Assembly (NCBI RefSeq): GCF_030649675.1
Contig: NZ_JAUTDR010000011.1
Span: 1-64,000 of the forward strand
Direction of reading: 5' to 3'
Source: Haliea sp. E1-2-M8
GTDB lineage: Bacteria > Pseudomonadota > Gammaproteobacteria > Pseudomonadales > Halieaceae
DNA: 64,000 nt
Shown here: positions 1 through 64,000 of the stretch, one piece after another
How positions within the stretch are numbered: position 1 is the first letter of the stretch
How the letters are laid out: every line of letters begins with the position of its first letter
Position numbers and translations under genes: made by a program
Notes under the pieces: generated by a model
What the model was told of the DNA's origin: nothing
The model's database searches: none
Seen by the model: only the letters and a program-made list of their open reading frames with translations

Positions 1-135
1 GTTGTGACAAGTCATGGTGAGAAGTAGCAAGACAGTACAACGCGTGAACAGCGGTAGCAGCTTGATTTACCCCCTTATTTGACAAGACGACGGCGGCGCA
101 AAGCGCGCGTAAGACCGGACTCGGTCAAGCCAGTT
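1..135 (+). other. 23S-5S rRNA spacer
   Basis: This stretch lies directly before the 5S gene and holds no recognisable reading frame or tRNA. It is most simply the transcribed spacer between a 23S gene lying off the window and the 5S gene. A short GC-rich inverted stretch near 90-108 could be part of an RNase III processing stem. The 23S 3' end itself was not recognised. Confidence 0.6.
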
Positions 136-253
136 TGCCTGGCGACCATAGAGCGTTGGAACCACCTGACCCCATCCCGAACTCAGTAGTGAAACGACGT
201 ATCGCCGATGGTAGTGTGGGGTCTCCCCATGTGAGAGTAGGTCATCGCCAGGC
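136..253 (+). rRNA. rrf: 5S ribosomal RNA
   Basis: The 5' end TGCCTGGCGACC pairs with the 3' end GTCATCGCCAGGC to form helix I. The internal blocks ACCTGACCCCATCCCGAACTC and GGGGTCTCCCCATGTGAGAGTAGG are the conserved loop B/C and D/E sequences of bacterial 5S rRNA. Length about 118 nt is normal. Ends are placed by comparison with the known E. coli ends and may be off by one or two bases. Confidence 0.97.
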
Positions 254-264
254 TTTAATATCCG

Positions 265-294
265 CGCCCCGATCAGTCATGGTCGGGGCGTTTT
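265..294 (+). terminator. rRNA operon terminator
   Basis: A perfect 8-bp stem (CGCCCCGA at 265-272 with TCGGGGCG at 283-290) is followed directly by TTTT. It sits 11 nt after the 5S 3' end, as expected for a Rho-independent terminator of an rRNA operon. Confidence 0.85.
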
Positions 295-444
295 ACTGTG
301 ACGCGAAAGATATCTACCGCACTACCGCTCACGATTACATAGTTAAACTCCGGTAAAGGTTTGTGCTCGATAAACCAAGGGTGTCCGCCACTGGGGCCGT
401 GAACTGAACTACACTCTCCGGTGCTACTTTCCAGGAGCCCCACC

Positions 445-2574
445 ATGGCGAATCCACTGACCACGCTTGCCAGCCCCTTCAAGCTGGGCTCAATGCAGCT
501 CAAGAACCGGATGGCAGTCATGGCCATGGGCGTCAACCTTGCGGAGGAAGATGGCAGCTGCGGGGACCGTATTATTGCTTTTCACGAGCGCCAGGCCCAG
601 GGTGGCGCGGGTCTGGTTATCCTGGGCTCCACCGGCGTCAGCTGGCCCGCCGGCGCCAACCAGCCCTGGCAGACGTCGGTCGCTTCTGATGAGATGATTC
701 CCGGGCTGAAACGCATGGCGGAAGCCTGTCATGCGCACGGGGCCAAGGTTGCGGCACAGCTGCACCACGGCGGCCTGGTGTCCACTGAGGACCGTGTTGC
801 GGGTCGGCCGGTAATGGCGCCATCCATTCCCGAGGAAAAAGCGCCGGGCTTCATCAACGCGTTTCTGCCGGATGAGTTGCGGATGATGTACCGCCCGTCT
901 CCGGAAACCATCCTCCACCCCATGACCCACGAAGACATTGCCCTGCTGGTCGAGCACTTCGCCGCCGCAGGCCGGCGGGTGCGGGACGCCGGCCTCGACG
1001 GCATCGAGATCCACGGCGGTCACGGCTACATTCTGTCTTCCTTTCTGTCCCCGTTTTTCAACAACCGCGACGATGAATACGGCGGCAGTCTGGAGAATCG
1101 TGCCCGCCTGCTGCTCGAAGTCTTTGCTGCAGTACGCGCAGCGGTTGGGGCAGACTTCCCGGTATGGGTGAAAATTGACTCCGGTGAGTTCGGGCAGGCC
1201 GAAGGTATCACTCTGGAAGACGCCAGGACTACCGCTCGCATGCTGGAACAGGCGGGTGCCGACGGCATTACCGTCAGTGCCTATCACGACACCTCCAATG
1301 GCTCCAACCATTCCGAATCGAATATCCCGCATACCCCGGAACGGCTGGTCGGCAACGCCATCGCGATCCGACAAGCGGTGGGTATTCCAGTGCTGACATC
1401 GGGCCGCATTGAACCGGAGGCGGCCGACAAGCATATTGCGGCCGGGCATTTTGATCTGTTTGGCATGGGTCGCAAGATGCTGGCGGATCCCGATCTCCCC
1501 AACAAGGTCTGCAATGGCCAGCTGGACCAGATTCGCCCCTGCGTCTATTGCTATTGCTGTGTCAGCCAGATCTATATTCTGAAACCGGTGAAATGCGCGG
1601 TGAACCCCGAAACGGCGCACGAACGCCAGCACACGGTGCTTGCCACCGACAAGCCACGCTACTTTGCCGTGGTGGGCGGCGGGCCCGCAGGTATGGAGGT
1701 TGCGCGCAGGCTGGATGCGGCTGGACACCGGGTCACCCTGCTGGAAGCCGCTGATCGGCTGGGTGGCACGCTGCAGTTTGCCAGCATTGCCTATGAACCC
1801 AATGAGCGCTTGCTCGCCTGGTTGCGCCGGCAGATGGCATCCTCTGCGGTTGAGGTCCGCCTCAGCACGCTGGCGACCCCGGCACTGCTGAAATCGCTGG
1901 GTGTGGACGAAGTCATTGTTGCCACCGGCGCCAAGCGCCTGATGCCTGAATTGCCCGGCAGCGACCAGGATTTTGTATTCAGTGGCGATGAGATGCGGGC
2001 GCTGGTACTGGGCGAAAATGCACCGTCCCTGCGGCGCAAGACCAACGCGTTTACCCGGGGCATGACCCGTGTCGGCGCGCTGACCGGCGTCAATCGTCAT
2101 CCCTGGATGTTGCGCCAGGCATCGCGGGCGTGGCTGCCGCTGGGCGAGCGCATCGTGGTGATCGGCGGTGAGCTGGTGGGGCTTGAGCTGGCGGAGTATC
2201 TCGCCCACCGGGGGCGTAAGGTAACGGTGGTTGATGAGTCGCCGCGATCCGGGGCCGGGCTTTACCTGGTGCGCCGGATGCGTTTGCTCGATGAGTTGCA
2301 CGAGCTCAGCGTGACTCTGCAGAACAAGGCTACCGAGATCAGTATCGGTGAGCACGCGGTCAGCTACCGCAATCAGCGGGGCCAGGTTCGCACCCTCGCC
2401 GCTGATCACGTGATTGTGGCCAAGGGTGCGACGGGAGATACCGCTCTCGCGGACCAGCTACGTAGCGAGGGCCTCAGTGTCCACACCATCGGTGATTGCA
2501 ATGGTGTGGGTTATATCGAAGGCGCGATGGAATCGGCGGCGGACCTGGTGGCGGAGATTGGTCGGGCCGCGTAG
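445..2574 (+). CDS. FadH-like FMN/FAD/4Fe-4S enoate reductase
   Basis: 709 residues, the architecture of 2,4-dienoyl-CoA reductase and trimethylamine dehydrogenase. An old-yellow-enzyme TIM barrel (about 10-350, with HGGHGYILSSFLSP and YGGSLENR) is followed by a 4Fe-4S cysteine cluster at Cys366, 369, 372 and 384 (CxxCxxC-x11-C, the TMADH spacing). Two dinucleotide-binding folds follow (VVGGGPAGMEVA near 408; VVIGGELVGLELA near 570). Such enzymes reduce conjugated enoyl-CoA or enoate bonds with NAD(P)H. ATG445 is chosen because AGGAG lies 8 nt upstream; an in-frame GTG at 421 lacks a site. The acyl-CoA synthetase and dehydrogenases next door suggest a fatty acid, terpenoid or steroid substrate, but the substrate cannot be read from sequence. 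The last codons lie inside a 14-bp tandem repeat. Confidence 0.88.
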   Translation: MANPLTTLASPFKLGSMQLKNRMAVMAMGVNLAEEDGSCGDRIIAFHERQAQGGAGLVILGSTGVSWPAGANQPWQTSVASDEMIPGLKRMAEACHAHGAKVAAQLHHGGLVSTEDRVAGRPVMAPSIPEEKAPGFINAFLPDELRMMYRPSPETILHPMTHEDIALLVEHFAAAGRRVRDAGLDGIEIHGGHGYILSSFLSPFFNNRDDEYGGSLENRARLLLEVFAAVRAAVGADFPVWVKIDSGEFGQAEGITLEDARTTARMLEQAGADGITVSAYHDTSNGSNHSESNIPHTPERLVGNAIAIRQAVGIPVLTSGRIEPEAADKHIAAGHFDLFGMGRKMLADPDLPNKVCNGQLDQIRPCVYCYCCVSQIYILKPVKCAVNPETAHERQHTVLATDKPRYFAVVGGGPAGMEVARRLDAAGHRVTLLEAADRLGGTLQFASIAYEPNERLLAWLRRQMASSAVEVRLSTLATPALLKSLGVDEVIVATGAKRLMPELPGSDQDFVFSGDEMRALVLGENAPSLRRKTNAFTRGMTRVGALTGVNRHPWMLRQASRAWLPLGERIVVIGGELVGLELAEYLAHRGRKVTVVDESPRSGAGLYLVRRMRLLDELHELSVTLQNKATEISIGEHAVSYRNQRGQVRTLAADHVIVAKGATGDTALADQLRSEGLSVHTIGDCNGVGYIEGAMESAADLVAEIGRAA

Positions 2575-2686
2575 GTCGGGCCGCGTAGGTCGGGCCGCGT
2601 AGGTCGGGCCGCGTAGGTCGGGCCGCGTAGGTCGCGCTGCGTAGGTCGGGCCGCGTAGGTCGCGCTGCGTAGGTCGGGCCGCGCCG
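2561..2686. repeat. 14-bp minisatellite, nine units
   Basis: Nine head-to-tail copies of GTCGGGCCGCGTAG. Units 1-5 and 7 are identical, units 6 and 8 read GTCGCGCTGCGTAG, and unit 9 ends in CCG instead of TAG. A decayed tenth unit may follow to 2700. The first copy encodes the last residues and the TAG stop of the upstream oxidoreductase, so the array grew out of, or into, its 3' end. Every standard unit carries a TAG. It ends 20 bp before the 3' end of the convergent synthetase gene. Confidence 0.97.
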
Positions 2687-2706
2687 GTCGGTCGCCCAAG
2701 GCTGAG

Positions 2707-4311
2707 CTAGCGCTCTGCCTTGAATCCGGCCTCGTTGGCGTCCCAGGTGTGGGGCCCCAGGCCCGCTTCCCGCAATTTGAACTTTTGTACCTTGTTGGTG
2801 GGCGTGTAGGGCAGGCTCTCCACGAGTTCGATATAGCGTGGTACGAAGAAATAGGGCGCGTTGTCATTGATGAAGCGCGCCAGTTCCTCCGGTTCCAGGT
2901 TCGCGTCGGGCTTCAGGATCACGTTCAGCTTGAGTTCGGTCTCTGAATCCAGAATGTCACTGGGCACGCCGAAGGCCGCGCAATCGGCAATTGCCGGGTG
3001 GCGCCGCGCCACCATTTCAACTTCAAAGGTAGAAATGTTGCGGCCCTTCAGGCGCACGGCGTCCTTTTTGCGGTCGGAGAAGAAGTAATAGCCGTCCGCG
3101 TTGCGCTTGACCATGTCGCCGGTCTTGTACCAGTCGCCGTCATGGGCGGCTGCAGTCGCCGCCGGGTCGTCAAAGTAGCCGTTGAAGATAACGAACGGCA
3201 TTTTCGGACGCACCCACAGTTCGCCGGGCTCGCCATCGGCCACATCCTCGCCCTGCTCGTTGACCAGGCGCACGTCGAGGGCGGCAGTGGGCTTGCCGCA
3301 GCTGCCGCGGGGCAGTGAGGTCTCATCCGGTGTCACGATGATCAGCTGCATCACCTCACTCTGTCCCAGGCCCTGGGGCAGCAACTCCAGACCAAAGCGT
3401 TCGCTGAAAGGTCCGGCCACGTCCGCCGGCATGGGCACGGCCATCAGCTTGCGCAGGCTGTGTTCTGCGTCGTCGGGTTTTGCCGGGGCATTCCACAGGA
3501 ACATGTGCATGGCGCCGAGGGTAAAGCTCTGGGTGGCGCCATAGTAGTCGACGCGTTCCCAAAAGCTTTTTACCGAGAATGCGCTGTCGATGGCCAGCGG
3601 GATTCCCACAATCAGCGCGCGGAGAATCGAGGTCACCCAGGCGGCGGAGTTGTACATGGGCAGAACACTGTAGATCACGTCACCGGGCCCGGTACCAAAC
3701 AGTGCGTCCCCGGAGGCCACCGCGTTGAACCAGACGTTGTGACTCTGCATCACCCCCTTGGAGCGCCCGGTAGTCCCCGAGGTCCACAATATGGCACAGG
3801 TGTCGCCGTAGCTCTGGCCACTCATGTCCGGCTCCGGGGCGCCCGCGTGGTACAGGCTGTTGAAATCCGTGGCCCCGGGGAAGGCAGCAACGTCGCCAAG
3901 GATGACGAGTTCGCCGACGTCCAGGTCGTCCCTCACCTCCGCCAGTCGGGCAGCGTGGTCGGCATCTGTCACCACGATATTTGGCCGGCTGCGGTTGATG
4001 GTCTCGGATAGCCAGGTGCCTTTGTAGTCTGAGTTTATCGGTGTCCAGATAGCCCCCAGCTTGTTACTGGCCAGAGCCAGGAAAACAACTTCCGGCGCGC
4101 TGGTCATGAAAAACGCCACGCGATCCCCACGCCCCAGTCCGAGCGCGGCAAGACCGGCGGCCAGCTCATTTACCTTGCGATTGGCGTCGGCAAAGCTGTA
4201 ATGCGTTTCCCCGAACATGATGAATGTCGCCTCCGGCTGCTCTGCGGCCTGCATGGCCAGGGCACGGCCCAGGTGGCGGTCTTCAATGTTCTCGAACTGC
4301 AATACATTCAT
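2707..4311 (-). CDS. Acyl-CoA synthetase (AMP-forming)
   Basis: 534 residues, normal for the ANL superfamily of adenylate-forming ligases. The ATP/AMP signature ILWTSGTTGRSKG lies near 175-186. The YKTGDMV adenine/ribose motif and the C-terminal RKKDAVRLKGRNIS hinge are present, and a catalytic lysine is expected in the NKVQKFKLRE tail. It activates a carboxylic acid to its CoA thioester. ATG4311 has GGAG 7 nt upstream. It is last in a three-gene operon with a TetR regulator and an acyl-CoA dehydrogenase, 41 nt after the dehydrogenase stop. Its substrate is unknown; a medium-chain or cyclic acid is plausible from context. Confidence 0.9.
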   Translation of the reverse strand: MNVLQFENIEDRHLGRALAMQAAEQPEATFIMFGETHYSFADANRKVNELAAGLAALGLGRGDRVAFFMTSAPEVVFLALASNKLGAIWTPINSDYKGTWLSETINRSRPNIVVTDADHAARLAEVRDDLDVGELVILGDVAAFPGATDFNSLYHAGAPEPDMSGQSYGDTCAILWTSGTTGRSKGVMQSHNVWFNAVASGDALFGTGPGDVIYSVLPMYNSAAWVTSILRALIVGIPLAIDSAFSVKSFWERVDYYGATQSFTLGAMHMFLWNAPAKPDDAEHSLRKLMAVPMPADVAGPFSERFGLELLPQGLGQSEVMQLIIVTPDETSLPRGSCGKPTAALDVRLVNEQGEDVADGEPGELWVRPKMPFVIFNGYFDDPAATAAAHDGDWYKTGDMVKRNADGYYFFSDRKKDAVRLKGRNISTFEVEMVARRHPAIADCAAFGVPSDILDSETELKLNVILKPDANLEPEELARFINDNAPYFFVPRYIELVESLPYTPTNKVQKFKLREAGLGPHTWDANEAGFKAER

Positions 4312-4352
4312 GTGTCACTCCAGAATATTGTTATCAATGGTGGCGGCGCTGC

Positions 4353-5393
4353 TTACAGGGTGATGCCGGACTGGTCGTTGCTGGCCAGGTGTCGGCCCAT
4401 CGCCGCCAGCTCGTGGGCGGCGCCGCCGAGATCGAACTCCAGTTGCTTTGACCAGAGGAAATAGCGGTGAATTGGATACTGGAGATCCGAGCCGATGCCG
4501 CCGTGCAGGTGCTGTGCGGTGTGACTGACCCGGTGCGAAGCTTCCGTCGCCCACCAGCGCGCCGCGCCGGACTGCAGGGTTGCGTCCAGACCCGCTTCCA
4601 GGCGCCACATGGCACTGTCGACCACGCCGCGCAGGGCTTCGATATCCATATAGCTGTCTGCAGCGCGATGGGCTACCGCCTGGAACGCCGCCAGGGGTTT
4701 GCCAAACTGCTTGCGCTCGCTGGTGTAGGCGGCGGTACGCTTGAGCGCTTCCTCGGCGACTCCCAGCTGCAGGGACGCGGTCATCACCTGTTGCCGTTGG
4801 TGCAGCCTGGCAATGGTGTCTGGCCCCCCGAGATCCAGAGCCTTTGCGCTCCGGACCAATACCTGGCAGGTGGGGCGGCCATTGCTGACGCGCTGTGGAA
4901 TCAACTCCACGTCAGCCTCCGCCGGGGCGAACGCCACCAGGCGCTCCCCGGCCCGTGCCACCAGGTAAAGGGCGCCTTCCGCCCAGGGGACCATGCCGAG
5001 CTCACCCTGCAGCGTGTCGCCCTCCAGGCTCAGCCCCGCGCCAAGTGACAGGCTGAGCCAGGCGTCGCCGGCGGCGACCCCGGGCAGGCCTTCGCTGATG
5101 CCACCTGCCTCCAGTGCCTGAGCCGCCAGCAGGGTTTCCGGTAGTGGTATCTGTGCCAACACCGCGCCCTGGGCCTGCACCACAAGGCACTGGGCGATAA
5201 AGCCCATCGCCGAGCCGCCGTTTTGCTCCGCGAGGCCCAGCCCGGTGAGTCCCGCATCTGCCAGGGTTTGCCAGAGCTTGGTGTTGAAGCTGTCCTGGAA
5301 CTCGGCCTGGGCGGTATCGTTCACCTGTTCACGAAAGATCTTTTCCGCCAGTTCGGCAATGGCGGCCTGGTCTTCGGTCAGGGAGTAGTCCAT
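4353..5393 (-). CDS. Acyl-CoA dehydrogenase, short subunit
   Basis: 346 residues, at the short end for the family. The N-terminal helical domain starts YSLTEDQAAIAELAE, the middle beta domain is weakly conserved, and the C-terminal helical domain has TSERKQFGKPLAAFQAV and HLHGGIGSDLQYP. Partners of heteromeric (alpha2beta2) acyl-CoA dehydrogenases known from actinobacterial steroid degradation look like this: one subunit keeps the active site and the other is degenerate. The second dehydrogenase here (6232-7404) is divergently transcribed from the same control region, which fits such a pair. ATG5393 has GGAG 8 nt upstream; a TTG one codon earlier is less likely. Pairing is inference. Confidence 0.85.
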   Translation of the reverse strand: MDYSLTEDQAAIAELAEKIFREQVNDTAQAEFQDSFNTKLWQTLADAGLTGLGLAEQNGGSAMGFIAQCLVVQAQGAVLAQIPLPETLLAAQALEAGGISEGLPGVAAGDAWLSLSLGAGLSLEGDTLQGELGMVPWAEGALYLVARAGERLVAFAPAEADVELIPQRVSNGRPTCQVLVRSAKALDLGGPDTIARLHQRQQVMTASLQLGVAEEALKRTAAYTSERKQFGKPLAAFQAVAHRAADSYMDIEALRGVVDSAMWRLEAGLDATLQSGAARWWATEASHRVSHTAQHLHGGIGSDLQYPIHRYFLWSKQLEFDLGGAAHELAAMGRHLASNDQSGITL

Positions 5394-5445
5394 CAATGTG
5401 TCTCCAGTATGGCTGCCGCCTGGCGGCGTGCAGTCGGCTGTGGGT

Positions 5446-6132
5446 TCATCGTTTCAGTGACAGGAGTCTGGCGGCATGCTGCAGTTGCCCGCGGGGCGGG
5501 TTGCGGGCGAACAGCCCGCGGTAGAACAGCGCTGCCAGCCACTCGGCCAGTTCCGCCTCTGACAGTTGCAGCGCCAGCAGGTCCGGATTGCGCTCAATAT
5601 AGCATTCCCGCAGCACGTCCTGGCCGATGCCGCTGAGGGCATGGACCATCAACCGCACCTCGTGCGGCTCCAGCTCGCTGCCCGGGAAGACGTAGGGGAA
5701 GACGTCCGCCAACAGCTGCAGGCGCCGGTTATAGGAGGCCTGCCAACGCGCACGGAAAGCCGGATCATCAGCGCAGAACTGGTTGATGCAGTTGAGAATG
5801 CCCGGGTGTTCGGCGTGGCTGCGCACCGCTACCTGATAGTGTGAGCGCAGGCGGTTAAACCAGTCGCCCTTGCTGACATCCCGTTCTATGTGCTCTGTCG
5901 CTTCGAATTTCGCGATATATTCGTCCAGGATTTCTTCCACCAGGGATTTGAGGTCGCTGTAGTAGTGGTGGAACAGGCCCGCCGCGACGCCGGCCTCGGC
6001 GGTCACGTCCTTGATTCGCAACTGGTGATAGCCGACCCGCTCCAGCACCGCGACCGCCGCAGCCTTCAGGCGCTCGCGGGCCAGCGCGCCCTTGGGGCGG
6101 CGGGCGCTGGCTTTGTCAGTGGCTGCAGGCAT
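5446..6132 (-). CDS. TetR-family transcriptional regulator
   Basis: 228 residues. The N-terminal helix-turn-helix spans about 20-62 (ALARERLKAAAVAVLERVGY, then IKDVTAEAGVAAGLFHHYYSDL, close to the TetR_N recognition-helix pattern). The rest is an alpha-helical ligand-binding domain of the usual length. AGGAGGAA precedes ATG6132 by 8 nt. It heads the operon with the short acyl-CoA dehydrogenase and the synthetase and faces the second dehydrogenase across a palindrome at 6158-6197. It is probably a local repressor released by an acyl-CoA or related intermediate. The ligand is not predictable. Confidence 0.88.
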   Translation of the reverse strand: MPAATDKASARRPKGALARERLKAAAVAVLERVGYHQLRIKDVTAEAGVAAGLFHHYYSDLKSLVEEILDEYIAKFEATEHIERDVSKGDWFNRLRSHYQVAVRSHAEHPGILNCINQFCADDPAFRARWQASYNRRLQLLADVFPYVFPGSELEPHEVRLMVHALSGIGQDVLRECYIERNPDLLALQLSEAELAEWLAALFYRGLFARNPPRGQLQHAARLLSLKR

Positions 6133-6157
6133 GGCGCAGGTTCCTCCTCATCGCTCG

Positions 6158-6197
6158 GGATTATTATTGAATTTGGATTCAAGATCAATAATAATCC
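6158..6197. promoter_or_regulatory. Nested palindromic TetR operator candidate
   Basis: A perfect 13-bp inverted repeat (GGATTATTATTGA at 6158-6170, TCAATAATAATCC at 6185-6197) encloses a second one, TTGAAT-TTGG-ATTCAA at 6167-6182. The arms extend to 15 of 16 matches. It lies between the divergent tetR (start 6132) and acyl-CoA dehydrogenase (start 6232) genes, in AT-rich DNA where both promoters must be. This is the expected place for the operator of the adjacent regulator. Binding is inferred. Confidence 0.7.
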
Positions 6198-6231
6198 GGA
6201 CATCGCCAGCGTCCCCAGGAGATCAACCCAG

Positions 6232-7404
6232 GTGTATATCGACCACACAGCGGAACAACAGGCCTTGCGCAGTGAACTGCGCAGTTACTTCCAGTCCCTG
6301 ATGACGCCAGAGTTGAAAGAGGCGACCCGCGGCAATGAAGGCGGCGATGCCTACAAGTCGGTTATCCGCCAGATCGGCAAGGACGGCTGGCTGGCACTGG
6401 GCTGGCCCCGCGAGTTCGGCGGCCACGGTCGCGGCCCGATGGACCAGATGATCTTCTTTGAGGAGGCGCAGTTGGCCAACGCGCCGCTGCCGTTCGTCAC
6501 TATCTCCACCGTAGCGCCGGCGATCATGGCCCACGGATCCGAGGCCCACAAGGCGTTTTTCCTGCCGAAAATTGCCGCCGGGGAGCTGCACTTTGCCATT
6601 GGTTACACCGAGTCGGACGCGGGTTCCGACCTCGCTGCACTCAAGACCACCGCGGTACGGGAAGGTGACGACTGGGTGATCAACGGCACCAAGGTCTACA
6701 CGTCCAGTGCCGAAGCGGCCGACTACATCTGGCTGGCCGCCCGCACCGACCCGGCAGCGGCGCGGCCCCACGCCGGTATCAGCATTTTCATGGTCGACGC
6801 CCACCAGCCGGGCTTCAGCTTTGCACCTATTCATACCGTGGGCGGTGTGCGCACCAATATGAGCTACTACAACGATGTCCGCTGCCCCGACGACATGATT
6901 TGCGGCGAGGTGAACGCCGGCTGGAAACTGATCACCTCCCAGCTCAACCACGAACGGGTGGGTCTGGCGGCAATCGGCATCTACGCCTATGGCCTGTACC
7001 AGGACGTCCTGGCCTGGGCGCGGGAGCCGGTGGCCGGTCAGCGCCCGATCGATGACCCCACCGTGCAGCACCTGCTGGCTGAATCCTACGCCCGCCTGGA
7101 AGCCATGCGCCTGATGACCTGGCGCATGGCCTGGAGCATGGAGCAGGGCGAGCCCGAAGTAGCCTATGCCTCGGCCATGAAAGCCTTCAGTACCGAAGGG
7201 CTGATCGCCGTGTACCGCCTGCTGATGGATGCCGTGGGACCCGCCAGCACCCTGCATCGCAGCAGCCCCGGTGCGGCCCTGCACGGCGAGTTGGAAGAGC
7301 AATACCGCAAGTGCCAGATCAACACCTTTGGCGGCGGCGTGGTGGAACTGATGCGGGACCTGGTGGCGGCGTTCGGCCTGAACATGCGCGCCTACAGCCG
7401 CTGA
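6232..7404 (+). CDS. Acyl-CoA dehydrogenase, large subunit
   Basis: 390 residues, full family length: N-terminal helical domain from DHTAEQQALRSELRSYFQ, middle beta domain with GYTESDAGSDLAALKTTA (the FAD/substrate-binding TEPxAGSD region), and C-terminal helical domain with QINTFGGGVVELMRDLVAAFGL, the FAD/oligomer segment. It oxidises an acyl-CoA to the enoyl-CoA and passes electrons to ETF. The GTG at 6232 is chosen because AGGAG (6217-6221) lies 10 nt before it and upstream in-frame sequence overlaps the divergent tetR gene. It probably acts with the 346-residue subunit encoded on the other side of the palindromic control region. Confidence 0.88.
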   Translation: MYIDHTAEQQALRSELRSYFQSLMTPELKEATRGNEGGDAYKSVIRQIGKDGWLALGWPREFGGHGRGPMDQMIFFEEAQLANAPLPFVTISTVAPAIMAHGSEAHKAFFLPKIAAGELHFAIGYTESDAGSDLAALKTTAVREGDDWVINGTKVYTSSAEAADYIWLAARTDPAAARPHAGISIFMVDAHQPGFSFAPIHTVGGVRTNMSYYNDVRCPDDMICGEVNAGWKLITSQLNHERVGLAAIGIYAYGLYQDVLAWAREPVAGQRPIDDPTVQHLLAESYARLEAMRLMTWRMAWSMEQGEPEVAYASAMKAFSTEGLIAVYRLLMDAVGPASTLHRSSPGAALHGELEEQYRKCQINTFGGGVVELMRDLVAAFGLNMRAYSR

Positions 7405-7467
7405 TTCGGAAGTTGGCTTGATTATTCTGGACAAGATGGTGGAATTCGCTGCGCTTTCGCGGTAGAT

Positions 7468-7500
7468 TAACGGTGTCAGTAAAATAATAGACACCGGTTA
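7468..7500. promoter_or_regulatory. Inverted repeat before second tetR
   Basis: CGGTGTC (7471-7477) and GACACCG (7490-7496) form a perfect 7-bp inverted repeat around an A/T-rich 12-bp centre. Flanks TAA and GTTA extend it imperfectly. It ends 5 nt before the ATG of the TetR gene at 7506, where a bound repressor would block expression. An autoregulatory operator is the likely reading. No strong ribosome site is seen there, so this DNA may serve both purposes. Confidence 0.5.
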
Positions 7501-7505
7501 AAGTC

Positions 7506-8138
7506 ATGAGAGCAGCGCCACAGTTGGAAGGTCGTCGGGAACGCAAGAAGCGCGAAACCCGCGAGCGGATCTTGCAGGTTGCGCTCCGCGAGTTTACCCG
7601 GCAGGGCTATGATGCCGTGACGGTAGAGGCCCTGGCCGAAGCCGCGGATATCTCCAAACCCACCCTGTTCAATTATTTCCCCAGCAAGATGGCCATCCTG
7701 CAGGCCCTGGTGCCCGGCGTGGATCAGCGTTTCGCCGCCGCAATTGAACGGTTCCGCGCTGAGGGTGGCACTGCGGAAGAGCAGTTGACCCGCTTTTTTG
7801 CCTACGGCGCCGAGATGACGCGCAAGACCCCGATGCTTACCCGGGCCCTGTTGATTCTGGCACTGCGTGCCTATGATGATCCTCTCTACAGTGCCGACCG
7901 GCACCGCTGGCCATCGCTGCATGACAGTTTCTGCGCCATGCTGCGCGATGGCGTCGCCCGGGGTGAGGTGCGCACCGATATCAGCGTCGAGCGCATGACC
8001 CACTACATCACCGGTATCTATGTCTACGGCCTGTTGAGCTGGCTCGCGGACCCCAAGTTCAGCGTGGATGTGGAACTGGCTGTTGCCGCAGCCTTCCTCG
8101 GTTCGGGCGTTTCCGTCACTGCCCAGGCCGGGCGCTAG
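7506..8138 (+). CDS. TetR-family transcriptional regulator
   Basis: 210 residues. The N-terminal helix-turn-helix is typical: RERILQVALREFTRQGYDAVTVE, then LAEAADISKPTLFNYFPSKMAIL (recognition helix PTLFNYFPSK). A helical effector domain follows. It sits upstream of a large TonB-dependent receptor on the same strand, separated by 239 bp and a hairpin, so it likely has its own transcript and may control the receptor or the acyl-CoA genes. ATG7506 has only a weak Shine-Dalgarno match. The ligand is unknown. Confidence 0.87.
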   Translation: MRAAPQLEGRRERKKRETRERILQVALREFTRQGYDAVTVEALAEAADISKPTLFNYFPSKMAILQALVPGVDQRFAAAIERFRAEGGTAEEQLTRFFAYGAEMTRKTPMLTRALLILALRAYDDPLYSADRHRWPSLHDSFCAMLRDGVARGEVRTDISVERMTHYITGIYVYGLLSWLADPKFSVDVELAVAAAFLGSGVSVTAQAGR

Positions 8139-8151
8139 ACCTCTTTCTTCC

Positions 8152-8181
8152 CTGCCGGCGGCCCGCCGGCAGTATTCTTAT
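8152..8181 (+). terminator. Hairpin terminator after tetR
   Basis: A perfect 9-bp GC stem (CTGCCGGCG 8152-8160, CGCCGGCAG 8164-8172) is followed by the T-rich TATTCTTAT. It starts 14 nt after the tetR stop. The T tract is interrupted, so termination may be partial. Confidence 0.6.
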
Positions 8182-8377
8182 TTACACCAGCCCTGCCTAT
8201 TTTTGGGCCGCTTGCACTGGTCGTGGGAGCTGCGCCGGTGTAAAGTTGGCCCGCTGTATAAAACCTAACCGCAGAATAATTTTTGGGCCTGCTCCAGATC
8301 ACGGCTCAGCCCATAAAACTCCGGTGTTGCCGGCTGGCAGCGCGGATATAAACGTCACAACCGCATGAGAGGACCCC

Positions 8378-10894
8378 ATGATTAAACTCCCCAGGTTTGC
8401 CCCGCGCCCGCTGGCTCTGGCATTGTCGCCGTTCGTTGTTACCATGGGCATGGCGGCTCAGGCCCAGGTCGGTGCGCTGGAAGAGGTGATTGTTACCGCC
8501 CAGAAACGCGCCGAGACCACCCAGGAAACACCGATTTCCATCTCCGCGCTGTCCGAAACGGTACTGGAGCAGCGCGGGATCAACAGCACCAGCAGCCTGA
8601 TTGGTGAAGTTCCCGGTGTCTTTGGCTTCGATGCCCCCGGTTCCCGCGGCGCCACCAGCCTGGCAATTCGCGGCTTTGGCGGCGGCAGCGGCGCCAACCT
8701 GTCCACGGATCCTGCCGTGGGCATCTACATGGACGGCGTCTACATCGGCAAAATGAACGGTTCGGGCATGGAAGTGGCCGAGTTGGAGCGGATCGAAGTG
8801 CTGCGGGGCCCCCAGGGCACCCTCTACGGTCGCAACTCCACGGCCGGCGCCGTCAACTTTATCTCCCGCCAGCCCACAGGTGAGTTCGGGTTCCGGGTCA
8901 AGGGCACGATTGGCAAATATGACGAGCGCGCCCTGCGCCTGAATGCCGACCTGCCGGCGGTTGGCGAAATCGGCGAAGGTCTCGGTCGGCTGTCGGCCAG
9001 CCTCGGTTACCAGACCCGCGAGCGCGACCCCCTGTATGACAACACCAGCGGTGGCGAAGGTTTCGACAGCATCGACCGCCAGGCCTGGCGCCTCGCCCTG
9101 AAGTGGGAGCTAGCCGATGCTCTTACGCTGGACTATTCCTACGATGAGAGCCGCCTGGACGAAAACGGTGCCCTGCAGCAAGTTGTAGGTTTCACCCCGG
9201 TCACCCTGGATGGCGGCACCCGGGTTGAAACCCTGGCCCAGCTGCGCAGCTTTCTGCCTCTGCTGCTGCAAAATCCTGCGGCCGACCCGCGCATTGCCAA
9301 CCGCCTGACTCCCTCCATGGACCAGACCCTGGCCGTGTATGGCGAGCGCGAAGCATCCGGCCAGGGCCGCCGCAGCAGTGGCGCCGCTGACAACACCCCT
9401 GTTTCCGACAACGAAGTCAGTGGCCACGCCCTGACCCTGACCTGGGATGCAGGCGATTTTGGCGCGCTGGGCGACATTACTTTCAAGTCCATCACTGGCT
9501 ACCGCGAGATGGAGACCTCCGTATTCGGCGATCTTGAAGACATCGACAGCAGCCTGGATGCCAACGGCGTTGGTGCCATGAACGACCTGATCCTGCTGCA
9601 ACTGGGTTCCGCCTACTTCGCCGCCGGCGGCATGCCGAACCCCACCGCGGACTTCTTCTGGAGTGGTGTGGACTCCGTAGGTGGTTTCCACAGCCGGCAG
9701 GACACCGACTCTGCCTACGAGCAGTTCTCCCAGGAATTCAACATCATCGGGGCGACGGATCGCGTCGACTACGTACTGGGCCTGTACTACTTCGACGACG
9801 AGGCCAAGTATGACCGGCGCGCGGTTTTCCTGGCTCCCCTGGGTGGCACCAGCCTGCAAAAGTACGACTACACCACTGAGTCGCTCGCAGCCTTTGGTCA
9901 GGCGACCTGGCGCCCGCAGGTACTGGATGACCGTTTGTCACTGACTGCCGGCCTGCGCTACACCGAGGAAGACAAGGAAATCTTCTACGATTACCTGAAC
10001 CGGCCCTTTGGCGCGCCTCCGTCCGGCATTCCCGCGCAAACCGAGTTGCAGGAGAACTTCTACAACGTGAGCGGTAATGTCACGGCTGCCTATCAGCTGA
10101 CTGACGGCATCAACACCTTTGTTCGTTTCGCGACCGGCTACCGCAGTGGCGGCTTCAACGGCGAGGTATTTGCCAACCCCTTCGAGGAAGAAACCATCGA
10201 ACAATGGGAAATTGGCATGAAGAGCGACTGGTGGGATAACCGCCTGCGCATCAACGGTTCGCTGTATACCTACGTCTACGACGACCTTCAGGTTTCCCAG
10301 ATTGAAACCAAGGATGGCACCGCGACCAGCCTGATCGCCAACGCCGGCAAGGCCGATCGCTGGGGCGGTGAGCTGGAGATCCTCGCCGCACCGGCAGAGG
10401 ATCTGATCGTCGGCCTGAGCTACGCCTATGTCAACGGTCACTATGAGGAGTTCCCGGATCTGTGCGGTACCAATGTGCCCCAGACCTGCATTGACACTAC
10501 GGATGCCGCCAAGCGCGGTTCCGCACCCAGCAACCAGCTGTCTGCGTCCGCGGATTACGTCTTCGCCCGCACCGGTTTCGGCGATATCCGCGGCTATCTG
10601 CAGGCCAGTTGGCAGGACGCGTGGTACGAGTCAGCGCTCTGGACCGGCAGCTACAATGGGGAGCCCTACATCTATGACCATCAGATCATGGATGAGCGGA
10701 CTCTGGTGAATGCCCGCTTCAGCCTGGAGAACGTGCAAGTCGGCGACGGCCTGCTGACGTTTGCGCTGTGGGGCAATAACCTGACCAACGATGACTATCC
10801 CACGTTCGGCATTAACTTCGGCAGCCTGGGCGTCATCACCGAGCAGTACGGTCCGCCACGCACCTATGGCCTGGATGTCACCTACGAGTATTGA
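8378..10894 (+). CDS. TonB-dependent outer-membrane receptor
   Basis: 838 residues with a signal peptide (cleavage near AAQAQ, about residue 29), a TonB-box-like LEEVIVTAQKR directly after it, a plug domain (about 45-165, with GVFGFDAPGSRG, IEVLRGPQGTLYGRNSTAGAVNF) and a 22-strand barrel ending in a C-terminal aromatic-rich strand (YGLDVTYEY). GAGAGGA lies before ATG8378. This class imports large or poorly soluble substrates using the TonB-ExbBD system. Next to acyl-CoA catabolism genes it may take up a lipid, sterol or terpenoid rather than iron; no siderophore-specific signature was seen. Substrate assignment is inference. Confidence 0.93.
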   Translation: MIKLPRFAPRPLALALSPFVVTMGMAAQAQVGALEEVIVTAQKRAETTQETPISISALSETVLEQRGINSTSSLIGEVPGVFGFDAPGSRGATSLAIRGFGGGSGANLSTDPAVGIYMDGVYIGKMNGSGMEVAELERIEVLRGPQGTLYGRNSTAGAVNFISRQPTGEFGFRVKGTIGKYDERALRLNADLPAVGEIGEGLGRLSASLGYQTRERDPLYDNTSGGEGFDSIDRQAWRLALKWELADALTLDYSYDESRLDENGALQQVVGFTPVTLDGGTRVETLAQLRSFLPLLLQNPAADPRIANRLTPSMDQTLAVYGEREASGQGRRSSGAADNTPVSDNEVSGHALTLTWDAGDFGALGDITFKSITGYREMETSVFGDLEDIDSSLDANGVGAMNDLILLQLGSAYFAAGGMPNPTADFFWSGVDSVGGFHSRQDTDSAYEQFSQEFNIIGATDRVDYVLGLYYFDDEAKYDRRAVFLAPLGGTSLQKYDYTTESLAAFGQATWRPQVLDDRLSLTAGLRYTEEDKEIFYDYLNRPFGAPPSGIPAQTELQENFYNVSGNVTAAYQLTDGINTFVRFATGYRSGGFNGEVFANPFEEETIEQWEIGMKSDWWDNRLRINGSLYTYVYDDLQVSQIETKDGTATSLIANAGKADRWGGELEILAAPAEDLIVGLSYAYVNGHYEEFPDLCGTNVPQTCIDTTDAAKRGSAPSNQLSASADYVFARTGFGDIRGYLQASWQDAWYESALWTGSYNGEPYIYDHQIMDERTLVNARFSLENVQVGDGLLTFALWGNNLTNDDYPTFGINFGSLGVITEQYGPPRTYGLDVTYEY

Positions 10895-10896
10895 TC

Positions 10897-10934
10897 AAAA
10901 AAAGGGGGACAGGTCTCTTCGAGACCTGTCCCCC
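10897..10934 (-). terminator. Long hairpin with T7 on minus strand
   Basis: GGGGGACAGGTCTC (10904-10917) and GAGACCTGTCCCCC (10921-10934) form a perfect 14-bp stem with a 3-nt loop. A7 at 10897-10903 becomes a U tract on minus-strand RNA, so it terminates the peroxiredoxin transcript. On the plus strand it begins 9 nt after the receptor stop but lacks a U run. The GGGGACAGGTCT core resembles dispersed REP-type hairpins in other gammaproteobacteria (recollection, not checked). Confidence 0.75.
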
Positions 10935-10957
10935 CAACAATATCCCGCAGCCGGCAA

Positions 10958-11530
10958 TCAGCCGACAAAAGCCTTGCTCGGTGCGGCCACGCCCTCAGAC
11001 TTGGTGCCCTTGAGGTAGGCCAGGATGGTGTCGGCGTCGGACACTTCGAAGGGGTCGGTGGGGCAGACATCGCCGAAGTCAGGCTCTACGAACAGCTTCT
11101 CGATTTTGCCGTCGTTGACCAGCATGGAGTAGCGCCAGGAGCGCATGCCGAAGCCCAGGTTGGACTTGTCGACCAGCATACCCATCTTGCGGGTGAACTC
11201 GCCATTACCGTCGGGCAGCATCTTCACGTTCTTGGCGCCGACGCTCTTGCCCCACTGGAACATGACAAACGCGTCGTTGACCGACAGGCAGTAGACATCG
11301 TCGATGCCCGCGGCCTTGAACTCATCGTACAGCTCCTCATAGCGGGGCAGGTGGTTGGAGGAACAGGTCGGAGTGAACGCTCCGGGCAGGGAGAACAGGA
11401 CGACCTTCTTGCCGGCGAAGATATCGTCGGAGGCAGTGTCCTGCCAGCGATAGGGGTTTTCCCCGCCGACGGACTCGTCGCGGACGCGGGTCTTGAAGAC
11501 AGTGTGGGGTACTTGGCCGGTAGCGATCAT
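10958..11530 (-). CDS. Peroxiredoxin, Prx5/PrxII type
   Basis: 190 residues. The thioredoxin-fold core has [15 protein letters not shown], with the peroxidatic cysteine in PGAFTPTC as in the Prx5 group; Arg in [11 protein letters not shown] is the other active-site residue. It reduces hydrogen peroxide or organic peroxides with glutathione, glutaredoxin or thioredoxin. It is cytoplasmic, with no signal peptide. GAGGAG precedes ATG11530 by 7 nt. It follows the multiheme cytochrome operon on the same strand after a 137-bp gap with its own AT-rich promoter region. Confidence 0.93.
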
Positions 11531-11593
11531 AATGACTCCTCATGTGTGTTGGCGGTTGGCGGCGGAGCTCGGTTGCACCGCCGGCGTGAATGT

Positions 11594-11649
11594 ATAATAG
11601 TGCTTTAAAGAAATTCAGTATATTGGAATAATTAGAATCCTATATTCCA
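11594..11649 (-). promoter_or_regulatory. Peroxiredoxin promoter region, inverted repeat
   Basis: This AT-rich stretch contrasts with its GC-rich flanks. On the minus strand TATTAT (plus 11594-11599) can serve as a -10 box. Just upstream lies an inverted repeat TGGAATA (11624-11630) and TATTCCA (11643-11649), spaced by 12 bp, a typical activator-site layout. No good -35 box was found, which would fit an activated promoter. The regulator is unknown; I could not fit the OxyR consensus. Confidence 0.4.
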
Positions 11650-11667
11650 TTTTAGTGAATGCTGCCT

Positions 11668-13956
11668 TCAGAAGCCCGGCAATCTCCGCAACCCGTGTAC
11701 GCTGGAAACGTCCTGGGAACGCCCCTCGCCGTGGCAAACCGCACACTGTTCCACCACCTCGCCGCTGTCGATGGCCTGCTGGCTGGTGGCAAAGTCGGCG
11801 CCGTTGCTGCGCATATGCGCTTTGGCGACCGGGTCGTCGTGGCAGCCGGCGCAAGCGGTGGCCATGGGCGTAGCCACGATGTCGTCGCGAGGGTCCTCGC
11901 GATTGTCGCCGGTATCTACCGTCGTTGCCAGCACACCATCGGCCAACGGCAGTTTATAACCGTCATCAGTGTGGCAGGCCAGGCAGTTGTCCAGGCGCCC
12001 GGGGTAGTGCACCGCGTCTTCGTCGAAAACATACGTGGTGAACCCGCGGAAACCGACTATCTGCAGTGGATTGTCGCGAATTGAGGGCGCGTGGATGGCG
12101 TGGATCATGGACTTGAAGTCAATAGACTCCTCCTGCTTGCCGTCTGTTGGCGGGGATGCCGCGATGCCGCGCACGTCCCGATCCGTATTGCGCGGGTTGT
12201 GGCAACTGACGCAGCTGTCGATATTGTCGGCCCGGTTGCCGCCGTGGAGTACCAGTGAACCGTGACAGGCAAGGCACTTGTCCAGCTCTACGGACTGGCG
12301 GCGCTCTACGGGCATGCCATCGGCCTCGTCCATGGAAAAGAAGGCGTGGGCATCGCCCACGGGCACGCTGGTAAGGGTACCTTCACCTTCCAGGTCCACG
12401 GCTGCGCGCCCCTCCACGATCGCCACTCCACTGCCGCTGGCGGCGATCCCTGGCGGGACATTGCGGTCGGGGATGGGCAAGTCCATGGTAACGGTGTAGC
12501 TGCCGTCCCCGCTGGGCACGGCCCCCGCCAGGGCGCTGCTGGATATCGAACTGGCAGCCGGACTGTTGTTCCCCGTGTTGTGATAGTCCCGGGTGTCCCA
12601 GGCCAGGCGTATATTGAGAGCGCTGCCGGGTCGCTGCCAGATCGGATCATTGGCGAGATCGTAGTCGTCCCCGGTGAGCGGGTTGCGCAGGCGGAAACTG
12701 ACCCGGGCCTGCTGTCCCGGGGCGCTGTTCTCCACCCCCAGCACAGTGGCCGCAAACGTCTGTCTGGCCTCGTTGAACAGAATACGGTGACTGTCGGCGA
12801 TACTGCCGGCGCGGCCCCCGGCGGAGTGGCAGCTGGCGCAGCGGGAGTCGTCTTCCTGGCCCCCGGCGTGGCGGCTGAAGTCAAAGGTGTCGTGGCAGCT
12901 GCCGCAGGCGGCAATCGAGGGATACTCCGCCCAGTTGTCTCCCTGGCTGGTCAGGAACACGTCGGCCCGATCAGCGCCGGTTGCGGTGCCGGCATGGCAG
13001 TTGCCACAGAGGCGGATGTCCTGCGGATAGTGCAACCCGGAGTAGTCGTGCTTGCTGTCCCGGAAACCGTAGATGGCGTACTCGCCACCGGCCTGCACGC
13101 TGGGCAGCTCGGCGCCCATATGGATCTTGTGGATCATAACTTTCATGTCCACGGTGTTGCCACTGTTGGCATCGGTGGAACCGGGGTTGTGACAGGTTAC
13201 ACAGTAGTTTATCTCGACCCGGCCACCGCCGTGAAGCGCCAACTGGTCGTGGCAACTGTTGCAGCTTGCGGTGGTGGCGACCTGGCGTTGGAACAGGCCG
13301 TCAGTCGCACCCGTGGCCGGCACGAAGTCGTAGTCCGGGTTGGCCGGCACCTGGCCACCACCGAACTGGATGGCGACGCGATGAGTCAACGCCGGGTCGT
13401 AGCCGAGGTCCAGGCCCTCGCTGTCCGCCTGGGTCAGAATCTCCTCCGGCAGGGCGTCAATTGCGGTGGCGAAGCGGTAGCGGTAACTGCCGTCGCCATT
13501 GTTGCTGAGTTCACCGCTGGCTTCGGTGGTTGCCTGGAGCCGCGCCTGTGTACCCGGGCCAACCCCGGGTTGCTCAATTCTGTTGATGTAGGATTGCCAG
13601 TCGCCGGTGAGGTTGCCTTCGGCGGAGGGAGTGAGCTTGGCAATGATAAAGCGCACATTGTCCAGGGTCAGGTCGGTGATGGCGTTGTTGCTCCCGTCGC
13701 TCAACTGAAAGTCGACCAGCGGACGGCCGTCCCCGGGGACTGTCACATTGGTGATGAAGGGAAACAGTTCACGCGCCTCGGCATAGGGCGCCGGATTGGC
13801 TTCCGGGATCACGGGTGGGGGCGGGGTGACGCTCCCGCCCGGCGGGGTCGGGCCGGGTTCAACCCCGGGGGCGCGGTCGCCGCCGCCTCCGCCGCCGCAG
13901 GCGACCAGCAATGCCAGCAGGCCCGCCAGTACTGTCCTTGCACCAAAGATTTTCAT
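11668..13956 (-). CDS. OmcA/MtrC-family decaheme lipoprotein
   Basis: 762 residues. A lipoprotein signal peptide (lipobox LVAC, about residue 20) is followed by six glycines and a Pro/Gly linker. An Ig-like N-terminal domain spans about 60-210. Ten CxxCH haem sites run from about residue 232 (CNSCH) to 738 (CAVCH): five in the first cluster, then a haem-free beta domain, then five more. This is the pentahaem-beta-pentahaem plan of cell-surface MtrC/OmcA, the terminal reductase exposed to minerals or other extracellular acceptors. GGGAGA lies 7 nt before ATG13956; an upstream in-frame extension overlaps the mtrB-like gene and is rejected. It is last in the cytochrome operon, 20 nt after the porin. 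Confidence 0.93.
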   Translation of the reverse strand: MKIFGARTVLAGLLALLVACGGGGGGDRAPGVEPGPTPPGGSVTPPPPVIPEANPAPYAEARELFPFITNVTVPGDGRPLVDFQLSDGSNNAITDLTLDNVRFIIAKLTPSAEGNLTGDWQSYINRIEQPGVGPGTQARLQATTEASGELSNNGDGSYRYRFATAIDALPEEILTQADSEGLDLGYDPALTHRVAIQFGGGQVPANPDYDFVPATGATDGLFQRQVATTASCNSCHDQLALHGGGRVEINYCVTCHNPGSTDANSGNTVDMKVMIHKIHMGAELPSVQAGGEYAIYGFRDSKHDYSGLHYPQDIRLCGNCHAGTATGADRADVFLTSQGDNWAEYPSIAACGSCHDTFDFSRHAGGQEDDSRCASCHSAGGRAGSIADSHRILFNEARQTFAATVLGVENSAPGQQARVSFRLRNPLTGDDYDLANDPIWQRPGSALNIRLAWDTRDYHNTGNNSPAASSISSSALAGAVPSGDGSYTVTMDLPIPDRNVPPGIAASGSGVAIVEGRAAVDLEGEGTLTSVPVGDAHAFFSMDEADGMPVERRQSVELDKCLACHGSLVLHGGNRADNIDSCVSCHNPRNTDRDVRGIAASPPTDGKQEESIDFKSMIHAIHAPSIRDNPLQIVGFRGFTTYVFDEDAVHYPGRLDNCLACHTDDGYKLPLADGVLATTVDTGDNREDPRDDIVATPMATACAGCHDDPVAKAHMRSNGADFATSQQAIDSGEVVEQCAVCHGEGRSQDVSSVHGLRRLPGF

Positions 13957-13976
13957 GTCGGGTCTCTCCCGGAGCC

Positions 13977-16250
13977 TTAGTGCCAGCGATACAGCACTGA
14001 CAGGCCCACATAATGCACGTTTTCGTTGGGATTGCGCTGGCCGAAGGTCAGCACCTTGTCGATGGTATTGGCCGATACTCCCTGCCAGGCCCAGTCGTCG
14101 GACTGGTAGCGGTAGTAGCGGTACTGAACGCGAAAGGACACGGCCTCCTGCCAGTGCCACAGGCCGCTGGCATCAAACTGGTGCAGGCGGGTATCCACGG
14201 TCGGCAGGTTGGCGGGGTTCAGATCGGCCGCCGCCACCGGGCTGAAATCCTGCCGCGCCCGGGTGTCGACAAAGCGGTAGTCCAGTTCGAATTCCAGCTC
14301 TTCCCGTGGTTGCCACTGCAGTTGACCGCCCAGCACCAGGCTGTCGTCGCGGTTGGCCAGGAACCAGTTGCGCGCAGGGTCGCTGGCCTGCGGCAGCGGG
14401 GCCTGGACGGCGAAGGCATTCTTCTCCTGGCCGCCGCGGAAGGCGCGGCTGCCCTGGTCCGCTTCGTAGCGGTCCAGGCCGGCGTGCAGGTTGAACTGCA
14501 GGCTGGCGTGGGGCAGGTAGCTGGCGGCGAGTTGCAGGCTCTGCAGCCGGGTCTCGGTAACCCCCAGCACGGACTTGTCGAAATCGTCCTCGCGCCACAG
14601 CAGGTTCAGGTTGAAGCTCCAGCGCGGGTCGGGCAGGTAATTCAAGTCCAGCTTTACCTGCTGCTGCTCGCGATTGGCGAGGTAGTACTGGCTCAGCAGT
14701 GGATGGTTGCTGTAGCGCTGGCTGTCGGGAGTCGCGTTGATCAGGGCGCTGTCCAGCAGCGCATACCAGGACTGGTCCCACTGGTACGTGTCGGCGCCGC
14801 GGTCGGCCCAGGTCAGGCCCAGTTTCGCACCCAGGGATTGCCAGGGCTGCACCCGGTACTCCAGGCTGTAGCGGTCCTCGACGGTGTCCTCGGTGGCGGC
14901 GTTGCGACGCTCGATTTCCTCCCAGGCATAGCCCAGGGTCAGCTGTCCGCGCAGGGGCAGCCGGTAGTTGGCTTCCAGCTCCAGGGTCTGGCTCAGCAGA
15001 TCGTGGCTGCGGTTGTAGACAGTCAACTCGGGGCGGGACTGGTCGCCGCCATCACCGGGAATGTAGCGGTAGCCATCGCGAGGTGCGCTGTAGTCGCGGT
15101 CGCGCAGGCGGTAGCTCAGCTGGAAATCCAGCTTGGGATGGGCCTGCCATTGCAGCCTGGCCCGGCTGTGGGTGGTGGCGACCTCACCATCAAAGCTGTC
15201 CCGCGGCAGCGGTTGCAACACGCTCAGGGCTGGATTCCCGGAATAGGGCAGCAGGGCCTGGTCCTGTTCCGCGACGGCGTAACTGCCGTCAAAGTGCAGG
15301 CGCAGACGCGGCGTGAACAGGTAGTGGCCGCTAAGCCTGGCGCTGGCCTGGCTGTTGTCCGGGGCGAGCGCCAGGGCGCCCTCGCCAGTGGGATAGCGCA
15401 CCCGGGGGCCAAAGCTGCCGTAGGGATTTTGCCAGCGCAAGGCGGCATCCCGGTTGTCGAAGTCGGACCAGGCCAGGCTGGCCTGCAGGTGCAGGCGGTC
15501 ACCGCTGTAACCCAGGCTGGCGTCTGCCTCCAGGGTACGGTGGTCGATGGGGGCGGGCAGCAATACGCCATCGCCGGAAGCGGCGTCGATATAAATGGCC
15601 CCGCCTGTGTCGCCGGTACCCTCGCGGGTGCTGTAGCGCAAGCTGGAACCCAGCTGCCAGTTGGCGTTGAGCCGGCTATCCAGGGAGAGGTAATAGTTGT
15701 TGCGCTCCAACTCCCGGTCGAAGCGCTGCAGCGCACCGGGCAGTGCAGTCCAGCTGGCCGTGGTGAGGCCGCTGACCCAGTCCGCGGGCAGGGTCAGCAC
15801 CGTATCGCCCTGAAACGGGGTCTTGCCACTGTTGTTGCGCACCTGCTGCTGGTGGTCGAAGCCGGCGCTTAAGCGCAGCTTGCCCGGAACCCCCCAGCGC
15901 AGTTCGCCCTCGCGGGTCGCCAGCCCGAGATCCGACAGCGATGCCTGCCAGTAGCTCTCGGCGCCGGCAAAGCGGCGCCAGTCCAGATTGCCCAGCAGCG
16001 TCCCGCCCTGTTCCTGCAGGCCGTTGTACTGCCCCGCCATGAAATTGTCCGCGCTGCTGTAGCCCAGCCCCAATTCCAGAGTGCCGCGATAGTCGGTCTG
16101 CCAGCGGGTGGCCAGCGGCCTTGTTTCCTCCAGCAGCCCGGCGAAACGGTCCTGGGCACTGGCCGTGGCCGCCGCCAGACAGGTGCATGCCAGCAGCGCC
16201 GAGCGCCATGTCGGCTGCCGGAGTCGCGCTGGGCAGGGCCGCCGCTTCAT
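13977..16250 (-). CDS. MtrB/PioB-family outer-membrane porin
   Basis: 757 residues with a signal peptide (cleavage near ATASAQ, about residue 32) and alternating aromatic/polar beta strands throughout, ending YVGLSVLYRWH with no tail, as in outer-membrane barrels. The family forms the sheath through which a periplasmic decaheme (MtrA) meets a surface decaheme (MtrC). Length is close to Shewanella MtrB. The mature chain contains no cysteine that I could find, so the N-terminal CXXC of Shewanella MtrB is absent. Its ATG overlaps the stop of the decaheme gene upstream (ATGA), indicating coupled translation. Confidence 0.9.
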   Translation of the reverse strand: MKRRPCPARLRQPTWRSALLACTCLAAATASAQDRFAGLLEETRPLATRWQTDYRGTLELGLGYSSADNFMAGQYNGLQEQGGTLLGNLDWRRFAGAESYWQASLSDLGLATREGELRWGVPGKLRLSAGFDHQQQVRNNSGKTPFQGDTVLTLPADWVSGLTTASWTALPGALQRFDRELERNNYYLSLDSRLNANWQLGSSLRYSTREGTGDTGGAIYIDAASGDGVLLPAPIDHRTLEADASLGYSGDRLHLQASLAWSDFDNRDAALRWQNPYGSFGPRVRYPTGEGALALAPDNSQASARLSGHYLFTPRLRLHFDGSYAVAEQDQALLPYSGNPALSVLQPLPRDSFDGEVATTHSRARLQWQAHPKLDFQLSYRLRDRDYSAPRDGYRYIPGDGGDQSRPELTVYNRSHDLLSQTLELEANYRLPLRGQLTLGYAWEEIERRNAATEDTVEDRYSLEYRVQPWQSLGAKLGLTWADRGADTYQWDQSWYALLDSALINATPDSQRYSNHPLLSQYYLANREQQQVKLDLNYLPDPRWSFNLNLLWREDDFDKSVLGVTETRLQSLQLAASYLPHASLQFNLHAGLDRYEADQGSRAFRGGQEKNAFAVQAPLPQASDPARNWFLANRDDSLVLGGQLQWQPREELEFELDYRFVDTRARQDFSPVAAADLNPANLPTVDTRLHQFDASGLWHWQEAVSFRVQYRYYRYQSDDWAWQGVSANTIDKVLTFGQRNPNENVHYVGLSVLYRWH

Positions 16251-17125
16251 CGCGTCAACCTGGCGCCCGAGGGGTGATTGGAACCGTGGACCTGGCTGTG
16301 GCAGTTGAGGCAGTTCTTGCCCAGCACATTCTGGTTGCCGCTACCCCCGGCCAGACCCTCAGCGCCGTAAGGCAGGCTGGGGTGGAAGGCGGCCACATGG
16401 CATTGCTGGCACAGGGCGGGGCCGCGGGCGGTGAGCAGACGCTCGTGGATGGCACCGTGCGGGCGGTGGCAGAGGCTGCAATCCTCGGCTGCTGGCGGAT
16501 GCTCCCAGAGGAATGGCCCGCGCTTTTCCTGGTGGCATTGCAGGCAGCTGTCGTTGACGGAGGCCTGGTGCAGGCTGGCCTCCCCGAGGCTGCCGTGGGG
16601 ATTGTGGCAGTCGCCGCAGTTGGTTTTACCCTCGGCTATGGGGTGGCGGGAGGGCAGTAGCAGCTCTGCCTGTACCCGTGTGTGGCAGCTGAGGCAGGCC
16701 TGCTGTGCCTGGGTGTCCGTCAATGCGGGGTCCTGCTGCCGGTGGCTGTCGTGGCAACTGTCGCAAACCATGCCCTCGCGCTGGTGTTCACTGCCCGCCC
16801 AGTGCAAGGCGCCGCCCCCGCTGTGACAGCCGAGGCAGGCACCGGCCCGCTCCGCCGCGGCTGACTCCCGGCGCGGGCCGAAGCTGACTCCGGGCATCGC
16901 GGTCGGGTCGAGCGCATGTTCCTCGCTCGCCCCGTGACAGCTGACGCAGCTGCCGGAGCCGCCCCCGCCCAGGCCGCCGTGGACGGTCTGGAAAACGGCG
17001 TGTACCGCCACATCCGCTGTGAGGGTATGGCAGCCCAGACACTCGGGAACGCCCTCCTGTTCCGCCGCGGTGGCGATCGATGGCAGACACAGCGCCAGGG
17101 TGAGCAACAACCAGCGCATGGCCAT
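16247..17125 (-). CDS. MtrA/DmsE-type periplasmic decaheme cytochrome
   Basis: 292 residues: Sec signal peptide (MAMRWLLLTLALCLPSIATAA) then ten CxxCH motifs (CLGCH, CVSCH, CLGCH, CDSCH, CLSCH, CGDCH, CLQCH, CSLCH, CQQCH, CLNCH). Ten haems in about 270 residues is the MtrA/DmsE/PioA plan. In known systems it fills the MtrB barrel and carries electrons from periplasmic or inner-membrane cytochromes to the surface. The start is ATG17125, which overlaps the upstream stop as TGATG with GGTGGA before it. Flanking genes complete the conduit. It is paralogous to the N-terminal part of the next gene upstream. Confidence 0.93.
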   Translation of the reverse strand: MAMRWLLLTLALCLPSIATAAEQEGVPECLGCHTLTADVAVHAVFQTVHGGLGGGGSGSCVSCHGASEEHALDPTAMPGVSFGPRRESAAAERAGACLGCHSGGGALHWAGSEHQREGMVCDSCHDSHRQQDPALTDTQAQQACLSCHTRVQAELLLPSRHPIAEGKTNCGDCHNPHGSLGEASLHQASVNDSCLQCHQEKRGPFLWEHPPAAEDCSLCHRPHGAIHERLLTARGPALCQQCHVAAFHPSLPYGAEGLAGGSGNQNVLGKNCLNCHSQVHGSNHPSGARLTR

Positions 17126-18681
17126 CAATCCACCTTGAAATCAGTATTGATGCCGTCGGTGGCAAAGGTCAGGGGCAGGGAGATCCAGTGTTTGCCGCCG
17201 GGATTGTCGGCGCCGTGCAGGGCAATGCCCAGGGTCATCTCGCGCCCGGGCGCAAAGGCCAGACCTCCGGGCAAGGGCTTCAGGGGCCGACGCAGGGTGA
17301 CCTGCCAGCGCCCGTTGTTGAAGCGCGCCGTGCCTTCTACCAGGCTGTCCTGATGCCAGTCGATGCCGGCCAGCAGAACGCCGCTCTCGACCGTGACCGG
17401 ATCCTGCAGTTTGACCCGCCAGAGCTCGGCGAAATTGCCGGCCTCCCGCAGGGTAGTGAGGGCGGCTTCATCCCGGACCACGGGCGGGCGACCGATCTGG
17501 CGCTCCTGCAGCCGTGAAGCCAGCAGGTACTTGTCCAGTTGCTGGCCCCGGTCCCGGGTCATGCCGGGCATGTCACTGTGGCAGGCGGCGAAGCAGCCGG
17601 CGCGGGCCAGTTCGTCGTTGCCGTCATCGCCCCACATCACGGCCAGATCCTGCTCCGTGCCCGCGCCGCTCCAGTCGATAGTCAGCACCAGATTGCCGGC
17701 ATCCGAGCCAACCCTGACGTTGATGTCCCGGGTAGCGGGGGCGAAATCGTCGTTGGCAAGTGCCGCGCCCATTGCCGCCTCGTCGCCACGGTGGCATTGC
17801 TGGCAGCTGCTGCCCTGGCGCAGGGGCTGGGAGCCCGGATGCTCGCTCAGCAGCCACTCGCTGTCGGACTGGCCGGGGTAGAACAGGGTCACCTTGCGGC
17901 TGCTGCTGGCCTCGGCGATCAGCGGCGCAACGCCCGCCGCGGCCACGTGGGCGATACCCACATGGCAGCCGAGGCAGGTCTTGTCAGTCTGCGCCATGAC
18001 CTTGTGGTAGCTGGTGGCTTTGGCCGACACCGCGGGGTCAGCGGCCATGTCGACCAGGTTGTGGCAGCTGGCGCAGCCCTCGGAGCGATTGTCCAGCATG
18101 ACCCCGTGGGGGCTCTTGCTGTCGTGGGGGCTGTGGCAGCTGCTGCAGGCAGGGTTGAAGTGGACTTTTTCGCTGAGACCGTGGATCCCGGATTTCTGCT
18201 CCTTGTGGCACAGGGTGCAGACTTCCGCCTGCCCCGGCGGTTGCAACACGCTGTCCCGGATGGTGTGGATATCGTGGCAGGTAACGCAGGCCAGCTCCTG
18301 CTGTTGGTGATGGGCGCCCTCCCAGTGGCGGGCGGTATCATCGCCATGGCAGGCAAGGCACTGGCCGTCCTGCCGGGCAACGGTGGTGGTCCAGCGCGGC
18401 CCGAAGCTGACCGCTGGCGGCACCTGGGTGGGGGCGCGGCTGTGGGCGGCGCTGGGGCCGTGGCACTCTTCGCAACCGCGCTCCGCCATCGGTGTGCCCT
18501 CGTGGTCGCTGGCACCGTGCGCTCCCTGCAGCAGGGGGTGAACCGGCGAGCTGTCGCCAAAGTCGTGGCAGCCAATGCAGGTCTCTGCACCCTTTTCGGC
18601 GTAGCCCGGCTCGGCGGCTGCCGCGCTCAGGGTCGCCAGGGCGCCGAACATCAGGGTGAGGAACAGTAGTCGGGCAGGCAT
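17125..18681 (-). CDS. DmsE-like multihaem cytochrome fused to EB_dh-like domain
   Basis: 518 residues: signal peptide (PARLLFLTLMFGALATLSAAAA), nine CxxCH motifs over about 30-310, then a beta-rich C-terminal domain (about 320-518). That domain has the pattern of EB_dh/DOMON haem-binding proteins: NLVLTIDW, GCFAACH (a CX3CH site), ELWRVKLQDP, G.W.VTLRRPL and a final HW..LPLTF. The N-terminal part repeats the decaheme MtrA layout, including AVSFGPRW, which matches VSFGPRR in the neighbour, so the two genes look like tandem duplicates. ATG18681 is chosen because AGGAGG lies 9 nt upstream and a signal peptide follows; ATG18711, overlapping the upstream stop, is the alternative. Likely role: periplasmic electron relay from the NapC-type protein. 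Confidence 0.85.
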   Translation of the reverse strand: MPARLLFLTLMFGALATLSAAAAEPGYAEKGAETCIGCHDFGDSSPVHPLLQGAHGASDHEGTPMAERGCEECHGPSAAHSRAPTQVPPAVSFGPRWTTTVARQDGQCLACHGDDTARHWEGAHHQQQELACVTCHDIHTIRDSVLQPPGQAEVCTLCHKEQKSGIHGLSEKVHFNPACSSCHSPHDSKSPHGVMLDNRSEGCASCHNLVDMAADPAVSAKATSYHKVMAQTDKTCLGCHVGIAHVAAAGVAPLIAEASSSRKVTLFYPGQSDSEWLLSEHPGSQPLRQGSSCQQCHRGDEAAMGAALANDDFAPATRDINVRVGSDAGNLVLTIDWSGAGTEQDLAVMWGDDGNDELARAGCFAACHSDMPGMTRDRGQQLDKYLLASRLQERQIGRPPVVRDEAALTTLREAGNFAELWRVKLQDPVTVESGVLLAGIDWHQDSLVEGTARFNNGRWQVTLRRPLKPLPGGLAFAPGREMTLGIALHGADNPGGKHWISLPLTFATDGINTDFKVD

Positions 18682-18707
18682 GGGGTGAGGTCCTCCTGAG
18701 ACGGCGT

Positions 18708-19298
18708 TCATTCGCGGCGCGCCACTGGCTGCCCGGAGTTGTCGGGATGGGCTATGCCTGTGTGGCAGTCAATACAGGTCTTGCCGTTGCTGGCCATGGC
18801 CCGGTGGTACTCCTGCGCCTTGGCCGACTGCAACTCAAGCTGCATCCGCTCTACCACGTGGCAGTTGCGGCATTCCTGGGAGTCGTTGGCGCGCAAACGG
18901 GCGATTTCCCGCGCTTTCATCGCCGGGGCATGGGCGGCATATTTTTCCGGGGTATCTATCAGCCCCATGAGACTCCACCACACCTCTCGGGAAGCCTCGA
19001 TCTTGCGTGCCACCTTGGGAATGAATTCCTTGGGCTGGTGGCAGTCCGCGCAGGTGGCGTGGTTTCCGGTGGCATTGCTGTAATGGCTGGTTTTCTGCAA
19101 CTGGGGCCAGGGGTTGTCGCGCATCTCGTGGCAGCTTAGGCAAAACTCCTCGGTGCTGGTGGCTTCCATGCCGTAATCCAGCGCTGCCCAGCCCACCAGC
19201 CCGATGGCCATGCCACCGACCAGCAGGGCCAGTACGGAATAGCGCTGTGTCGGCTGGCGCAGTGCCTGCCACCAGCCTCTCAAGCGTCCTTTCGCCAT
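18708..19298 (-). CDS. NapC/NirT-type tetrahaem cytochrome (CymA-like)
   Basis: 196 residues. A single N-terminal membrane anchor (about 20-42, VLALLVGGMAIGLVGWAAL) leads to a periplasmic domain with four CxxCH motifs (CLSCH, CADCH, CRNCH, CIDCH). NapC/NirT/CymA proteins oxidise menaquinol or ubiquinol and pass electrons to periplasmic partners. It is the first gene of the operon, which fits a quinol-to-surface path. AGGGG lies before ATG19298; an in-frame ATG 36 nt earlier has no site. A CRP/FNR-like half-palindrome lies about 80 nt upstream. Confidence 0.93.
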   Translation of the reverse strand: MAKGRLRGWWQALRQPTQRYSVLALLVGGMAIGLVGWAALDYGMEATSTEEFCLSCHEMRDNPWPQLQKTSHYSNATGNHATCADCHQPKEFIPKVARKIEASREVWWSLMGLIDTPEKYAAHAPAMKAREIARLRANDSQECRNCHVVERMQLELQSAKAQEYHRAMASNGKTCIDCHTGIAHPDNSGQPVARRE

Positions 19299-19374
19299 GT
19301 CCGCCCCTTGCCAATTCTTTGTTGTTCTTCCCAATTACCTTAGAGCAGAGGTTGGCGTCAGGCAAGGGAAGCAC

Positions 19375-19388
19375 TTGTGCGAGATCAA
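19375..19388. promoter_or_regulatory. Possible FNR/Anr-like site
   Basis: TTGTG-CGAG-ATCAA matches the FNR consensus TTGAT-N4-ATCAA at 8 of 10 specified bases: the right half is perfect, the left half has TTG only. It lies in the divergent region between the tetrahaem gene (start 19298) and the esterase-like lipoprotein (start 19456). An oxygen-responsive site would make sense for an electron-export operon. No well-spaced -10 box was identified, so this is a weak call. Confidence 0.3.
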
Positions 19389-19455
19389 GGGAGCGGGGAA
19401 TATACGCTCTGCAGCTGACTATCGGGTTACTGCTGACCTATCTGGAGAATAAGGA

Positions 19456-20628
19456 ATGACAAAATCCCGGACCCATAAACCTCTGGCGCCTCTGCGCCTC
19501 AGCCGCCGACCCCTGGCAATTGCCCTTGGTGGCCTTCTCCCAATCCTGACCGCCTGTACCGATGGTTCCGATAGCGGGCCGCTGGCTCCGGTTACGCCGC
19601 CACCAGAAGTGGTGGAGCCGGAGGCCGTCCCCTTTCAGGAACTGCTGGACCAGGGTATTGCGCGCTATCTCGGCGAGTACACGCCGATGCTGTCAGAGCA
19701 GGATGGCGATGTGGTCAATCACACATTCGGCGCCGGCGACGGCCCGCTGTGCCTGACCGGTGGCGAATACACCATGGCCACCCGCGATACCGGCTCCGAG
19801 GATCTGGTGATCTTTCTGCAGGGCGGTGGCGCCTGCTGGTCTGACCTGTGCCTCGCGACCGAGGCAGCGGCTCCCGGGATTCCACCCCTGGGCGTGCTCG
19901 ACCCGGCCCGCGACGGCAACCCACTGGCTGGCATGAGCATGGCCTACCTGCCCTACTGCGACGGCTCCCTGCACGCCGGGGATCAGGACGTCGATACCGA
20001 CGATGATGGCCAGACGGACCGCTTCCATCGCGGTCTGCACAACCTGTCCGCGTCCCTGGATGTGGCGGTGACCACCTTCCCCTCGCCGCGGCGCATCGTG
20101 CTGACCGGGGTCAGTGCCGGAGCGTTCGGTACAACCTATGCGCTGCCATTGGTGCGCCAGCTCTACCCCGACGTCCCCATTGATCTGATCAATGATTCGG
20201 GCATCGGCCTCGGCCGTATCGATGAGCCCGAATTCATCACCCAGCTCCTGACCGAGTGGAACGCCGCGGCCTTTTACCCGGAAAGCTGTGATACCTGCAT
20301 CGGCGACGATGGCCATACCACCGACTACCACAAGTACCAGCTTGCGGAAGACGACAACCTCCGCCTGGGAATGATGAGCTACACCCGGGACACAGTCATC
20401 GCAGTGACCTTCGTGCAGGTGGGCGGCGAGGCCTTCGAAGCTGCGTTGCAGGAGGAACTGGATGACCTCGAGGCCGCGTATCCCGAGCGGGTGAAAACCT
20501 TCGTCGCTGCTGGCCCCGCCCATACCTTCCTGATTGGCGACCTGACGCAGACCGCCGGCGGCGTTACCGTGGCGGACTGGGTGACTTCAATGCTGGAAGG
20601 AGAGGGGTGGGAGACTACGCGGGATTAA
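19456..20628 (+). CDS. Pectin-acetylesterase/Notum-like lipoprotein hydrolase
   Basis: 390 residues. A lipobox (ILTAC, about residue 34) is followed by a proline-rich linker, then an alpha/beta-hydrolase core typical of the PAE/Notum family: FLQGGGACW (oxyanion region), LTGVSAGAFGT (nucleophile Ser in GxSAG) and AGPAHTFL (catalytic His). Family members deacylate polysaccharides or protein-bound lipid. An acidic stretch DQDVDTDDDGQTD near 175-187 resembles a calcium-binding loop. GGAG lies 8 nt before ATG19456. It is divergent from the cytochrome operon and convergent with the Ig-like lipoprotein. Location is predicted as the outer membrane; substrate unknown. Confidence 0.83.
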   Translation: MTKSRTHKPLAPLRLSRRPLAIALGGLLPILTACTDGSDSGPLAPVTPPPEVVEPEAVPFQELLDQGIARYLGEYTPMLSEQDGDVVNHTFGAGDGPLCLTGGEYTMATRDTGSEDLVIFLQGGGACWSDLCLATEAAAPGIPPLGVLDPARDGNPLAGMSMAYLPYCDGSLHAGDQDVDTDDDGQTDRFHRGLHNLSASLDVAVTTFPSPRRIVLTGVSAGAFGTTYALPLVRQLYPDVPIDLINDSGIGLGRIDEPEFITQLLTEWNAAAFYPESCDTCIGDDGHTTDYHKYQLAEDDNLRLGMMSYTRDTVIAVTFVQVGGEAFEAALQEELDDLEAAYPERVKTFVAAGPAHTFLIGDLTQTAGGVTVADWVTSMLEGEGWETTRD

Positions 20629-20637
20629 GCGGGGAGA

Positions 20638-20664
20638 TTGAGGCCAGCAACATGCTGGCCTCAA
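20638..20664. terminator. Convergent hairpin terminator
   Basis: TTGAGGCCAGCA (20638-20649) and TGCTGGCCTCAA (20653-20664) form a perfect 12-bp inverted repeat in the 47 bp between two convergent stop codons (20628 and 20676). There is no T run on either strand, so it may act with Rho or as a transcription barrier in both directions. Confidence 0.6.
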
Positions 20665-20675
20665 CTGCTGTAGCG

Positions 20676-22952
20676 TCAGTCACAGCCCTCGGGCCGTGGT
20701 GAGAAATCACACTCGTCGGCAGGTGGCGATGAGCGGCAGGCAAATGTCTTGGCGAAAGGCGCGCCGCCTGTCGGAGTGAGGGTAACGTTGATGTTGCCGT
20801 CGCCACCCTCGCCGTCAGTTTCCAGCCGGAATCCAAAGGCACCCGGAGCGGCGCTGGCGGGGACGGTCACAGCACCTTCTGGGACCGCAACGGTACACTC
20901 ACCCGTGGCTGACACGGAAATGCTTGAACCCGCAGGTGGCCGATTGTTGAATATATCCGATACATAAACGGTGAAGACATCCGACTCGTTGGTTCCGTCA
21001 ACTACTCCACGCGTGCGGTTGTTTACCAGAATCATTTCCCAGTCGGGATCGGCGGACAGGATCAACACGGTCTGCGCACGAACGTTCACCAGCTCGCGGC
21101 TGCACCAGACACCGTCACCTTCCAGCGGGCACAAAAGGCCGTTGTAAACCGCGGGTCCTTCGTTGGTGAAGGAATTGGTGTCGTTGAAATTGAAGCGGCC
21201 GTCACTGTTAAAATCGACAAATGTCTCCTCGAAACCGGAGATGCAGGCGAGGCTGTTGCGGCTGTCGTCGCAATCCGTCACCGGATTGAAGCGGCCGTCT
21301 TCGTTGTGGTCGATGAAAGCCTCGGTGAGGTTCGCAAACAGGTTCCGCTCATCCCGGTCCATGATGCCGTTGCCATTGCGGTCGATGAAGGACTCCTCAC
21401 CAACTGCGTAGACCAGCACCCTGGAGCGGCCGCCACGCACGGGGCCGAGGTCATCGGGGCAGGGGAAGCCACCGTTTCTGCCGTTCGGTCTGCCGTTGTG
21501 GCTGGGGCAGCTGCCATAGGTTTCCGGGTCGTTTATTCTGACGATGCGGTCTGCGCCCTCAAAGGTCGGGGTTCTGGGCTCGCTGCTGGTCCAGGTTACG
21601 CTGCAGGCGCCCGATGTTGTCGAGCAGGAAGGCTCGATCGAGCCGTATTCGGTGGTGAATATGGCCGCGGTGCCATCCGGCACGGGATTGTTGAACTTGT
21701 CTGCCATTCTGACAGTCAGTGTCTTGCGCACGCCGTCAACGGTAAAGCCCTGCGCGACAACGAAGCCGCCTTGGACCGACAGGCTGATGGAGTCCTGGTC
21801 GGGCAGACCAGTGCTTACGACCAACACACTGGATACGGTTGAGAGTGTCCTGCCATCGACCACGATGCTCGCGGCCACGCGAACCGGCGTGGGGATGTTG
21901 CCAGAGGATACGGTAACCCGGACCTCGCCGCTGGCATCGCTGACTGCGGATGACGGCGACAGCTGCAGCCCGCCGATATCCGTGGTGAGCGCGAAGTTTA
22001 CCCGTACCCCGCCCAGAGGATTGTCTCTGTCGTCGACTACCTGGAAAACCACGGTTGAAGATTCCTGGCGGCCGGCACCACCGCCGGCAGCACCGCCCGT
22101 ACCCTTGAGGACGATGGTCTCGGGTGTTGCGCTGACGAAGCGGAGGCTCCGGGCCACAGGCTCGGCAACGCTTATCACGCCAATAGCCTCGCCGGAACCG
22201 CCTTCCAGGGTGGCTGTCAGGCTGTCCTCTCCGGTGCAACCCACAGCCGTATAGGTGACGTTGATCTGGCCGGTGGTGGTGGTTATGGGGCTTCCCGGAT
22301 CCAGCGTCGCCCTGTCGGTGACCAGGCATTCGCTGCTGATACGGATGCTTTCCTCGGAGTCCACGCGCAGGCCGTCTTCATCCACTATCGCGACCAGCAA
22401 TTGCGCGGAGCCGTCCGCAACCAGATCCGACGCCGGCTCAATGCCAATCTCACCGGGAAAGAAGGTACCGTCCTGGAAGTAGCCCAGACGCAGGGCGGCG
22501 GGTACGATCTGGAAGCTTATCGTCTCCGTGACCGTGCCAGCGGGTGCATCCGCAGTCACGGTGACGGTGCCTGCGCCAAGAGTGCCATCCGTGTCCAGTT
22601 GCAGGGTCGCCACGCCCTCGCTATTGGTCAGCCCGGTGCCGGTATCCGGTGAAAAGACGCCCAGGGTGGTCGTTGCGGTTACCACCGCATCAGCGATCGG
22701 CGTGCCGCTGGCGCGGGTACGGTTGACCTTTACCTGCAGGGTTGCGGGGGTAGTTGAGGTTACGGTGCTGGTGGGGTCACCGTTCGCATCCAGCAGCGCC
22801 AGCGACAGAAACCAGGTGACATCGTCGTCACCTGGTTCCGGCAGGAAGCCACCGCCACCACCGCCGCCACCACCGCCGCAGGCGAACAGGGTCAATGACA
22901 GGGCTAGCGCGACTGCGAGCCGGCTGGTGAGAGTGGCAAACCGAGTATTCAT
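20676..22952 (-). CDS. Ig-like (Big_1-type) surface lipoprotein
   Basis: 758 residues. The signal peptide ends in lipobox LFAC, followed directly by ten glycines. Repeated bacterial Ig-like domains follow; the PVADAVVTATTTLG...NSEGVATLQL and DDRDNPLGGVRVNF...SDASGEVRVTV patterns are those of invasin/intimin Big_1 domains. At about 520-600 there are three acidic loops (DRNGNGIMDRDE, DHNEDGRFNPVTD, DFNSDGRFNFNDTN) resembling EF-hand or dockerin calcium loops. A cysteine-containing C-terminal Ig-like domain closes the protein. AAGGGGAAG precedes ATG22952. It is probably a surface adhesin or scaffold; no enzymatic domain was seen. Confidence 0.82.
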   Translation of the reverse strand: MNTRFATLTSRLAVALALSLTLFACGGGGGGGGGGFLPEPGDDDVTWFLSLALLDANGDPTSTVTSTTPATLQVKVNRTRASGTPIADAVVTATTTLGVFSPDTGTGLTNSEGVATLQLDTDGTLGAGTVTVTADAPAGTVTETISFQIVPAALRLGYFQDGTFFPGEIGIEPASDLVADGSAQLLVAIVDEDGLRVDSEESIRISSECLVTDRATLDPGSPITTTTGQINVTYTAVGCTGEDSLTATLEGGSGEAIGVISVAEPVARSLRFVSATPETIVLKGTGGAAGGGAGRQESSTVVFQVVDDRDNPLGGVRVNFALTTDIGGLQLSPSSAVSDASGEVRVTVSSGNIPTPVRVAASIVVDGRTLSTVSSVLVVSTGLPDQDSISLSVQGGFVVAQGFTVDGVRKTLTVRMADKFNNPVPDGTAAIFTTEYGSIEPSCSTTSGACSVTWTSSEPRTPTFEGADRIVRINDPETYGSCPSHNGRPNGRNGGFPCPDDLGPVRGGRSRVLVYAVGEESFIDRNGNGIMDRDERNLFANLTEAFIDHNEDGRFNPVTDCDDSRNSLACISGFEETFVDFNSDGRFNFNDTNSFTNEGPAVYNGLLCPLEGDGVWCSRELVNVRAQTVLILSADPDWEMILVNNRTRGVVDGTNESDVFTVYVSDIFNNRPPAGSSISVSATGECTVAVPEGAVTVPASAAPGAFGFRLETDGEGGDGNINVTLTPTGGAPFAKTFACRSSPPADECDFSPRPEGCD

Positions 22953-23240
22953 TGTCTTCCCCTTGTGCCCGCTATAGTGGAGAACGTCTTATTCTGCGAC
23001 CGGACAGATTCCGGGCGAACGCCTTCCGAACAGATCAATCCGCGTACAGGTTAGCACGGTTATAAAAGCAAAACTGTATAAATAACATGATGATAGACAG
23101 TTTTTGTGATTTTCTGCACAAACAATGGAGGGTTCTTTCCCCGACCGTCGAAGCGGTCTCTGTTCTCGTTCCTTCAATATTCCAAGAGCGGCCCGCTTTG
23201 GCAAGCACTTTCCCGGTAAAAAGGCCGGAAGCCAATTCGC
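22953..23240. other. Intergenic region, AT-rich
   Basis: No gene could be supported here. The part next to 22952 must carry the promoter of the Ig-like lipoprotein gene; the part near 23050-23110 is AT-rich. No convincing hairpin with a T tract was found after the Nramp-like gene. Confidence 0.5.
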
Positions 23241-24470
23241 TCAGAGCCAGCCCGCCACCCCCAGCAGCTTGACCACACCCAGGCCGACGGCCACGGCCAC
23301 CACGATTGCGCCGAGGAGGTTGGCACCGACGCCATTGGTGTGTTGTCCCAACAGTGTGCGGCTGTTCATCACCAGCAGCAGAAACACCGCGACCACTGGC
23401 AGCAACAGGCCGTTGGCCATCTGCGCAAACAGGATCGCAGTCAGCGGCCTGGTACCCAGGGCGGCGAACAGCGTGCCGGTCAGGAGGACCGTCACCCAGA
23501 CCAGGCGGAAGCCGGGCGCGGACAGGTTATTGCGCCAGCCCAGGGCACCGCAGACGGCGTAGGCGGCGGCCAGCGGTGCGGTAATCGCACTGGTGAAGCC
23601 GCCCGCAAACAGGCCGGCTGCAAAAACGTACCTGGCCGCCGGGCCCAGCAGGGGTTCCAGTTGCCGGGCCAGGGAACCCCCCTCGAATGCCAGACCGGTG
23701 CTGAAGAAAGCCGCCGCGGCGGTGCTCATGATTGCCAGGGTGATAAGGCCGCCGAGGCCAATAGAGAGCCCGCTGTCCAGCCGCGACTCGCGGATAGCCT
23801 GGTCGACCGGTATATCGGCCGACCACTTTTCCCGCACTGCATTCGCGTGCAGGAACAGGTTGTAGGGCACCACGGTGGTGCCCACCAGGGCGATCACTAC
23901 CATGACCGAGCCCTCGGGCAGGGTGGGGCGCAGAAGGCCGAGCAGCAGGTCCTTCGCGGCGGGGGCGACCATTGCCGCGGTCAGCAGGAACACGATACTC
24001 ATGGTGAGGACCAGCAGGATCAGCGTGCCCTCCAGCAGGCGGTAGCGGCCGCTGGCCAGCAGCAGGGCGGCGCTGCCCCCGATAACGACAGCCCAGAAAC
24101 CGTCTCCGGGGTTGATGATGTTGTTGAGAGCCAGCGCCGCTCCCGCGATGTTGCCCGCTTCATAGGCCGCGTTGCCAAAGCCCACCGCAGCCACAATCAG
24201 CAGCACCGCGAACTTGCCGAACAGTGGGCTGCGAAAGTGGGCACGCATCGCCTCGGCCAGACCCTCGCGGGTGACCAGGCCGAGCCGCGCGCTCATTTCC
24301 TGCAGAACCAGGGTGGCCGCGACGGAGAACAGCAGCGCCCACAGCAGGGCAAAGCCGAAATGAGCGCCGGCGCTGCTGGCGGTGGTGATGGTGCCCGGCC
24401 CGATGAAGGCAGCGGTCACCAGAAGGCCCGGACCAAAGCGGGAGCGGCGCGGGGAGCCGGCAGTGTTCAT
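23241..24470 (-). CDS. Nramp-family transporter with altered metal site
   Basis: 409 residues, about eleven hydrophobic segments, the Nramp/LeuT fold. TM1 reads AAFIGPGTITT where manganese/iron Nramps have DPGN; TM6 reads VGTTVVPYNLFLHA where they have a metal-binding MPH. The Pro and downstream NxFLHA-type residues of TM6 are kept. The fold assignment is therefore firm but the substrate may not be Mn or Fe. No strong Shine-Dalgarno precedes ATG24470, which faces the glycosyltransferase gene divergently across a very short gap. Confidence 0.85.
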   Translation of the reverse strand: MNTAGSPRRSRFGPGLLVTAAFIGPGTITTASSAGAHFGFALLWALLFSVAATLVLQEMSARLGLVTREGLAEAMRAHFRSPLFGKFAVLLIVAAVGFGNAAYEAGNIAGAALALNNIINPGDGFWAVVIGGSAALLLASGRYRLLEGTLILLVLTMSIVFLLTAAMVAPAAKDLLLGLLRPTLPEGSVMVVIALVGTTVVPYNLFLHANAVREKWSADIPVDQAIRESRLDSGLSIGLGGLITLAIMSTAAAAFFSTGLAFEGGSLARQLEPLLGPAARYVFAAGLFAGGFTSAITAPLAAAYAVCGALGWRNNLSAPGFRLVWVTVLLTGTLFAALGTRPLTAILFAQMANGLLLPVVAVFLLLVMNSRTLLGQHTNGVGANLLGAIVVAVAVGLGVVKLLGVAGWL

Positions 24471-24556
24471 GGGTTAGGCCATCGCTGCGAGTGAGCAGCG
24501 ATAGTAGCAGCCCAGCGCTAGGTTGTGACCCGTGGCTGCTGCTACCATGCCGCTCA

Positions 24557-25408
24557 ATGAGCGCCTCGCCCGCCCCTTTGCCCGCCCTCTGTGTGTCTGT
24601 GGTCCTGTATCACAGCGATCTGCTGCGCCTGGAAGAAACCCTCGGCACCCTGCTGCGGGCGGTCCGGGATGCACGCAGTGCGGGGCAGCTCGGCGCGGTA
24701 ACCCTGGCGCTGATCGACAACTCTGTTTGCGGCGATTATCACCGTTCCCTGCAGCAGCACCTGGGCCGCCAGTCCTGGGCAGAATCCGCGGTCAGCCTTG
24801 AGGTTCTGGAGATGCCGGTGAATGCCGGCTATGGCGCGGGCCACAATGAGGCTCTGCAGCACCATGCGGCGGACATTCACCTGATCCTCAATCCGGATGT
24901 GGCGACGGCGTCGGACGCCCTGCGACAGGGCCTCGAGTACCTGCGCAACCAGCCGCAGGTGGCGCTGGTGTGCCCGCGAGGGGAGGCCGGCGACGGCAGC
25001 CCGGCCTACCTCAGCAAGCGGCTGCCCACGGTCCTGGTGCTGGTGCTGCGGGCCTTTGCCCCGGCCCGGGTGCAGCGGCTGTTTGCTGCCCGCCTGGCGC
25101 GCTATGAAATGCATGACCTCCACGCTGCCTGCCAGCCCGCGGCAGTGCCCCTGGCCAGCGGGTGTTTCATGCTGGTCCGCGGTAGCGCGCTGCAGGCAGT
25201 GGGGGGCTTCGATGAGCGTTATTTCCTGTACTTCGAGGATTTTGATTTATCCCTGCGCCTGGCAGGGCAGGGTGCTGTCGAATACCTCCCCGGCATGCTG
25301 GTGCGCCACTACGGCGGGGGTAGCGCAGGCAAAGGCTGGCGTCATCGCTGGTGGTTCCTGCGCTCCGGGGTGCGCTTCTTCAACGACCATGGCTGGCGCT
25401 GGTTCTAG
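24557..25408 (+). CDS. GT2 glycosyltransferase (rhamnosyltransferase-like)
   Basis: 283 residues. The GT-A fold core is visible: SVVLYHSD at the start, NAGYGAGHNEAL, LNPDV (metal/nucleotide-sugar site, about residue 115) and GGFDERYFLYFEDFDLSLRL (acceptor/catalytic region) typical of WbbL-like rhamnosyltransferases. It probably adds a sugar to a cell-surface glycan. ATG24557 is preferred because it starts directly before the conserved strand; an in-frame ATG 66 nt earlier overlaps the divergent promoter region. It is not in a polysaccharide cluster. Confidence 0.83.
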   Translation: MSASPAPLPALCVSVVLYHSDLLRLEETLGTLLRAVRDARSAGQLGAVTLALIDNSVCGDYHRSLQQHLGRQSWAESAVSLEVLEMPVNAGYGAGHNEALQHHAADIHLILNPDVATASDALRQGLEYLRNQPQVALVCPRGEAGDGSPAYLSKRLPTVLVLVLRAFAPARVQRLFAARLARYEMHDLHAACQPAAVPLASGCFMLVRGSALQAVGGFDERYFLYFEDFDLSLRLAGQGAVEYLPGMLVRHYGGGSAGKGWRHRWWFLRSGVRFFNDHGWRWF

Positions 25409-25460
25409 TACCCTCGTGGAAAGCTGGTAGACTTGGCGCTGCACCGGCTTTGGACCTGTA

Positions 25461-26207
25461 ATGTCGACCCTTCGCGAACTCCACAAACTTGCCTGCCTGG
25501 ACTCCCTTGGCCTGCAGCTGCTGGTGGCCAGAAAGCCGCTGCCCGGCGCGGCTCCCAGCGCACCCCGGGCGGTGGTGGCGCGCCGGACGGCGGTAGAGCG
25601 AGCCGCGGTCCCTGCCGAACGCGCGCAGCCGCCAGCCAGTTCACCCACTGCGATTTCACCCGCCGCTGTTGTATCCGGCAGTGCAGGCGCAGCCGACTCT
25701 CCGGTTCCCCGGCCGGAGGCCAGCCGCGAGGCGCCCGCGCCAGCCCCGGCCAATCGCGCCCAGGCGGCGGCCCGGGCTCCAGACCCGGGCATTCCCAGGT
25801 TTCACCTGGCCGCGGTGGTAGCCGGAGGCTGCCTGTGGCTGGAACCCCTGGCCGGGCCGGAGCTGGAGCAGGAGCCGCTCAAGCTGATTCGCGCCATGGC
25901 CTTTGCCCTGCAGCGCAAGCAGGAGAGCCCGCAGGTGACACGCTTTGATTGGCCCCTGCACAGCAATCGCCAGCTGGACCTGAGCGCCGCCGCCGCCGCA
26001 GCCGCGCTCACCGGTTTTGTCGTGCGCCAGGTACAGGACCGCCAGTGTCGCGCGCTGGTGTTGCTGGGCCAGGCGGCGGGGGAGCATCTGTTGCAGCCGG
26101 AGCTGGACGGGGTGCCCATCGTGCTTCTGCCTGCAACCGGGGAACTGTTGGCGTCGCCGCAGCGCAAGCGCGAGGCCTGGCAGGCGCTCGCCGCGCTGGG
26201 CAACTAG
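25461..26207 (+). CDS. HolD-like protein upstream of rimI
   Basis: 248 residues. The N-terminus (ELHKLACLDSLGLQLLVARKPLPG) is followed by about 85 residues of Ala/Pro/Arg-rich low-complexity linker, then a globular C-terminal domain (about 112-248) containing FDWPLHSNRQLDLSAAA. In enterobacteria holD, the psi subunit of the DNA polymerase III clamp loader, sits directly before rimI, and pseudomonads carry a longer gene in that place. Position and the short N-terminal amphipathic segment suggest a psi-like role, but I cannot show homology. The gene ends 4 nt before rimI. Confidence 0.55.
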   Translation: MSTLRELHKLACLDSLGLQLLVARKPLPGAAPSAPRAVVARRTAVERAAVPAERAQPPASSPTAISPAAVVSGSAGAADSPVPRPEASREAPAPAPANRAQAAARAPDPGIPRFHLAAVVAGGCLWLEPLAGPELEQEPLKLIRAMAFALQRKQESPQVTRFDWPLHSNRQLDLSAAAAAAALTGFVVRQVQDRQCRALVLLGQAAGEHLLQPELDGVPIVLLPATGELLASPQRKREAWQALAALGN

Positions 26208-26211
26208 TGAC

Positions 26212-26676
26212 ATGACACCGGCCGCGCCCGCTATCAGGCCCGGGCTGCTCGCCGATGCTTACCGGATGGCGCGTCTGGATGCGGCGTCGTCACCGTGGCC
26301 CTGGAGCGAAGCGCAGTACCTGCGCTGCTGTACGCCCGTGGCGGACAACCGCGAGCGTGCCCTGCTGCTGGAGACAGACAATGAACTGCAGGGCCTGGTG
26401 GTTTTCGCCCGGGAGCTTGACGACGGCAGCATCTACAATATCGTGGTCGCCTCCAGCGCGCGTCGCCGTGGCTATGGCGTGTTGTTGCTGGAGGCCGCGA
26501 TCGAGGCCCTGGTGACAACCGGCGCCCGGCGCTGCCTGCTGGAGGTGCGCAAGTCGAACACCGGCGCCCGCCGCCTGTACGCGTCCTGCGGCTTTCATGT
26601 CGACGGTACGCGGCGCAATTATTATCCTCTGCCGCCGGGCCGGGAGGACGCCATTCTGATGTCGCTGGATTTGTGA
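26212..26676 (+). CDS. rimI: Ribosomal protein S18 N-acetyltransferase
   Basis: 154 residues, the usual length. GNAT fold with the acetyl-CoA-binding segment VASSARRRGYGVLLLEAAIEAL (R/QxxGxG/A motif), the RimI signature LEVRKSNTGARRLYASCGFHVDGTR with the N..A..LY..GF core, and RNYYPLPPGREDAILMSLDL at the end. It acetylates the N-terminal alanine of S18. ATG26212 follows the holD-like stop by 4 nt. Confidence 0.93.
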   Translation: MTPAAPAIRPGLLADAYRMARLDAASSPWPWSEAQYLRCCTPVADNRERALLLETDNELQGLVVFARELDDGSIYNIVVASSARRRGYGVLLLEAAIEALVTTGARRCLLEVRKSNTGARRLYASCGFHVDGTRRNYYPLPPGREDAILMSLDL

Positions 26677-26683
26677 GGAAGCT

Positions 26684-27094
26684 ATGAACGTGCTGGAAAC
26701 CGAGTGGTGGTCGATGGCGCTGGCAAGCGAGTGGTGGGCCGAAGCCGAAGAGGATGGCACGATCCTGGTCGGCGACGAGGACGATGTTGGCTGCCTCGAG
26801 ATCACCACCCTGCACAAGGAGCAGGGCGCCTTTGATGCCCCGGAGCTGCTGCGCATCGCCGAAGAAGAATCGGCTGCCCCCCAGCGTTGGCAGAAGGCAA
26901 CTTGCGGGGATTTCAGCGGCTGGCAGGCGGCGTTCGTGGAGGAAGATGCGGCTGTACGGGAGTGGTACCTGGCCGCGGGGCCGCTGCTGCTGTTCGTCAG
27001 CTACAGCTGTGACGCGGACAACAAGGGCATGGACGATGCGGCGGTGGACGCCCTGCTTGATACCCTGGTGACGGCGGAGGCGAACGCTTCCTGA
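26684..27094 (+). CDS. Hypothetical acidic protein
   Basis: 136 residues, strongly acidic, rich in Trp and Glu, no signal peptide or membrane segment. GAGGAAG precedes ATG26684 and only 7 nt separate it from rimI, so it is real and probably co-transcribed. Conserved-looking segments are LEITTLHKEQG and WYLAAGPLLLFVSYSCD. I do not recognise the family; the layout resembles small DUF-type proteins found next to rimI in gammaproteobacteria. Function unknown. Confidence 0.75.
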   Translation: MNVLETEWWSMALASEWWAEAEEDGTILVGDEDDVGCLEITTLHKEQGAFDAPELLRIAEEESAAPQRWQKATCGDFSGWQAAFVEEDAAVREWYLAAGPLLLFVSYSCDADNKGMDDAAVDALLDTLVTAEANAS

Positions 27095-27106
27095 AGGGCC
27101 GCCAGC

Positions 27107-27820
27107 TCAGCTGATGGTGCCCGTTACCCGGACCCGCTTGGCGCCCTTGACCGGCTTGCTCCTGAGTGCATCCTGGCGGCGCTTGAGCTGGCGATCCAAC
27201 AGATTCTTCCCTGCAATCAGCAGCCCGGTGAAGATAAACGCTCCCGGGGGCAGGATGGCGAGCAGGAAAGGCTGGTAGTCGGCCACCAGCACCAGTTCCC
27301 AGCTGGCGGCAGAGGGGCCGAACAGCAGCTCCATGTTGGCAAACAGCGCGCCGGTACCCAGTAGCTCGCGCAGTCCACCCAGCAGCACCAGTACCACCCC
27401 GAACCCCAAACCCATCAGCAGGCCGTCATAGAGCGCGGGCCCGATCGGGTGCTTGCTGGCAAAAGCGTCGGCGCGGCCGAGGATGGTGCAGTTGGTGGTG
27501 ATCAGGGGCAGGAATATCCCCAGGATCAGGTACAGTTCGAAGGCGAATGCCTGCATCAGCAGTTCGGCGCAAGTGACGGCGGAGGCGATGATCATTACGA
27601 ATACGGGCAGCCGTATGGCGTCGGAAACCACATTGCGGATCAGCGACACCGCGGTATTGGAGCAGACCAGCACCAGGGTGGTGGCCGCCGCCAGGCCGAG
27701 GGCATTGACCACACTGCCGGTTACCGCCAGCAGGGGGCACAGGCCCAGCAGCTGCACCAGCGCCGGGTTGTTTTTCCACAGGCCGTTGAGGGTCAGTTCA
27801 GCGTAACTGGGCGTACTCAT
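27107..27820 (-). CDS. rnfE: Rnf complex subunit RnfE
   Basis: 237 residues, six hydrophobic segments; the [25 protein letters not shown] start and [17 protein letters not shown] motif are the RnfE/NqrD signature. It is a membrane subunit of the ion-coupled ferredoxin:NAD oxidoreductase. A basic C-terminal tail ([16 protein letters not shown]) follows the last helix. It is last in the rnfABCDGE operon; its ATG overlaps the rnfG stop (ATGA). Confidence 0.96.
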
Positions 27821-28461
27821 GAGGTCTCTCCCGCGGGTGCCTGGGTAGCAAACAGGCTGGCGCGCTCACTCTCGACATACTGCAGTGCCCGCAGGATGGC
27901 CGCAACCACGGCCCGCGGGGTAATGGTGGCGCCGGTGAACTGGTCGAACGCGCCACCGTCCTTGCGCACCGCCCAGCGTGCGGGCGGGGGATCGCCGAGG
28001 GAGCGACCGTCAAAGTCCAGGATCCAGTCCGATTTCTTCAGCTCTACCTTGTCGCCCAGCCCGGGTGTTTCACGATGGCTGAGCACCCGCACGCCGGCGA
28101 TGCTGCCATCGGCATTTACCCCGACGATGAGCTCAATGTCGCCACTGTAACCGTCGCGGGCAACCACCGGCACGATCACGGCCACCGGCTGCCCGTCCTG
28201 GCGTGCGACATACATTGGCCGGTCTTCGCGCAGGCCCAGGCCGTGACTGCCCGCCGGCAGCAGATGGGTGTCGTCCAGCATGCTGTTGTCGTGGCGCTCC
28301 CGGGGAATGATCTCCAGCAGTGCCCGCTCCTCGGCCTTGCGCCGCTCCGCTGCGATCGTGTCCTTGGTCAGCAGCCAGGTGCCGGCTATAAGGAAAGCCG
28401 TCAGCAGGGCGAAGCCAGCCAGCAGGGCACTGTTGCGGGTGATGGAGCCGAGGACGCGCAT
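27817..28461 (-). CDS. rnfG: Rnf complex subunit RnfG
   Basis: 214 residues: an N-terminal membrane anchor ([21 protein letters not shown]) then a periplasmic domain with the FMN-attachment threonine in [12 protein letters not shown] (near residue 180). RnfG carries covalently bound FMN in the Rnf electron path. ATG28461 overlaps the rnfD stop by one base (TGATG). The open frame extends further upstream, but only this part matches the family. Confidence 0.95.
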
Positions 28462-29489
28462 CAGGCCTGGCCCCCTGTCTTGCGGTGGCCATAGGTGCGG
28501 GGCTGGGTGTAGTGGTCGATGAACGGTGCCGCGAAGTTGGCAATCAACACCGCAAAGGCGACCGCGTCGGGGTAGTTGCCCCAGACCCGGATCAGGTAGA
28601 CCAGGACGCCGATCAGGGCGCCGAACACCAGCCGCCCGCGTACCGAGACGGCCGAGGACACCGGGTCGGTGATGATGAAGAAGGCACCGAACATGGTGGC
28701 GCCGCTCAACAGGTGGAACAGGGGCGAGCCGCCGCTGGCGGAGCTGCCGCCGTCGTGAAACACTGCGGCCATCAGGGTCAGAGCGGCGAGCATGGCCACC
28801 GGTGCGTGCCAGGTAAAGATGCGCCGGTACAGCAACCAGGCGCCGCCGGCGAGAAAGGCCAGGTTGGCCCACTCCCAGCCGATCCCTGCCCAGCGCCCGA
28901 ACTGGGCCGTCTGCTGCCAAAGGTCCTCCAGCAGCAGGCTCTCGTTCTGCCGCAGCACATCCAGCGGCGTGGCCATGGTCACCGCGTCGAAGCTTGCGGG
29001 CTGGAAGCAGGCCTGCAGGGCCCGCCACAGGCCGGGCACTTCCGCCAGGCCGCGGGGCGGTGCCCAGGCTGTCATCTGCAGGGGGAAGGAAATCAGCAGC
29101 ACCACGTAGCCGACCATGGCGGGATTGAAGGGGTTGTAGCCCAGCCCGCCGTAGAGATGCTTGGCCATCAGTACCGCCGAGGCCACGCCGATGGCGATCA
29201 ACCACCAGGGGGCGTAGGGCGGCAGGGCGATACCCAGCAGCACCGAGGTGACCAGAACGCTGTAATCCTTCAGGTAAAACCCCGGGGATTGGCCGCGCAG
29301 TGCCAGCGCCAGCGTCTCGCAGGCGACCCCCACCAGGCAGGCCCAGAGTACGTTGACCAGGGTACCGAAACCGAAGAACCAGGTGAGCACCGCGATGCCG
29401 GGCAGGGTGGCCAGCAGCACCTGGCGCATCACCGCGCCGGTACTGATGCTGGCGTGGGCGTGGGGCGAGCTGATCCTGATCAGCGTCAT
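28461..29489 (-). CDS. rnfD: Rnf complex subunit RnfD
   Basis: 342 residues, about nine membrane segments. The covalent FMN site is LSGATMFGAFFIITDP (near residue 235), and YVVLLISFPLQMTAW and NPAMVGY are typical of the RnfD/NqrB family. It carries electrons across the membrane and contributes to ion translocation. Its ATG overlaps the rnfC stop as ATGA. Confidence 0.96.
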   Translation of the reverse strand: MTLIRISSPHAHASISTGAVMRQVLLATLPGIAVLTWFFGFGTLVNVLWACLVGVACETLALALRGQSPGFYLKDYSVLVTSVLLGIALPPYAPWWLIAIGVASAVLMAKHLYGGLGYNPFNPAMVGYVVLLISFPLQMTAWAPPRGLAEVPGLWRALQACFQPASFDAVTMATPLDVLRQNESLLLEDLWQQTAQFGRWAGIGWEWANLAFLAGGAWLLYRRIFTWHAPVAMLAALTLMAAVFHDGGSSASGGSPLFHLLSGATMFGAFFIITDPVSSAVSVRGRLVFGALIGVLVYLIRVWGNYPDAVAFAVLIANFAAPFIDHYTQPRTYGHRKTGGQA

Positions 29490-31039
29490 GAGTTGGCCTC
29501 GGTTTCAGAGGTGCCCGCAGCGGCAGCTTTCTTCGCCTTGGCGCGCTCAATGGCGGCCTGGATGGGGTCCTCGCCGCCCTCGGCCGCCGTCTGTTCGGCC
29601 CGCTTCTCCGCCGCCTGCTTGCGCGCCGCGCGTTTCGCCTCCCGCTCTTCCTCTTCGCGCGCGATCCGCGCCTGGCGGGCTTCAAAACGCAGCCGTGCCT
29701 GTTCGGCTTTCTCGTGGTCGCGGCGCTGCTGCAGGATATCTGCCTTGGAGGCGCGATAGTATTGCACCAGCGGGATGGTGCTGGGGCAAACCCAGGAGCA
29801 GGCGCCGCATTCAATGCAGTCAAACAGGTTGTGCTGTTCCAGTTTCTCGACTTCCTTGCCCCGGGCAAACCAGTACAATTGTTGCGGCAGCAGGCTGGCG
29901 GGGCAGGCTTCGGCACAGAGACCACAGCGGATGCAGGGCTGGGCCGGCGGCGGGGCCGGCAGCTCGGTGACACTGGGCGCCAGCAAACAGTTGCTGGTTT
30001 TAACCACCGGCACCTGCGGGCTGGCGAGGGTAAAGCCCATCATCGGGCCGCCCATGACCAGACGCTCGCAGCGCTCGGGCTGGAAGCCGGCGAGGTCCAG
30101 CAGGTGCTGCATGGGCGTGCCCAGCAGGACCTCGAAATTCTGGGGTCCGGTGACGGCCTCCCCGGTCACCGTGGTGATGCGGGAGATCAGCGGTTGACCG
30201 TGCAGAATGGCATCCCCGACCGCCACTGCGGTGCCGACATTCTGGCACACGATGCCAATATCCACCGGCAGGCCTCCGCTGGGCACCTGCTTGCCGGTCA
30301 GGATTTCGATCAGCTGCTTTTCCCCGCCGGACGGGTATTTGGTGGGGAAGGTTACCACTTCCACTGCGGTACCTGTTGCCGCCTTCTCCAGCGCAAGGAT
30401 AGCCTCGGGTTTGTTGTCCTCTACCCCCAGCAGCACTTCATCCGGGTGCAGGATATGGCACAGGATGACGATACCTTCGATGATCTGCACCGCCCGCTCC
30501 TGCATCAGGATGTCGTCGGCGGTAATGTAGGGTTCGCACTCGGTGCCATTGACGACCAGGGTCCTGATCGTCGCCCCGGGCTTGCCGGCCAGTTTGACCG
30601 CCGCCGGGAAGCCGGCCCCGCCCATGCCGGCGATACCGGCGGCACGGATCAGCTCCAGCAGCTCCGTCGCCTCGCAGTCGCGGAAATCCGCGACGCCCCG
30701 GTGCGCGATCCATTCGTCGCGGCCGTCGCAGTCGATGACAATACAGGGTGCGCTCAAGCCCGAGGGATGGGGGATGGGGCGGTCTTCAATGGCGGCTACG
30801 ATGCCGGAACTGGGTGCGTGCAGCGGTACGCTGACGTGGCCGCTGGCCTCGGCGATCATCTGGCCCTTGAGCACGCGCTCGCCAACCTGTACCAGGGGTC
30901 GCGACGGTGCGCCGATATGCTGGGACAGGGGCAGGACCAGCTGCGGCGGGACGCCGGCGTTGCGAATCGGGCTGCGCAGGGACTGATGCTTGTTCTCGGC
31001 GGGGTGAATGCCGCCGTGGAAATCGAACACCCGCCTCAT
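29486..31039 (-). CDS. rnfC: Rnf complex subunit RnfC
   Basis: 517 residues: N-terminal barrel-sandwich segment ([13 protein letters not shown]), the NADH/FMN-binding Rossmann-like domain ([22 protein letters not shown]), then two 4Fe-4S motifs ([12 protein letters not shown] and [12 protein letters not shown], about 365-415). The C-terminal 90 residues are charged Ala/Lys/Glu-rich coiled coil; this tail is shorter than the very long tail of some enterobacterial RnfC proteins. It is the NAD(H)-reacting peripheral subunit. Its start overlaps the rnfB stop. Confidence 0.96.
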
Positions 31040-31650
31040 GCGGCACGCTCGGCGGCTTCAGTGTCAGTGGCGATGATGTCGAGGTTGCGACTGGCCGGCT
31101 CCGGCAGGCGCCAGTGCCAGGCCTGCAGGCCCTCCGTAAGCGGCAGCATGTCGATACAGTCCACCGGGCAGGGCTCCACGCAAAGGTCGCAGCCGGTGCA
31201 CTCGCTGGCGATGACGGTATGCATCTGCTTGGCGGCACCGAGTATGGCGTCCACCGGGCAGGCCTGGATGCACTTGGTGCAGCCTATGCACTCGTCTTCG
31301 CGAATGAAGGCGACGGTCCTGACCTTTTCCTCACCGTGTTCGGCGTCCAGTGGCGGTGCTTCCACATCCAGCAGATCCGCCAGCGCCTGGATGCCCGCCT
31401 CGCCACCCGGGGGGCATTTGTTGATGGCCTCCCCGTTGGCGATGGCCTCGGCATAGGGGCGGCAGCCCGGGTAGCCGCACTGGCCGCACTGGGTCTGGGG
31501 CAGGATGGCGTTGATCTGGTCGACAACGGGGTTGCCCTCGGTGCGAAAGCGCACGGCGGCAAAGCCCAGCAGGGCGCCAAAAGGCGCGCCCAGGCCCACC
31601 AGCGCGACCAGGGCAGCAAGCAGCGGGTACTGTGTAATCAATTCCACCAT
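31036..31650 (-). CDS. rnfB: Rnf complex subunit RnfB
   Basis: 204 residues: N-terminal membrane helix (about 8-30), a four-cysteine cluster motif [15 protein letters not shown]...CPPGG, then two ferredoxin-type 4Fe-4S motifs ([12 protein letters not shown] and [12 protein letters not shown]). RnfB is the ferredoxin-facing electron entry subunit. It starts at ATG31650, 4 nt after rnfA. Confidence 0.96.
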
Positions 31651-31654
31651 CGGC

Positions 31655-32233
31655 CTAGACCAGCCCCGCGAAGCCCATGAAGGCCAGGGACATCAGGCCG
31701 GCGGTTATCATGCCGATGGCTGGACCGCGGAACGGCTCCGGCACGTCGGCGACGGCGAGGCGTTCGCGCATGGCCGCGAACAGGACCAGTACCAGGGAGA
31801 AGCCGAGGGCGGCGCCGAAGCCGTAAAACAGTGCCTGCAGGAAGCTGTGGTCGCGATTGATATTGAGCAGGGCCACGCCGAGTACCGCGCAGTTGGTGGT
31901 GATCAACGGCAGGTAGACACCGAGTACCCGGTACAGCAGCGGGCTGCTCTTGCGCACCACCATCTCGGTAAACTGCACCACCACGGCAATCACCAGGATG
32001 AAGGAAATGGTGCGCAGGTATTCCAGGCCCAGCGGCTCCAGCAGCAGGTAGTAGGTGAGGTGGCTGCAGGCTGACGCCAGGGTGAGAACGAAGGTCGTGG
32101 CCATGGACATGCCCATGGCGGTTTCCAGCTTGTTGGACACGCCCATGAACGGGCACAGCCCGAGGAACTGCACCAGGACGAAGTTGTTGACCAGGATGGC
32201 CCCGATCAACAGGATGGAATAGTCGGCCAGCAC
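31655..32233 (-). CDS. rnfA: Rnf complex subunit RnfA
   Basis: 192 residues, six membrane helices, with [18 protein letters not shown] near the start and [17 protein letters not shown], the half-channel cysteine motif shared with RnfE. It is the first gene of rnfABCDGE. The start is a GTG at 32233; no strong Shine-Dalgarno is visible, and the residues after it match the normal family N-terminus. Rnf couples ferredoxin/NADH exchange to an ion gradient; in many gammaproteobacteria it also keeps SoxR reduced. Confidence 0.95.
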
Positions 32234-32345
32234 GGAGTCATCGCCAGGAAGTCAGCCAGTGTGTCGCAATGGTAAGTAGTTATCCCGCGGGAAACAATCG
32301 CCCGTTGGGGATAAGCCTATAATCGTTAGTCACCCCGGGGCCGGC

Positions 32346-33998
32346 TCAGGCCGTCTCGGCACTGGCGCTGAGCAGCGCCTCCACCGCGGCCGGGTCGACC
32401 CGGGTCAGCAGAGGCTGGAACGGCGCCAGTTCGTGGCCGAGCAGCGGGCCGTCAAGGGCGGTCCAGTCCAGGGAGCATTGTAGAAACGCCTCGGAGCGTT
32501 CCGCCATGCCCGGCAGCACCGGTTTCAGATAGGTCATCAGCACCCGGAACAGGTTGACCCCCATGCTGCAGACCGCGTGAACTTCCTGCTCGCGCCCGGT
32601 TTCCCTGGCCAGGACCCAGGGTTTCTTCTCGTCGATGTACTGGTTGGCCCGATCCGCCAGGGCGACGATGGCGCGCACGGCCTTGCTGAATTCGCGCTGT
32701 TCGTAGGCTGTGGCAATGGCCTCGCCCTCGTCGAGAAACGCTTGCAGCAGCGCCGGTTCCGCACAGCTCTCGGCGGTGGTGTTGGCGAAGCCCTTGCGCA
32801 GGAAGCCGGCACAGCGGCTGGCGATATTGACGATCTTGCCTACCACGTCGGCGTTGACCCGCTGCACGAAATCTTCCAGGTTGAGGTCGATATCGTCGAC
32901 TGCGCCACTCAGCTTCGCGGCAAAGTAGTAGCGCAGGTATTCCGCATCCAGGTGCTCCAGGTAGGTGCCGGCGTTGATAAAGGTGCCGCGGCTCTTGGAC
33001 ATCTTGGTGCCGTTCACGGTCAGGAAGCCGTGGACGTAGATGGCGGTGGGCGTGCGCAGGCCCGCCGAGTGCAACATGGCCGGCCAGAACAGGCCGTGGA
33101 AGTTGATGATGTCCTTGCCGATGAAGTGGTACAGCTCGGCGTCCGCGTCCGCCTGCCAGTAGCTGTCAAAGTCGCGCCCGCTGCGTTCGCAGAGGTTCTG
33201 GAAGCTGGCGATGTAGCCGATGGGGGCGTCCAGCCAGACGTAGAAATACTTGCCCGGCTCGTCGGGAATCTCGAAGCCGAAGTAGGGTGCGTCGCGGCTG
33301 ATGTCCCATTCCTGCAGGCCGGCGTCAGTCCACTCCCGCAGCTTGTTGGCAATCTGCGGCTGCAGGGTGCCTGAATCTATCCAGTCTTGCAGCATGTCTG
33401 CCAGGGCCGGCAGGGTGAAAAAGAAGTGGATGGATTCCCTGGGCACGGGGCGAGCGCCGGAAATGGCCGAGACCGGGTCGATAAGGTCCGCGGGGGTGTA
33501 GGTCGCCCCGCAGGCCTCGCAGTTGTCCCCGTACTGGTCCGGTGTCTTGCAGCTGGGGCAGGTGCCCTTGATGAAACGGTCCGCGAGGAACAGTTGCTTC
33601 TCCGGGTCGAAGGCCTGGACGATGGCGCGGCTGGCGATGTGGCCATTGGCCTTCAGGCGCCGGTAGATTTCCTCGCTCCAGTAGCGGTTCTCGTCGGTGT
33701 GGGTGCTGTAGTAGTTGTCAAAGCCGATGTAGAACCCGGCGGCGTCGCGCTCGTGCTCGGCCTTGATCCGGGCAATCTGCTCTTCCGGGGTAATGCCCTG
33801 CTTCTCCGCGGTCAGCATGATGGCGGTGCCGTGGGCGTCGTCGGCGCAGACGTACAGGCAATCGTGCCCCCGCGATTTCTGGAAGCGGACCCAGATATCG
33901 GTCTGCACCATTTCCAGCAGGTGCCCCAGGTGCAGGGAGCCGTTGGCATAGGGGAGGGCGCTGGTCACCAGTATCTTGCGCGCGCTGCTGTCGGGCAT
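32346..33998 (-). CDS. metG: Methionyl-tRNA synthetase, short form
   Basis: 550 residues. Class I catalytic fold: [17 protein letters not shown] with the HIGH-type HLGH, the zinc-knuckle insert with [18 protein letters not shown] (two CxxC pairs, about 145-161) and the KMSKS loop [10 protein letters not shown] (about 330), then the helical anticodon-binding domain. E. coli MetRS is about 677 residues; the chain stops after the anticodon domain, so the C-terminal tRNA-binding dimerisation domain is absent. Function as MetRS is secure. It is divergent from apbC, a common gammaproteobacterial arrangement. Confidence 0.96.
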
Positions 33999-34088
33999 CG
34001 GCTTGAACTTTCCATGCGAGAAAAAAGGGGCGTTACTATAGCGGTTTTGCGGCCCGGTTTCACTTACCTGATAATGGTTCGCCAGTGA

Positions 34089-34117
34089 TTGTCGATGCCG
34101 CGGAGACTCCCTATACT
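34089..34117 (+). promoter_or_regulatory. Sigma-70-type promoter for apbC
   Basis: TTGTCG (34089-34094) and TATACT (34112-34117) are spaced by exactly 17 bp. They lie 66 nt before the apbC ATG in the metG-apbC divergent region. Matches are 4/6 and 5/6 to the sigma-70 boxes. Confidence 0.6.
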
Positions 34118-34182
34118 GGCGTCCGCGGGGCCCGTCACGAGCGCTCGCCCCACTTCACCCACAGTCAGACCCCCGGCCCGCC

Positions 34183-34998
34183 ATGAACAAGATCAAGCAC
34201 ATTATCGCCGTCGCCTCCGGCAAGGGTGGCGTTGGTAAATCCACCACCGCCGTCAACCTGGCCCTTGCCCTGCAGGTGCTCGGCGCCCGGGTCGGATTGC
34301 TGGATGCGGACATCTATGGCCCCAGCCAGCAACGTATGCTGGGTATCGCCGAGGGCACCAAGCCCGAGCAGCAGGATGGCCAGTGGTTGTTGCCGGTAAT
34401 GGCCCACGGCCTGAAAACCATGTCCATGGCCTACCTCACCAGCGAGCGCACACCGATGGTCTGGCGCGGCCCGATGGCGGGCGGCGCCCTGGTGCAGATG
34501 CTGGAGCAGACGCTTTGGGGTGAACTGGATTACCTGGTGATCGACATGCCCCCGGGCACTGGCGACATCCAGTTGACCCTGTCGCAGAAGGCAACCGTGG
34601 CGGGCGCAGTGATTGTTACCACGCCCCAGGATATTGCCCTGCTGGATGCCCAGAAGGGCATCGAAATGTTCCGCAAGGTCGATGTGCCGATCCTGGGTAT
34701 TGTCGAGAACATGGCGGTACATATCTGCAGCCAGTGCGGCCATGCCGAGCATATATTCGGCACTGCCGGCGGTGAGCGGGTGGCGCGGGACTATGGCGTG
34801 CCGCTGCTGGCCAGCCTGCCCCTGACCCTGTCGATTCGCGAACAGACCGATGCCGGCACACCGACGGTCATGGCGGCGCCGAACTCCCCGGAGAGCGCCC
34901 TCTACCTGGATGCAGCGCGGGCGATACAGGCCGCCCTGGAAGGCCGCGATGCGGGCGACGTCCAGCCCTTCCCCAGCATCAGTATTTCCGACGACTGA
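34183..34998 (+). CDS. apbC: Iron-sulfur carrier ATPase Mrp/ApbC
   Basis: 271 residues. Deviant Walker [18 protein letters not shown] near residue 12, [25 protein letters not shown] (Walker B/switch) and the cluster-binding pair CSQC in [10 protein letters not shown]. It binds a 4Fe-4S cluster and delivers it to apoproteins. E. coli Mrp is about 369 residues; this version lacks the N-terminal MIP18/DUF59 domain. No strong ribosome site precedes ATG34183. dcd follows 16 nt later. Confidence 0.93.
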
Positions 34999-35014
34999 AC
35001 GGAGCGTCCCTCAG

Positions 35015-35581
35015 GTGAGTATCAAGGCAGACAAGTGGATTCGCCGCATGGCGGCAGAGCACGGCATGATTGAGCCCTTTGAACCGGGCCAGGTGCGCAC
35101 GGACGGGGAGCGCCGGTTGATCTCCTACGGCACCTCCAGTTACGGCTATGACGTCCGCTGCTCGGAGCATTTCAAGGTTTTCACCAACATCAATTCAGCG
35201 ACGGTGGATCCCAAGGCGTTTGACGAAAACAGCTTTGTGGATGTGCAGGGTGCGGTTTGCGTGATTCCGCCGAATTCCTTTGCCCTGGCCAGTACCGTGG
35301 AGTACTTCCGTATTCCTCGCAACGTCTTGACCATCTGTCTGGGAAAATCCACCTACGCGCGCTGCGGTATTATAGTCAACGTGACGCCGCTGGAGCCGGA
35401 GTGGGAGGGGCATGTCACCCTGGAGTTCTCCAATACGACCACCCTGCCGGCGAAGATCTATGCCAATGAAGGCGTGGCGCAGATGCTGTTTTTTGAGTCC
35501 GATGAAGTCTGTGAAACCAGCTACCGCGACCGTGGCGGCAAGTACCAGGGACAGCGCGGCGTCACCCTGCCCAGGGCCTGA
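35015..35581 (+). CDS. dcd: dCTP deaminase
   Basis: 188 residues, the usual size in pseudomonads, starting [12 protein letters not shown]. Active-site segments are [30 protein letters not shown] (catalytic Glu in TLEF) and [12 protein letters not shown] (nucleotide-binding tail). It converts dCTP to dUTP for dTMP synthesis. The start is GTG35015, with GGAG (35001-35004) 10 nt before it. Confidence 0.96.
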
Positions 35582-35588
35582 GCCGGCG

Positions 35589-36365
35589 TTAATGGCGTGC
35601 GCTTGAAGCGACCACCTGGGTGCCGCCGATGCGGGCATCCGAGAGCAACACCTCAACCGGCTTGTCGTCCTCGATGTGGACAGTCTTGACCATCAGGTAA
35701 TCCCATTCGGGAGCAAACCAGATGTCGGATTCGCGGTCCGGGTCGTCGTGCAGGCGCTCGAAATGCAGTGCATTTACCGGTCCCAGCGGTGTTTCCAGGA
35801 TTTCGTCGCTGACATACACCAGCTCGTAATTCTTGACCCGCTTGCCGTCGGCGATGCGCACGCTGATGTTCTGGCGCGGATCGTCCCTGCTCATCAGGTG
35901 CAGCCGCAGCTGTTCCTGCTGGCTCATGCGGTCGAGAGTGCCCTCTGTGTAGGGCAGCTCGTACCATTCTTCCTTGTACAGGCTGCGCACCGTATCCGCT
36001 CCCGGGGTGAAGTGGACCTCGCGGCGGCGATTGATCAGCCCGGTGCCCTGGTAGATGTAGGAACGGGGTTGGACCTGGGCATCTTCCACTGCAAACACGG
36101 CGACCTCGTGGAAACCCACCACCAGCAACGTGCCGCCATTGGTCAGCGTGTAACCGCCCTCGCCGTCGGTCTTCAGTTCGCGCTCAAGGGTCACGGTCAT
36201 GCCGCGCGCGGTGGTGGTGTACTCGGCTTTATAGGGCTGCAGGGTCGGCGCACATGGTGCGGTTTCTTCAGCAAGGACGCTGCTGGTTGCTGCGGTCAGC
36301 AGCATCGTGGCGTACAGCATCCTGCGGCCGATACGGGACGCCACTCGGGGGAATCTTTTGTCCAT
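35589..36365 (-). CDS. DUF3108 periplasmic protein
   Basis: 258 residues. A signal peptide (about 16-32, MLYATMLLTAATSSVLA) is followed by a beta-rich DUF3108 domain: YKAEYTTTARGMTVTLERELK at the start and LHDDPDRESDIWFAPEWDYLMVKTVH near the end. Proteins of this family are secreted to the periplasm; function unknown. AAGGAG lies 9 nt before ATG36365. Its first 98 bp overlap the 3' end of purN in another frame. Adjacency to purMN is common in related bacteria. Confidence 0.87.
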   Translation of the reverse strand: MDKRFPRVASRIGRRMLYATMLLTAATSSVLAEETAPCAPTLQPYKAEYTTTARGMTVTLERELKTDGEGGYTLTNGGTLLVVGFHEVAVFAVEDAQVQPRSYIYQGTGLINRRREVHFTPGADTVRSLYKEEWYELPYTEGTLDRMSQQEQLRLHLMSRDDPRQNISVRIADGKRVKNYELVYVSDEILETPLGPVNALHFERLHDDPDRESDIWFAPEWDYLMVKTVHIEDDKPVEVLLSDARIGGTQVVASSARH

Positions 36366-36969
36366 CGAGAAATGCTCCTTGTTGGTTCAACGTCAGACGT
36401 CCCTGCAGGTACCAGAGTGCCGCCAGCGGGTAGATTTCATGTTCCAGGGCAACGACCCGCCGGGCGAGGCTGTCGGCTGTGTCACCGGGTAGAATAGGTA
36501 CCCTGGCCTGCAGTACCGGGGGGCCACCATCCAGTTCCGGGGTAACGAAGTGGACGGTGCTGCCGGCCTCGCTGTCGCCGGCATCCAGTGCCCGCTGGTG
36601 TGTATGTAACCCGGGGTAGTTGGGCAACAATGAGGGATGAATGTTCAACAATCTACCGGCAAAAGGTGTGATAAATACCGGGGTCAGGATCCGCATGAAG
36701 CCGGCGAGCATGACCAGGTCCGGTTGCGCCTGCTGCAGGCGCCGCACCAGGGCGGCGTCAAAAGCCTCCCTGTCGGGGTAGTCGCCGTGGGCGATACAGG
36801 CGGTCGCAATACCCGCCCGGCGGGCATTGTCGAGGCCCTCCGCATCGGCACGGTTGCTGAGCACCAGGCAGACCTGGGCCGGTAGCTCACCGCGCTCGCA
36901 GGCCTGCAGCAAGGTACCCATGTTGGAGCCGCGCCCGGAGATCAGGATCGCTATCCGGCTCACCGACAT
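36268..36969 (-). CDS. purN: Phosphoribosylglycinamide formyltransferase
   Basis: 233 residues. N-terminal IAILISGRGSNM, the catalytic NIHPSLLPNYPGLHTHQRALD (Asn-His-Asp of GART) and GSTVHFVTPELDGGPPVLQARV are diagnostic. It formylates GAR with 10-formyl-THF in step 3 of purine synthesis. ATG36969 overlaps the purM stop by one base (TGATG). E. coli PurN is 212 residues; the last ~25 here (GAFLDGQKIPPSG onward) form an unusual tail that overlaps the DUF3108 signal-peptide region. Confidence 0.95.
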   Translation of the reverse strand: MSVSRIAILISGRGSNMGTLLQACERGELPAQVCLVLSNRADAEGLDNARRAGIATACIAHGDYPDREAFDAALVRRLQQAQPDLVMLAGFMRILTPVFITPFAGRLLNIHPSLLPNYPGLHTHQRALDAGDSEAGSTVHFVTPELDGGPPVLQARVPILPGDTADSLARRVVALEHEIYPLAALWYLQGRLTLNQQGAFLDGQKIPPSGVPYRPQDAVRHDAADRSNQQRPC

Positions 36970-38006
36970 CAGGCCAGCTCCACTCCGTGCTCGCCGGCGG
37001 TAACGTGGCCCAGGCGCCAGGCCAGCAGGCCGCTGTCGGCGAGGGCCTGCAGCGCGGGCGCTGCCGTTTCCTCCGCCACACACAGGACCATGCCTACGCC
37101 GCAGTTGAAGGTGCGATACATCTCGGGCGTGGCGACATTGCCCTGGGCCTGCAGCCACTGGAAGATCTCCGGCCACTGCCAGCTGCCGGTATCGACGACC
37201 GCGCGGCATCCTGCCGGCAATACCCGAGGCAGGTTCTCGGGCAGCCCGCCGCCGGTGATATGGCTCAGGGCCTTCACTTCCAGTTGCTGAAACAGCGCCA
37301 GCAACGGTTTCACGTAGATGATGGTCGGGGTGAGCAGGGTCTGCCCCAGCGTGCTGTCGGCAAAGGGTTGCTGCAGATCGGCACCGCTGACCTCGATGAT
37401 CTTGCGAATCAGGGAGTAGCCGTTGGAATGGGGGCCGCTGCTGCCGATGGCGAGCAGGCAATCGCCCGGGGCGACCTTGCTGCCGTCAATGATCCCGGAC
37501 TTTTCCACCACGCCCACGCAAAACCCCGCCAGGTCGTAATCCTCGCCCGCGTACATGCCCGGCATCTCCGCGGTCTCGCCGCCGACCAGGGCGCAGCCCG
37601 CCAGCTCGCAGCCGCGGCCAATGCCGCTGATCACCGCAGCTGCGGTGTCCACATCCAGGGCACCGGTCGCATAGTAATCGAGGAAGAACAGCGGCTCGGC
37701 GCCGGCGACAACCAGGTCGTTGACGCACATCGCGACCAGGTCGATACCGATGCTGTCGTGGATGCCCATGTCCATTGCCAGACGCAGCTTGGTTCCCACG
37801 CCGTCGGTACCGGATACCAATACCGGTTGCCGGTAGCCCGCCGGCAGCTCGCACAGGGCCCCGAACCCGCCCAGACCGCCCAGAACCTCGGGCCGGGTGG
37901 TGCGCCGGGAAACCTGCTTGATACGGTCCACCAGCGCGTTGCCGGCGTCAATGTTCACGCCTGCGTCCTTGTAGCTTAGGGGGGTGCCCCCGTCTTGTGT
38001 GCTCAT
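36969..38006 (-). CDS. purM: Phosphoribosylaminoimidazole synthetase (AIR synthetase)
   Basis: 345 residues, normal length. [20 protein letters not shown] at the start, [11 protein letters not shown] (ATP/FGAM site), [39 protein letters not shown] and [16 protein letters not shown] are all present. It makes AIR from FGAM with ATP. It heads a purM-purN-DUF3108 operon, divergent from the DUF2066 gene. Confidence 0.97.
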
Positions 38007-38172
38007 GGTTGTCCGGGTCCGGGTCAGGTGCAGGCGGCTGCAGTTTCAGGGGGGCGTAGTCTAGCCCTAAACGCTGCCTGATTCACGCCGACGGCATTTT
38101 TCACGATGTAGTTCTACCGCCCCAGGCGCTGCCTGCTACAATGCCCGCTCAATTTCTGCTCAGGAGGCGGCT

Positions 38173-39234
38173 TTGACAAGGACCCTGTGGGCTCTGGTGT
38201 GTCTGGCGCTGCTATTGGCGCGGGGCGCGGTAGGCGCCGAGTTGGTGCGCGACCTGTACGTCGCCGACGTTCCGGTCGCCGATCGCAGTAGCGGCGAGCT
38301 GGCACGGGCGTCTGCGGAGGGCCTGGCCCAGGTACTGGTCAAGGTATCCGGCAGCGTTGAGGTGCTCGCGCTGGCACCCGTCGAGCAGGCACTGCGCGGG
38401 GCCCGCAGTCGGGTTCGGCAGTATTCCTATATCCGGATTGACACAGTGGCAGGGGGCACCGGGTCCGCCCCGGGCCTGGCCGCCCGGGTGGAGTTTGATC
38501 CCGCCCAGGTGCGGGAGTTGCTGACCACCGCCGGCGCACCGATCTGGACGGCCACCAGGCCCGTGGTCCTGGTCTGGCTGGTTGCCGAGGATGAGACTGG
38601 CCGCAGATTCGTCGGCCCCGGCAGCGATCCGGAGCTGGTGGCGGGCCTGGTCGATGGCTTCCGGCGCCGCGGTGTGCCGCTGCGCTTTCCCCTGTTCGAT
38701 CTGGCCGATACCGCGGCGCTGGACCCGGACGAGGCCTGGAGCCTGCCCGCCACGCTGCTGCTGGCAGCCTCGGAGCGCTACCGCGCCACAGAAGTGCTGG
38801 CGGGGCGCATCGCGGTACTGAGTTCCGGCGAGATTGCCGGTGACTGGGTGTACCTGTCGGGCACCGGCCGTCAGGACCGCAGCGTGGTCCGCTCCAGCGC
38901 CCCTGAATTCCTCCGCGAGGGTGTGGTGATGGTCGCTGAAGACATGGCGTCGCGCTATGCGCTGGCGGCCTCCGGCATGGACGGCAGCGCGCTGGCAATG
39001 ACCGTTTCCGGCATTGCCAGCTACGCCGATTACGCCGCGGTCCTGTCCTGGCTGGAAAGCCTGGAACCGATTTCCCGCGCCCACGTCAGCGCCGTTACCG
39101 GCGACTCGCTCAGCCTGGTGCTGACAGCGGAAGCCGACGCGGCGCAGCTTGCCGGGATCATCGAACTCAACCCGCGCCTGCGACCGGGCAGCGGATCGAC
39201 CACTGGCGGCCTGAGCTACCGATGGCAGAACTAG
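38173..39234 (+). CDS. DUF2066 secreted protein
   Basis: 353 residues with a signal peptide (LWALVCLALLLARGAVGA) followed by the DUF2066 body (VRDLYVADVPVADRSSGELARAS, then VLVKVSGS). The start is a TTG at 38173: AGGAGG (38162-38167) lies 5 nt upstream and no ATG or GTG is suitably placed. Function unknown; predicted periplasmic. In gammaproteobacteria it recurs between purM and the PerM/hda genes, as here. It overlaps the next gene by 13 nt. Confidence 0.85.
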   Translation: MTRTLWALVCLALLLARGAVGAELVRDLYVADVPVADRSSGELARASAEGLAQVLVKVSGSVEVLALAPVEQALRGARSRVRQYSYIRIDTVAGGTGSAPGLAARVEFDPAQVRELLTTAGAPIWTATRPVVLVWLVAEDETGRRFVGPGSDPELVAGLVDGFRRRGVPLRFPLFDLADTAALDPDEAWSLPATLLLAASERYRATEVLAGRIAVLSSGEIAGDWVYLSGTGRQDRSVVRSSAPEFLREGVVMVAEDMASRYALAASGMDGSALAMTVSGIASYADYAAVLSWLESLEPISRAHVSAVTGDSLSLVLTAEADAAQLAGIIELNPRLRPGSGSTTGGLSYRWQN

Positions 39235-40310
39235 ACCCCTCCGGCTCCAGCCCTGTGCCGATGCAGCGCTGGCCCATGGCCCTGGCAGGCCTGGCGCTTG
39301 TCGCGGGGGCTTTTTACCTGCTCCACCCGATCTTGCTGCCCTTTGTGCTGGGCGCCCTGATCGCCTACCTGGGTGATCCGCTGGTCGATCGCCTGGAGCG
39401 CCGCGGTCTCGGTCGTACCCTGGGGGTAGTCGTCGTATTCGTGTTCTTTACCGCGCTGATGGTGCTGGCCACGTTGGTGGCCATCCCCCTGATCGTGCAG
39501 CAGCTGGATGCGCTTCTGCAGAAAATACCACAGTTCTATCAATGGGTTACCGAGGTTCTGGTGCCCTGGTTGCGAAGCCGCCTGAGCGTTCCCGCGGCCC
39601 ACCTGCCGGAGATTGACTGGTCGGGGCAGCTGGCGGAGCACTGGCAGTCCCTGGGCAAGGTTACCGCCACCACGGTCAAGAATATCACCGGCTCCGGCGC
39701 CGGCTTCCTGCTGGGACTGTTCAACCTGGCACTGGTGCCGGTCGTGGCCTTTTACCTGATGCGCGACTGGGACATCCTGATTGGAAAGTCCCTGAATATG
39801 GTACCGGTCGCGTGGCACAACCGCGTGACCACCATGGTGCGCGAAGCCGATGAAGTGCTCAGCGCCTTCCTGCGCGGCCAGTTTCTGGTGATGTGTTCAC
39901 TGGGCCTGATCTACAGTGCCGGCCTGTGGCTGGTGGGGATACAGTTTGCGCTCGTGCTGGGGGTGATTGCAGGGCTCGCGAGTATCGTGCCCTATCTCGG
40001 CTTTGTGGTTGGCATTGTGATTTCCTGCGCGGTTGCCTACGCCCAGTACCAGGAATGGACAATGCTGCTTTGGGTAGCGCTGGTGTTTGGAATAGGGCAG
40101 GTCCTGGAAAGCGTGCTCCTCACCCCGGTGCTGGTGGGGGATCGTATCGGCCTGCACCCGGTGGCAGTGATTTTTGCGCTCATGGCCGGAGGCCAGCTGG
40201 CGGGGTTTGTGGGGGTGCTGCTGGCTCTGCCGGTATCGGCGGTGATCATGGTGTTTGTGCGCCACGCCGTCGCCCACTACCGGGCCAGCCATTTATACGG
40301 CGGGGAGTAG
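39222..40310 (+). CDS. PerM/AI-2E-family membrane transporter
   Basis: 362 residues, about eight membrane segments in the family pattern: two or three at the N-terminus (ALAGLALVAGAFYLLHPILLPF), a long amphipathic stretch, then LFNLALVPVVAFYLMRDWD, a C-terminal block with GVIAGLASIVPYLG and LTPVLVGDRIGLHP, the hallmark motif. Members export varied small molecules or ions; the name AI-2E comes from one E. coli protein. It overlaps the DUF2066 gene and is followed after 4 nt by hda. Confidence 0.88.
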   Translation: MAELDPSGSSPVPMQRWPMALAGLALVAGAFYLLHPILLPFVLGALIAYLGDPLVDRLERRGLGRTLGVVVVFVFFTALMVLATLVAIPLIVQQLDALLQKIPQFYQWVTEVLVPWLRSRLSVPAAHLPEIDWSGQLAEHWQSLGKVTATTVKNITGSGAGFLLGLFNLALVPVVAFYLMRDWDILIGKSLNMVPVAWHNRVTTMVREADEVLSAFLRGQFLVMCSLGLIYSAGLWLVGIQFALVLGVIAGLASIVPYLGFVVGIVISCAVAYAQYQEWTMLLWVALVFGIGQVLESVLLTPVLVGDRIGLHPVAVIFALMAGGQLAGFVGVLLALPVSAVIMVFVRHAVAHYRASHLYGGE

Positions 40311-40314
40311 CCGG

Positions 40315-41016
40315 GTGACAGCAGGCCCCGCCCGGCAGCTCGCCCTGAACATGCAGCTGCGCGATGATGCCACCCTGGCCAGTTTCCTGCCTGCGCCAGC
40401 GCTGGAGCCGTTGCTGGCTGCGGTGCGGGCGCAGGCGGCTCCGGCGGGCGAGCTGCTGCTGTTTCTCCACGGTAGCGCCGGGAGCGGCAGGTCCCACCTG
40501 CTGCAGGCGGCCTGCCATTTGCTGCCCGCGGCGAGTTGCTATCTGCCTTTGGCGGAGCTGGCAACGTTGCCGGGAGAGCAGTTGTTGCAGGGCCTGGAAA
40601 GCAGGCAACTGGTCTGCCTTGACGACATCGATGCCGTGGTTGGCGTTGAGGCCTGGGAGCTGGCCCTGTTTCATTTCTGTAACCGGGCCCGGGCGGCCGG
40701 GTGTCGGTTGCTGCTGAGTGCCAGCGCCAGCCCGCGACAATTGCCGGTGGTACTGCCGGACCTGCAGTCCCGCCTTGGCTGGGGGCCGGTGTTTCAGCTG
40801 CCAACCCCTGATGATGAGCGCAAACAGGCAATACTGCGGTATCGGGCCCGCTGCCGGGGTCTGGACATGCCGGCGGAGGTAAGCCGCTTCCTGGTCAGCC
40901 GGGCGCCGCGGAGCCTGGCGGACCTGATGGCGCTGCTGGAAACCCTCGATTCAAGGTCCCTGGCCGAGCAGCGTGCGCTCACAGTACCCTTCGTAAAGCT
41001 CGTGCTGGGGTTTTGA
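40315..41016 (+). CDS. hda: DnaA regulatory inactivator Hda
   Basis: 233 residues, the same length as E. coli Hda. The N-terminal RQLALNMQLRDDATLASF contains the clamp-binding QL-x-L-type motif (QLALNM). The AAA+ domain has a degraded Walker A (HGSAGSGRSHLLQAA), Walker B-like LVCLDDIDAV and the C-terminal ALTVPFVKLVLGF. It joins the sliding clamp to stimulate DnaA-ATP hydrolysis. GTG40315 is chosen because GGGGAG lies 7 nt before it and the clamp motif is thereby included. Confidence 0.92.
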   Translation: MTAGPARQLALNMQLRDDATLASFLPAPALEPLLAAVRAQAAPAGELLLFLHGSAGSGRSHLLQAACHLLPAASCYLPLAELATLPGEQLLQGLESRQLVCLDDIDAVVGVEAWELALFHFCNRARAAGCRLLLSASASPRQLPVVLPDLQSRLGWGPVFQLPTPDDERKQAILRYRARCRGLDMPAEVSRFLVSRAPRSLADLMALLETLDSRSLAEQRALTVPFVKLVLGF

Positions 41017-41160
41017 GCGCCGCCCCGAAGTCATCCGCAAGGCTAAAAACACCGTAATTAATGCGCTACCATGACACTGGATATGCGGGCAAACCACTGT
41101 ATCCTTGCCGATATTAGGGGCCTGATGCGCCTAGCCAGTTCAAACACAGGAGTTATTGCA

Positions 41161-42189
41161 ATGAAACAACGGATTCTCGCAGGCGTTGCTGCCGCTGCCG
41201 CAGCGGCGTCGCTGATCTCAACGCCCGCCTCTTCCGAGGTGCCCCTGACGATCAACGCAGGTATCGCGCACTGGTATTTCGACGGCGATCGTCGCCTCGA
41301 GGACACCGATACACCCTGGTTGGGCCTTGAATATGCCTTCACCGACAACTGGGCCGCGGAAATCCTGTACGCGGAAGACGACTCACGGTACAGCGACGGC
41401 ACCCGGACGGATGTCGCCACCTGGCAGTTGGGCATGCTCTACTACGGCGGCAGTTACATCGGCGAAACCATGCGTGTGAGGCCCTACCTGGCCTTTGGCA
41501 TGGGTGAGATCGACATCGACGCCGGCGCCTTTGATACTGTGGAAACCACGGCCAATGCCGGTGCCGGTATGCGCTGGATGCTGACCCCGCGTTTTGGCGC
41601 CCGTCTGGAAGCCCGGATGCTGCATAGCCTGGACGAGAACGAGAATGACTTCCTGTTCAGCGCCGGCCTGAATTACTACTTCGGAGACGTGTCTGCACCC
41701 GTAGTGGCCGCAGCAGAACCGGCCGCGCCGGTGGATTCAGACGGTGACGGCGTCACCGATGACCGCGACAAGTGCCCCGGCACCGCGCCCGGTACCCGCG
41801 TTGATGCCGACGGCTGTCCGCTGCCGGTAGCCCAGGTAGCCTCGATCAAGCTGAAGGTCAACTTCGACTTCGATTCCACTGTGGTCAAGGAGCATTACTT
41901 CGCTGACATCGGCGAGCTGGCGACTTTCCTCAAGCGTTTCGATGATCTGCAGGTAGACGTTGAAGGGCATACCGACAGCGTTGGTCCGGAGAACTACAAC
42001 CAGCAGCTGTCCCAGCGTCGTGCCCAGGCAGTGATTGATCTGCTGGTCAACCAGCATGGCATTGCGGCGAATCGTCTGGAAGCGGTCGGCTACGGCGAAG
42101 CCCGCCCGGTCGCCTCTAACGACACTGACGCCGGCCGCGCCGAAAACCGCCGCGTAATGGCAACTCTGGAAGTGGAATACAAGGAGTAA
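41161..42189 (+). CDS. OmpA-family outer-membrane protein
   Basis: 342 residues: signal peptide (KQRILAGVAAAAAAASLIST), an eight-strand N-terminal barrel (about 25-180, ending GLNYYFGD), an Ala/Pro linker, a thrombospondin-3-type calcium loop (DSDGDGVTDDRDKCPGTAPG) and an OmpA C-terminal peptidoglycan-binding domain (VNFDFDSTVV, VEGHTDSVGPENYNQQLSQRRA). The conserved Asp and Arg for meso-DAP binding are in that motif. AGGAG lies 8 nt before ATG41161. It stabilises the envelope by linking outer membrane and cell wall. Confidence 0.93.
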   Translation: MKQRILAGVAAAAAAASLISTPASSEVPLTINAGIAHWYFDGDRRLEDTDTPWLGLEYAFTDNWAAEILYAEDDSRYSDGTRTDVATWQLGMLYYGGSYIGETMRVRPYLAFGMGEIDIDAGAFDTVETTANAGAGMRWMLTPRFGARLEARMLHSLDENENDFLFSAGLNYYFGDVSAPVVAAAEPAAPVDSDGDGVTDDRDKCPGTAPGTRVDADGCPLPVAQVASIKLKVNFDFDSTVVKEHYFADIGELATFLKRFDDLQVDVEGHTDSVGPENYNQQLSQRRAQAVIDLLVNQHGIAANRLEAVGYGEARPVASNDTDAGRAENRRVMATLEVEYKE

Positions 42190-42215
42190 TCCTTGCTGGA
42201 TCGGGCGACCTCTGG

Positions 42216-42986
42216 CTAGCGTAGCTGGAAGTCGTCCGCGTCCAGGTGGCAAGGGAACCGTTCGCGATAGGCCACCAGATCGGCACCGCTCAGCACCACG
42301 CTGCCGGTGCCGTTTTTGTTTTCCAGGTCTGCCAGCATTTGACCCTCCGCGTCCAGGGCCATGCTGTCACCTGAATAGTCCAACCCCTTGGCGTCCTGCC
42401 CGATTCGATTCACACCTGCAACGCAAGCCAGATTCTCGATCGCCCTCGCCGGCAGCAGTGCCCGCCAGTGCAGCCGCCGTGCTGCTGGCCAGTTGGCCAC
42501 GAACAGCATCAGGTCGTAGTCCTGCCGATTGCGGCTGAACACCGGAAAGCGCAGGTCATAGCAAACCTGCAGATTGATGCGCCAGCCACGCCAGGCCACG
42601 ATGACCCGCTCCTGCCCCGCGGCGTAGCGTTTCTGCTCCCCGGCCATGCGAAACAGATGCCGCTTGTCGTAGTGGCTCACGCCTTCCGGGGTAGCGAACA
42701 GCATCCGGTTGTAGACCGCGTCGCCGACCCGCACCGCGATGCTGCCGGTGACGGCACAATCTCGCTGCCGGGCCTGGTCCAGCAGCCATTGCTCGGTGGC
42801 GCCGCCAGGCTCCTCGGCGTTGCCGAGGGCGTTCATGGAAAACCCGGTGGTGAACATTTCCGGCAGCACCACAAGGTCGCTGCGCCCAGTAATTTCCGCC
42901 ATCCGGGCTGCAAGGTGCTGGCGGTTGTCGGCGGGGGCCTCCCAGGCGAGCTCGCACTGCACCAGGCTTACGGTCAAATCTTGCAT
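42216..42986 (-). CDS. Omega-amidase / carbon-nitrogen hydrolase (YafV-like)
   Basis: 256 residues, nitrilase fold. The catalytic triad is in VVLPEMFTTGFSM (Glu), SHYDKRHLFRM (Lys) and LQVCYDLRFPVF (Cys). The sequence pattern matches omega-amidase (YafV/NIT2), which hydrolyses alpha-ketoglutaramate to oxoglutarate and ammonia. It overlaps the 3' end of the aminotransferase gene by 13 nt, the usual partner of this enzyme. Confidence 0.92.
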   Translation of the reverse strand: MQDLTVSLVQCELAWEAPADNRQHLAARMAEITGRSDLVVLPEMFTTGFSMNALGNAEEPGGATEQWLLDQARQRDCAVTGSIAVRVGDAVYNRMLFATPEGVSHYDKRHLFRMAGEQKRYAAGQERVIVAWRGWRINLQVCYDLRFPVFSRNRQDYDLMLFVANWPAARRLHWRALLPARAIENLACVAGVNRIGQDAKGLDYSGDSMALDAEGQMLADLENKNGTGSVVLSGADLVAYRERFPCHLDADDFQLR

Positions 42987-44116
42987 AAACGCTCCGCTGC
43001 GCGCAGCAGCTGCTCGTCCTGCTTGGCAAAGCAGAACCGCAGCAGCCGCTGCGGGGGTGGTTGTTGATAGAACACCGAGACCGGTATCGAGGCGACGCCT
43101 GGCTCCCGGGTCCACTGCTCACACAGTAGCGTATCGGCGCTGGCGCTGACGGCGCTGTAGTCCAGCAGCTGAAAGTAGCTGCCGGCGCTGGGCTGGAACG
43201 TGAAACGGGAGTCCGCCAGCGCCGCGCAGAACAGATCGCGCTTGTGCTGGTAGCTTGCCGCCAGGCCCAGAGGGTAGTCGGGCTCGCGCGTCATGAAGTC
43301 AGCCAGCGCCTGCTGCACCGGCGTCACTGCCACAAAGCAGACGAACTGATGCACCTTGCGCAGTTCCGCGGTGAGCGCCGGCGGGGCTACGCAGTAGCCC
43401 GTTTTCCAGCCAGTGACGCCGAAGGTCTTGCCAAAGGAGAAAACCGCGAAGCAGCGCGAGCGCAGGGCTTCGAACTGCAGGGCGCTGTGATGCTGACGGC
43501 CGTCGTAGACCAGATACTCGTAGACCTCATCGCTCACTACGAACAGGCCGTGACGGGTGACCAGGCTCTCCAGTTGCAGCAGGTCCTCCCGGCTCATGAC
43601 GGCACCGGTGGGGTTGTGCGGGGAATTGATCACCAGCAGGCGGGTTCTGGCACTGATGGCCTGCTCAATCCGCTCCCAGTCCGGGGCAAAGGCGGGCGTG
43701 TGCAGGGGGACGTGAACGGGAACCCCTCCGGCCAGGGTTACCGCGGGTCGGTAGCTGTCATAACAGGGGTCCAGCAGAATCACCTCGTCCCCGGGGCGCA
43801 CGCAGGCGGTAATCGCGCAGTAGATAGCCTCCGTGGCGCCCGGGACTACGGTGACCTCGGTGTCCGGATCGCAACGCACCCCCCGATGTCGGGCGAGCTG
43901 GCCGGCAATCGCCTCTCGCAGCGCTGGCAGCCCCGCCATTGGCGCGTACTGGTTGTGTCCCTCCAGGGCGTGGTGGGCAAGTGCCGTGCGCAGGGCAAGC
44001 GGCGCCGGAAAGTCCGGAAAGCCCTGGGACAGGTTCAGCGCCTGCTGTTCCGCAGCGAGAGCTGACATACGGGTGAATATGGTGGTACCGACATCCGGTA
44101 ACTTGCTTTGCAGCAT
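42974..44116 (-). CDS. Class I aminotransferase, methionine/glutamine type
   Basis: 380 residues. Fold-type I PLP enzyme: LNLSQGFPDFPAPLALRTAL, VVPGATEAIYCAI, INSPHNPTGAV, VVSDEVYEYLVYDG (PLP Asp/Tyr), and the PLP lysine in VFSFGKTFGVTGWKTGY (Lys in SFGKTF). This is the pattern of YbdL-type methionine aminotransferase/glutamine transaminase. ATG44116 begins just before LPDVGTTIFTRMS; the longer in-frame start would cross the lrp gene. With the adjacent omega-amidase it forms the glutamine transaminase-omega-amidase route, used in methionine salvage and nitrogen metabolism. Confidence 0.92.
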   Translation of the reverse strand: MLQSKLPDVGTTIFTRMSALAAEQQALNLSQGFPDFPAPLALRTALAHHALEGHNQYAPMAGLPALREAIAGQLARHRGVRCDPDTEVTVVPGATEAIYCAITACVRPGDEVILLDPCYDSYRPAVTLAGGVPVHVPLHTPAFAPDWERIEQAISARTRLLVINSPHNPTGAVMSREDLLQLESLVTRHGLFVVSDEVYEYLVYDGRQHHSALQFEALRSRCFAVFSFGKTFGVTGWKTGYCVAPPALTAELRKVHQFVCFVAVTPVQQALADFMTREPDYPLGLAASYQHKRDLFCAALADSRFTFQPSAGSYFQLLDYSAVSASADTLLCEQWTREPGVASIPVSVFYQQPPPQRLLRFCFAKQDEQLLRAAERLCKI

Positions 44117-44171
44117 GGCGTTTGCGTCCTGGTACCCTGCCTCCTCAATATCGACACATTCTGAGGTTATC

Positions 44172-44648
44172 TTACAGTTGTGTGTCCAGCGGCAATTCGG
44201 TGCTGTTCTTGATTTCAGTGACCGCCATATGTGAATGCAGTTCACGGATCGCCGGGCTGGCAGTCAGCGTGTTGCGCACAAAATCCTCATAGTGGCGAAT
44301 GTCCCGGGTCACGATCTTGAGCATGTAATCCCAGATGCCGGTCATTGTATAGCACTCCATCACCTCCGGATGGCGCACGATTTCCTGTTCAAAGCTCATC
44401 AGGTTCTGGCGCCCGGTGGAGGTGAGGTTGATGGTCGCGAAAACCACCACCTCCATACCCAGGCGGGTCCGATCGAGGAGGGCAACCCGACGCTGAATCA
44501 GCCCCTCTTCCTCCATGCGGTTGATGCGGCGCCAGCAGGGTGACTGGGACAGGTTGATACGTTCGGCGATAGTGGCGGTGCTGATGGTGGCGTCCCGCTG
44601 CAGCATTTTCAGAATCTCTACGTCTTGTTTGCCAACAATATTGGACAT
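44172..44648 (-). CDS. Lrp/AsnC-family regulator
   Basis: 158 residues. N-terminal AsnC HTH (DVEILKMLQRDATISTATIAERINLSQSPCWRRINRMEE) and the C-terminal RAM ligand domain (VVVFATINLTSTGR, VMECYTMTGIWDYMLKIVTRD). AGGAGGG lies 5 nt before ATG44648. It lies between the aminotransferase operon and the divergent ferredoxin oxidoreductase-leucine dehydrogenase genes, so it likely senses an amino acid and controls both. Confidence 0.93.
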   Translation of the reverse strand: MSNIVGKQDVEILKMLQRDATISTATIAERINLSQSPCWRRINRMEEEGLIQRRVALLDRTRLGMEVVVFATINLTSTGRQNLMSFEQEIVRHPEVMECYTMTGIWDYMLKIVTRDIRHYEDFVRNTLTASPAIRELHSHMAVTEIKNSTELPLDTQL

Positions 44649-44671
44649 TAAACCCTCCTGCCTCTGTTTGG

Positions 44672-44688
44672 GCGCATATATTATGCGC
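44672..44688. promoter_or_regulatory. Perfect inverted repeat in lrp-ior divergent region
   Basis: GCGCATA-TAT-TATGCGC is a 17-bp sequence with perfect 7-bp arms, 24 bp from the lrp start. The centre TATATTAT can be a -10 box. Autoregulatory Lrp/AsnC binding or a promoter element is likely. A second -10-like TATACT at 44728-44733 faces the ior gene but has no -35 box at normal spacing, which would fit an activator-dependent promoter. Confidence 0.5.
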
Positions 44689-44771
44689 ATTAGAGCGGAA
44701 AACGCCGGCAAATCAAATAACTCTTCCTATACTTTTACGCGACAATTCCGCTTCTCGGAGGAGCTGCAACT

Positions 44772-47700
44772 ATGGGTACAGATAACAGCAAGGCCATCCG
44801 CAAGGTGTCCCTGGACGACAAGTACGCCCTGGATACGGCCCGCGCCTACATGACGGGTATCGAGGCACTGGTGCGCCTGCCGATGCTGCAGCACCAGCGC
44901 GACCAGCGCGCCGGGCTCAACACAGCCGCCTTCATTTCCGGCTATCGCGGTTCGCCTCTGGGCGGGGTCGACCAGGCCCTGTGGAAGGCCAAACCCTGGC
45001 TGGCGCAACACAACGTGCATTTCCAGCCCGGTCTGAACGAGGACCTGGCGGCGACCGCAGTCTGGGGCAGCCAGCAGACCAACCTCTTCGGCGGCGCCAA
45101 ATACGACGGCGTCTTCGGCATGTGGTACGGCAAGGGCCCCGGTGTCGACCGCAGCATGGATGTGTTCAAGCACGCCAACGCCTTCGGCACCTCCCGCTAT
45201 GGCGGCGTGCTGGCGGTCGCGGGCGATGACCATGCCTGCAAGTCATCCACCCTGCCGCACCAGTCCGAGCATATGTTCATCGGTGCATCGGTGCCGGTGC
45301 TGAGCCCCTGCAACGTACAGGAAGTGTTGGACCTGGGTATTTTCGGCTGGGAATTGTCGCGCTACAGCGGTTGCTGGGTCGCGCTGAAGGCTATCACCGA
45401 AAACATGGATTCCGCGATTTCCGCGGATATCGACCCCAACCGCATCGAGATTGTGATCCCGGAGGAATTCCAGCTGCCGCCTGACGGGGTGCACGCACGC
45501 TGGCCGGACAAGCCGCTGGAGCAGGAGCTGAGGCTCAACAAATACAAGATCTATGCAGCCCGGGAGTTCGCCCGGGTCAACGGCCTCAATCGTATCGTGG
45601 TGGATTGCCCCAATCCGCGTTTTGGCATTATCACCACCGGCAAGGCCTACCTGGACGTGATGCAGGCGCTGGAGGACATGGGCATCGACGATGCCGTGGC
45701 CGCGGAGATTGGCCTGCGCGTCTACAAGGTGGGCATGCCCTGGCCGCTGGAGCCGCGCACCACCCACGACTTTGCCGAGGGGCTGGAGGAGATTCTGGTG
45801 GTGGAGGAGAAGCGCTCCATCATCGAGGACCAGCTTACCGGCCAGCTCTACAACTACCCGGTGGCAGCGCGCCCGCGCGTGTTTGGCGAGTTCGACGAGG
45901 AGGGTCGTGACCTGTTGCCCAATCTCGCCGAGCTGACCCCGGCCATGGTGGCGCTGGCGATTGCCAGCCGGATCCGGCGCTTTTACCAGTCCGAAACCAT
46001 GGACCGCCGCGTTCGCTGGATCGAGCAGAAGGAAGCTTCCCTGGCACAGCCGCGCGACATTATTGAGCGGGTGCCGCATTTCTGCTCTGGCTGCCCGCAC
46101 AACACCTCCACCAAGGTGCCTGAAGGCAGCCACGCCTTTGGCGGGATCGGCTGCCATTACATGGCCACCTGGATGCCGGATCGCGACACCCACACCTTCA
46201 CCCAGATGGGCGGGGAGGGTGCGACCTGGATTGGCCAGGCGCCATTTACCACCACCAAACATGTGTTCCAGAACCTGGGTGACGGCACCTACTTCCACTC
46301 GGGGCTGCTGGCGATTCGCGCGGCGGTCGCCTCCGGGGTGAGTATCACCTACAAGATCCTGTACAACGATGCGGTCGCCATGACCGGTGGCCAGCCGCTT
46401 GACGGCACCCTTACAGTCAGCGACCTGATCAAGCAGGTAGCCGCGGAGCGCGTCCACCGTATCGCCCTGGTCAGTGACCATCCGGAGGCCTGGCGCGGCC
46501 AGTTCCACGGCGTCACCGGCTACAGTCTGCATCACCGCGACGAGCTGGACGCCCTGCAGCGCGAGCTGCGCGAATACGACGGTACTTCGGTAATCGTCTA
46601 TGTTCAGACCTGTGCCGCGGAGAAGCGGCGCCGACGCAAGAAAGGCAGCCTGGAAGACCCGGCCAAGCGCCTGTTCATCAATGACGCGGTCTGCGAAGGC
46701 TGCGGCGACTGCAGCATCAAGTCCAATTGCCTCTCGGTGATCCCCAAGGAGACCGAGCTGGGGCGCAAGCGCCAGATCGACCAGAGCTCCTGCAACAAGG
46801 ATTACAGCTGCGCCAAAGGTTTTTGCCCCAGCTTCGTGTCCGTGATCGGCGGCACGTTGCGCAAGCCGGATGGCGCCGCCGGCAATGTCGATACCCTGTT
46901 CGACCCGCTGCCGGAGCCTGTGCTGCCCAGTCTGGACAAGCCCTGGAACACGGTGGTGACCGGCGTCGGTGGCACCGGCGTGCTGACGATTACCGCCCTG
47001 GTGGCAATGGCCGCGCACATTGAAGGCAAGGGCTGCGCGACCATGAACCAGACCGGTCTGGCGCAGAAATTCGGCGCGGTGGTGAGCCATGTGCGGGTCA
47101 GTGCCAGCCAGGATGACATCAAGGCCGTGCGTATTCCCGCCGGCGAGGCCGACCTGCTGCTGGGCTGCGATCTGGTGGTGACCTCCACCTACGAGGCTCT
47201 CGGCAAGGTCGCCCAGGGCCGGACCCACGCCGTGGTCAATGACGCGGAAGTGCCCACCTCGGCGTTTATCCTTGATCCGGATGCACGCTTCCCCACCGCG
47301 GCGATGAAGGCCAAGGTCAGCGATGAGGCGGGCGAATCCGCAACCTTCTTTATCGATTCCACCCGCATAGCAACCCAGTTGCTGGGTGACTCCATCGGCT
47401 CCAATCTGTTCCTGCTTGGCTATGCCTGGCAGCAGGGCCTGGTGCCGGTATCGGCGACGGCGCTGGCTGAGGCCATCGAACTCAATGGCGTGGCGGTCGG
47501 GTTCAACAAAGAGGCGTTTCTCTGGGGACGCCGCTGCGCCCACCAGCCGGAGCGGGTGCTGGCACTGGTCGAAGAGGTGGCGCCGCAAGTCCCGGTGCGC
47601 CTGCAGAGCTTCGAGGATATTGTCAAAGACCGCAGCGCCCGGCTGACGGACTACCAGAACGCGGACTACGCCGACCAGTACCGCCGGCAGGTCGAGCGCG

Positions 47701-48272
47701 TACGTGCTGCCGATCCGCGTGCGGTAGAGGCGGACAGTATCAGCGTCGCGGTCGCCCGCAACCTGTTCAAGCTGATGGCAATCAAGGATGAGTACGAGGT
47801 CGCCCGTCTCTACAGTGACGGCGAGTTCCTGCGCAAGCTGGATCGGCAGTTCGAAGGCGACTACGAGCTGCGCTTCCATCTGGCCCCACCCCTGTTCAGC
47901 AAGCGCGATCCCAATACCGGCCACCTGATCAAGCAGGAATTCGGCCCCTGGATGCTGCGCGCGTTCGGCGTGCTGGCTCGACTGCGTTTCCTGCGTGGCA
48001 GCGCCCTGGATATTTTTGGGCGCACCGCGGAACGGCGCCAGGAACGGGCTGACCTTAAGGAGTACCTGGCGCTGCTTGAGCAACTGCCGCCCGCGCTGAA
48101 CGACGACAACTACGTTGCCGCCCTGGAGCTGGCGCGGCTGCCCGCGAAACTGCGCGGCTTCGGCCACGTCAAGGACCGCAACCGCGAGCTGTTGGCGTTG
48201 CGCCGGGAGGAGTTGCTGCGTGAGCTCCACGGCGCGGCGGCGACCCCGGTCACGATTGTCAACGCGGCCTGA
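44772..48272 (+). CDS. Fused indolepyruvate-type ferredoxin oxidoreductase
   Basis: 1166 residues, a single-chain 2-oxoacid:ferredoxin oxidoreductase. The N-terminal part is the TPP-binding alpha half (SGYRGSPLGGVDQ; MGGEGATWIGQAPF as the TPP region). A ferredoxin-like cysteine set follows (CEGCGDCSIKSNC and CNKDYSCAKGFCP, about 635-690), then the gamma part with GVGGTGVLTITALV and MNQTGLAQKFGAVVSHVR. Such proteins oxidatively decarboxylate aryl- or branched-chain oxoacids to acyl-CoA, reducing ferredoxin. GGAGGAG lies 8 nt before ATG44772. The leucine-dehydrogenase-like gene follows by 36 nt; the regulator Lrp is divergent. Confidence 0.92.
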   Translation: MGTDNSKAIRKVSLDDKYALDTARAYMTGIEALVRLPMLQHQRDQRAGLNTAAFISGYRGSPLGGVDQALWKAKPWLAQHNVHFQPGLNEDLAATAVWGSQQTNLFGGAKYDGVFGMWYGKGPGVDRSMDVFKHANAFGTSRYGGVLAVAGDDHACKSSTLPHQSEHMFIGASVPVLSPCNVQEVLDLGIFGWELSRYSGCWVALKAITENMDSAISADIDPNRIEIVIPEEFQLPPDGVHARWPDKPLEQELRLNKYKIYAAREFARVNGLNRIVVDCPNPRFGIITTGKAYLDVMQALEDMGIDDAVAAEIGLRVYKVGMPWPLEPRTTHDFAEGLEEILVVEEKRSIIEDQLTGQLYNYPVAARPRVFGEFDEEGRDLLPNLAELTPAMVALAIASRIRRFYQSETMDRRVRWIEQKEASLAQPRDIIERVPHFCSGCPHNTSTKVPEGSHAFGGIGCHYMATWMPDRDTHTFTQMGGEGATWIGQAPFTTTKHVFQNLGDGTYFHSGLLAIRAAVASGVSITYKILYNDAVAMTGGQPLDGTLTVSDLIKQVAAERVHRIALVSDHPEAWRGQFHGVTGYSLHHRDELDALQRELREYDGTSVIVYVQTCAAEKRRRRKKGSLEDPAKRLFINDAVCEGCGDCSIKSNCLSVIPKETELGRKRQIDQSSCNKDYSCAKGFCPSFVSVIGGTLRKPDGAAGNVDTLFDPLPEPVLPSLDKPWNTVVTGVGGTGVLTITALVAMAAHIEGKGCATMNQTGLAQKFGAVVSHVRVSASQDDIKAVRIPAGEADLLLGCDLVVTSTYEALGKVAQGRTHAVVNDAEVPTSAFILDPDARFPTAAMKAKVSDEAGESATFFIDSTRIATQLLGDSIGSNLFLLGYAWQQGLVPVSATALAEAIELNGVAVGFNKEAFLWGRRCAHQPERVLALVEEVAPQVPVRLQSFEDIVKDRSARLTDYQNADYADQYRRQVERVRAADPRAVEADSISVAVARNLFKLMAIKDEYEVARLYSDGEFLRKLDRQFEGDYELRFHLAPPLFSKRDPNTGHLIKQEFGPWMLRAFGVLARLRFLRGSALDIFGRTAERRQERADLKEYLALLEQLPPALNDDNYVAALELARLPAKLRGFGHVKDRNRELLALRREELLRELHGAAATPVTIVNAA

Positions 48273-48308
48273 ACCACCCCTGCCAATAACGATCCAGAGG
48301 ATATTTCC

Positions 48309-49382
48309 ATGAGCGTTTTTTCTGCCCCCGCATTCGATCAGCACGAGCTGGTCACATTTGGCGCCGACAAAGGGACCGGCCTGCGGGCGATTATCGCGGT
48401 GCACGATACAACGCTGGGGCCCGCTGTCGGCGGTTGTCGCATGTTCCCCTATGCCAGTGAAGAGGAGGCGCTGCACGATGTACTGCGTCTGTCCCGGGGC
48501 ATGACCTACAAGTCCGCCCTCGCGGGCTTGCCGCTGGGTGGCGGCAAGTCAGTGATCATCGGCGACTCGCGCCGCGACAAGACACCGGCGCTGATGCGGG
48601 CCATGGGCGAATTCATTCATTCCCAGGGCGGGCGCTACGTGGCGGCGGAGGATTCCGGCACCGCGGTGGCCGATATCCGGCTGATGGCGGAGCGCACGCC
48701 CCATGTCAGCGGCATGAACGACAACGAGTTCGGCGGCGATCCGTCGCCCAGCACCGCCTATGGCGTCTTTCTCGGTATTCGTACCGCGGTGCGTCACCGG
48801 CTCGGTGCGGACAGCTGCGCGGGCCTGCGGGTTGCGATTCAGGGGCTGGGGCACGTGGGCTATTACCTGGCGCGCCATTTGCGCAACGACGGTGCCACGG
48901 TTTATGGCGCGGATCTCAACGAGGCCAACCTGCGGCGTGCGGTTGACGAGCTGGGTGTGATGCCGGTCGCGGCAGGTGAGATCCTGACGCTGGAAGTGGA
49001 TATCCTCTCACCCTGCGCGATGGGGGCGGTGCTGGACGGGCGCAGCATCGCCGCATTGCGCGCCGGTATCGTTGCCGGCGCCGCCAACAATCAGCTGGCG
49101 ACCGCCGATGACAGCGCCCGCCTGCAGGATCACGGCATCCTCTATTGTCCGGATTTCCTGATCAACGCCGGTGGCATCATCGATGTGCACCACCAGCGAA
49201 TCGGTTCAGCGGATGAGGTCAAGCGCAGCCATGTCGAGCGCATAGAGCAGACCCTGGCCGAGGTCCTGCTGCGGGCAGACAGCACCCAACGGCCCACCCA
49301 TGAGATTGCCGAAGATCTCGCCCGGGAATGCCTTCGGCCCGCATCCGGATTGAACGTGGCTGCCCTGCGCGTCGCGGGCTGA
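48309..49382 (+). CDS. Leucine/phenylalanine/valine dehydrogenase family
   Basis: 357 residues. MTYKSALAGLPLGGGKSVII holds the catalytic lysines of the Glu/Leu/Phe/Val dehydrogenases. AIQGLGHVGYYLARHL is the NAD fold and CAMGAVL...AGAANNQL and LINAGGIIDV are substrate-domain motifs. It deaminates amino acids to 2-oxoacids with NAD, making the substrate for the upstream ferredoxin oxidoreductase. AGAGGA lies 8 nt before ATG48309. The exact amino acid (leucine, valine or phenylalanine) cannot be fixed. Confidence 0.93.
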   Translation: MSVFSAPAFDQHELVTFGADKGTGLRAIIAVHDTTLGPAVGGCRMFPYASEEEALHDVLRLSRGMTYKSALAGLPLGGGKSVIIGDSRRDKTPALMRAMGEFIHSQGGRYVAAEDSGTAVADIRLMAERTPHVSGMNDNEFGGDPSPSTAYGVFLGIRTAVRHRLGADSCAGLRVAIQGLGHVGYYLARHLRNDGATVYGADLNEANLRRAVDELGVMPVAAGEILTLEVDILSPCAMGAVLDGRSIAALRAGIVAGAANNQLATADDSARLQDHGILYCPDFLINAGGIIDVHHQRIGSADEVKRSHVERIEQTLAEVLLRADSTQRPTHEIAEDLARECLRPASGLNVAALRVAG

Positions 49383-49393
49383 TGATTGGCGCG

Positions 49394-50308
49394 CTACAGG
49401 TAGGCAACCACCCTGTTGCGCCCCAGCCCCTTGGCCTGGTAGAGCGCCTCGTCAGCGCGCTGCAGCAGGGCCTCCACCTCTAGGTCATTGCTCCGGCAGG
49501 TACTGATACCGGCGCTGATGGACAGGGTGCAGGGCGTTCCCGCAGATGCGGTGAGATCGAGCTGCTCAATGCGGTCGCGCAGTCTTTCCGCGAGAGGGAT
49601 GGCCTCGCTGCCGCAAGTGTGCGGCAGGACGATGACGAATTCTTCTCCGCCGAAGCGACAGAGCATGTCATGTTCGCGCAGCCCGGCAGCACAGTGTTCG
49701 GCTACGCAGCGCAGTACCTGATCACCAATGAGGTGGCCGAAACGGTCGTTGAAGGTTTTGAAGTGATCCACATCCAGGAGGATCAGTGAGAACGGGTGCT
49801 TGTAGCGGTGAAATTCCGACAGCTGGCCACGGAGAAGTTCCATAAGCTTGTGCCGGTTGTAGGTGCCGGTCAGTTGATCGAGTTCTGCCTGTTTTTCAAG
49901 CTTCAGGCGCAGCCGACGGCTCTCGGTGATATTGCGGGCGACCCAGATTACCGTCCGTTCGCCGTCGAGCAGAGTTGCTAGGGGCCGAATGCTGCCCTCA
50001 AACCAGAGCTCCTCCCTTGGTCCTGGCTCGCCTTCGAGTCCCTTGACCTCACTGTCGCCGAGGCTGTAGAGGATGATACGGGGGCGCTGATCCTGCAGCG
50101 CCTGGCGAATTTCGTCCAGAAACCAGTCGGCCTTGTTCGCGGGCATGACATCGTGCAACGTCAAATCCAGCAACAGGGCTCCGCTGTGGTAGTAGCGGGT
50201 GTCGGTCCCCCCGATTGTCATCGCATAGCGGCCGGATTCGGTCAGCACAAATACCCGGTCGGGCAGGGCCGTGAGGATCTCAAGCAGCAGTTCATTACTG
50301 TATTTCAA
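49394..50308 (-). CDS. PAS-GGDEF diguanylate cyclase
   Basis: 304 residues. An N-terminal PAS-like sensor (about 5-125, DRVFVLTESGRYAM) is followed by a GGDEF domain with active-site RFGGEEFVIVLP and an intact I-site RxxD (REHD) five residues before GGEEF. LDQLTGTYNRHKL, LDVDHFKTFNDRFGH and ADEALYQAKGLGRN are the usual flanking motifs. It makes c-di-GMP and can be inhibited by product. The start is a TTG at 50308 with GGGAA about 7 nt before it. The gene is convergent with the leucine dehydrogenase. Confidence 0.93.
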   Translation of the reverse strand: MKYSNELLLEILTALPDRVFVLTESGRYAMTIGGTDTRYYHSGALLLDLTLHDVMPANKADWFLDEIRQALQDQRPRIILYSLGDSEVKGLEGEPGPREELWFEGSIRPLATLLDGERTVIWVARNITESRRLRLKLEKQAELDQLTGTYNRHKLMELLRGQLSEFHRYKHPFSLILLDVDHFKTFNDRFGHLIGDQVLRCVAEHCAAGLREHDMLCRFGGEEFVIVLPHTCGSEAIPLAERLRDRIEQLDLTASAGTPCTLSISAGISTCRSNDLEVEALLQRADEALYQAKGLGRNRVVAYL

Positions 50309-50431
50309 GGCGGGATTCCCGGCTGACAGCGGCCTCCAATAGCCCGATGGCCGGGGCGACTACAAGCGATTCCTCAAGCTGAAAGGATAGCCCTATCTCC
50401 CTGCGGCATCCAGTACCGGCTGCCGTGGGAC

Positions 50432-51217
50432 TCAAGCCGCGGCGGAGTCGGTGTTGCCTCCCGGCACGGCGTAATCCTCGGGGCCGAGCTGCAGATAGCG
50501 GCGCAGGTAGTGCACCAACAGGTAGAAGGGACCGGTATCGAGCAGGGCTACTGTCGCCTTGAACAGGTAATTGCTGCCGATCAGCACCAGCAGTCCCTGG
50601 AAGGCGATGTCGCCGCGGAGGAATGCGGCACCGAAGGTTACGGTGATGACCATCACCGAGTCGACCATCTGGCTCATCAAGGTGCTGAAATTGTTGCGCA
50701 CCCACAGGTACTTGCCCCGGGTGACCCGTTTCCAGAAATGGAACAGCTGGACATCGCAGTACTGGGCCGCGATGTAGGCCAGCATGGAGGCAAACACAGC
50801 GCCCGAGGTGGTGGCATAGATCAGCTGGTAGAGCCCGATGCTGTCGCGCACGATCTCGCCACTGGGCAGCATGACCGGCTCTGCCAGCTGCAGGATCTGC
50901 CACGGTGGCATTGCGCCGGGACCGACTGAAGGCAGCGCGTCACCGAGAAACAGCACGAACAGGATGAAGAAATTCAGACCCAGGCCGACGCTGACCAGGA
51001 AGTTGGCTCGGGCCCGGCCGTAGAGTTCGCAGACCAGGTCAGTGCAGAGAAACGTCAGGGGGTAGGGGAGCACGCCGACTGCCAGCGCCATCGGGCCGAC
51101 CTGGATGAACCGGGTAATCCCGATCACGTTCAGCAGGGTCATGGCACAGAGGAAGGTGCCGGCAAGAACCAGGAATACCCGCTCCCGGCGCTCCCAGACC
51201 ACCTGCAGGGAGGCCAA
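50432..51217 (-). CDS. Queuosine precursor transporter (YhhQ/VUT family)
   Basis: 261 residues, about six membrane segments. PYPLTFLCTDLVCELYGRARANF and VRNNFSTLMSQMVDSVMVITVTF are the family signatures of YhhQ transporters, which take up preQ0/preQ1. The start is a TTG at 51217, with AGGAA 7 nt upstream and one base after the stop of the SDR gene, so the two are co-transcribed. This links it to the SDR and to the divergent pterin-synthase-like gene. Confidence 0.9.
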   Translation of the reverse strand: MASLQVVWERRERVFLVLAGTFLCAMTLLNVIGITRFIQVGPMALAVGVLPYPLTFLCTDLVCELYGRARANFLVSVGLGLNFFILFVLFLGDALPSVGPGAMPPWQILQLAEPVMLPSGEIVRDSIGLYQLIYATTSGAVFASMLAYIAAQYCDVQLFHFWKRVTRGKYLWVRNNFSTLMSQMVDSVMVITVTFGAAFLRGDIAFQGLLVLIGSNYLFKATVALLDTGPFYLLVHYLRRYLQLGPEDYAVPGGNTDSAAA

Positions 51218-51218
51218 T

Positions 51219-51920
51219 TCAGGCTTCCTTCTGGCCCAGGTTGGCGTGCAGTACCGCGCCGTTGATTACCGGATTGGCGTGCGCCCAGACAATCAGCTCG
51301 GCAATTTCGCGTGGCTCGATCAGGCGCCCGAAGGCATTCATGCCGCCGATCGCCGCCACCACATCCGGGTTGTTGCCGATGTGTGTGCGCAGCATTTCCG
51401 TATCGGTGAAGCCCGGGCAGATCAGGGCGGTGTGGATGCCGCTGCCCATGAGATCCTGGCAGCTGGCGCGCATCATGCCGAGCTGCGCGTGTTTGCTGAT
51501 CACGTAGCTGAAGGAGCCCGCCACCGCCTTTTCCGACAGAGTGGAGCCGATATACAGCAGGCTGGATCCTCTGGGCAGCGCAGGTAACAGCGCCTGGTTG
51601 AGGCTGTTGACCGCAACCACGTTTGTTTCCAGCACCTGCCGCAGGTCGTCGCTGTCGCAGTTGATCACCGCGTCCTTGCGCATCTGGCTGGCGTTGTGCA
51701 GCAGGCAGACGCTGCTGCTGTCGGCGATCACCGGTGCCAGTTCGCGGCAGGCCGCGGCAATGGAGTCGGCCATTGTCAGGTCGCAGGCGATGTTGTGTAC
51801 GCCCTGGTCCGGGCAGGGGCGGCGCGACAGATTGTAGACACGATACCCCATGTCCAGAAAGCGTTGCGCGGTGGCGCGGCCGATGCCGACGCTGGCGCCG
51901 GTGATAATTGCGGTGTGCAT
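51219..51920 (-). CDS. Short-chain dehydrogenase/reductase
   Basis: 233 residues. NAD(P) fold TGASVGIGRATA at the N-terminus, LLHNAS (NNAG-equivalent), and the catalytic Ser/Tyr/Lys in IGSTLSEKAVAGSFSYVISK. The short length resembles sepiapterin- or dihydropteridine-type SDRs. It is divergently transcribed from a 6-pyruvoyl-tetrahydropterin-synthase-like gene and precedes a queuosine precursor transporter, hinting at pterin or deazaguanine substrates. That link is inference from position. Confidence 0.88.
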   Translation of the reverse strand: MHTAIITGASVGIGRATAQRFLDMGYRVYNLSRRPCPDQGVHNIACDLTMADSIAAACRELAPVIADSSSVCLLHNASQMRKDAVINCDSDDLRQVLETNVVAVNSLNQALLPALPRGSSLLYIGSTLSEKAVAGSFSYVISKHAQLGMMRASCQDLMGSGIHTALICPGFTDTEMLRTHIGNNPDVVAAIGGMNAFGRLIEPREIAELIVWAHANPVINGAVLHANLGQKEA

Positions 51921-52071
51921 GGAACCCCCATTGTCTTGCTGCAGCAGAGTGACGGTAGCGCCGAACCGGTTTGGCTCCAGGTTCTACGCGCCTGATGCTG
52001 TTTCAGTTTGCACCGGCTGGCTGCAGGAGGCCGTGCCGGACCGTCGGCTATTGTGCCGCAGCGGTCCGCTC

Positions 52072-52100
52072 TTGCCTATTGTGCGTACACTCGGGACAAT
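52072..52100 (+). promoter_or_regulatory. Promoter for pterin-synthase-like gene
   Basis: TTGCCT (52072-52077) and GACAAT (52095-52100) are spaced by 17 bp. They lie 31 nt before ATG52131 in the region divergent from the SDR gene. Matches are 4/6 and 4/6, so the call is moderate. Confidence 0.45.
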
Positions 52101-52130
52101 CATTTTCCCGCAACTGGCTGGATGCACTCT

Positions 52131-52613
52131 ATGGAGCGCCTCACTACGCTTTACATCGACAAGGAGAGCCACAAGTTTTCCGCCGCTCACTTCACCATAT
52201 TTTCCGCCACTGAGCGGGAGCGCCTGCACGGGCACAATTACTCGGTTTCCGCGAAGATCGTCGCGCCCATGGGCGACAACGGGTTTGCAGCGGATTACAA
52301 CGTCTACAAGCGCCGCCTCAAGTCCCTCTGCGATGCGCTAGACGAATATTTGTTACTGGCGGCGGATTCTCCGTTCCAGAGCATTGAGGAGGATGGAGAC
52401 TACTATCGGGTTTATTTCGCCAGCGAGGAAATGCTGTTTCTGAAAAGCGACACGCGGGTGTTGCCTTTGCGCAATGCCACGGTCGAGGAATTCTCCAGTT
52501 ATCTGCTGCAGCAGTTGTTGCTGCTCTCAGCAAACGACGACCTGCGGGAAATCGAGCTCTGCGTGGCCTCCGGCCCGGGCCAGCGGGGCTGCGCCTCCTG
52601 GCGCAAGCCCTGA
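52131..52613 (+). CDS. 6-pyruvoyl-tetrahydropterin synthase-fold protein, degenerate active site
   Basis: 160 residues. Zinc ligands of the PTPS/QueD family are kept: FSAAHF (His20) and LHGHNY (His33, His35). Catalytic residues of QueD are not: the Cys four residues before HGH is Arg29, the Asp-His pair is Asp71-Glu72 (ALDEYLL), and the C-terminal catalytic Glu region (VxET) reads CVASGPGQRGC. VEEFSSYLLQQL resembles the conserved AEN helix. An ATG at 52122 is an alternative start. It is therefore related to QueD but probably does different chemistry, or only binds a pterin. It faces an SDR and a queuosine transporter gene. Confidence 0.75.
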   Translation: MERLTTLYIDKESHKFSAAHFTIFSATERERLHGHNYSVSAKIVAPMGDNGFAADYNVYKRRLKSLCDALDEYLLLAADSPFQSIEEDGDYYRVYFASEEMLFLKSDTRVLPLRNATVEEFSSYLLQQLLLLSANDDLREIELCVASGPGQRGCASWRKP

Positions 52614-52629
52614 GTCAGCGCTTTCTGCC

Positions 52630-54660
52630 TCAGGCGGTAATCCCGCTGTGGTGCAGCAGTGGTTCGATGTCTGGCTCGCGGCCGCGGAAGGAAACGAACA
52701 GGTCCATGGCATCCTGGGAACCGCCCGCCTCGAGAATATGGCGGCGGAACTCCATCCCGGTGTGTGGGTTGAAAATCCCTTCCTCCTCAAAGCGCGAAAA
52801 AGCGTCCGCTGACAGCACCTCCGCCCACTTGTAGCTGTAGTAGCCTGCAGCGTAGCCGCCGCCGAAAATATGCCCGAAGCTGTTCTGGAAGCGGTTCTCG
52901 GGGATGGCGGGAATCACTGCCACTTCGGCGCGCACATCATTGAGCAGGCCCTCCACGGTGACTTCCGGCTGGCCCCAGAGCTGGTGCAGGCGGAAATCGA
53001 ACAGGGCGAATTCCAGTTGCCGCACCATCTGCATGCCGGACTGGAAATTCTTTGCCGCCAGCATTCTTTCCAGCAAAGCCTCCGGCAGCGGCTCCCCGGT
53101 TGTCATGTGCCCGGAAATGAAGCTCAGCGCCTCCGGCTGGTGGCACCAGTTTTCCAGGAACTGGCTGGGCAGCTCTACCGCATCCCAGGCCACACCGTTG
53201 ATGCCGGAAACCGCAGCCACCTGCTGCTGTGTCAGCATGTGGTGCAGGCCGTGGCCAAACTCGTGGAACAGGGTGGTCATCTCGTTCGCGGTGAGGAGGG
53301 CAGGCTGGTCGCCTACCGGTGCAGTAAAATTGCAGACCAGATAGGCCACCGGCAGCTGTAGTTTGCCATCATCCAGCCGGCGCACCCGGCAGCTGTCCAT
53401 CCAGGCGCCGCCCTGCTTGTGCGCGCGGGCGTACAGGTCCAGGTAGAAGCGGGCCAGGGCCACACCGTCCTGGCGGATCTCGAACAGGCGCGCATCGGGG
53501 TGGTAACTGTCGAAGCCGGAGAGTTCCTCGACCTGCAGCCCGTACAAGCGCTGCACCACCTCGAACAGGCCCGCCAGTACCCGGTTCACCGGCAGGTAGG
53601 GACGGATTTCCTCCTGCGATACCTGGAAGGTGGCCTGGCGCTGCTTTTCGCTGTAGTAGGCCACATCCCAGGGTTTGAGCTCATCCAGGCCGTGTTCCGC
53701 CGCGGCGAACTCACACAGTTCCCGCCACTCCTGCTGTGCCTGGGGCCGGGAGCGGGCGGCCAGCTGGGTCAGGAACTCGATGACGTGGCTGGGAGACTCC
53801 GCCATCTTGGTGGCAAGGGACAGCTCCGCGTAGCTGGCGAAGTCCAGCAGGCCAGCCAGTTCCTGGCGCAGGCCGAGGATTTCGGTGATCAGGTCGGAGT
53901 TGTCGAAGCGGCCGGCGTCGGGGCCGAGCTCCGAGGCGCGGGTCACATTGGCCATATACACTTCCTGCCGCAGGTCCCGGTCATTGCAGTAGGTCAGCAC
54001 GGGGTACACAGAGGGGTACTCAAGTGTCAGCAGGCAGCCATCCAGCCCTTTTTGTTCCGCCGCCTGGCGCGCACTGGCCAGCGCGGTGTCTGGCAGGCCC
54101 GCCAGCTGCTCGGCGGTGACCGGTTTGCTCCAGGCATTGGTGGCGTCGAGTACATTGTCGCTAAACCGGCTGCCGAGCTCAGACAGGCGCTGCTGGAGTT
54201 CACCGTAGCGCTGCTTTTGCGCTGCCGGCAAGGCCACGCCCGCCAGCCTGAAGTCCCGCAGGGCGTTGTTCACAGTCTGCTGCCTGTCCTGCGGCAGATC
54301 GGTGAAATCACCGCGCTCGGCCAGGTCGCGATAGGCCTCAAACAGAGCCGTGTGCTGCCCCATCCAGGTGGTGTACTCGGACAGCAGCGGCAGGCAGGCA
54401 TTGTAGGCTTCGCGCAGAGCTTCACTGTTGAGCACGCCGTTGAGATGGCCTACGGGCGACCAGCATTGCGCCAGCTCGTCCTCCATGTCCTCGATCGGCT
54501 GGATCAGCGACTCCCAGCTGTGTGGCCCCGGCGCAGCCAGCAGCTCCCCGACCCGGCGCTTGTTGCGCTCGAGCAGCGAGGTGACGGCGGGTAGCACGTG
54601 CTCCGGGCGAATGGCCGAAAAGGGTGGCAGGGTGTTCTTTTCCAGCAGCGGGTTGTTCAT
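52630..54660 (-). CDS. prlC: Oligopeptidase A (M3 metallopeptidase)
   Basis: 676 residues, very close to E. coli OpdA/PrlC. The zinc site HEFGHGLHHML (HExxH, near residue 465) and downstream GVAWDAVELPSQFLENWC (third ligand Glu) are intact. It is a cytoplasmic peptidase that degrades oligopeptides and cleaved signal peptides. ATG54660 precedes LLEKNTLPPFSAI, the family start. It is divergent from an S9 peptidase gene. Confidence 0.95.
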   Translation of the reverse strand: MNNPLLEKNTLPPFSAIRPEHVLPAVTSLLERNKRRVGELLAAPGPHSWESLIQPIEDMEDELAQCWSPVGHLNGVLNSEALREAYNACLPLLSEYTTWMGQHTALFEAYRDLAERGDFTDLPQDRQQTVNNALRDFRLAGVALPAAQKQRYGELQQRLSELGSRFSDNVLDATNAWSKPVTAEQLAGLPDTALASARQAAEQKGLDGCLLTLEYPSVYPVLTYCNDRDLRQEVYMANVTRASELGPDAGRFDNSDLITEILGLRQELAGLLDFASYAELSLATKMAESPSHVIEFLTQLAARSRPQAQQEWRELCEFAAAEHGLDELKPWDVAYYSEKQRQATFQVSQEEIRPYLPVNRVLAGLFEVVQRLYGLQVEELSGFDSYHPDARLFEIRQDGVALARFYLDLYARAHKQGGAWMDSCRVRRLDDGKLQLPVAYLVCNFTAPVGDQPALLTANEMTTLFHEFGHGLHHMLTQQQVAAVSGINGVAWDAVELPSQFLENWCHQPEALSFISGHMTTGEPLPEALLERMLAAKNFQSGMQMVRQLEFALFDFRLHQLWGQPEVTVEGLLNDVRAEVAVIPAIPENRFQNSFGHIFGGGYAAGYYSYKWAEVLSADAFSRFEEEGIFNPHTGMEFRRHILEAGGSQDAMDLFVSFRGREPDIEPLLHHSGITA

Positions 54661-54721
54661 AATGGTTGGCTGTGTTGCGGTAGATGCCGCGTAGTTTAAC
54701 GGATTTTGGCGGGGAGACGGA

Positions 54722-56773
54722 ATGATTGCTCAACTGGGAAAACTGGTCGCCACCGGCACTGCCGTTGCACTGACGCTGGCGGCACCCGCGCAGGCGCGAA
54801 CGCCCTTTGCAGCTGAGGATGTCTTCCAGCTGGCCTGGGCAAGTTCACCGCTGGTCGAGAGCTCGGGCGACCGGGTGCTGTACCTGCGTCACAGCATGGA
54901 CATCATGCGCGACCAGCCCCGCAGCAACCTGTGGCGGGTCAATATTGACGGCAGCGACCACCGGCCTGTAACCACGGGGCCCGACAGTATCAGCTCGCCA
55001 GCGCTGGCACCGGATGGCACCCGCGTGGCCTATGTGCGCAGTGACGATACCGGCCCCCAGTTGTATGTCAGTTGGCTGGATTCAGCACAGACCGCGCAGC
55101 TGACCCGGGTGCCGCACGCCCCCTCCAACCTGGCCTGGTCACCGGACGGAGAATGGCTGGCATTCAGAATGCTGGTGCCTGCGGAACCGCCGACTATTGG
55201 CACGCTGCCGAAGGCACCGGCAGGCGCGCAGTGGGCGGCTGCGCCCGAGGTAGTTGAGCGGATGATTTACCGTGCCGACGGGTCCGGCGCCAAGCCGCAC
55301 GGTTACCAGCATGTGTTCGTGCTGCCCGCCGACGGGGGTAGCCCGCGCCAACTGACCAGGGGTGACTTTCATCACAGTGGCACTATTGCCTGGAGCGCGG
55401 ACAGTGCTGCCCTGTATATTTCCGCCAATCGCAACCCCGACTGGGAAATCGATACGCAGAACACGGACCTGTACCGGGTGGAGCTTGCTTCCGGGGCTGT
55501 CACTGCGCTCACGGACCGGCGCGGTCCCGACACCCAGGTAACGGTGTCCCCCGACGGCAAGCGCCTGGCCTGGGTCGGCTGGGACGACCGCGGGCTCGGC
55601 TATCACCGGCACCGTCTGTATGTGATGGATGCCGACGGGGGCGACCGCCGGGAGCTGCTGCCGGATCTGGACCGCAATATCCAGCATCCGAGCTGGTCCG
55701 CCGATGGCAAGCGCCTGCTGTTCTATTACGACGACCGCGGCGACACCTTGCTGGCGGCGACTGACCTGGCCGGGCGGATGCAGGTGCTGGCGCGGGGGCT
55801 CGGCGGCAAGCACCTCGGGCGCCCCTATGCTGGCGCGGATTACGCCGCCGGCGGACAGCACTATGTCTACACCGCTGGCACTGCGGGCTCACCGGCCGAG
55901 CTGGTGGCGGGGCGTTTCGGCAGCGACCGCCGGCAGCCATTGACGGCGCTCAATGAAAGCCTGTTGGCGCACCGGGACCTGGGTGAGGTGCGGGAACTAA
56001 CCTTCAACTCGTCTCACGACGGTCGCGAAATCCAGGCCTGGGTGGTATTGCCACCGGACTTCGACCCGGCGCGCAAGTATCCGCTGATCCTGGAGATCCA
56101 CGGTGGCCCCTTTGCCAACTACGGGCCGCGCTTTGCCGCTGAGCTGCAGCTGTTTGCAGCCGCGGGCTACGTGGTGCTGTACAGCAACCCTCGCGGTAGC
56201 ACCAGCTACGGTGAGGAGTTTGCCAACCTGATCCACCACAACTATCCCGGTGAGGATTACGATGACCTGATGTCCGGGGTGGAAGCGCTGTTGGAACAGG
56301 GTTATGTCGATCCGAAGCAGCTGTTCGTCACCGGCGGCAGCGGCGGCGGCACCCTGACCGCCTGGATTGTCGGCAAGAGTGATCGCTTCCGGGCGGCGGT
56401 GGTCGCCAAGCCGGTCATCAACTGGACCAGCTTTGTACTCACGGCGGATATGCCGAGTTATTTTGCCCACTACTGGTTTGGGGAAATGCCCTGGGAGAAC
56501 CCCGAGGCCTACTGGCGCCGTTCACCCCTGTCCCTGGTGGGCAATGTGACTACGCCCACCATGCTCCTGACCGGAGAGGACGACCTGCGCACGCCGATGG
56601 CGGAAACCGAACAGTATTACCAGGCACTGAAGTTGCGGGGCGTGGACACCGCCATGGTCCGGGTGCCGGGTGCGTCGCACCTGATCGCCCAGCGCCCCAG
56701 CCAGCTGGTGGCGAAGGTGGCGGCGATCCTGGGCTGGTTCGAGCGTTACCGGGAGCCGCCCGCGGCGAGCTGA
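54722..56773 (+). CDS. S9-family prolyl-oligopeptidase-like peptidase
   Basis: 683 residues. A signal peptide (ALTLAAPAQA, about 18-27) is followed by a WD40-like/TolB beta-propeller with repeated PDG/SPDGEWLAF and SADGKRLLF motifs. A C-terminal alpha/beta hydrolase domain has the nucleophile in TGGSGGGTLTA (Ser540), an Asp in LTGEDDLRTPMAE and a His in GASHLIAQRPSQ. It is a secreted or periplasmic aminoacyl-/oligopeptidase. GGAGACGGA precedes ATG54722. It is divergent from prlC. Confidence 0.92.
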   Translation: MIAQLGKLVATGTAVALTLAAPAQARTPFAAEDVFQLAWASSPLVESSGDRVLYLRHSMDIMRDQPRSNLWRVNIDGSDHRPVTTGPDSISSPALAPDGTRVAYVRSDDTGPQLYVSWLDSAQTAQLTRVPHAPSNLAWSPDGEWLAFRMLVPAEPPTIGTLPKAPAGAQWAAAPEVVERMIYRADGSGAKPHGYQHVFVLPADGGSPRQLTRGDFHHSGTIAWSADSAALYISANRNPDWEIDTQNTDLYRVELASGAVTALTDRRGPDTQVTVSPDGKRLAWVGWDDRGLGYHRHRLYVMDADGGDRRELLPDLDRNIQHPSWSADGKRLLFYYDDRGDTLLAATDLAGRMQVLARGLGGKHLGRPYAGADYAAGGQHYVYTAGTAGSPAELVAGRFGSDRRQPLTALNESLLAHRDLGEVRELTFNSSHDGREIQAWVVLPPDFDPARKYPLILEIHGGPFANYGPRFAAELQLFAAAGYVVLYSNPRGSTSYGEEFANLIHHNYPGEDYDDLMSGVEALLEQGYVDPKQLFVTGGSGGGTLTAWIVGKSDRFRAAVVAKPVINWTSFVLTADMPSYFAHYWFGEMPWENPEAYWRRSPLSLVGNVTTPTMLLTGEDDLRTPMAETEQYYQALKLRGVDTAMVRVPGASHLIAQRPSQLVAKVAAILGWFERYREPPAAS

Positions 56774-56789
56774 GCGCGCTCGAAGGCTC

Positions 56790-58121
56790 TCAGCCCTCGG
56801 GTTCGCGCCGCTTCTTCAGCGGCGCGAACCCGTCGTTGGCCGGTTTCGGGGTGGCCTTGCCCCGGGGCTTGCCCTTGGCCTTCCGGTCCCGCAAGCGGTC
56901 CTTTTTCTTCTCCTCGGTTACCTTGCCGGTCTTCTTTTTGTGGCCGGCAGCCTTGCCCGAGGATTTCATTTTCTTCGGGCCCGAGTAACGCGCCTTCAAT
57001 CCCGGCAGGGCGCGGGCCTCCATTTCCAGGTTCAGGTAGCGTTGGATGCTGATCATCAGGTTCCAGTCCGCCGCCGTTACCAGGGAAATCGCCAGGCCCT
57101 GGCTGCCGGCCCGGCCGGTGCGTCCCGTCCGGTGCAGGTAGTCATCGCCGCTGAAGGGCAGGTCGTAGTTGATAACCGTGTCGATACCTTCGATATCGAG
57201 GCCGCGAGCCGCCAGATCACTCGCCGTGACAATGTCGATGACACCCTGGGTGAAGCGGCTGACTACCACCTTGCGCTCCTCGGTACTCATCTCTCCGTGC
57301 AGGCACGCAGCGCGCACGCCGTGATGCTGCAACAGTCCGGCCAGACGAGCGGCGGTGGTGCGCTTGTTGGCGAATATCAGCTGCTTGCGGCCCCGGCTGT
57401 CGGCCAGCAGGGCCAGCAGCAGTTTGTCCTTGTGCTCCTGGCTGTCGGCGAGGATGCGCTGGTGAAAGATGTCCTTGTGCGCGGCGCGGATTTCGCCGCA
57501 GTTCACCGATTCCGGTTCATGCTGCAGGCTGGCGCTGATCTCGCCGAGGCCGCGCGCATGCAGGGTGGCGGAGAGCATCAGGGTCTGGCGGTCGGCGGAG
57601 CTGTAGCTGGCGATTTTCAACACATCCTCGCGGAAGCCCATCTCCAGCATGCGGTCCGCCTCGTCCAGCACCAGGATCCGCAGGCCACCGAGGTCGGCGC
57701 TTTTGCGTTCACAGTGTTCGAGCAGACGCCCGGGGGTGGCGATGATCACTTCCGGATTCTTGCGCAGCAGCGATTTCTGGTACTTGAAATCGGCGCCGCC
57801 GGTTAGCGCGTCGGCACGCAGGGTGCTTTTCCCCAGCAGTTGACGGCACTCCTTCAGCACCTGGCGCGCCAGCTCCCGGGTCGGCACCAGTACCAGGGCC
57901 AGGGTTCCGGCCTTGGGGGGCAGTGGCCTGGTCAACAGTTGCTGCACCACCGGCAGCAGGTAAGCCAGGGTCTTGCCGCTGCCCGTCGGCGCACTGACCC
58001 GAAGGTCCCTGCCGGCCAGTGCCAGCGGAATGACCTGCTCCTGGACAGCGGTGGCTTCGGTGTGGGCCAGCTCAGCCAGGGCGAGCTGCAGGCTGTGGTC
58101 GAGTTCCAGTTGTTCAAGCAC
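56790..58121 (-). CDS. DEAD-box RNA helicase with basic tail
   Basis: 443 residues from the preferred start. Motifs: Q motif near LEQLELDHSLQLAL...TAVQEQVIP, I SAPTGSGKT, Ia PTRELA, II LDEADRML (DEAD), III SATL, IV LIFANK, V TASDLAARGLDIEG, VI YLHRTGRTGRAG. The C-terminal 75 residues are Lys/Arg/Gly-rich and likely bind RNA. The GTG at 58121 is chosen because the conserved helicase core starts just after it and GGAAC lies upstream; other in-frame GTGs exist to 58178. Such SrmB/RhlE-like enzymes act in ribosome assembly or RNA decay. Confidence 0.85.
   Translation of the reverse strand: MLEQLELDHSLQLALAELAHTEATAVQEQVIPLALAGRDLRVSAPTGSGKTLAYLLPVVQQLLTRPLPPKAGTLALVLVPTRELARQVLKECRQLLGKSTLRADALTGGADFKYQKSLLRKNPEVIIATPGRLLEHCERKSADLGGLRILVLDEADRMLEMGFREDVLKIASYSSADRQTLMLSATLHARGLGEISASLQHEPESVNCGEIRAAHKDIFHQRILADSQEHKDKLLLALLADSRGRKQLIFANKRTTAARLAGLLQHHGVRAACLHGEMSTEERKVVVSRFTQGVIDIVTASDLAARGLDIEGIDTVINYDLPFSGDDYLHRTGRTGRAGSQGLAISLVTAADWNLMISIQRYLNLEMEARALPGLKARYSGPKKMKSSGKAAGHKKKTGKVTEEKKKDRLRDRKAKGKPRGKATPKPANDGFAPLKKRREPEG
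56798..56832. repeat. 15-bp inverted repeat in helicase 3' end
   Basis: CGGGTTCGCGCCGCT (56798-56812) and AGCGGCGCGAACCCG (56818-56832) are perfect complements around TCTTC. It overlaps the last codons of the helicase gene (FAPLKKRREPEG) and lies 25 nt after the S9 peptidase stop, in the tight convergent junction. It has no T run, so it is not a classic terminator, but it may slow both polymerases. Confidence 0.8.
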
Positions 58122-58295
58122 GGGGCGGGGTTCCAGAGTGATGAGAGGCAGTTTTCGCGGGCAGGTGCAGTGTAACACGGTCGCGGAGGCTTCTTGCCGG
58201 CGAGTGGTCGAGGTGCGGCGACCGTGCCTCCCTTGCCCGTGATGTGGCACACTGGCGGCTTATCTGGCGAGGGCGTTTGCCCGGGGAGGCGGGGC

Positions 58296-59267
58296 ATGGT
58301 CAAGGCGGTACGGATAACAGCAACGGGTGGTCCCGAAATCATGCAGGTGGTGGATGTAGATCCCGGTCCACCCGGGCCGGGCATGGTGACGGTGGCCAAT
58401 CGTGCCATTGGGCTCAACTTCATCGACACCTACCATCGCAGCGGCCTGTACCCCATTGCCCTGCCCAGCGGGCTTGGCATGGAGGGAGCTGGCGTGGTCG
58501 CGGCGGTGGGAGAGGGGGTCGAGTTTGCCGTCGGGGACCGCATCGCCTATTGCTCCGCCGGGTTCGGTGCCTATGCCGAGGCACTCAACCTGCCCGCGGC
58601 GCGGCTGGTGCCGGTTCCCGTGGAGATTGACTTTGAAACCGCAGCAGCGGCACTGCTCAAGGGCCAGACTGTCGAGTACCTGTTGCAGCGGACCTTTCCC
58701 CTGCAAGCCGGCCAGACCTGCCTGTTCCACGCGGCGGCGGGGGGTGTCGGCCTGCTGTTCGGGCAGTGGGCCCACAGCCTCGGCGTCACCGTCATCGGTA
58801 CCGTGGGCTCCGGGGAGAAAGCGGAGCTGGCCCGCGCCCACGGCTATCACCATGTCATCAATTACCGGCAGGAGGATGTGGCCGCACGGGTCCGGGAGTT
58901 GACCGACGGCGTGGGAGTGCCGGTGGTATACGACGGCATAGGTCGCGACACGTTCGAGGCCTCTCTCGCCAGCCTGCAACCCCGGGGCCTGCTGGTCAGC
59001 TTCGGCAACAGCTCCGGCAAGCCGGAGCCGCTGGACCTGCAGGTGCTGGCGGCGGGCGGATCTCTCTATGTCACCCGGCCCACCCTGATTACCTACACCG
59101 CGACCACGGCAGAGCTGCGCGCTTCGGCGGCCGCGGTGTTTGAGCGCATCCAGGCGGGCAGCCTGCGGGTTGAGATCAACCAGCGCTTTGCCCTGGCCGA
59201 TATCGCGGCGGCCCATGTTGCGCTGGAAGGGCGCGCCACGACTGGATCTACGGTGGTGCTGCCGTGA
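58296..59267 (+). CDS. qorA: Quinone oxidoreductase (zeta-crystallin type)
   Basis: 323 residues, medium-chain dehydrogenase without zinc ligands. GLNFIDTYHRSGLYP, AAAGGVGLLFGQWA (NADPH fold) and LVSFGNSSGKPEPLD match QorA. It reduces quinones with NADPH. GGAGG lies 6 nt before ATG58296; the longer frame upstream has no site. Its stop overlaps the GTG of the next gene. Confidence 0.94.
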   Translation: MVKAVRITATGGPEIMQVVDVDPGPPGPGMVTVANRAIGLNFIDTYHRSGLYPIALPSGLGMEGAGVVAAVGEGVEFAVGDRIAYCSAGFGAYAEALNLPAARLVPVPVEIDFETAAAALLKGQTVEYLLQRTFPLQAGQTCLFHAAAGGVGLLFGQWAHSLGVTVIGTVGSGEKAELARAHGYHHVINYRQEDVAARVRELTDGVGVPVVYDGIGRDTFEASLASLQPRGLLVSFGNSSGKPEPLDLQVLAAGGSLYVTRPTLITYTATTAELRASAAAVFERIQAGSLRVEINQRFALADIAAAHVALEGRATTGSTVVLP

Positions 59268-59863
59268 CCCTGCCGGCAGAGCCTCAGGTGGGAGCCCGCA
59301 GTTTGCGCGGTGCGCATATCCGCCTTGAACCCCTGTCCCGGGATCACGCCCAGGGGCTGTTCAATCGCGGTCGCCACGCCCCGGACTGGCAGTACATGCC
59401 GCGCAGCTGTTTTATCGACCTCGCGGACACCCGGCAATGGATAGATGAGGCCCTGGCGGCCGGGGACCAGCAACCCTGGGCGATCGTGGAAAACGGCAAG
59501 AACAAGATTGTGGGCAGCACCCGTTACCTGAACATCCGGCCCGAGCATCGCAGCCTGGAGATAGGCTGGACCTGGCTGGGTCAGGAGTGGCAGCGCACCG
59601 GCGTCAACACCGAGGCCAAGGCCCTGCTGCTGGCCAACGCATTTGAGCGCCTGCACTGCCTGCGGGTGGAGTTCAAGGTCGACGCCCGCAATCTGCGCTC
59701 GCAGCGCGCGCTGGAGCGCATCGGCGCGATCCGCGAGGGTGTTTTGCGCAAGCACATGGTGGTGCAGCGGGATTTCGCCCGGGATTCGGTGTACTTCAGC
59801 GTCATTGATACCGAGTGGGAGGACGTCAAGCGCCGCCTGGCGCTGTTGCAGGAGGGCCGCTGA
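59264..59863 (+). CDS. GNAT acetyltransferase, RimJ/RimL type
   Basis: 199 residues. GNAT fold of the RimJ/RimL class: RGAHIRLEPLSRDHAQGLF at the start, LEIGWTWLGQEWQRTGVNTEAKALLL (acetyl-CoA site) and RSQRALERIGAIREGVLRKH, the family signature. The start is GTG59264, overlapping the qorA stop (GTGA). Substrate unknown. Confidence 0.9.
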   Translation: MTLPAEPQVGARSLRGAHIRLEPLSRDHAQGLFNRGRHAPDWQYMPRSCFIDLADTRQWIDEALAAGDQQPWAIVENGKNKIVGSTRYLNIRPEHRSLEIGWTWLGQEWQRTGVNTEAKALLLANAFERLHCLRVEFKVDARNLRSQRALERIGAIREGVLRKHMVVQRDFARDSVYFSVIDTEWEDVKRRLALLQEGR

Positions 59864-59879
59864 TCGCCCTCCCTGCCGT

Positions 59880-60848
59880 TCACTGCACCAGTTCGTTGTC
59901 GCTGAATGTGCCCTCGAACAGTGGCGCACTGAGGTAGCGTTCGCCGGAATCCGGCAATACCACCACCACCATCTTGCCCGCGTATTCCGGTTCCCGCGAC
60001 ACCCGGTCGGCGACCGCCATGGCGGCACCGCAGGATACCCCGGCCAGGATGCCTTCCCCCTGCATGAGTTTGTGCGCCCAGGCCATGGCGTCCTCGTTGC
60101 TTACCTGTTCCACCCGGTCGACCATTGCCAGGTCGAGATTGCGGGGCAGGAAGCCGGCACCGATACCCTGGATCTTGTGCGGCCCGTGGGTGGGCTCCTC
60201 GCCGGCCTTGGCCGCCGTGATCACGGTGCTGCTGGCGGGTTCCACGGCGACGGTCAAAATGGCCTTGCCCTCGGTGTGCTTGATATAGCGGGACACGCCG
60301 GTAAGCGTGCCCCCGGTGCCTACCCCGGCGACCAGAATGTCGACCTGGCCGTCGGTATCCTGCCAGATCTCGGGGCCGGTGGTGGTTTCGTGGATAGCCG
60401 GGTTGGCCGGATTCTCGAATTGCCGCGCACCCCAGTGCTTTGCCGGCTCGGAGGCGATGATTTCCTCGGCCTTGTCAATCGCGGCCGGCATGCCCTTGGC
60501 GCCGTCTGTCAGGACGATATCGGCCCCCAGTGCCTTCATCAGCTTGCGCCGCTCCAGGCTCATGGTGTTCGGCATGGTAAGGGTGCAACCGTAACCCCGC
60601 GCGGCAGCGACAAAGGCGAGAGCGATGCCGGTATTGCCGCTGGTCGGCTCGACAATGGTCATTCCCGGACGCAGGCTGCCGTCCCGCTCGGCCGCCAGTA
60701 CCATACTGGTACCTATGCGGCACTTCACTGACATGGCCGGGTTGCGGTTCTCCAGCTTGGCGTAGACATTGCCCGTGCTGATACGATTGATCCGGACCAG
60801 CGGCGTACCGCCAATGGTCGCGGAATTGTCCTCGAAAATGTGACTCAT
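59880..60848 (-). CDS. cysK: Cysteine synthase A
   Basis: 322 residues, normal length. The PLP lysine is in [12 protein letters not shown], the substrate loop is [11 protein letters not shown] and the phosphate-binding loop is [11 protein letters not shown]. It makes cysteine from O-acetylserine and sulfide. AGGAGG lies 5 nt before ATG60848, so the longer in-frame start is rejected. Two palindromes around 60925-60964 lie in its upstream region. Confidence 0.95.
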
Positions 60849-60935
60849 GGGCACCTCCTGCGGGGTGGGGTCGCGTGCTCGCAAGCGTAGACAAGTGGGG
60901 CTTCCATGTCCATGGGCCGGCACTGGCGGAATATT

Positions 60936-60964
60936 TTTTACCGCCAAGGGAACTTGCGGTAAAA
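60936..60964. promoter_or_regulatory. Palindrome upstream of cysK
   Basis: TTTTACCGC-C-AAG and CTTGCGGTAAAA are complementary arms with one extra base, around GGAA. A third copy of the CCGC core lies at 60925-60929 on the other strand (GGCGG). The site is 88-116 bp upstream of the cysK ATG. It could bind a regulator of cysK, but it does not obviously match a CysB site. Confidence 0.4.
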
Positions 60965-61090
60965 GTGGCGTGTCTCAATCGCTACAGACAGTGTAGTGCG
61001 GGCAATGGAGGTCGGCACTCGTAATACAGCACTGTCCTTGATTGTTACCGTTCAGGTCCTCAATCCCCCTTGTAGAGACTCCATCTCTAG

Positions 61091-61115
61091 ACCGGCTTCC
61101 GAGCCGGTTTTTTTT
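61091..61115 (+). terminator. Rho-independent terminator without a known gene
   Basis: ACCGGCT (61091-61097), loop TCCG, AGCCGGT (61102-61108), then T8 running to about 61115. It is a strong plus-strand terminator, but cysK upstream is on the minus strand and no gene on the plus strand ends here. It may end a small RNA or stop read-through into gspC. Confidence 0.85.
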
Positions 61116-61130
61116 ACCCCGGATTCGGCA

Positions 61131-61201
61131 CTGTCACACGACTGTCACATAAATGCCACGAGAGTGTCACGGTTTTATCTTTTAATGGCGCACCCTATAA
61201 T
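61131..61201 (+). promoter_or_regulatory. Pho-box-like array and promoter of gspC
   Basis: Four 11-bp units in phase: CTGTCACACGA (61131), CTGTCACATAA (61142), ATGCCACGAGA (61153), GTGTCACGGTT (61164). TGTCAC starts at 61132, 61143 and 61165, with TGCCAC at 61154. The PhoB box of E. coli is CTGTCAT repeated at 11 bp with A/T-rich spacers, so this fits a double-length Pho box. A perfect -10, TATAAT, follows at 61196-61201, and no classic -35 is present, as expected for PhoB-activated promoters. gspC starts at 61259. Confidence 0.7.
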
Positions 61202-61258
61202 CGGGTCACTCCAGCATCCGCATCGCGCCCCACGGGCGCTCATAATCAGGAGAGTGCC

Positions 61259-62302
61259 TTGGCCGCTGATCGGCTCAGTTACCGCAGTGTCGCGACCCGG
61301 GCTCCGGAATGGCTACAGGTTGGCGTGACGTCCCTGGCGGAGCCCGCCAACAGCCGCCGATTGCGTTGGGCGCTGGTGGTGCTGCTATCTGTCTGGCTGT
61401 TGTCCGCACTGGCCCAGCTGATGTGGGCACTGTTCCCACAGGCCGCTTCCCAGCCTGCTGATGGGCGCATTATCAACCCGCCAGTGCTGAGTGTTGGCGG
61501 TACCGCGTCCGACCCGGTTGATATCGACGCCCTGCGCGGCTGGCCCCTGTTCGGCGAACCCGGCGCGGCCATGACCGTGGAGCCCGAACTCGAGCCCATT
61601 GCGGCGAGCACCGAGCGGGAGGGGATTGAGAAAGGCGCCAGGGAGACCCGCCTGGACCTGACGCTGCGCGGTATTATCGCTTTCAACGACGACGGCGCGG
61701 GCAGTGCAATCATCGAGCACCGGGGTCGGCAGGATGTATATTCGGTGGACGACACGCTGCCGGTCTCCGCCCGGGTGACCCTGGCCAAGGTCATGCCCTC
61801 CCAGGTAGTGCTGGATAACGGCGGCACCTACGAGCTGCTGTTGCTGCACCAGCCCAGCGATCTGGACGCACAGCTGGCGGGCTCGCGCCAGGCGTCAGCC
61901 GTGCCCCCCCGGACCGCACAGCCCGCATCGGCCGCCGTCCAGGTGGTGGACAAGCGCGCAGACGCCGACGCCACCGCGCTGGCACGGGGCTATCGTGAGC
62001 AGCTGTATCAGGATCCGCAATCCCTGGCCGAGCTGGTGCGGATCGCGGCGGTGCGGGATGGGGGCGAGTTGCAGGGTTATCGCCTGACTCCCGGCCGCGA
62101 CCGGGAGCAGTTCGAACGGCTGGGCTTCCGCAGCGGCGACCTGGTGGTGGCCGTCAATGGCATGCCCCTGTCCGACCCGGCCAATACCATGCGACTCTAC
62201 CAGGCCATGCGTTCCGCCAGCGAAGCCTCATTCGATTTGCTGCGCAGCGGCGAGGCTGTCGCCGTCAACGTCAGTCTGGGTGCTGCCGCCGGTGATCAGT
62301 GA
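61259..62302 (+). CDS. gspC: Type II secretion inner-membrane protein GspC
   Basis: 347 residues. A cytoplasmic N-terminus and one membrane helix (about 38-58, LVVLLSVWLLSALAQLMWAL) lead to the HR domain (about 90-200, LRGIIAFNDDGAGSAIIEHRG, VDDTLPVSARVTLAKV). A Pro/Ala linker is followed by a PDZ domain (about 260-345, GYRLTPGRDREQF, FRSGDLVVAVNGMPLSDPA). The HR domain contacts the secretin GspD. The start is a TTG at 61259 with AGGAG (61248-61252) 6 nt upstream. gspD begins 37 nt after the stop. Confidence 0.92.
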   Translation: MAADRLSYRSVATRAPEWLQVGVTSLAEPANSRRLRWALVVLLSVWLLSALAQLMWALFPQAASQPADGRIINPPVLSVGGTASDPVDIDALRGWPLFGEPGAAMTVEPELEPIAASTEREGIEKGARETRLDLTLRGIIAFNDDGAGSAIIEHRGRQDVYSVDDTLPVSARVTLAKVMPSQVVLDNGGTYELLLLHQPSDLDAQLAGSRQASAVPPRTAQPASAAVQVVDKRADADATALARGYREQLYQDPQSLAELVRIAAVRDGGELQGYRLTPGRDREQFERLGFRSGDLVVAVNGMPLSDPANTMRLYQAMRSASEASFDLLRSGEAVAVNVSLGAAAGDQ

Positions 62303-62338
62303 TAGAGTCACGACACTTCAGCAGAGGATAGTTATACA

Positions 62339-64000
62339 GTGAGAATCACGTCGCGGGCGCTTCGGGCCCCCCTGCTAGTTTTGCTCGTCGCGCTGGGTTC
62401 TGGTGGTGCCAATGCCCAGGAATTCTCTGGCGGTAACAATGCCCAAAAATTCACTGTAAATCTAAAAGAAACCGATATCCAGGAGCTGATCAAGTTCGTT
62501 GCCGAGGCCACGGAGACCACGATCGTGGTAGACCCCGCGGTCAAGGGCAAGGTCATGGTGGTGTCGGCCAAGCCTGTATCCCGCAGCGAGCTCTACGACC
62601 TGTTCCTCTCCATTCTGGAAGTCCACGGCTACACCGCGGTCCGCTCCGGCGGCGTGGTGCGGGTGATCCAGAGCAAGGATGCCCGCTCGGCACCGGTGAC
62701 GGTGCGCGACGATGAGGGTCAGCGGGGCAATGACGAATACGTCACCCAGGTCATGCGGCTAAAGAATATCTCCGCGGCTAAACTGATCCCGGTGCTGCGC
62801 CCGCTGGTGCCCCAGCAGGCTCACATGGCGGCCTATGCCCCCAGCAACGCCATCATCATTTCCGATGTCGCCTCGAACATCGACCGAATCGCCGCGATCA
62901 TTGAACGCATGGACCGCACCGCGGTGCAGGAGGCCGAGGTTATCAAGCTCAAGTACGGTGTCGCCGAGGATGTGGTGCGCATGCTGGAGCAGCTTAACAA
63001 GTCCGAGGCCCAGCAGGGCACCGAGGTGGAGGTGCTGCTGGTGGCGGACTCCCGCACCAACAGTGTCCTGGTGAGCGCCGATGAACTGGAGCGGGCCCGC
63101 ATGACGCGCCTGATTCGCTACCTGGATACGCCGCTGGAGCAGAGTGGCAATGTCAAGGTGATCTACCTGCAATATGCCAAGGCCGAAGATATCGCCGAAG
63201 TCCTGACCCGGGTGATGCAGAATATCACCCAGGGTGAGGGCGCCGAGGGCGGGCGGCCACAGCGCAGCAACAGCAACAGCGCCATGATCGAAGCGGACAA
63301 GCACACCAACGCCCTCATCATCACCGCGCCCACCGATGAAATGGCATCGCTGGAGGCGGTCATTACCCGGCTGGATATACGCCGGGCCCAGGTGCTGGTA
63401 GAGGCAATCATCGTCGAACTGGAGGTCCGTGACGGCCAGGATCTCGGCCTGCAGTGGCTGTTTGCCAACGACGACGGCTTCTATGGCGGCAATATCAATC
63501 CCAACGACCCCCGGGCCGCCCGGATAGCCGGGGCGATCTTGCCGGAGGATGGCGGCGGCGAGGACAGTGACGGCGGTACCACCACGGGCGACTTCAATGT
63601 CGGCGCCCTGGCGGGAGCCATCGCCGGGTCCCCGGGCCTGTCCCTGGGCTGGGGCGTGGTCGACGATGACTTGTCCATGACGGTCATTCTCAATGCCCTC
63701 AATCGACAGTCCAATGCCAATATCCTGTCCACACCCAGCCTGCTGACCCTGGACAATCAGGAGGCCTACATCACCGTGGGCCAGAACGTGCCCTTTGTGA
63801 CCGGCTCCTTCACCAGCACCGGAACCGGCGACGGCGCCCAGAACCCGTTCCAGACTATTGAACGCCAGAACGTGGGCATTACCCTGAAAGTCACGCCACA
63901 CATCAACGAAGGCGATTCGGTGGTACTGGATATTTCCCAGGAGGTGTCCAGCCTGAGCAACACCTCCGCGGCGCTGGATGCTTCGGATCTGATTACCAAC
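62339..64000 (+). CDS. gspD: Type II secretion secretin GspD (3' end beyond window)
   Basis: 554 codons to the window end, no stop, so the C-terminal part is missing. GTG62339 with AGAGGA about 11 nt upstream starts a signal peptide (LLVLLVALGSGGANA). Next are N0 (FTVNLKETDIQELIKFVAEATE), N1-N3 repeats (VTQVMRLKNISAAKLIPVLRPLVPQ; EVIKLKYGVAEDVVRMLEQL; VKVIYLQYAKAEDIAEVL) and the start of the secretin domain (VLVEAIIVELEVRDGQDLGLQW, NILSTPSLLTLDNQEA, VGQNVPFVTGS). It is the outer-membrane channel of the type II system. A short duplication (NAQEF/NAQKF) lies just after the signal peptide. Confidence 0.96.
   Translation, partial: MRITSRALRAPLLVLLVALGSGGANAQEFSGGNNAQKFTVNLKETDIQELIKFVAEATETTIVVDPAVKGKVMVVSAKPVSRSELYDLFLSILEVHGYTAVRSGGVVRVIQSKDARSAPVTVRDDEGQRGNDEYVTQVMRLKNISAAKLIPVLRPLVPQQAHMAAYAPSNAIIISDVASNIDRIAAIIERMDRTAVQEAEVIKLKYGVAEDVVRMLEQLNKSEAQQGTEVEVLLVADSRTNSVLVSADELERARMTRLIRYLDTPLEQSGNVKVIYLQYAKAEDIAEVLTRVMQNITQGEGAEGGRPQRSNSNSAMIEADKHTNALIITAPTDEMASLEAVITRLDIRRAQVLVEAIIVELEVRDGQDLGLQWLFANDDGFYGGNINPNDPRAARIAGAILPEDGGGEDSDGGTTTGDFNVGALAGAIAGSPGLSLGWGVVDDDLSMTVILNALNRQSNANILSTPSLLTLDNQEAYITVGQNVPFVTGSFTSTGTGDGAQNPFQTIERQNVGITLKVTPHINEGDSVVLDISQEVSSLSNTSAALDASDLITN

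Follow-up and report, generated by a model that had tools for sequence, protein, structure and literature searches.

To understand how an aerobic heterotroph might use a multihaem operon that appears to span its envelope, we asked which proteins the operon of Haliea sp. E1-2-M8 encodes, which way electrons would flow through it and what would accept them. The operon lies on the minus strand of the window (the whole 64-kb stretch of DNA analysed here), where translations revealed five co-directional genes running from 19298 to 11668 (Table 1). The genes overlap or nearly touch, as a preliminary description had stated: 26 nt separate the NapC-like and fusion genes, with AGGAGG preceding the ATG at 18681; the fusion and MtrA genes have 1 nt in common (TGATG), given an MtrA start at ATG 17125; the MtrA and MtrB genes overlap by 4 nt; and a 20-nt gap lies between MtrB and MtrC. 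Recounting from the translations reproduced the earlier tally of 4 + 9 + 10 + 10 = 33 CxxCH plus one CX3CH, with no CxxCH in MtrB. All five open reading frames are intact and every haem motif is present. No other stop-to-stop fragment in the six frames of the window contains two or more CxxCH, so the haem motifs of the operon are not chance occurrences. The mechanically assigned start of the MtrC frame, GTG 14160, is probably wrong; starting instead at ATG 13956 yields a signal sequence whose lipobox, read by eye, is LVAC. Judged from these sequences, the proteins probably form a chain of about 34 haems leading from the inner membrane to the cell surface.

Table 1 Features of the operon and its borders
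Feature	Position	Strand	Evidence
NapC/NirT-family tetrahaem inner-membrane quinol dehydrogenase, 196 aa, 4 CxxCH	18708..19298	-	PF03264 1.7e-62
MtrA-like octahaem half fused to dihaem EB_dh (NirB-like) half, 518 aa, 9 CxxCH + CFAACH	17125..18681	-	Profiles, alignments, trees
MtrA/DmsE-family decahaem cytochrome, 10 CxxCH	16247..17125	-	TIGR03508 248 bits; 6r2q_A 1.7e-65
MtrB/PioB outer-membrane barrel	13977..16250	-	PF11854 390 bits; 6r2q_B 1.2e-20
OmcA/MtrC-family decahaem surface lipoprotein, 762 aa from ATG 13956, 10 CxxCH	11668..13956	-	TIGR03507 524 bits
Redoxin-family peroxiredoxin, left cassette border	10958..11530	-	PF08534; synteny
Pectinacetylesterase-like protein, right cassette border	19456..20628	+	PF03283; synteny

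Profile and structure-chain matches supported all five family assignments and the predicted quinol-to-surface architecture of the preliminary description. The NapC-like protein scored 211 bits with PF03264, and its best solved relative is NrfH (2j7a). It has the four CxxCH and, by eye, the N-terminal membrane anchor of the NapC/NirT superfamily, and scored 231 bits against the curated cut-off of 310.6 for the TIGR02161 subfamily; on its sequence it is a divergent superfamily member, which we file neither as NapC nor as NirT. The genome has no second strong match to PF03264; its one other match falls inside the fusion. MtrA, MtrB and MtrC each match a chain of 6r2q (A and B, Table 1; C, 1.3e-15), a structure named as an MtrAB complex in an excerpt of PMC10654088; its third chain carries the label OmcA/MtrC family. 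MtrC also matches the solved structures of MtrF (3pmq, 4.4e-41) and OmcA (4lmh, 8.7e-39). The genome has one OmcA/MtrC-family match and one CcmF/NrfE-family match.

With an MtrA decahaem cytochrome, an MtrB/PioB porin and an OmcA/MtrC decahaem lipoprotein encoded side by side, the operon belongs, as judged from its genes, to the MtrCAB extracellular electron conduits, and to a kind already described: the Group 6 mtrCAB that Baker et al. (2022, mBio; PMC8805035) describe from Halieaceae. It shares with the Group 6 clusters, as presented in excerpts of that paper, the organism family, an mtrA-DOMON gene, an inner-membrane tetrahaem cytochrome, mtrA, mtrB and, immediately downstream of these two, just one mtrC. 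Unlike those clusters, it has no octahaem gene (ohc) within the 64-kb window, and its neighbours are peroxiredoxin and pectinacetylesterase-like genes where most of their Halieaceae clusters have hemH.

The fusion protein is the mtrA-DOMON protein of Baker et al., which the same excerpts call 'nonaheme', with a function not yet verified (PMC8805035). It scored 115 bits with TIGR03508, below the cut-off of 192, and 43.5 bits with PF09459 (EB_dh), above the cut-off of 33.3; its EB_dh domain holds one CxxCH and one CX3CH, the pattern of a NirB-like dihaem domain. This CX3CH provides a tenth site and was present in 18 of 18 homologous frames read, the window included, so that ten haems, instead of nine, are likely. 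The 18 are those genomes, our own included, in which a script picked the frame free of motif-based selection; in L015 and L022 the frame taken was that of MtrA, and L022 truly lacks the EB_dh domain. Three plasmid proteins provided further evidence free of such selection. The contig scan used the patterns [GA]GC[FW]AACH and CHRG[DE]EAx[MIL][GS], so CX3CH conservation in L027-L095 is partly by construction. Likewise, C293, C296, H297, C363, C367, H368 and H498 are invariant in the 43 rows of alignment A2, a selection in which most rows were found through the CX3CH motif (alignment A1 has 17 rows, with L015, L021 and L022 left out). This conservation suggests candidate haem ligands in the fusion; the alignment to EbdC (2ivf_C) ended before H498.

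The relatives of the EB_dh half point to its possible role. Dihaem EB_dh proteins adjoin cd1 nitrite reductase genes in L086 and L094, and EB_dh is fused to NapC beside cd1 in all three plasmids examined, of five matched; these proteins carry the same CxxCH and CX3CH pair as the fusion. In other lineages the EB_dh dihaem occurs unfused and adjoins MtrAB. Clusters of Methyloprofundus, Acetobacteraceae, Rhodospirillaceae and others have the same EB_dh, MtrA and MtrB neighbours with EB_dh separate, headed by a NapC gene in Methyloprofundus and most Acetobacteraceae, whereas several Rhodospirillaceae- and Marinimicrobia-labelled loci have no adjoining NapC; unlike the Haliea operon, these clusters show no MtrC in the stretches examined and no octahaem fusion. 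The EB_dh half resembles the partner that NapC has beside cd1 nitrite reductases, in a quinol-oxidising setting. The NirT/NirB systems of cd1 denitrifiers, as excerpted from PMC13086519, likewise pair a NapC-family tetrahaem with a dihaem protein, adjacent or fused; we liken the EB_dh protein to NirB on the grounds of its position and its number of haems. Unlike those systems, the operon has no nirS, joins its EB_dh domain to an MtrA-like octahaem and has MtrCAB as its output. No nirS or cytochrome D1 domain was found in the five operon proteins, and the EB_dh part is best described as homologous to a NirB-like domain but not a NirB. The excerpts examined gave no link between mtrA-DOMON and NirB, although the wider literature may have one.

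The fusions form one group in the tree. The EB_dh tree of 73 rows was built by a quick method with SH-aLRT support only; its outgroup rows do not lie on one side of any branch, and L081, L066, L037 and L048 were flagged as long branches. The MtrA-like tree covers 66 proteins with exactly 9 or 10 CxxCH. Some Marinimicrobia-labelled contigs sit among Rhodospirillaceae in the 73-row tree, so these labels may be binning errors. Among the 23 family genomes with the N-terminal half of the fusion, four, in three genera, lack the EB_dh half, which is thus not always needed; the counts of 23/140 and 36/140 were taken from listed rows and include partial matches. We tentatively propose, at odds below even, that MtrAB acquired a quinol-oxidising module of the NapC/NirB type, similar to the one used in nitrite respiration, and that this module was later joined to an MtrA-like octahaem. 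The result would be a surface respiration driven by ubiquinol in aerobic heterotrophs whose only extracellular acceptors have a high potential. The CX3CH haem of EB_dh would be the entry point and could be lost wherever NapC passes its electrons straight to the octahaem half.

The operon is a presence/absence cassette: it occurs in only two of the eight genomes of the genus, this one included, and the peroxiredoxin and esterase genes adjoin each other in operon-less congeners. When the intergenic flanks were aligned with four empty sites, no breakpoint stood out that would mark the exact ends; nucleotide homology stops at about 11542 and restarts at about 19611, inside the esterase gene. A foreign island by composition was rejected, the GC of the operon bins (0.65-0.69) lying within the 0.60-0.69 of the window. 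The closest relatives that bear a name, from Haliea, Kineobactrum and Parahaliea, all belong to Halieaceae. The patchy occurrence within the genus, together with the EB_dh losses in four relatives, fragments only of a fusion-like gene in one genome, and a protein identity to the relative L027 of 81-87% in the operon against 90-93% in three of four flanking genes (86% in the fourth), could point to an accessory trait that is in decay or seldom used and does little in this strain today. We consider this very unlikely, because the frames and haem motifs are all intact and dN/dS against L027 is 0.09-0.17 for the five genes (0.06-0.09 for four flanking genes), which, as a simple Nei-Gojobori estimate against that one relative, indicates clear purifying selection.

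Considering that its MtrA homologue belongs to TIGR03508, which is named for DmsE, the conduit might serve an enzyme instead of a mineral, with a DMSO-reductase-like or other surface oxidoreductase as terminus, as in DmsEFAB. Two molybdoenzymes elsewhere (L025 and L026) could suit this arrangement. However, the operon itself has MtrC/OmcA and no molybdoenzyme, and the four PF00384 proteins of the genome are all encoded on other contigs, two being formate dehydrogenase alpha subunits; none reaches the dmsA or DMSO_red_II_alp cut-off, so no DmsA was found to accompany a DmsEF conduit. The suggestion in the preliminary description of a DMSO-reductase module with its catalytic subunit elsewhere was therefore not supported, and we consider an enzyme terminus very unlikely.

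The genome fits an aerobic heterotroph, as had been proposed, with five COX1-family matches and no RuBisCO, which occurs in only 3 of 140 family genomes. Autotrophy by the RuBisCO route is thus absent, and autotrophic iron oxidation was rejected. No MenD above cut-off was found in the 140 family genomes and no MqnA-family match in this one, evidence for a lack of menaquinone that comes from two marker families, in a draft assembly 98.8% complete. In the absence of menaquinone markers and RuBisCO, ubiquinol is the likely donor, and an apparently ubiquinone-only pool makes acceptors of fairly high potential likely. By its potential, such a pool would accept electrons from low-potential metals more readily than donate electrons to them. 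MtrB has cysteines only at residues 6, 22 and 24, within the likely signal peptide, and none of the 20 sequences of the operon type (the window and 19 loci with fusions) has a CXXC; the one CXXC among all 40 MtrB rows lies near the C terminus (L063). Wee et al. reportedly described in 2014 an N-terminal CXXC in mature MtrB as a signature of metal-reducing Gammaproteobacteria, and the Haliea protein lacks it. C42 of the Shewanella CxxC is reported, in excerpt, to matter for Fe(III) reduction.

The missing CXXC, the ubiquinone-only pool, the oxidases and the nearest relative, a Haliea metagenome-assembled genome named Biocath_Gamma_022 (82% identity in the fusion), would all suit an inward conduit of the Pio/Mto kind, in which Fe(II), a reduced mineral, another cell or a cathode gives up electrons to MtrC and MtrAB, and NapC passes them on, through the quinone pool or other carriers, to oxidases. 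The operon shares the MtrA- and MtrB-family core with PioAB and MtoAB. Unlike these MtrAB cores without MtrC, however, it has MtrC, a contrast that Baker et al. draw in the excerpted text (PMC8805035), and its genome has no RuBisCO. Its NapC/EB_dh pair resembles those that accompany cd1 nitrite reductase, in a quinol-oxidising setting, and the name of an assembly is no evidence of cathodic activity. We therefore consider an inward conduit unlikely.

We favour outward flow, and give a probability of about 0.58 to a Group 6 MtrCAB conduit that carries electrons from ubiquinol through NapC, the fusion, MtrAB and MtrC to high-potential acceptors, its order, direction and acceptor being inferred; Baker et al. 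leave the direction open in the excerpted text (PMC8805035). NapC would oxidize ubiquinol in the inner membrane and pass electrons to the periplasmic ten-haem fusion, whose C-terminal dihaem EB_dh domain would be the ancestral NapC partner and whose N-terminal octahaem half would reduce MtrA inside the MtrB barrel; MtrC would then hand them to the outside. Mn(IV), chelated or poorly crystalline Fe(III), O2 or an electrode may accept them, providing an extra electron outlet for an aerobic heterotroph. The extra periplasmic cytochrome can thus be explained, beyond the earlier label 'DmsE-like/EB_dh', as a putative NapC-partner EB_dh joined to an MtrA-like octahaem. Counting against this model are the 4 of 23 relatives without the EB_dh half, the 'Biocath' in the name of the closest assembly, which would also suit electron uptake, and the MtrB without CXXC.

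The best-studied MtrCAB, that of Shewanella, is fed through CymA, with a menaquinone requirement mentioned in the excerpts of PMC8805035. The Haliea operon resembles it in the MtrA, MtrB and MtrC families and a NapC-family tetrahaem, but has its NapC gene inside the operon, a ten-haem fusion in the place that CctA/FccA occupy in Shewanella (PMC8805035, in excerpt), no MenD or MqnA found and an MtrB without CXXC. It thus lets one ask directly whether ubiquinol can drive MtrCAB, and hence which acceptors are usable. The likeness to the NapC/EB_dh pair found with cd1 suggests both what the mtrA-DOMON protein may do and where it may have come from, and the four natural EB_dh losses, in three genera, and the operon-less congeners are ready-made controls.

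Five intact consecutive genes on the minus strand, from 19298 to 11668, make up the operon. The preliminary description had seen in them overlapping or nearly touching multihaem genes, and this is borne out by junctions of +26, -1, -4 and +20 nt (in gene order), by the haem-motif counts and by Pfam and NCBIfam matches. Its core reading, of the five products and of a quinol-to-surface conduit, is right at the level of sequence, from these families and from matches to the chains of the MtrAB-complex structure 6r2q (MtrA, 1.7e-65; MtrB, 1.2e-20; MtrC, 1.3e-15). The most probable start of MtrC is ATG 13956, ahead of an LVAC lipobox read by eye. Outside the operon, the window holds no stop-to-stop fragment with even two CxxCH. 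Against the nearest relative (L027), dN/dS is 0.09-0.17 in all five operon genes and 0.06-0.09 in four flanking genes; purifying selection on the operon is an addition of the present analysis. Because of these values, we consider it slightly less probable than before, and now very improbable, that the cassette is a decaying trait.

Features of the operon, its surroundings and loci of relatives
Feature	Place	Coordinates	Strand	Match	Haem motifs
NapC-family tetrahaem	operon gene 1		-	PF03264, 211 bits	4 CxxCH
MtrA-like/EB_dh fusion	operon gene 2	17125..18681	-		9 CxxCH, one CX3CH (CFAACH)
MtrA/DmsE-family decahaem	operon gene 3		-	TIGR03508, 248 bits	10 CxxCH
MtrB/PioB porin	operon gene 4		-	PF11854, 390 bits	0 CxxCH
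OmcA/MtrC-family decahaem	operon gene 5		-	TIGR03507, 524 bits	10 CxxCH
Nramp-family divalent metal transporter	window	23241-24470
FMN_bind ORF and second ORF	window	27817-31039		PF04205 (FMN_bind)
EB_dh protein, Methyloprofundus	L049	9417-10352			one CxxCH, one CX3CH
EB_dh protein, Methyloprofundus	L051	3396-4331			one CxxCH, one CX3CH
DUF1800-DUF1501 gene pair	L050	14048-16948		Pfam
Octahaem cytochrome	L031	4999-6869
UbiA-family prenyltransferase	L031	7061-8071
Fusion-like fragments with stop	L125 (G126, C41)	54378-55131
Split MtrB and fusion	G053, C1	around 3224409-3229355

The CX3CH site, a likely tenth haem site of the fusion, recurs in 18/18 homologous ORFs (genomes from the whole-protein search, window counted). 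C363, A365, A366, C367, H368, W421, H498 and S501 are invariant in alignments of 17 and 43 rows. For rows L027 and above, the CX3CH was partly built in by the scan that found them. H498 is a candidate second axial ligand of this haem. The genome also carries a CcmF/NrfE-family gene.

The fusion's C-terminal half is the EB_dh domain; it carries one CxxCH besides the CX3CH and also occurs as a stand-alone protein of ~260-430 aa by ORF length. In two betaproteobacterial loci (L094 and L086) this protein neighbours a cd1 nitrite reductase (PF02239), and in L086 a NapC-family gene sits between the two. With the L094 protein as tblastn query, 5 of 72,556 plasmid records matched; on the three examined (Ruegeria, Azospirillum and Aliiroseovarius), the gene that follows the one annotated as cytochrome D1 or nitrite reductase encodes a NapC with four CxxCH fused to an EB_dh that carries CxxCH and CX3CH (Pfam was run on the Ruegeria protein only). 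PMC13086519 describes tetrahaem NirT, dihaem NirB and a fused NirTB; position and haem count suggest equating the EB_dh protein with NirB.

Elsewhere the domain accompanies MtrAB. The order NapC, EB_dh, MtrA, MtrB is found in Methyloprofundus and most Acetobacteraceae loci; several loci labelled Rhodospirillaceae or Marinimicrobia have EB_dh, MtrA, MtrB. Except in L081, stretches around these unfused loci contain no MtrC match. Among 73 EB_dh domains placed in a tree, the 22 from fusions cluster together (SH-aLRT 99), nested within a group of 54 that includes MtrAB-linked single proteins (SH-aLRT 99), with NapC-EB_dh fusions outside; this tree was built by a quick method, has long branches (L081, L066, L037 and L048) and does not place its outgroup rows on one side of any branch. 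Likewise, 21 octahaem halves form one group separate from MtrA (support 100). Together with the gene neighbours, these groupings make a single origin of the fusion most likely, its source being a dihaem carrier that was linked to NapC and had by then become attached to MtrAB.

Two Methyloprofundus EB_dh proteins lie ahead of MtrA. PMC13322032 describes a Methylobacter conduit with a 'periplasmic monoheme cytochrome', which may be the same protein and hence dihaem. In a Marinimicrobia-labelled contig (L050), a DUF1800-DUF1501 pair follows MtrB, and ORFs with similar start sequences do so in L062; the pair is a possible new MtrAB partner.

The EB_dh half has also been lost. In 4 of 23 fusion-matching family genomes (G042, G026, G034 and G032; three genera), the octahaem ORF stops before the EB_dh domain and a ten-CxxCH ORF (MtrA) lies downstream; in G034 the space between the two holds a fragment that resembles residues 436-515 and contains one stop. 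These genomes count against an essential role for EB_dh, and thus the octahaem half may take electrons directly from NapC. Separately, G126 has fusion-like fragments, with its MtrB on another contig.

No family genome (0/140) had MenD above the 244-bit cut-off (best 218, in G015; own genome 66), which 7 of 14 control genomes exceeded, and MqnA, found in 4 of the 14, had no match in the own genome. Therefore, in this 98.8% complete draft, the quinone pool is likely ubiquinone. The genome has three UbiA-family genes, five COX1-family matches and no RuBisCO. By its potential, ubiquinol can donate only poorly to crystalline Fe(III) oxides but well enough to Mn(IV), to chelated Fe(III) or to O2. 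In L031, a UbiA-family prenyltransferase, whose closest models are of MenA type, with scores under their cut-offs, adjoins the mtr operon although MenD was not found; by eye, a similar ORF lies upstream of NapC in L022. Outward electron flow is favoured by MtrC and by an EB_dh module of the kind accompanying quinol-oxidising NapC, and inward flow by the name Biocath of the nearest MAG and by the absence of CXXC from 20/20 MtrB sequences of this type; neither set is decisive, and Baker et al. (PMC8805035) leave direction open.

By fusion identity, the nearest named relatives are Haliea sp. MAG Biocath_Gamma_022 (82%), Kineobactrum sediminis (66%) and Parahaliea maris (56%). MtrB has a family match in 36 of 140 family genomes (E <= 1e-20, fragments included) and the fusion a match in 23 (E <= 1e-50). 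In the window, L027 and Kineobactrum (L028), peroxiredoxin and pectinacetylesterase-like genes flank the operon, which 2 of 8 genomes of the genus carry (own counted). These flanks are adjacent in 5 of 6 operon-less congeners (G017, G018, G019, G020 and G022; match ends ~260-280 nt apart); for G021, the search gave no close peroxiredoxin. Such empty sites may reflect either loss in these congeners or, where the operon is present, its gain through recombination between flanking regions.

Nearby, an Nramp-family transporter occupies the corresponding place in L027, L028 and four operon-less congeners. An FMN_bind ORF and a second ORF, which we take to be RnfC-like, have counterparts in L028 and are perhaps an rnf operon. 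Divergent from the L031 operon is an octahaem cytochrome with its own NapC-like tetrahaem (top NCBIfam match hydrazine dehydrogenase, far below cut-off); octahaem ORFs likewise lie beside mtr operons in several Halieaceae (L042-L045), probably Baker's 'ohc'. In single-contig G053, MtrB and the fusion are each split across two frames, through either decay or sequencing error.

The system type is already published, as Group 6 mtrCAB of Halieaceae in Baker et al. 2022 (PMC8805035). Judged from sequence, our additions would be a tenth haem site in the fusion, a relation between EB_dh and a NapC partner of nitrite respiration, the repeated loss of EB_dh and a quinone pool that is probably ubiquinone only, together with purifying selection and the empty sites of congeners.
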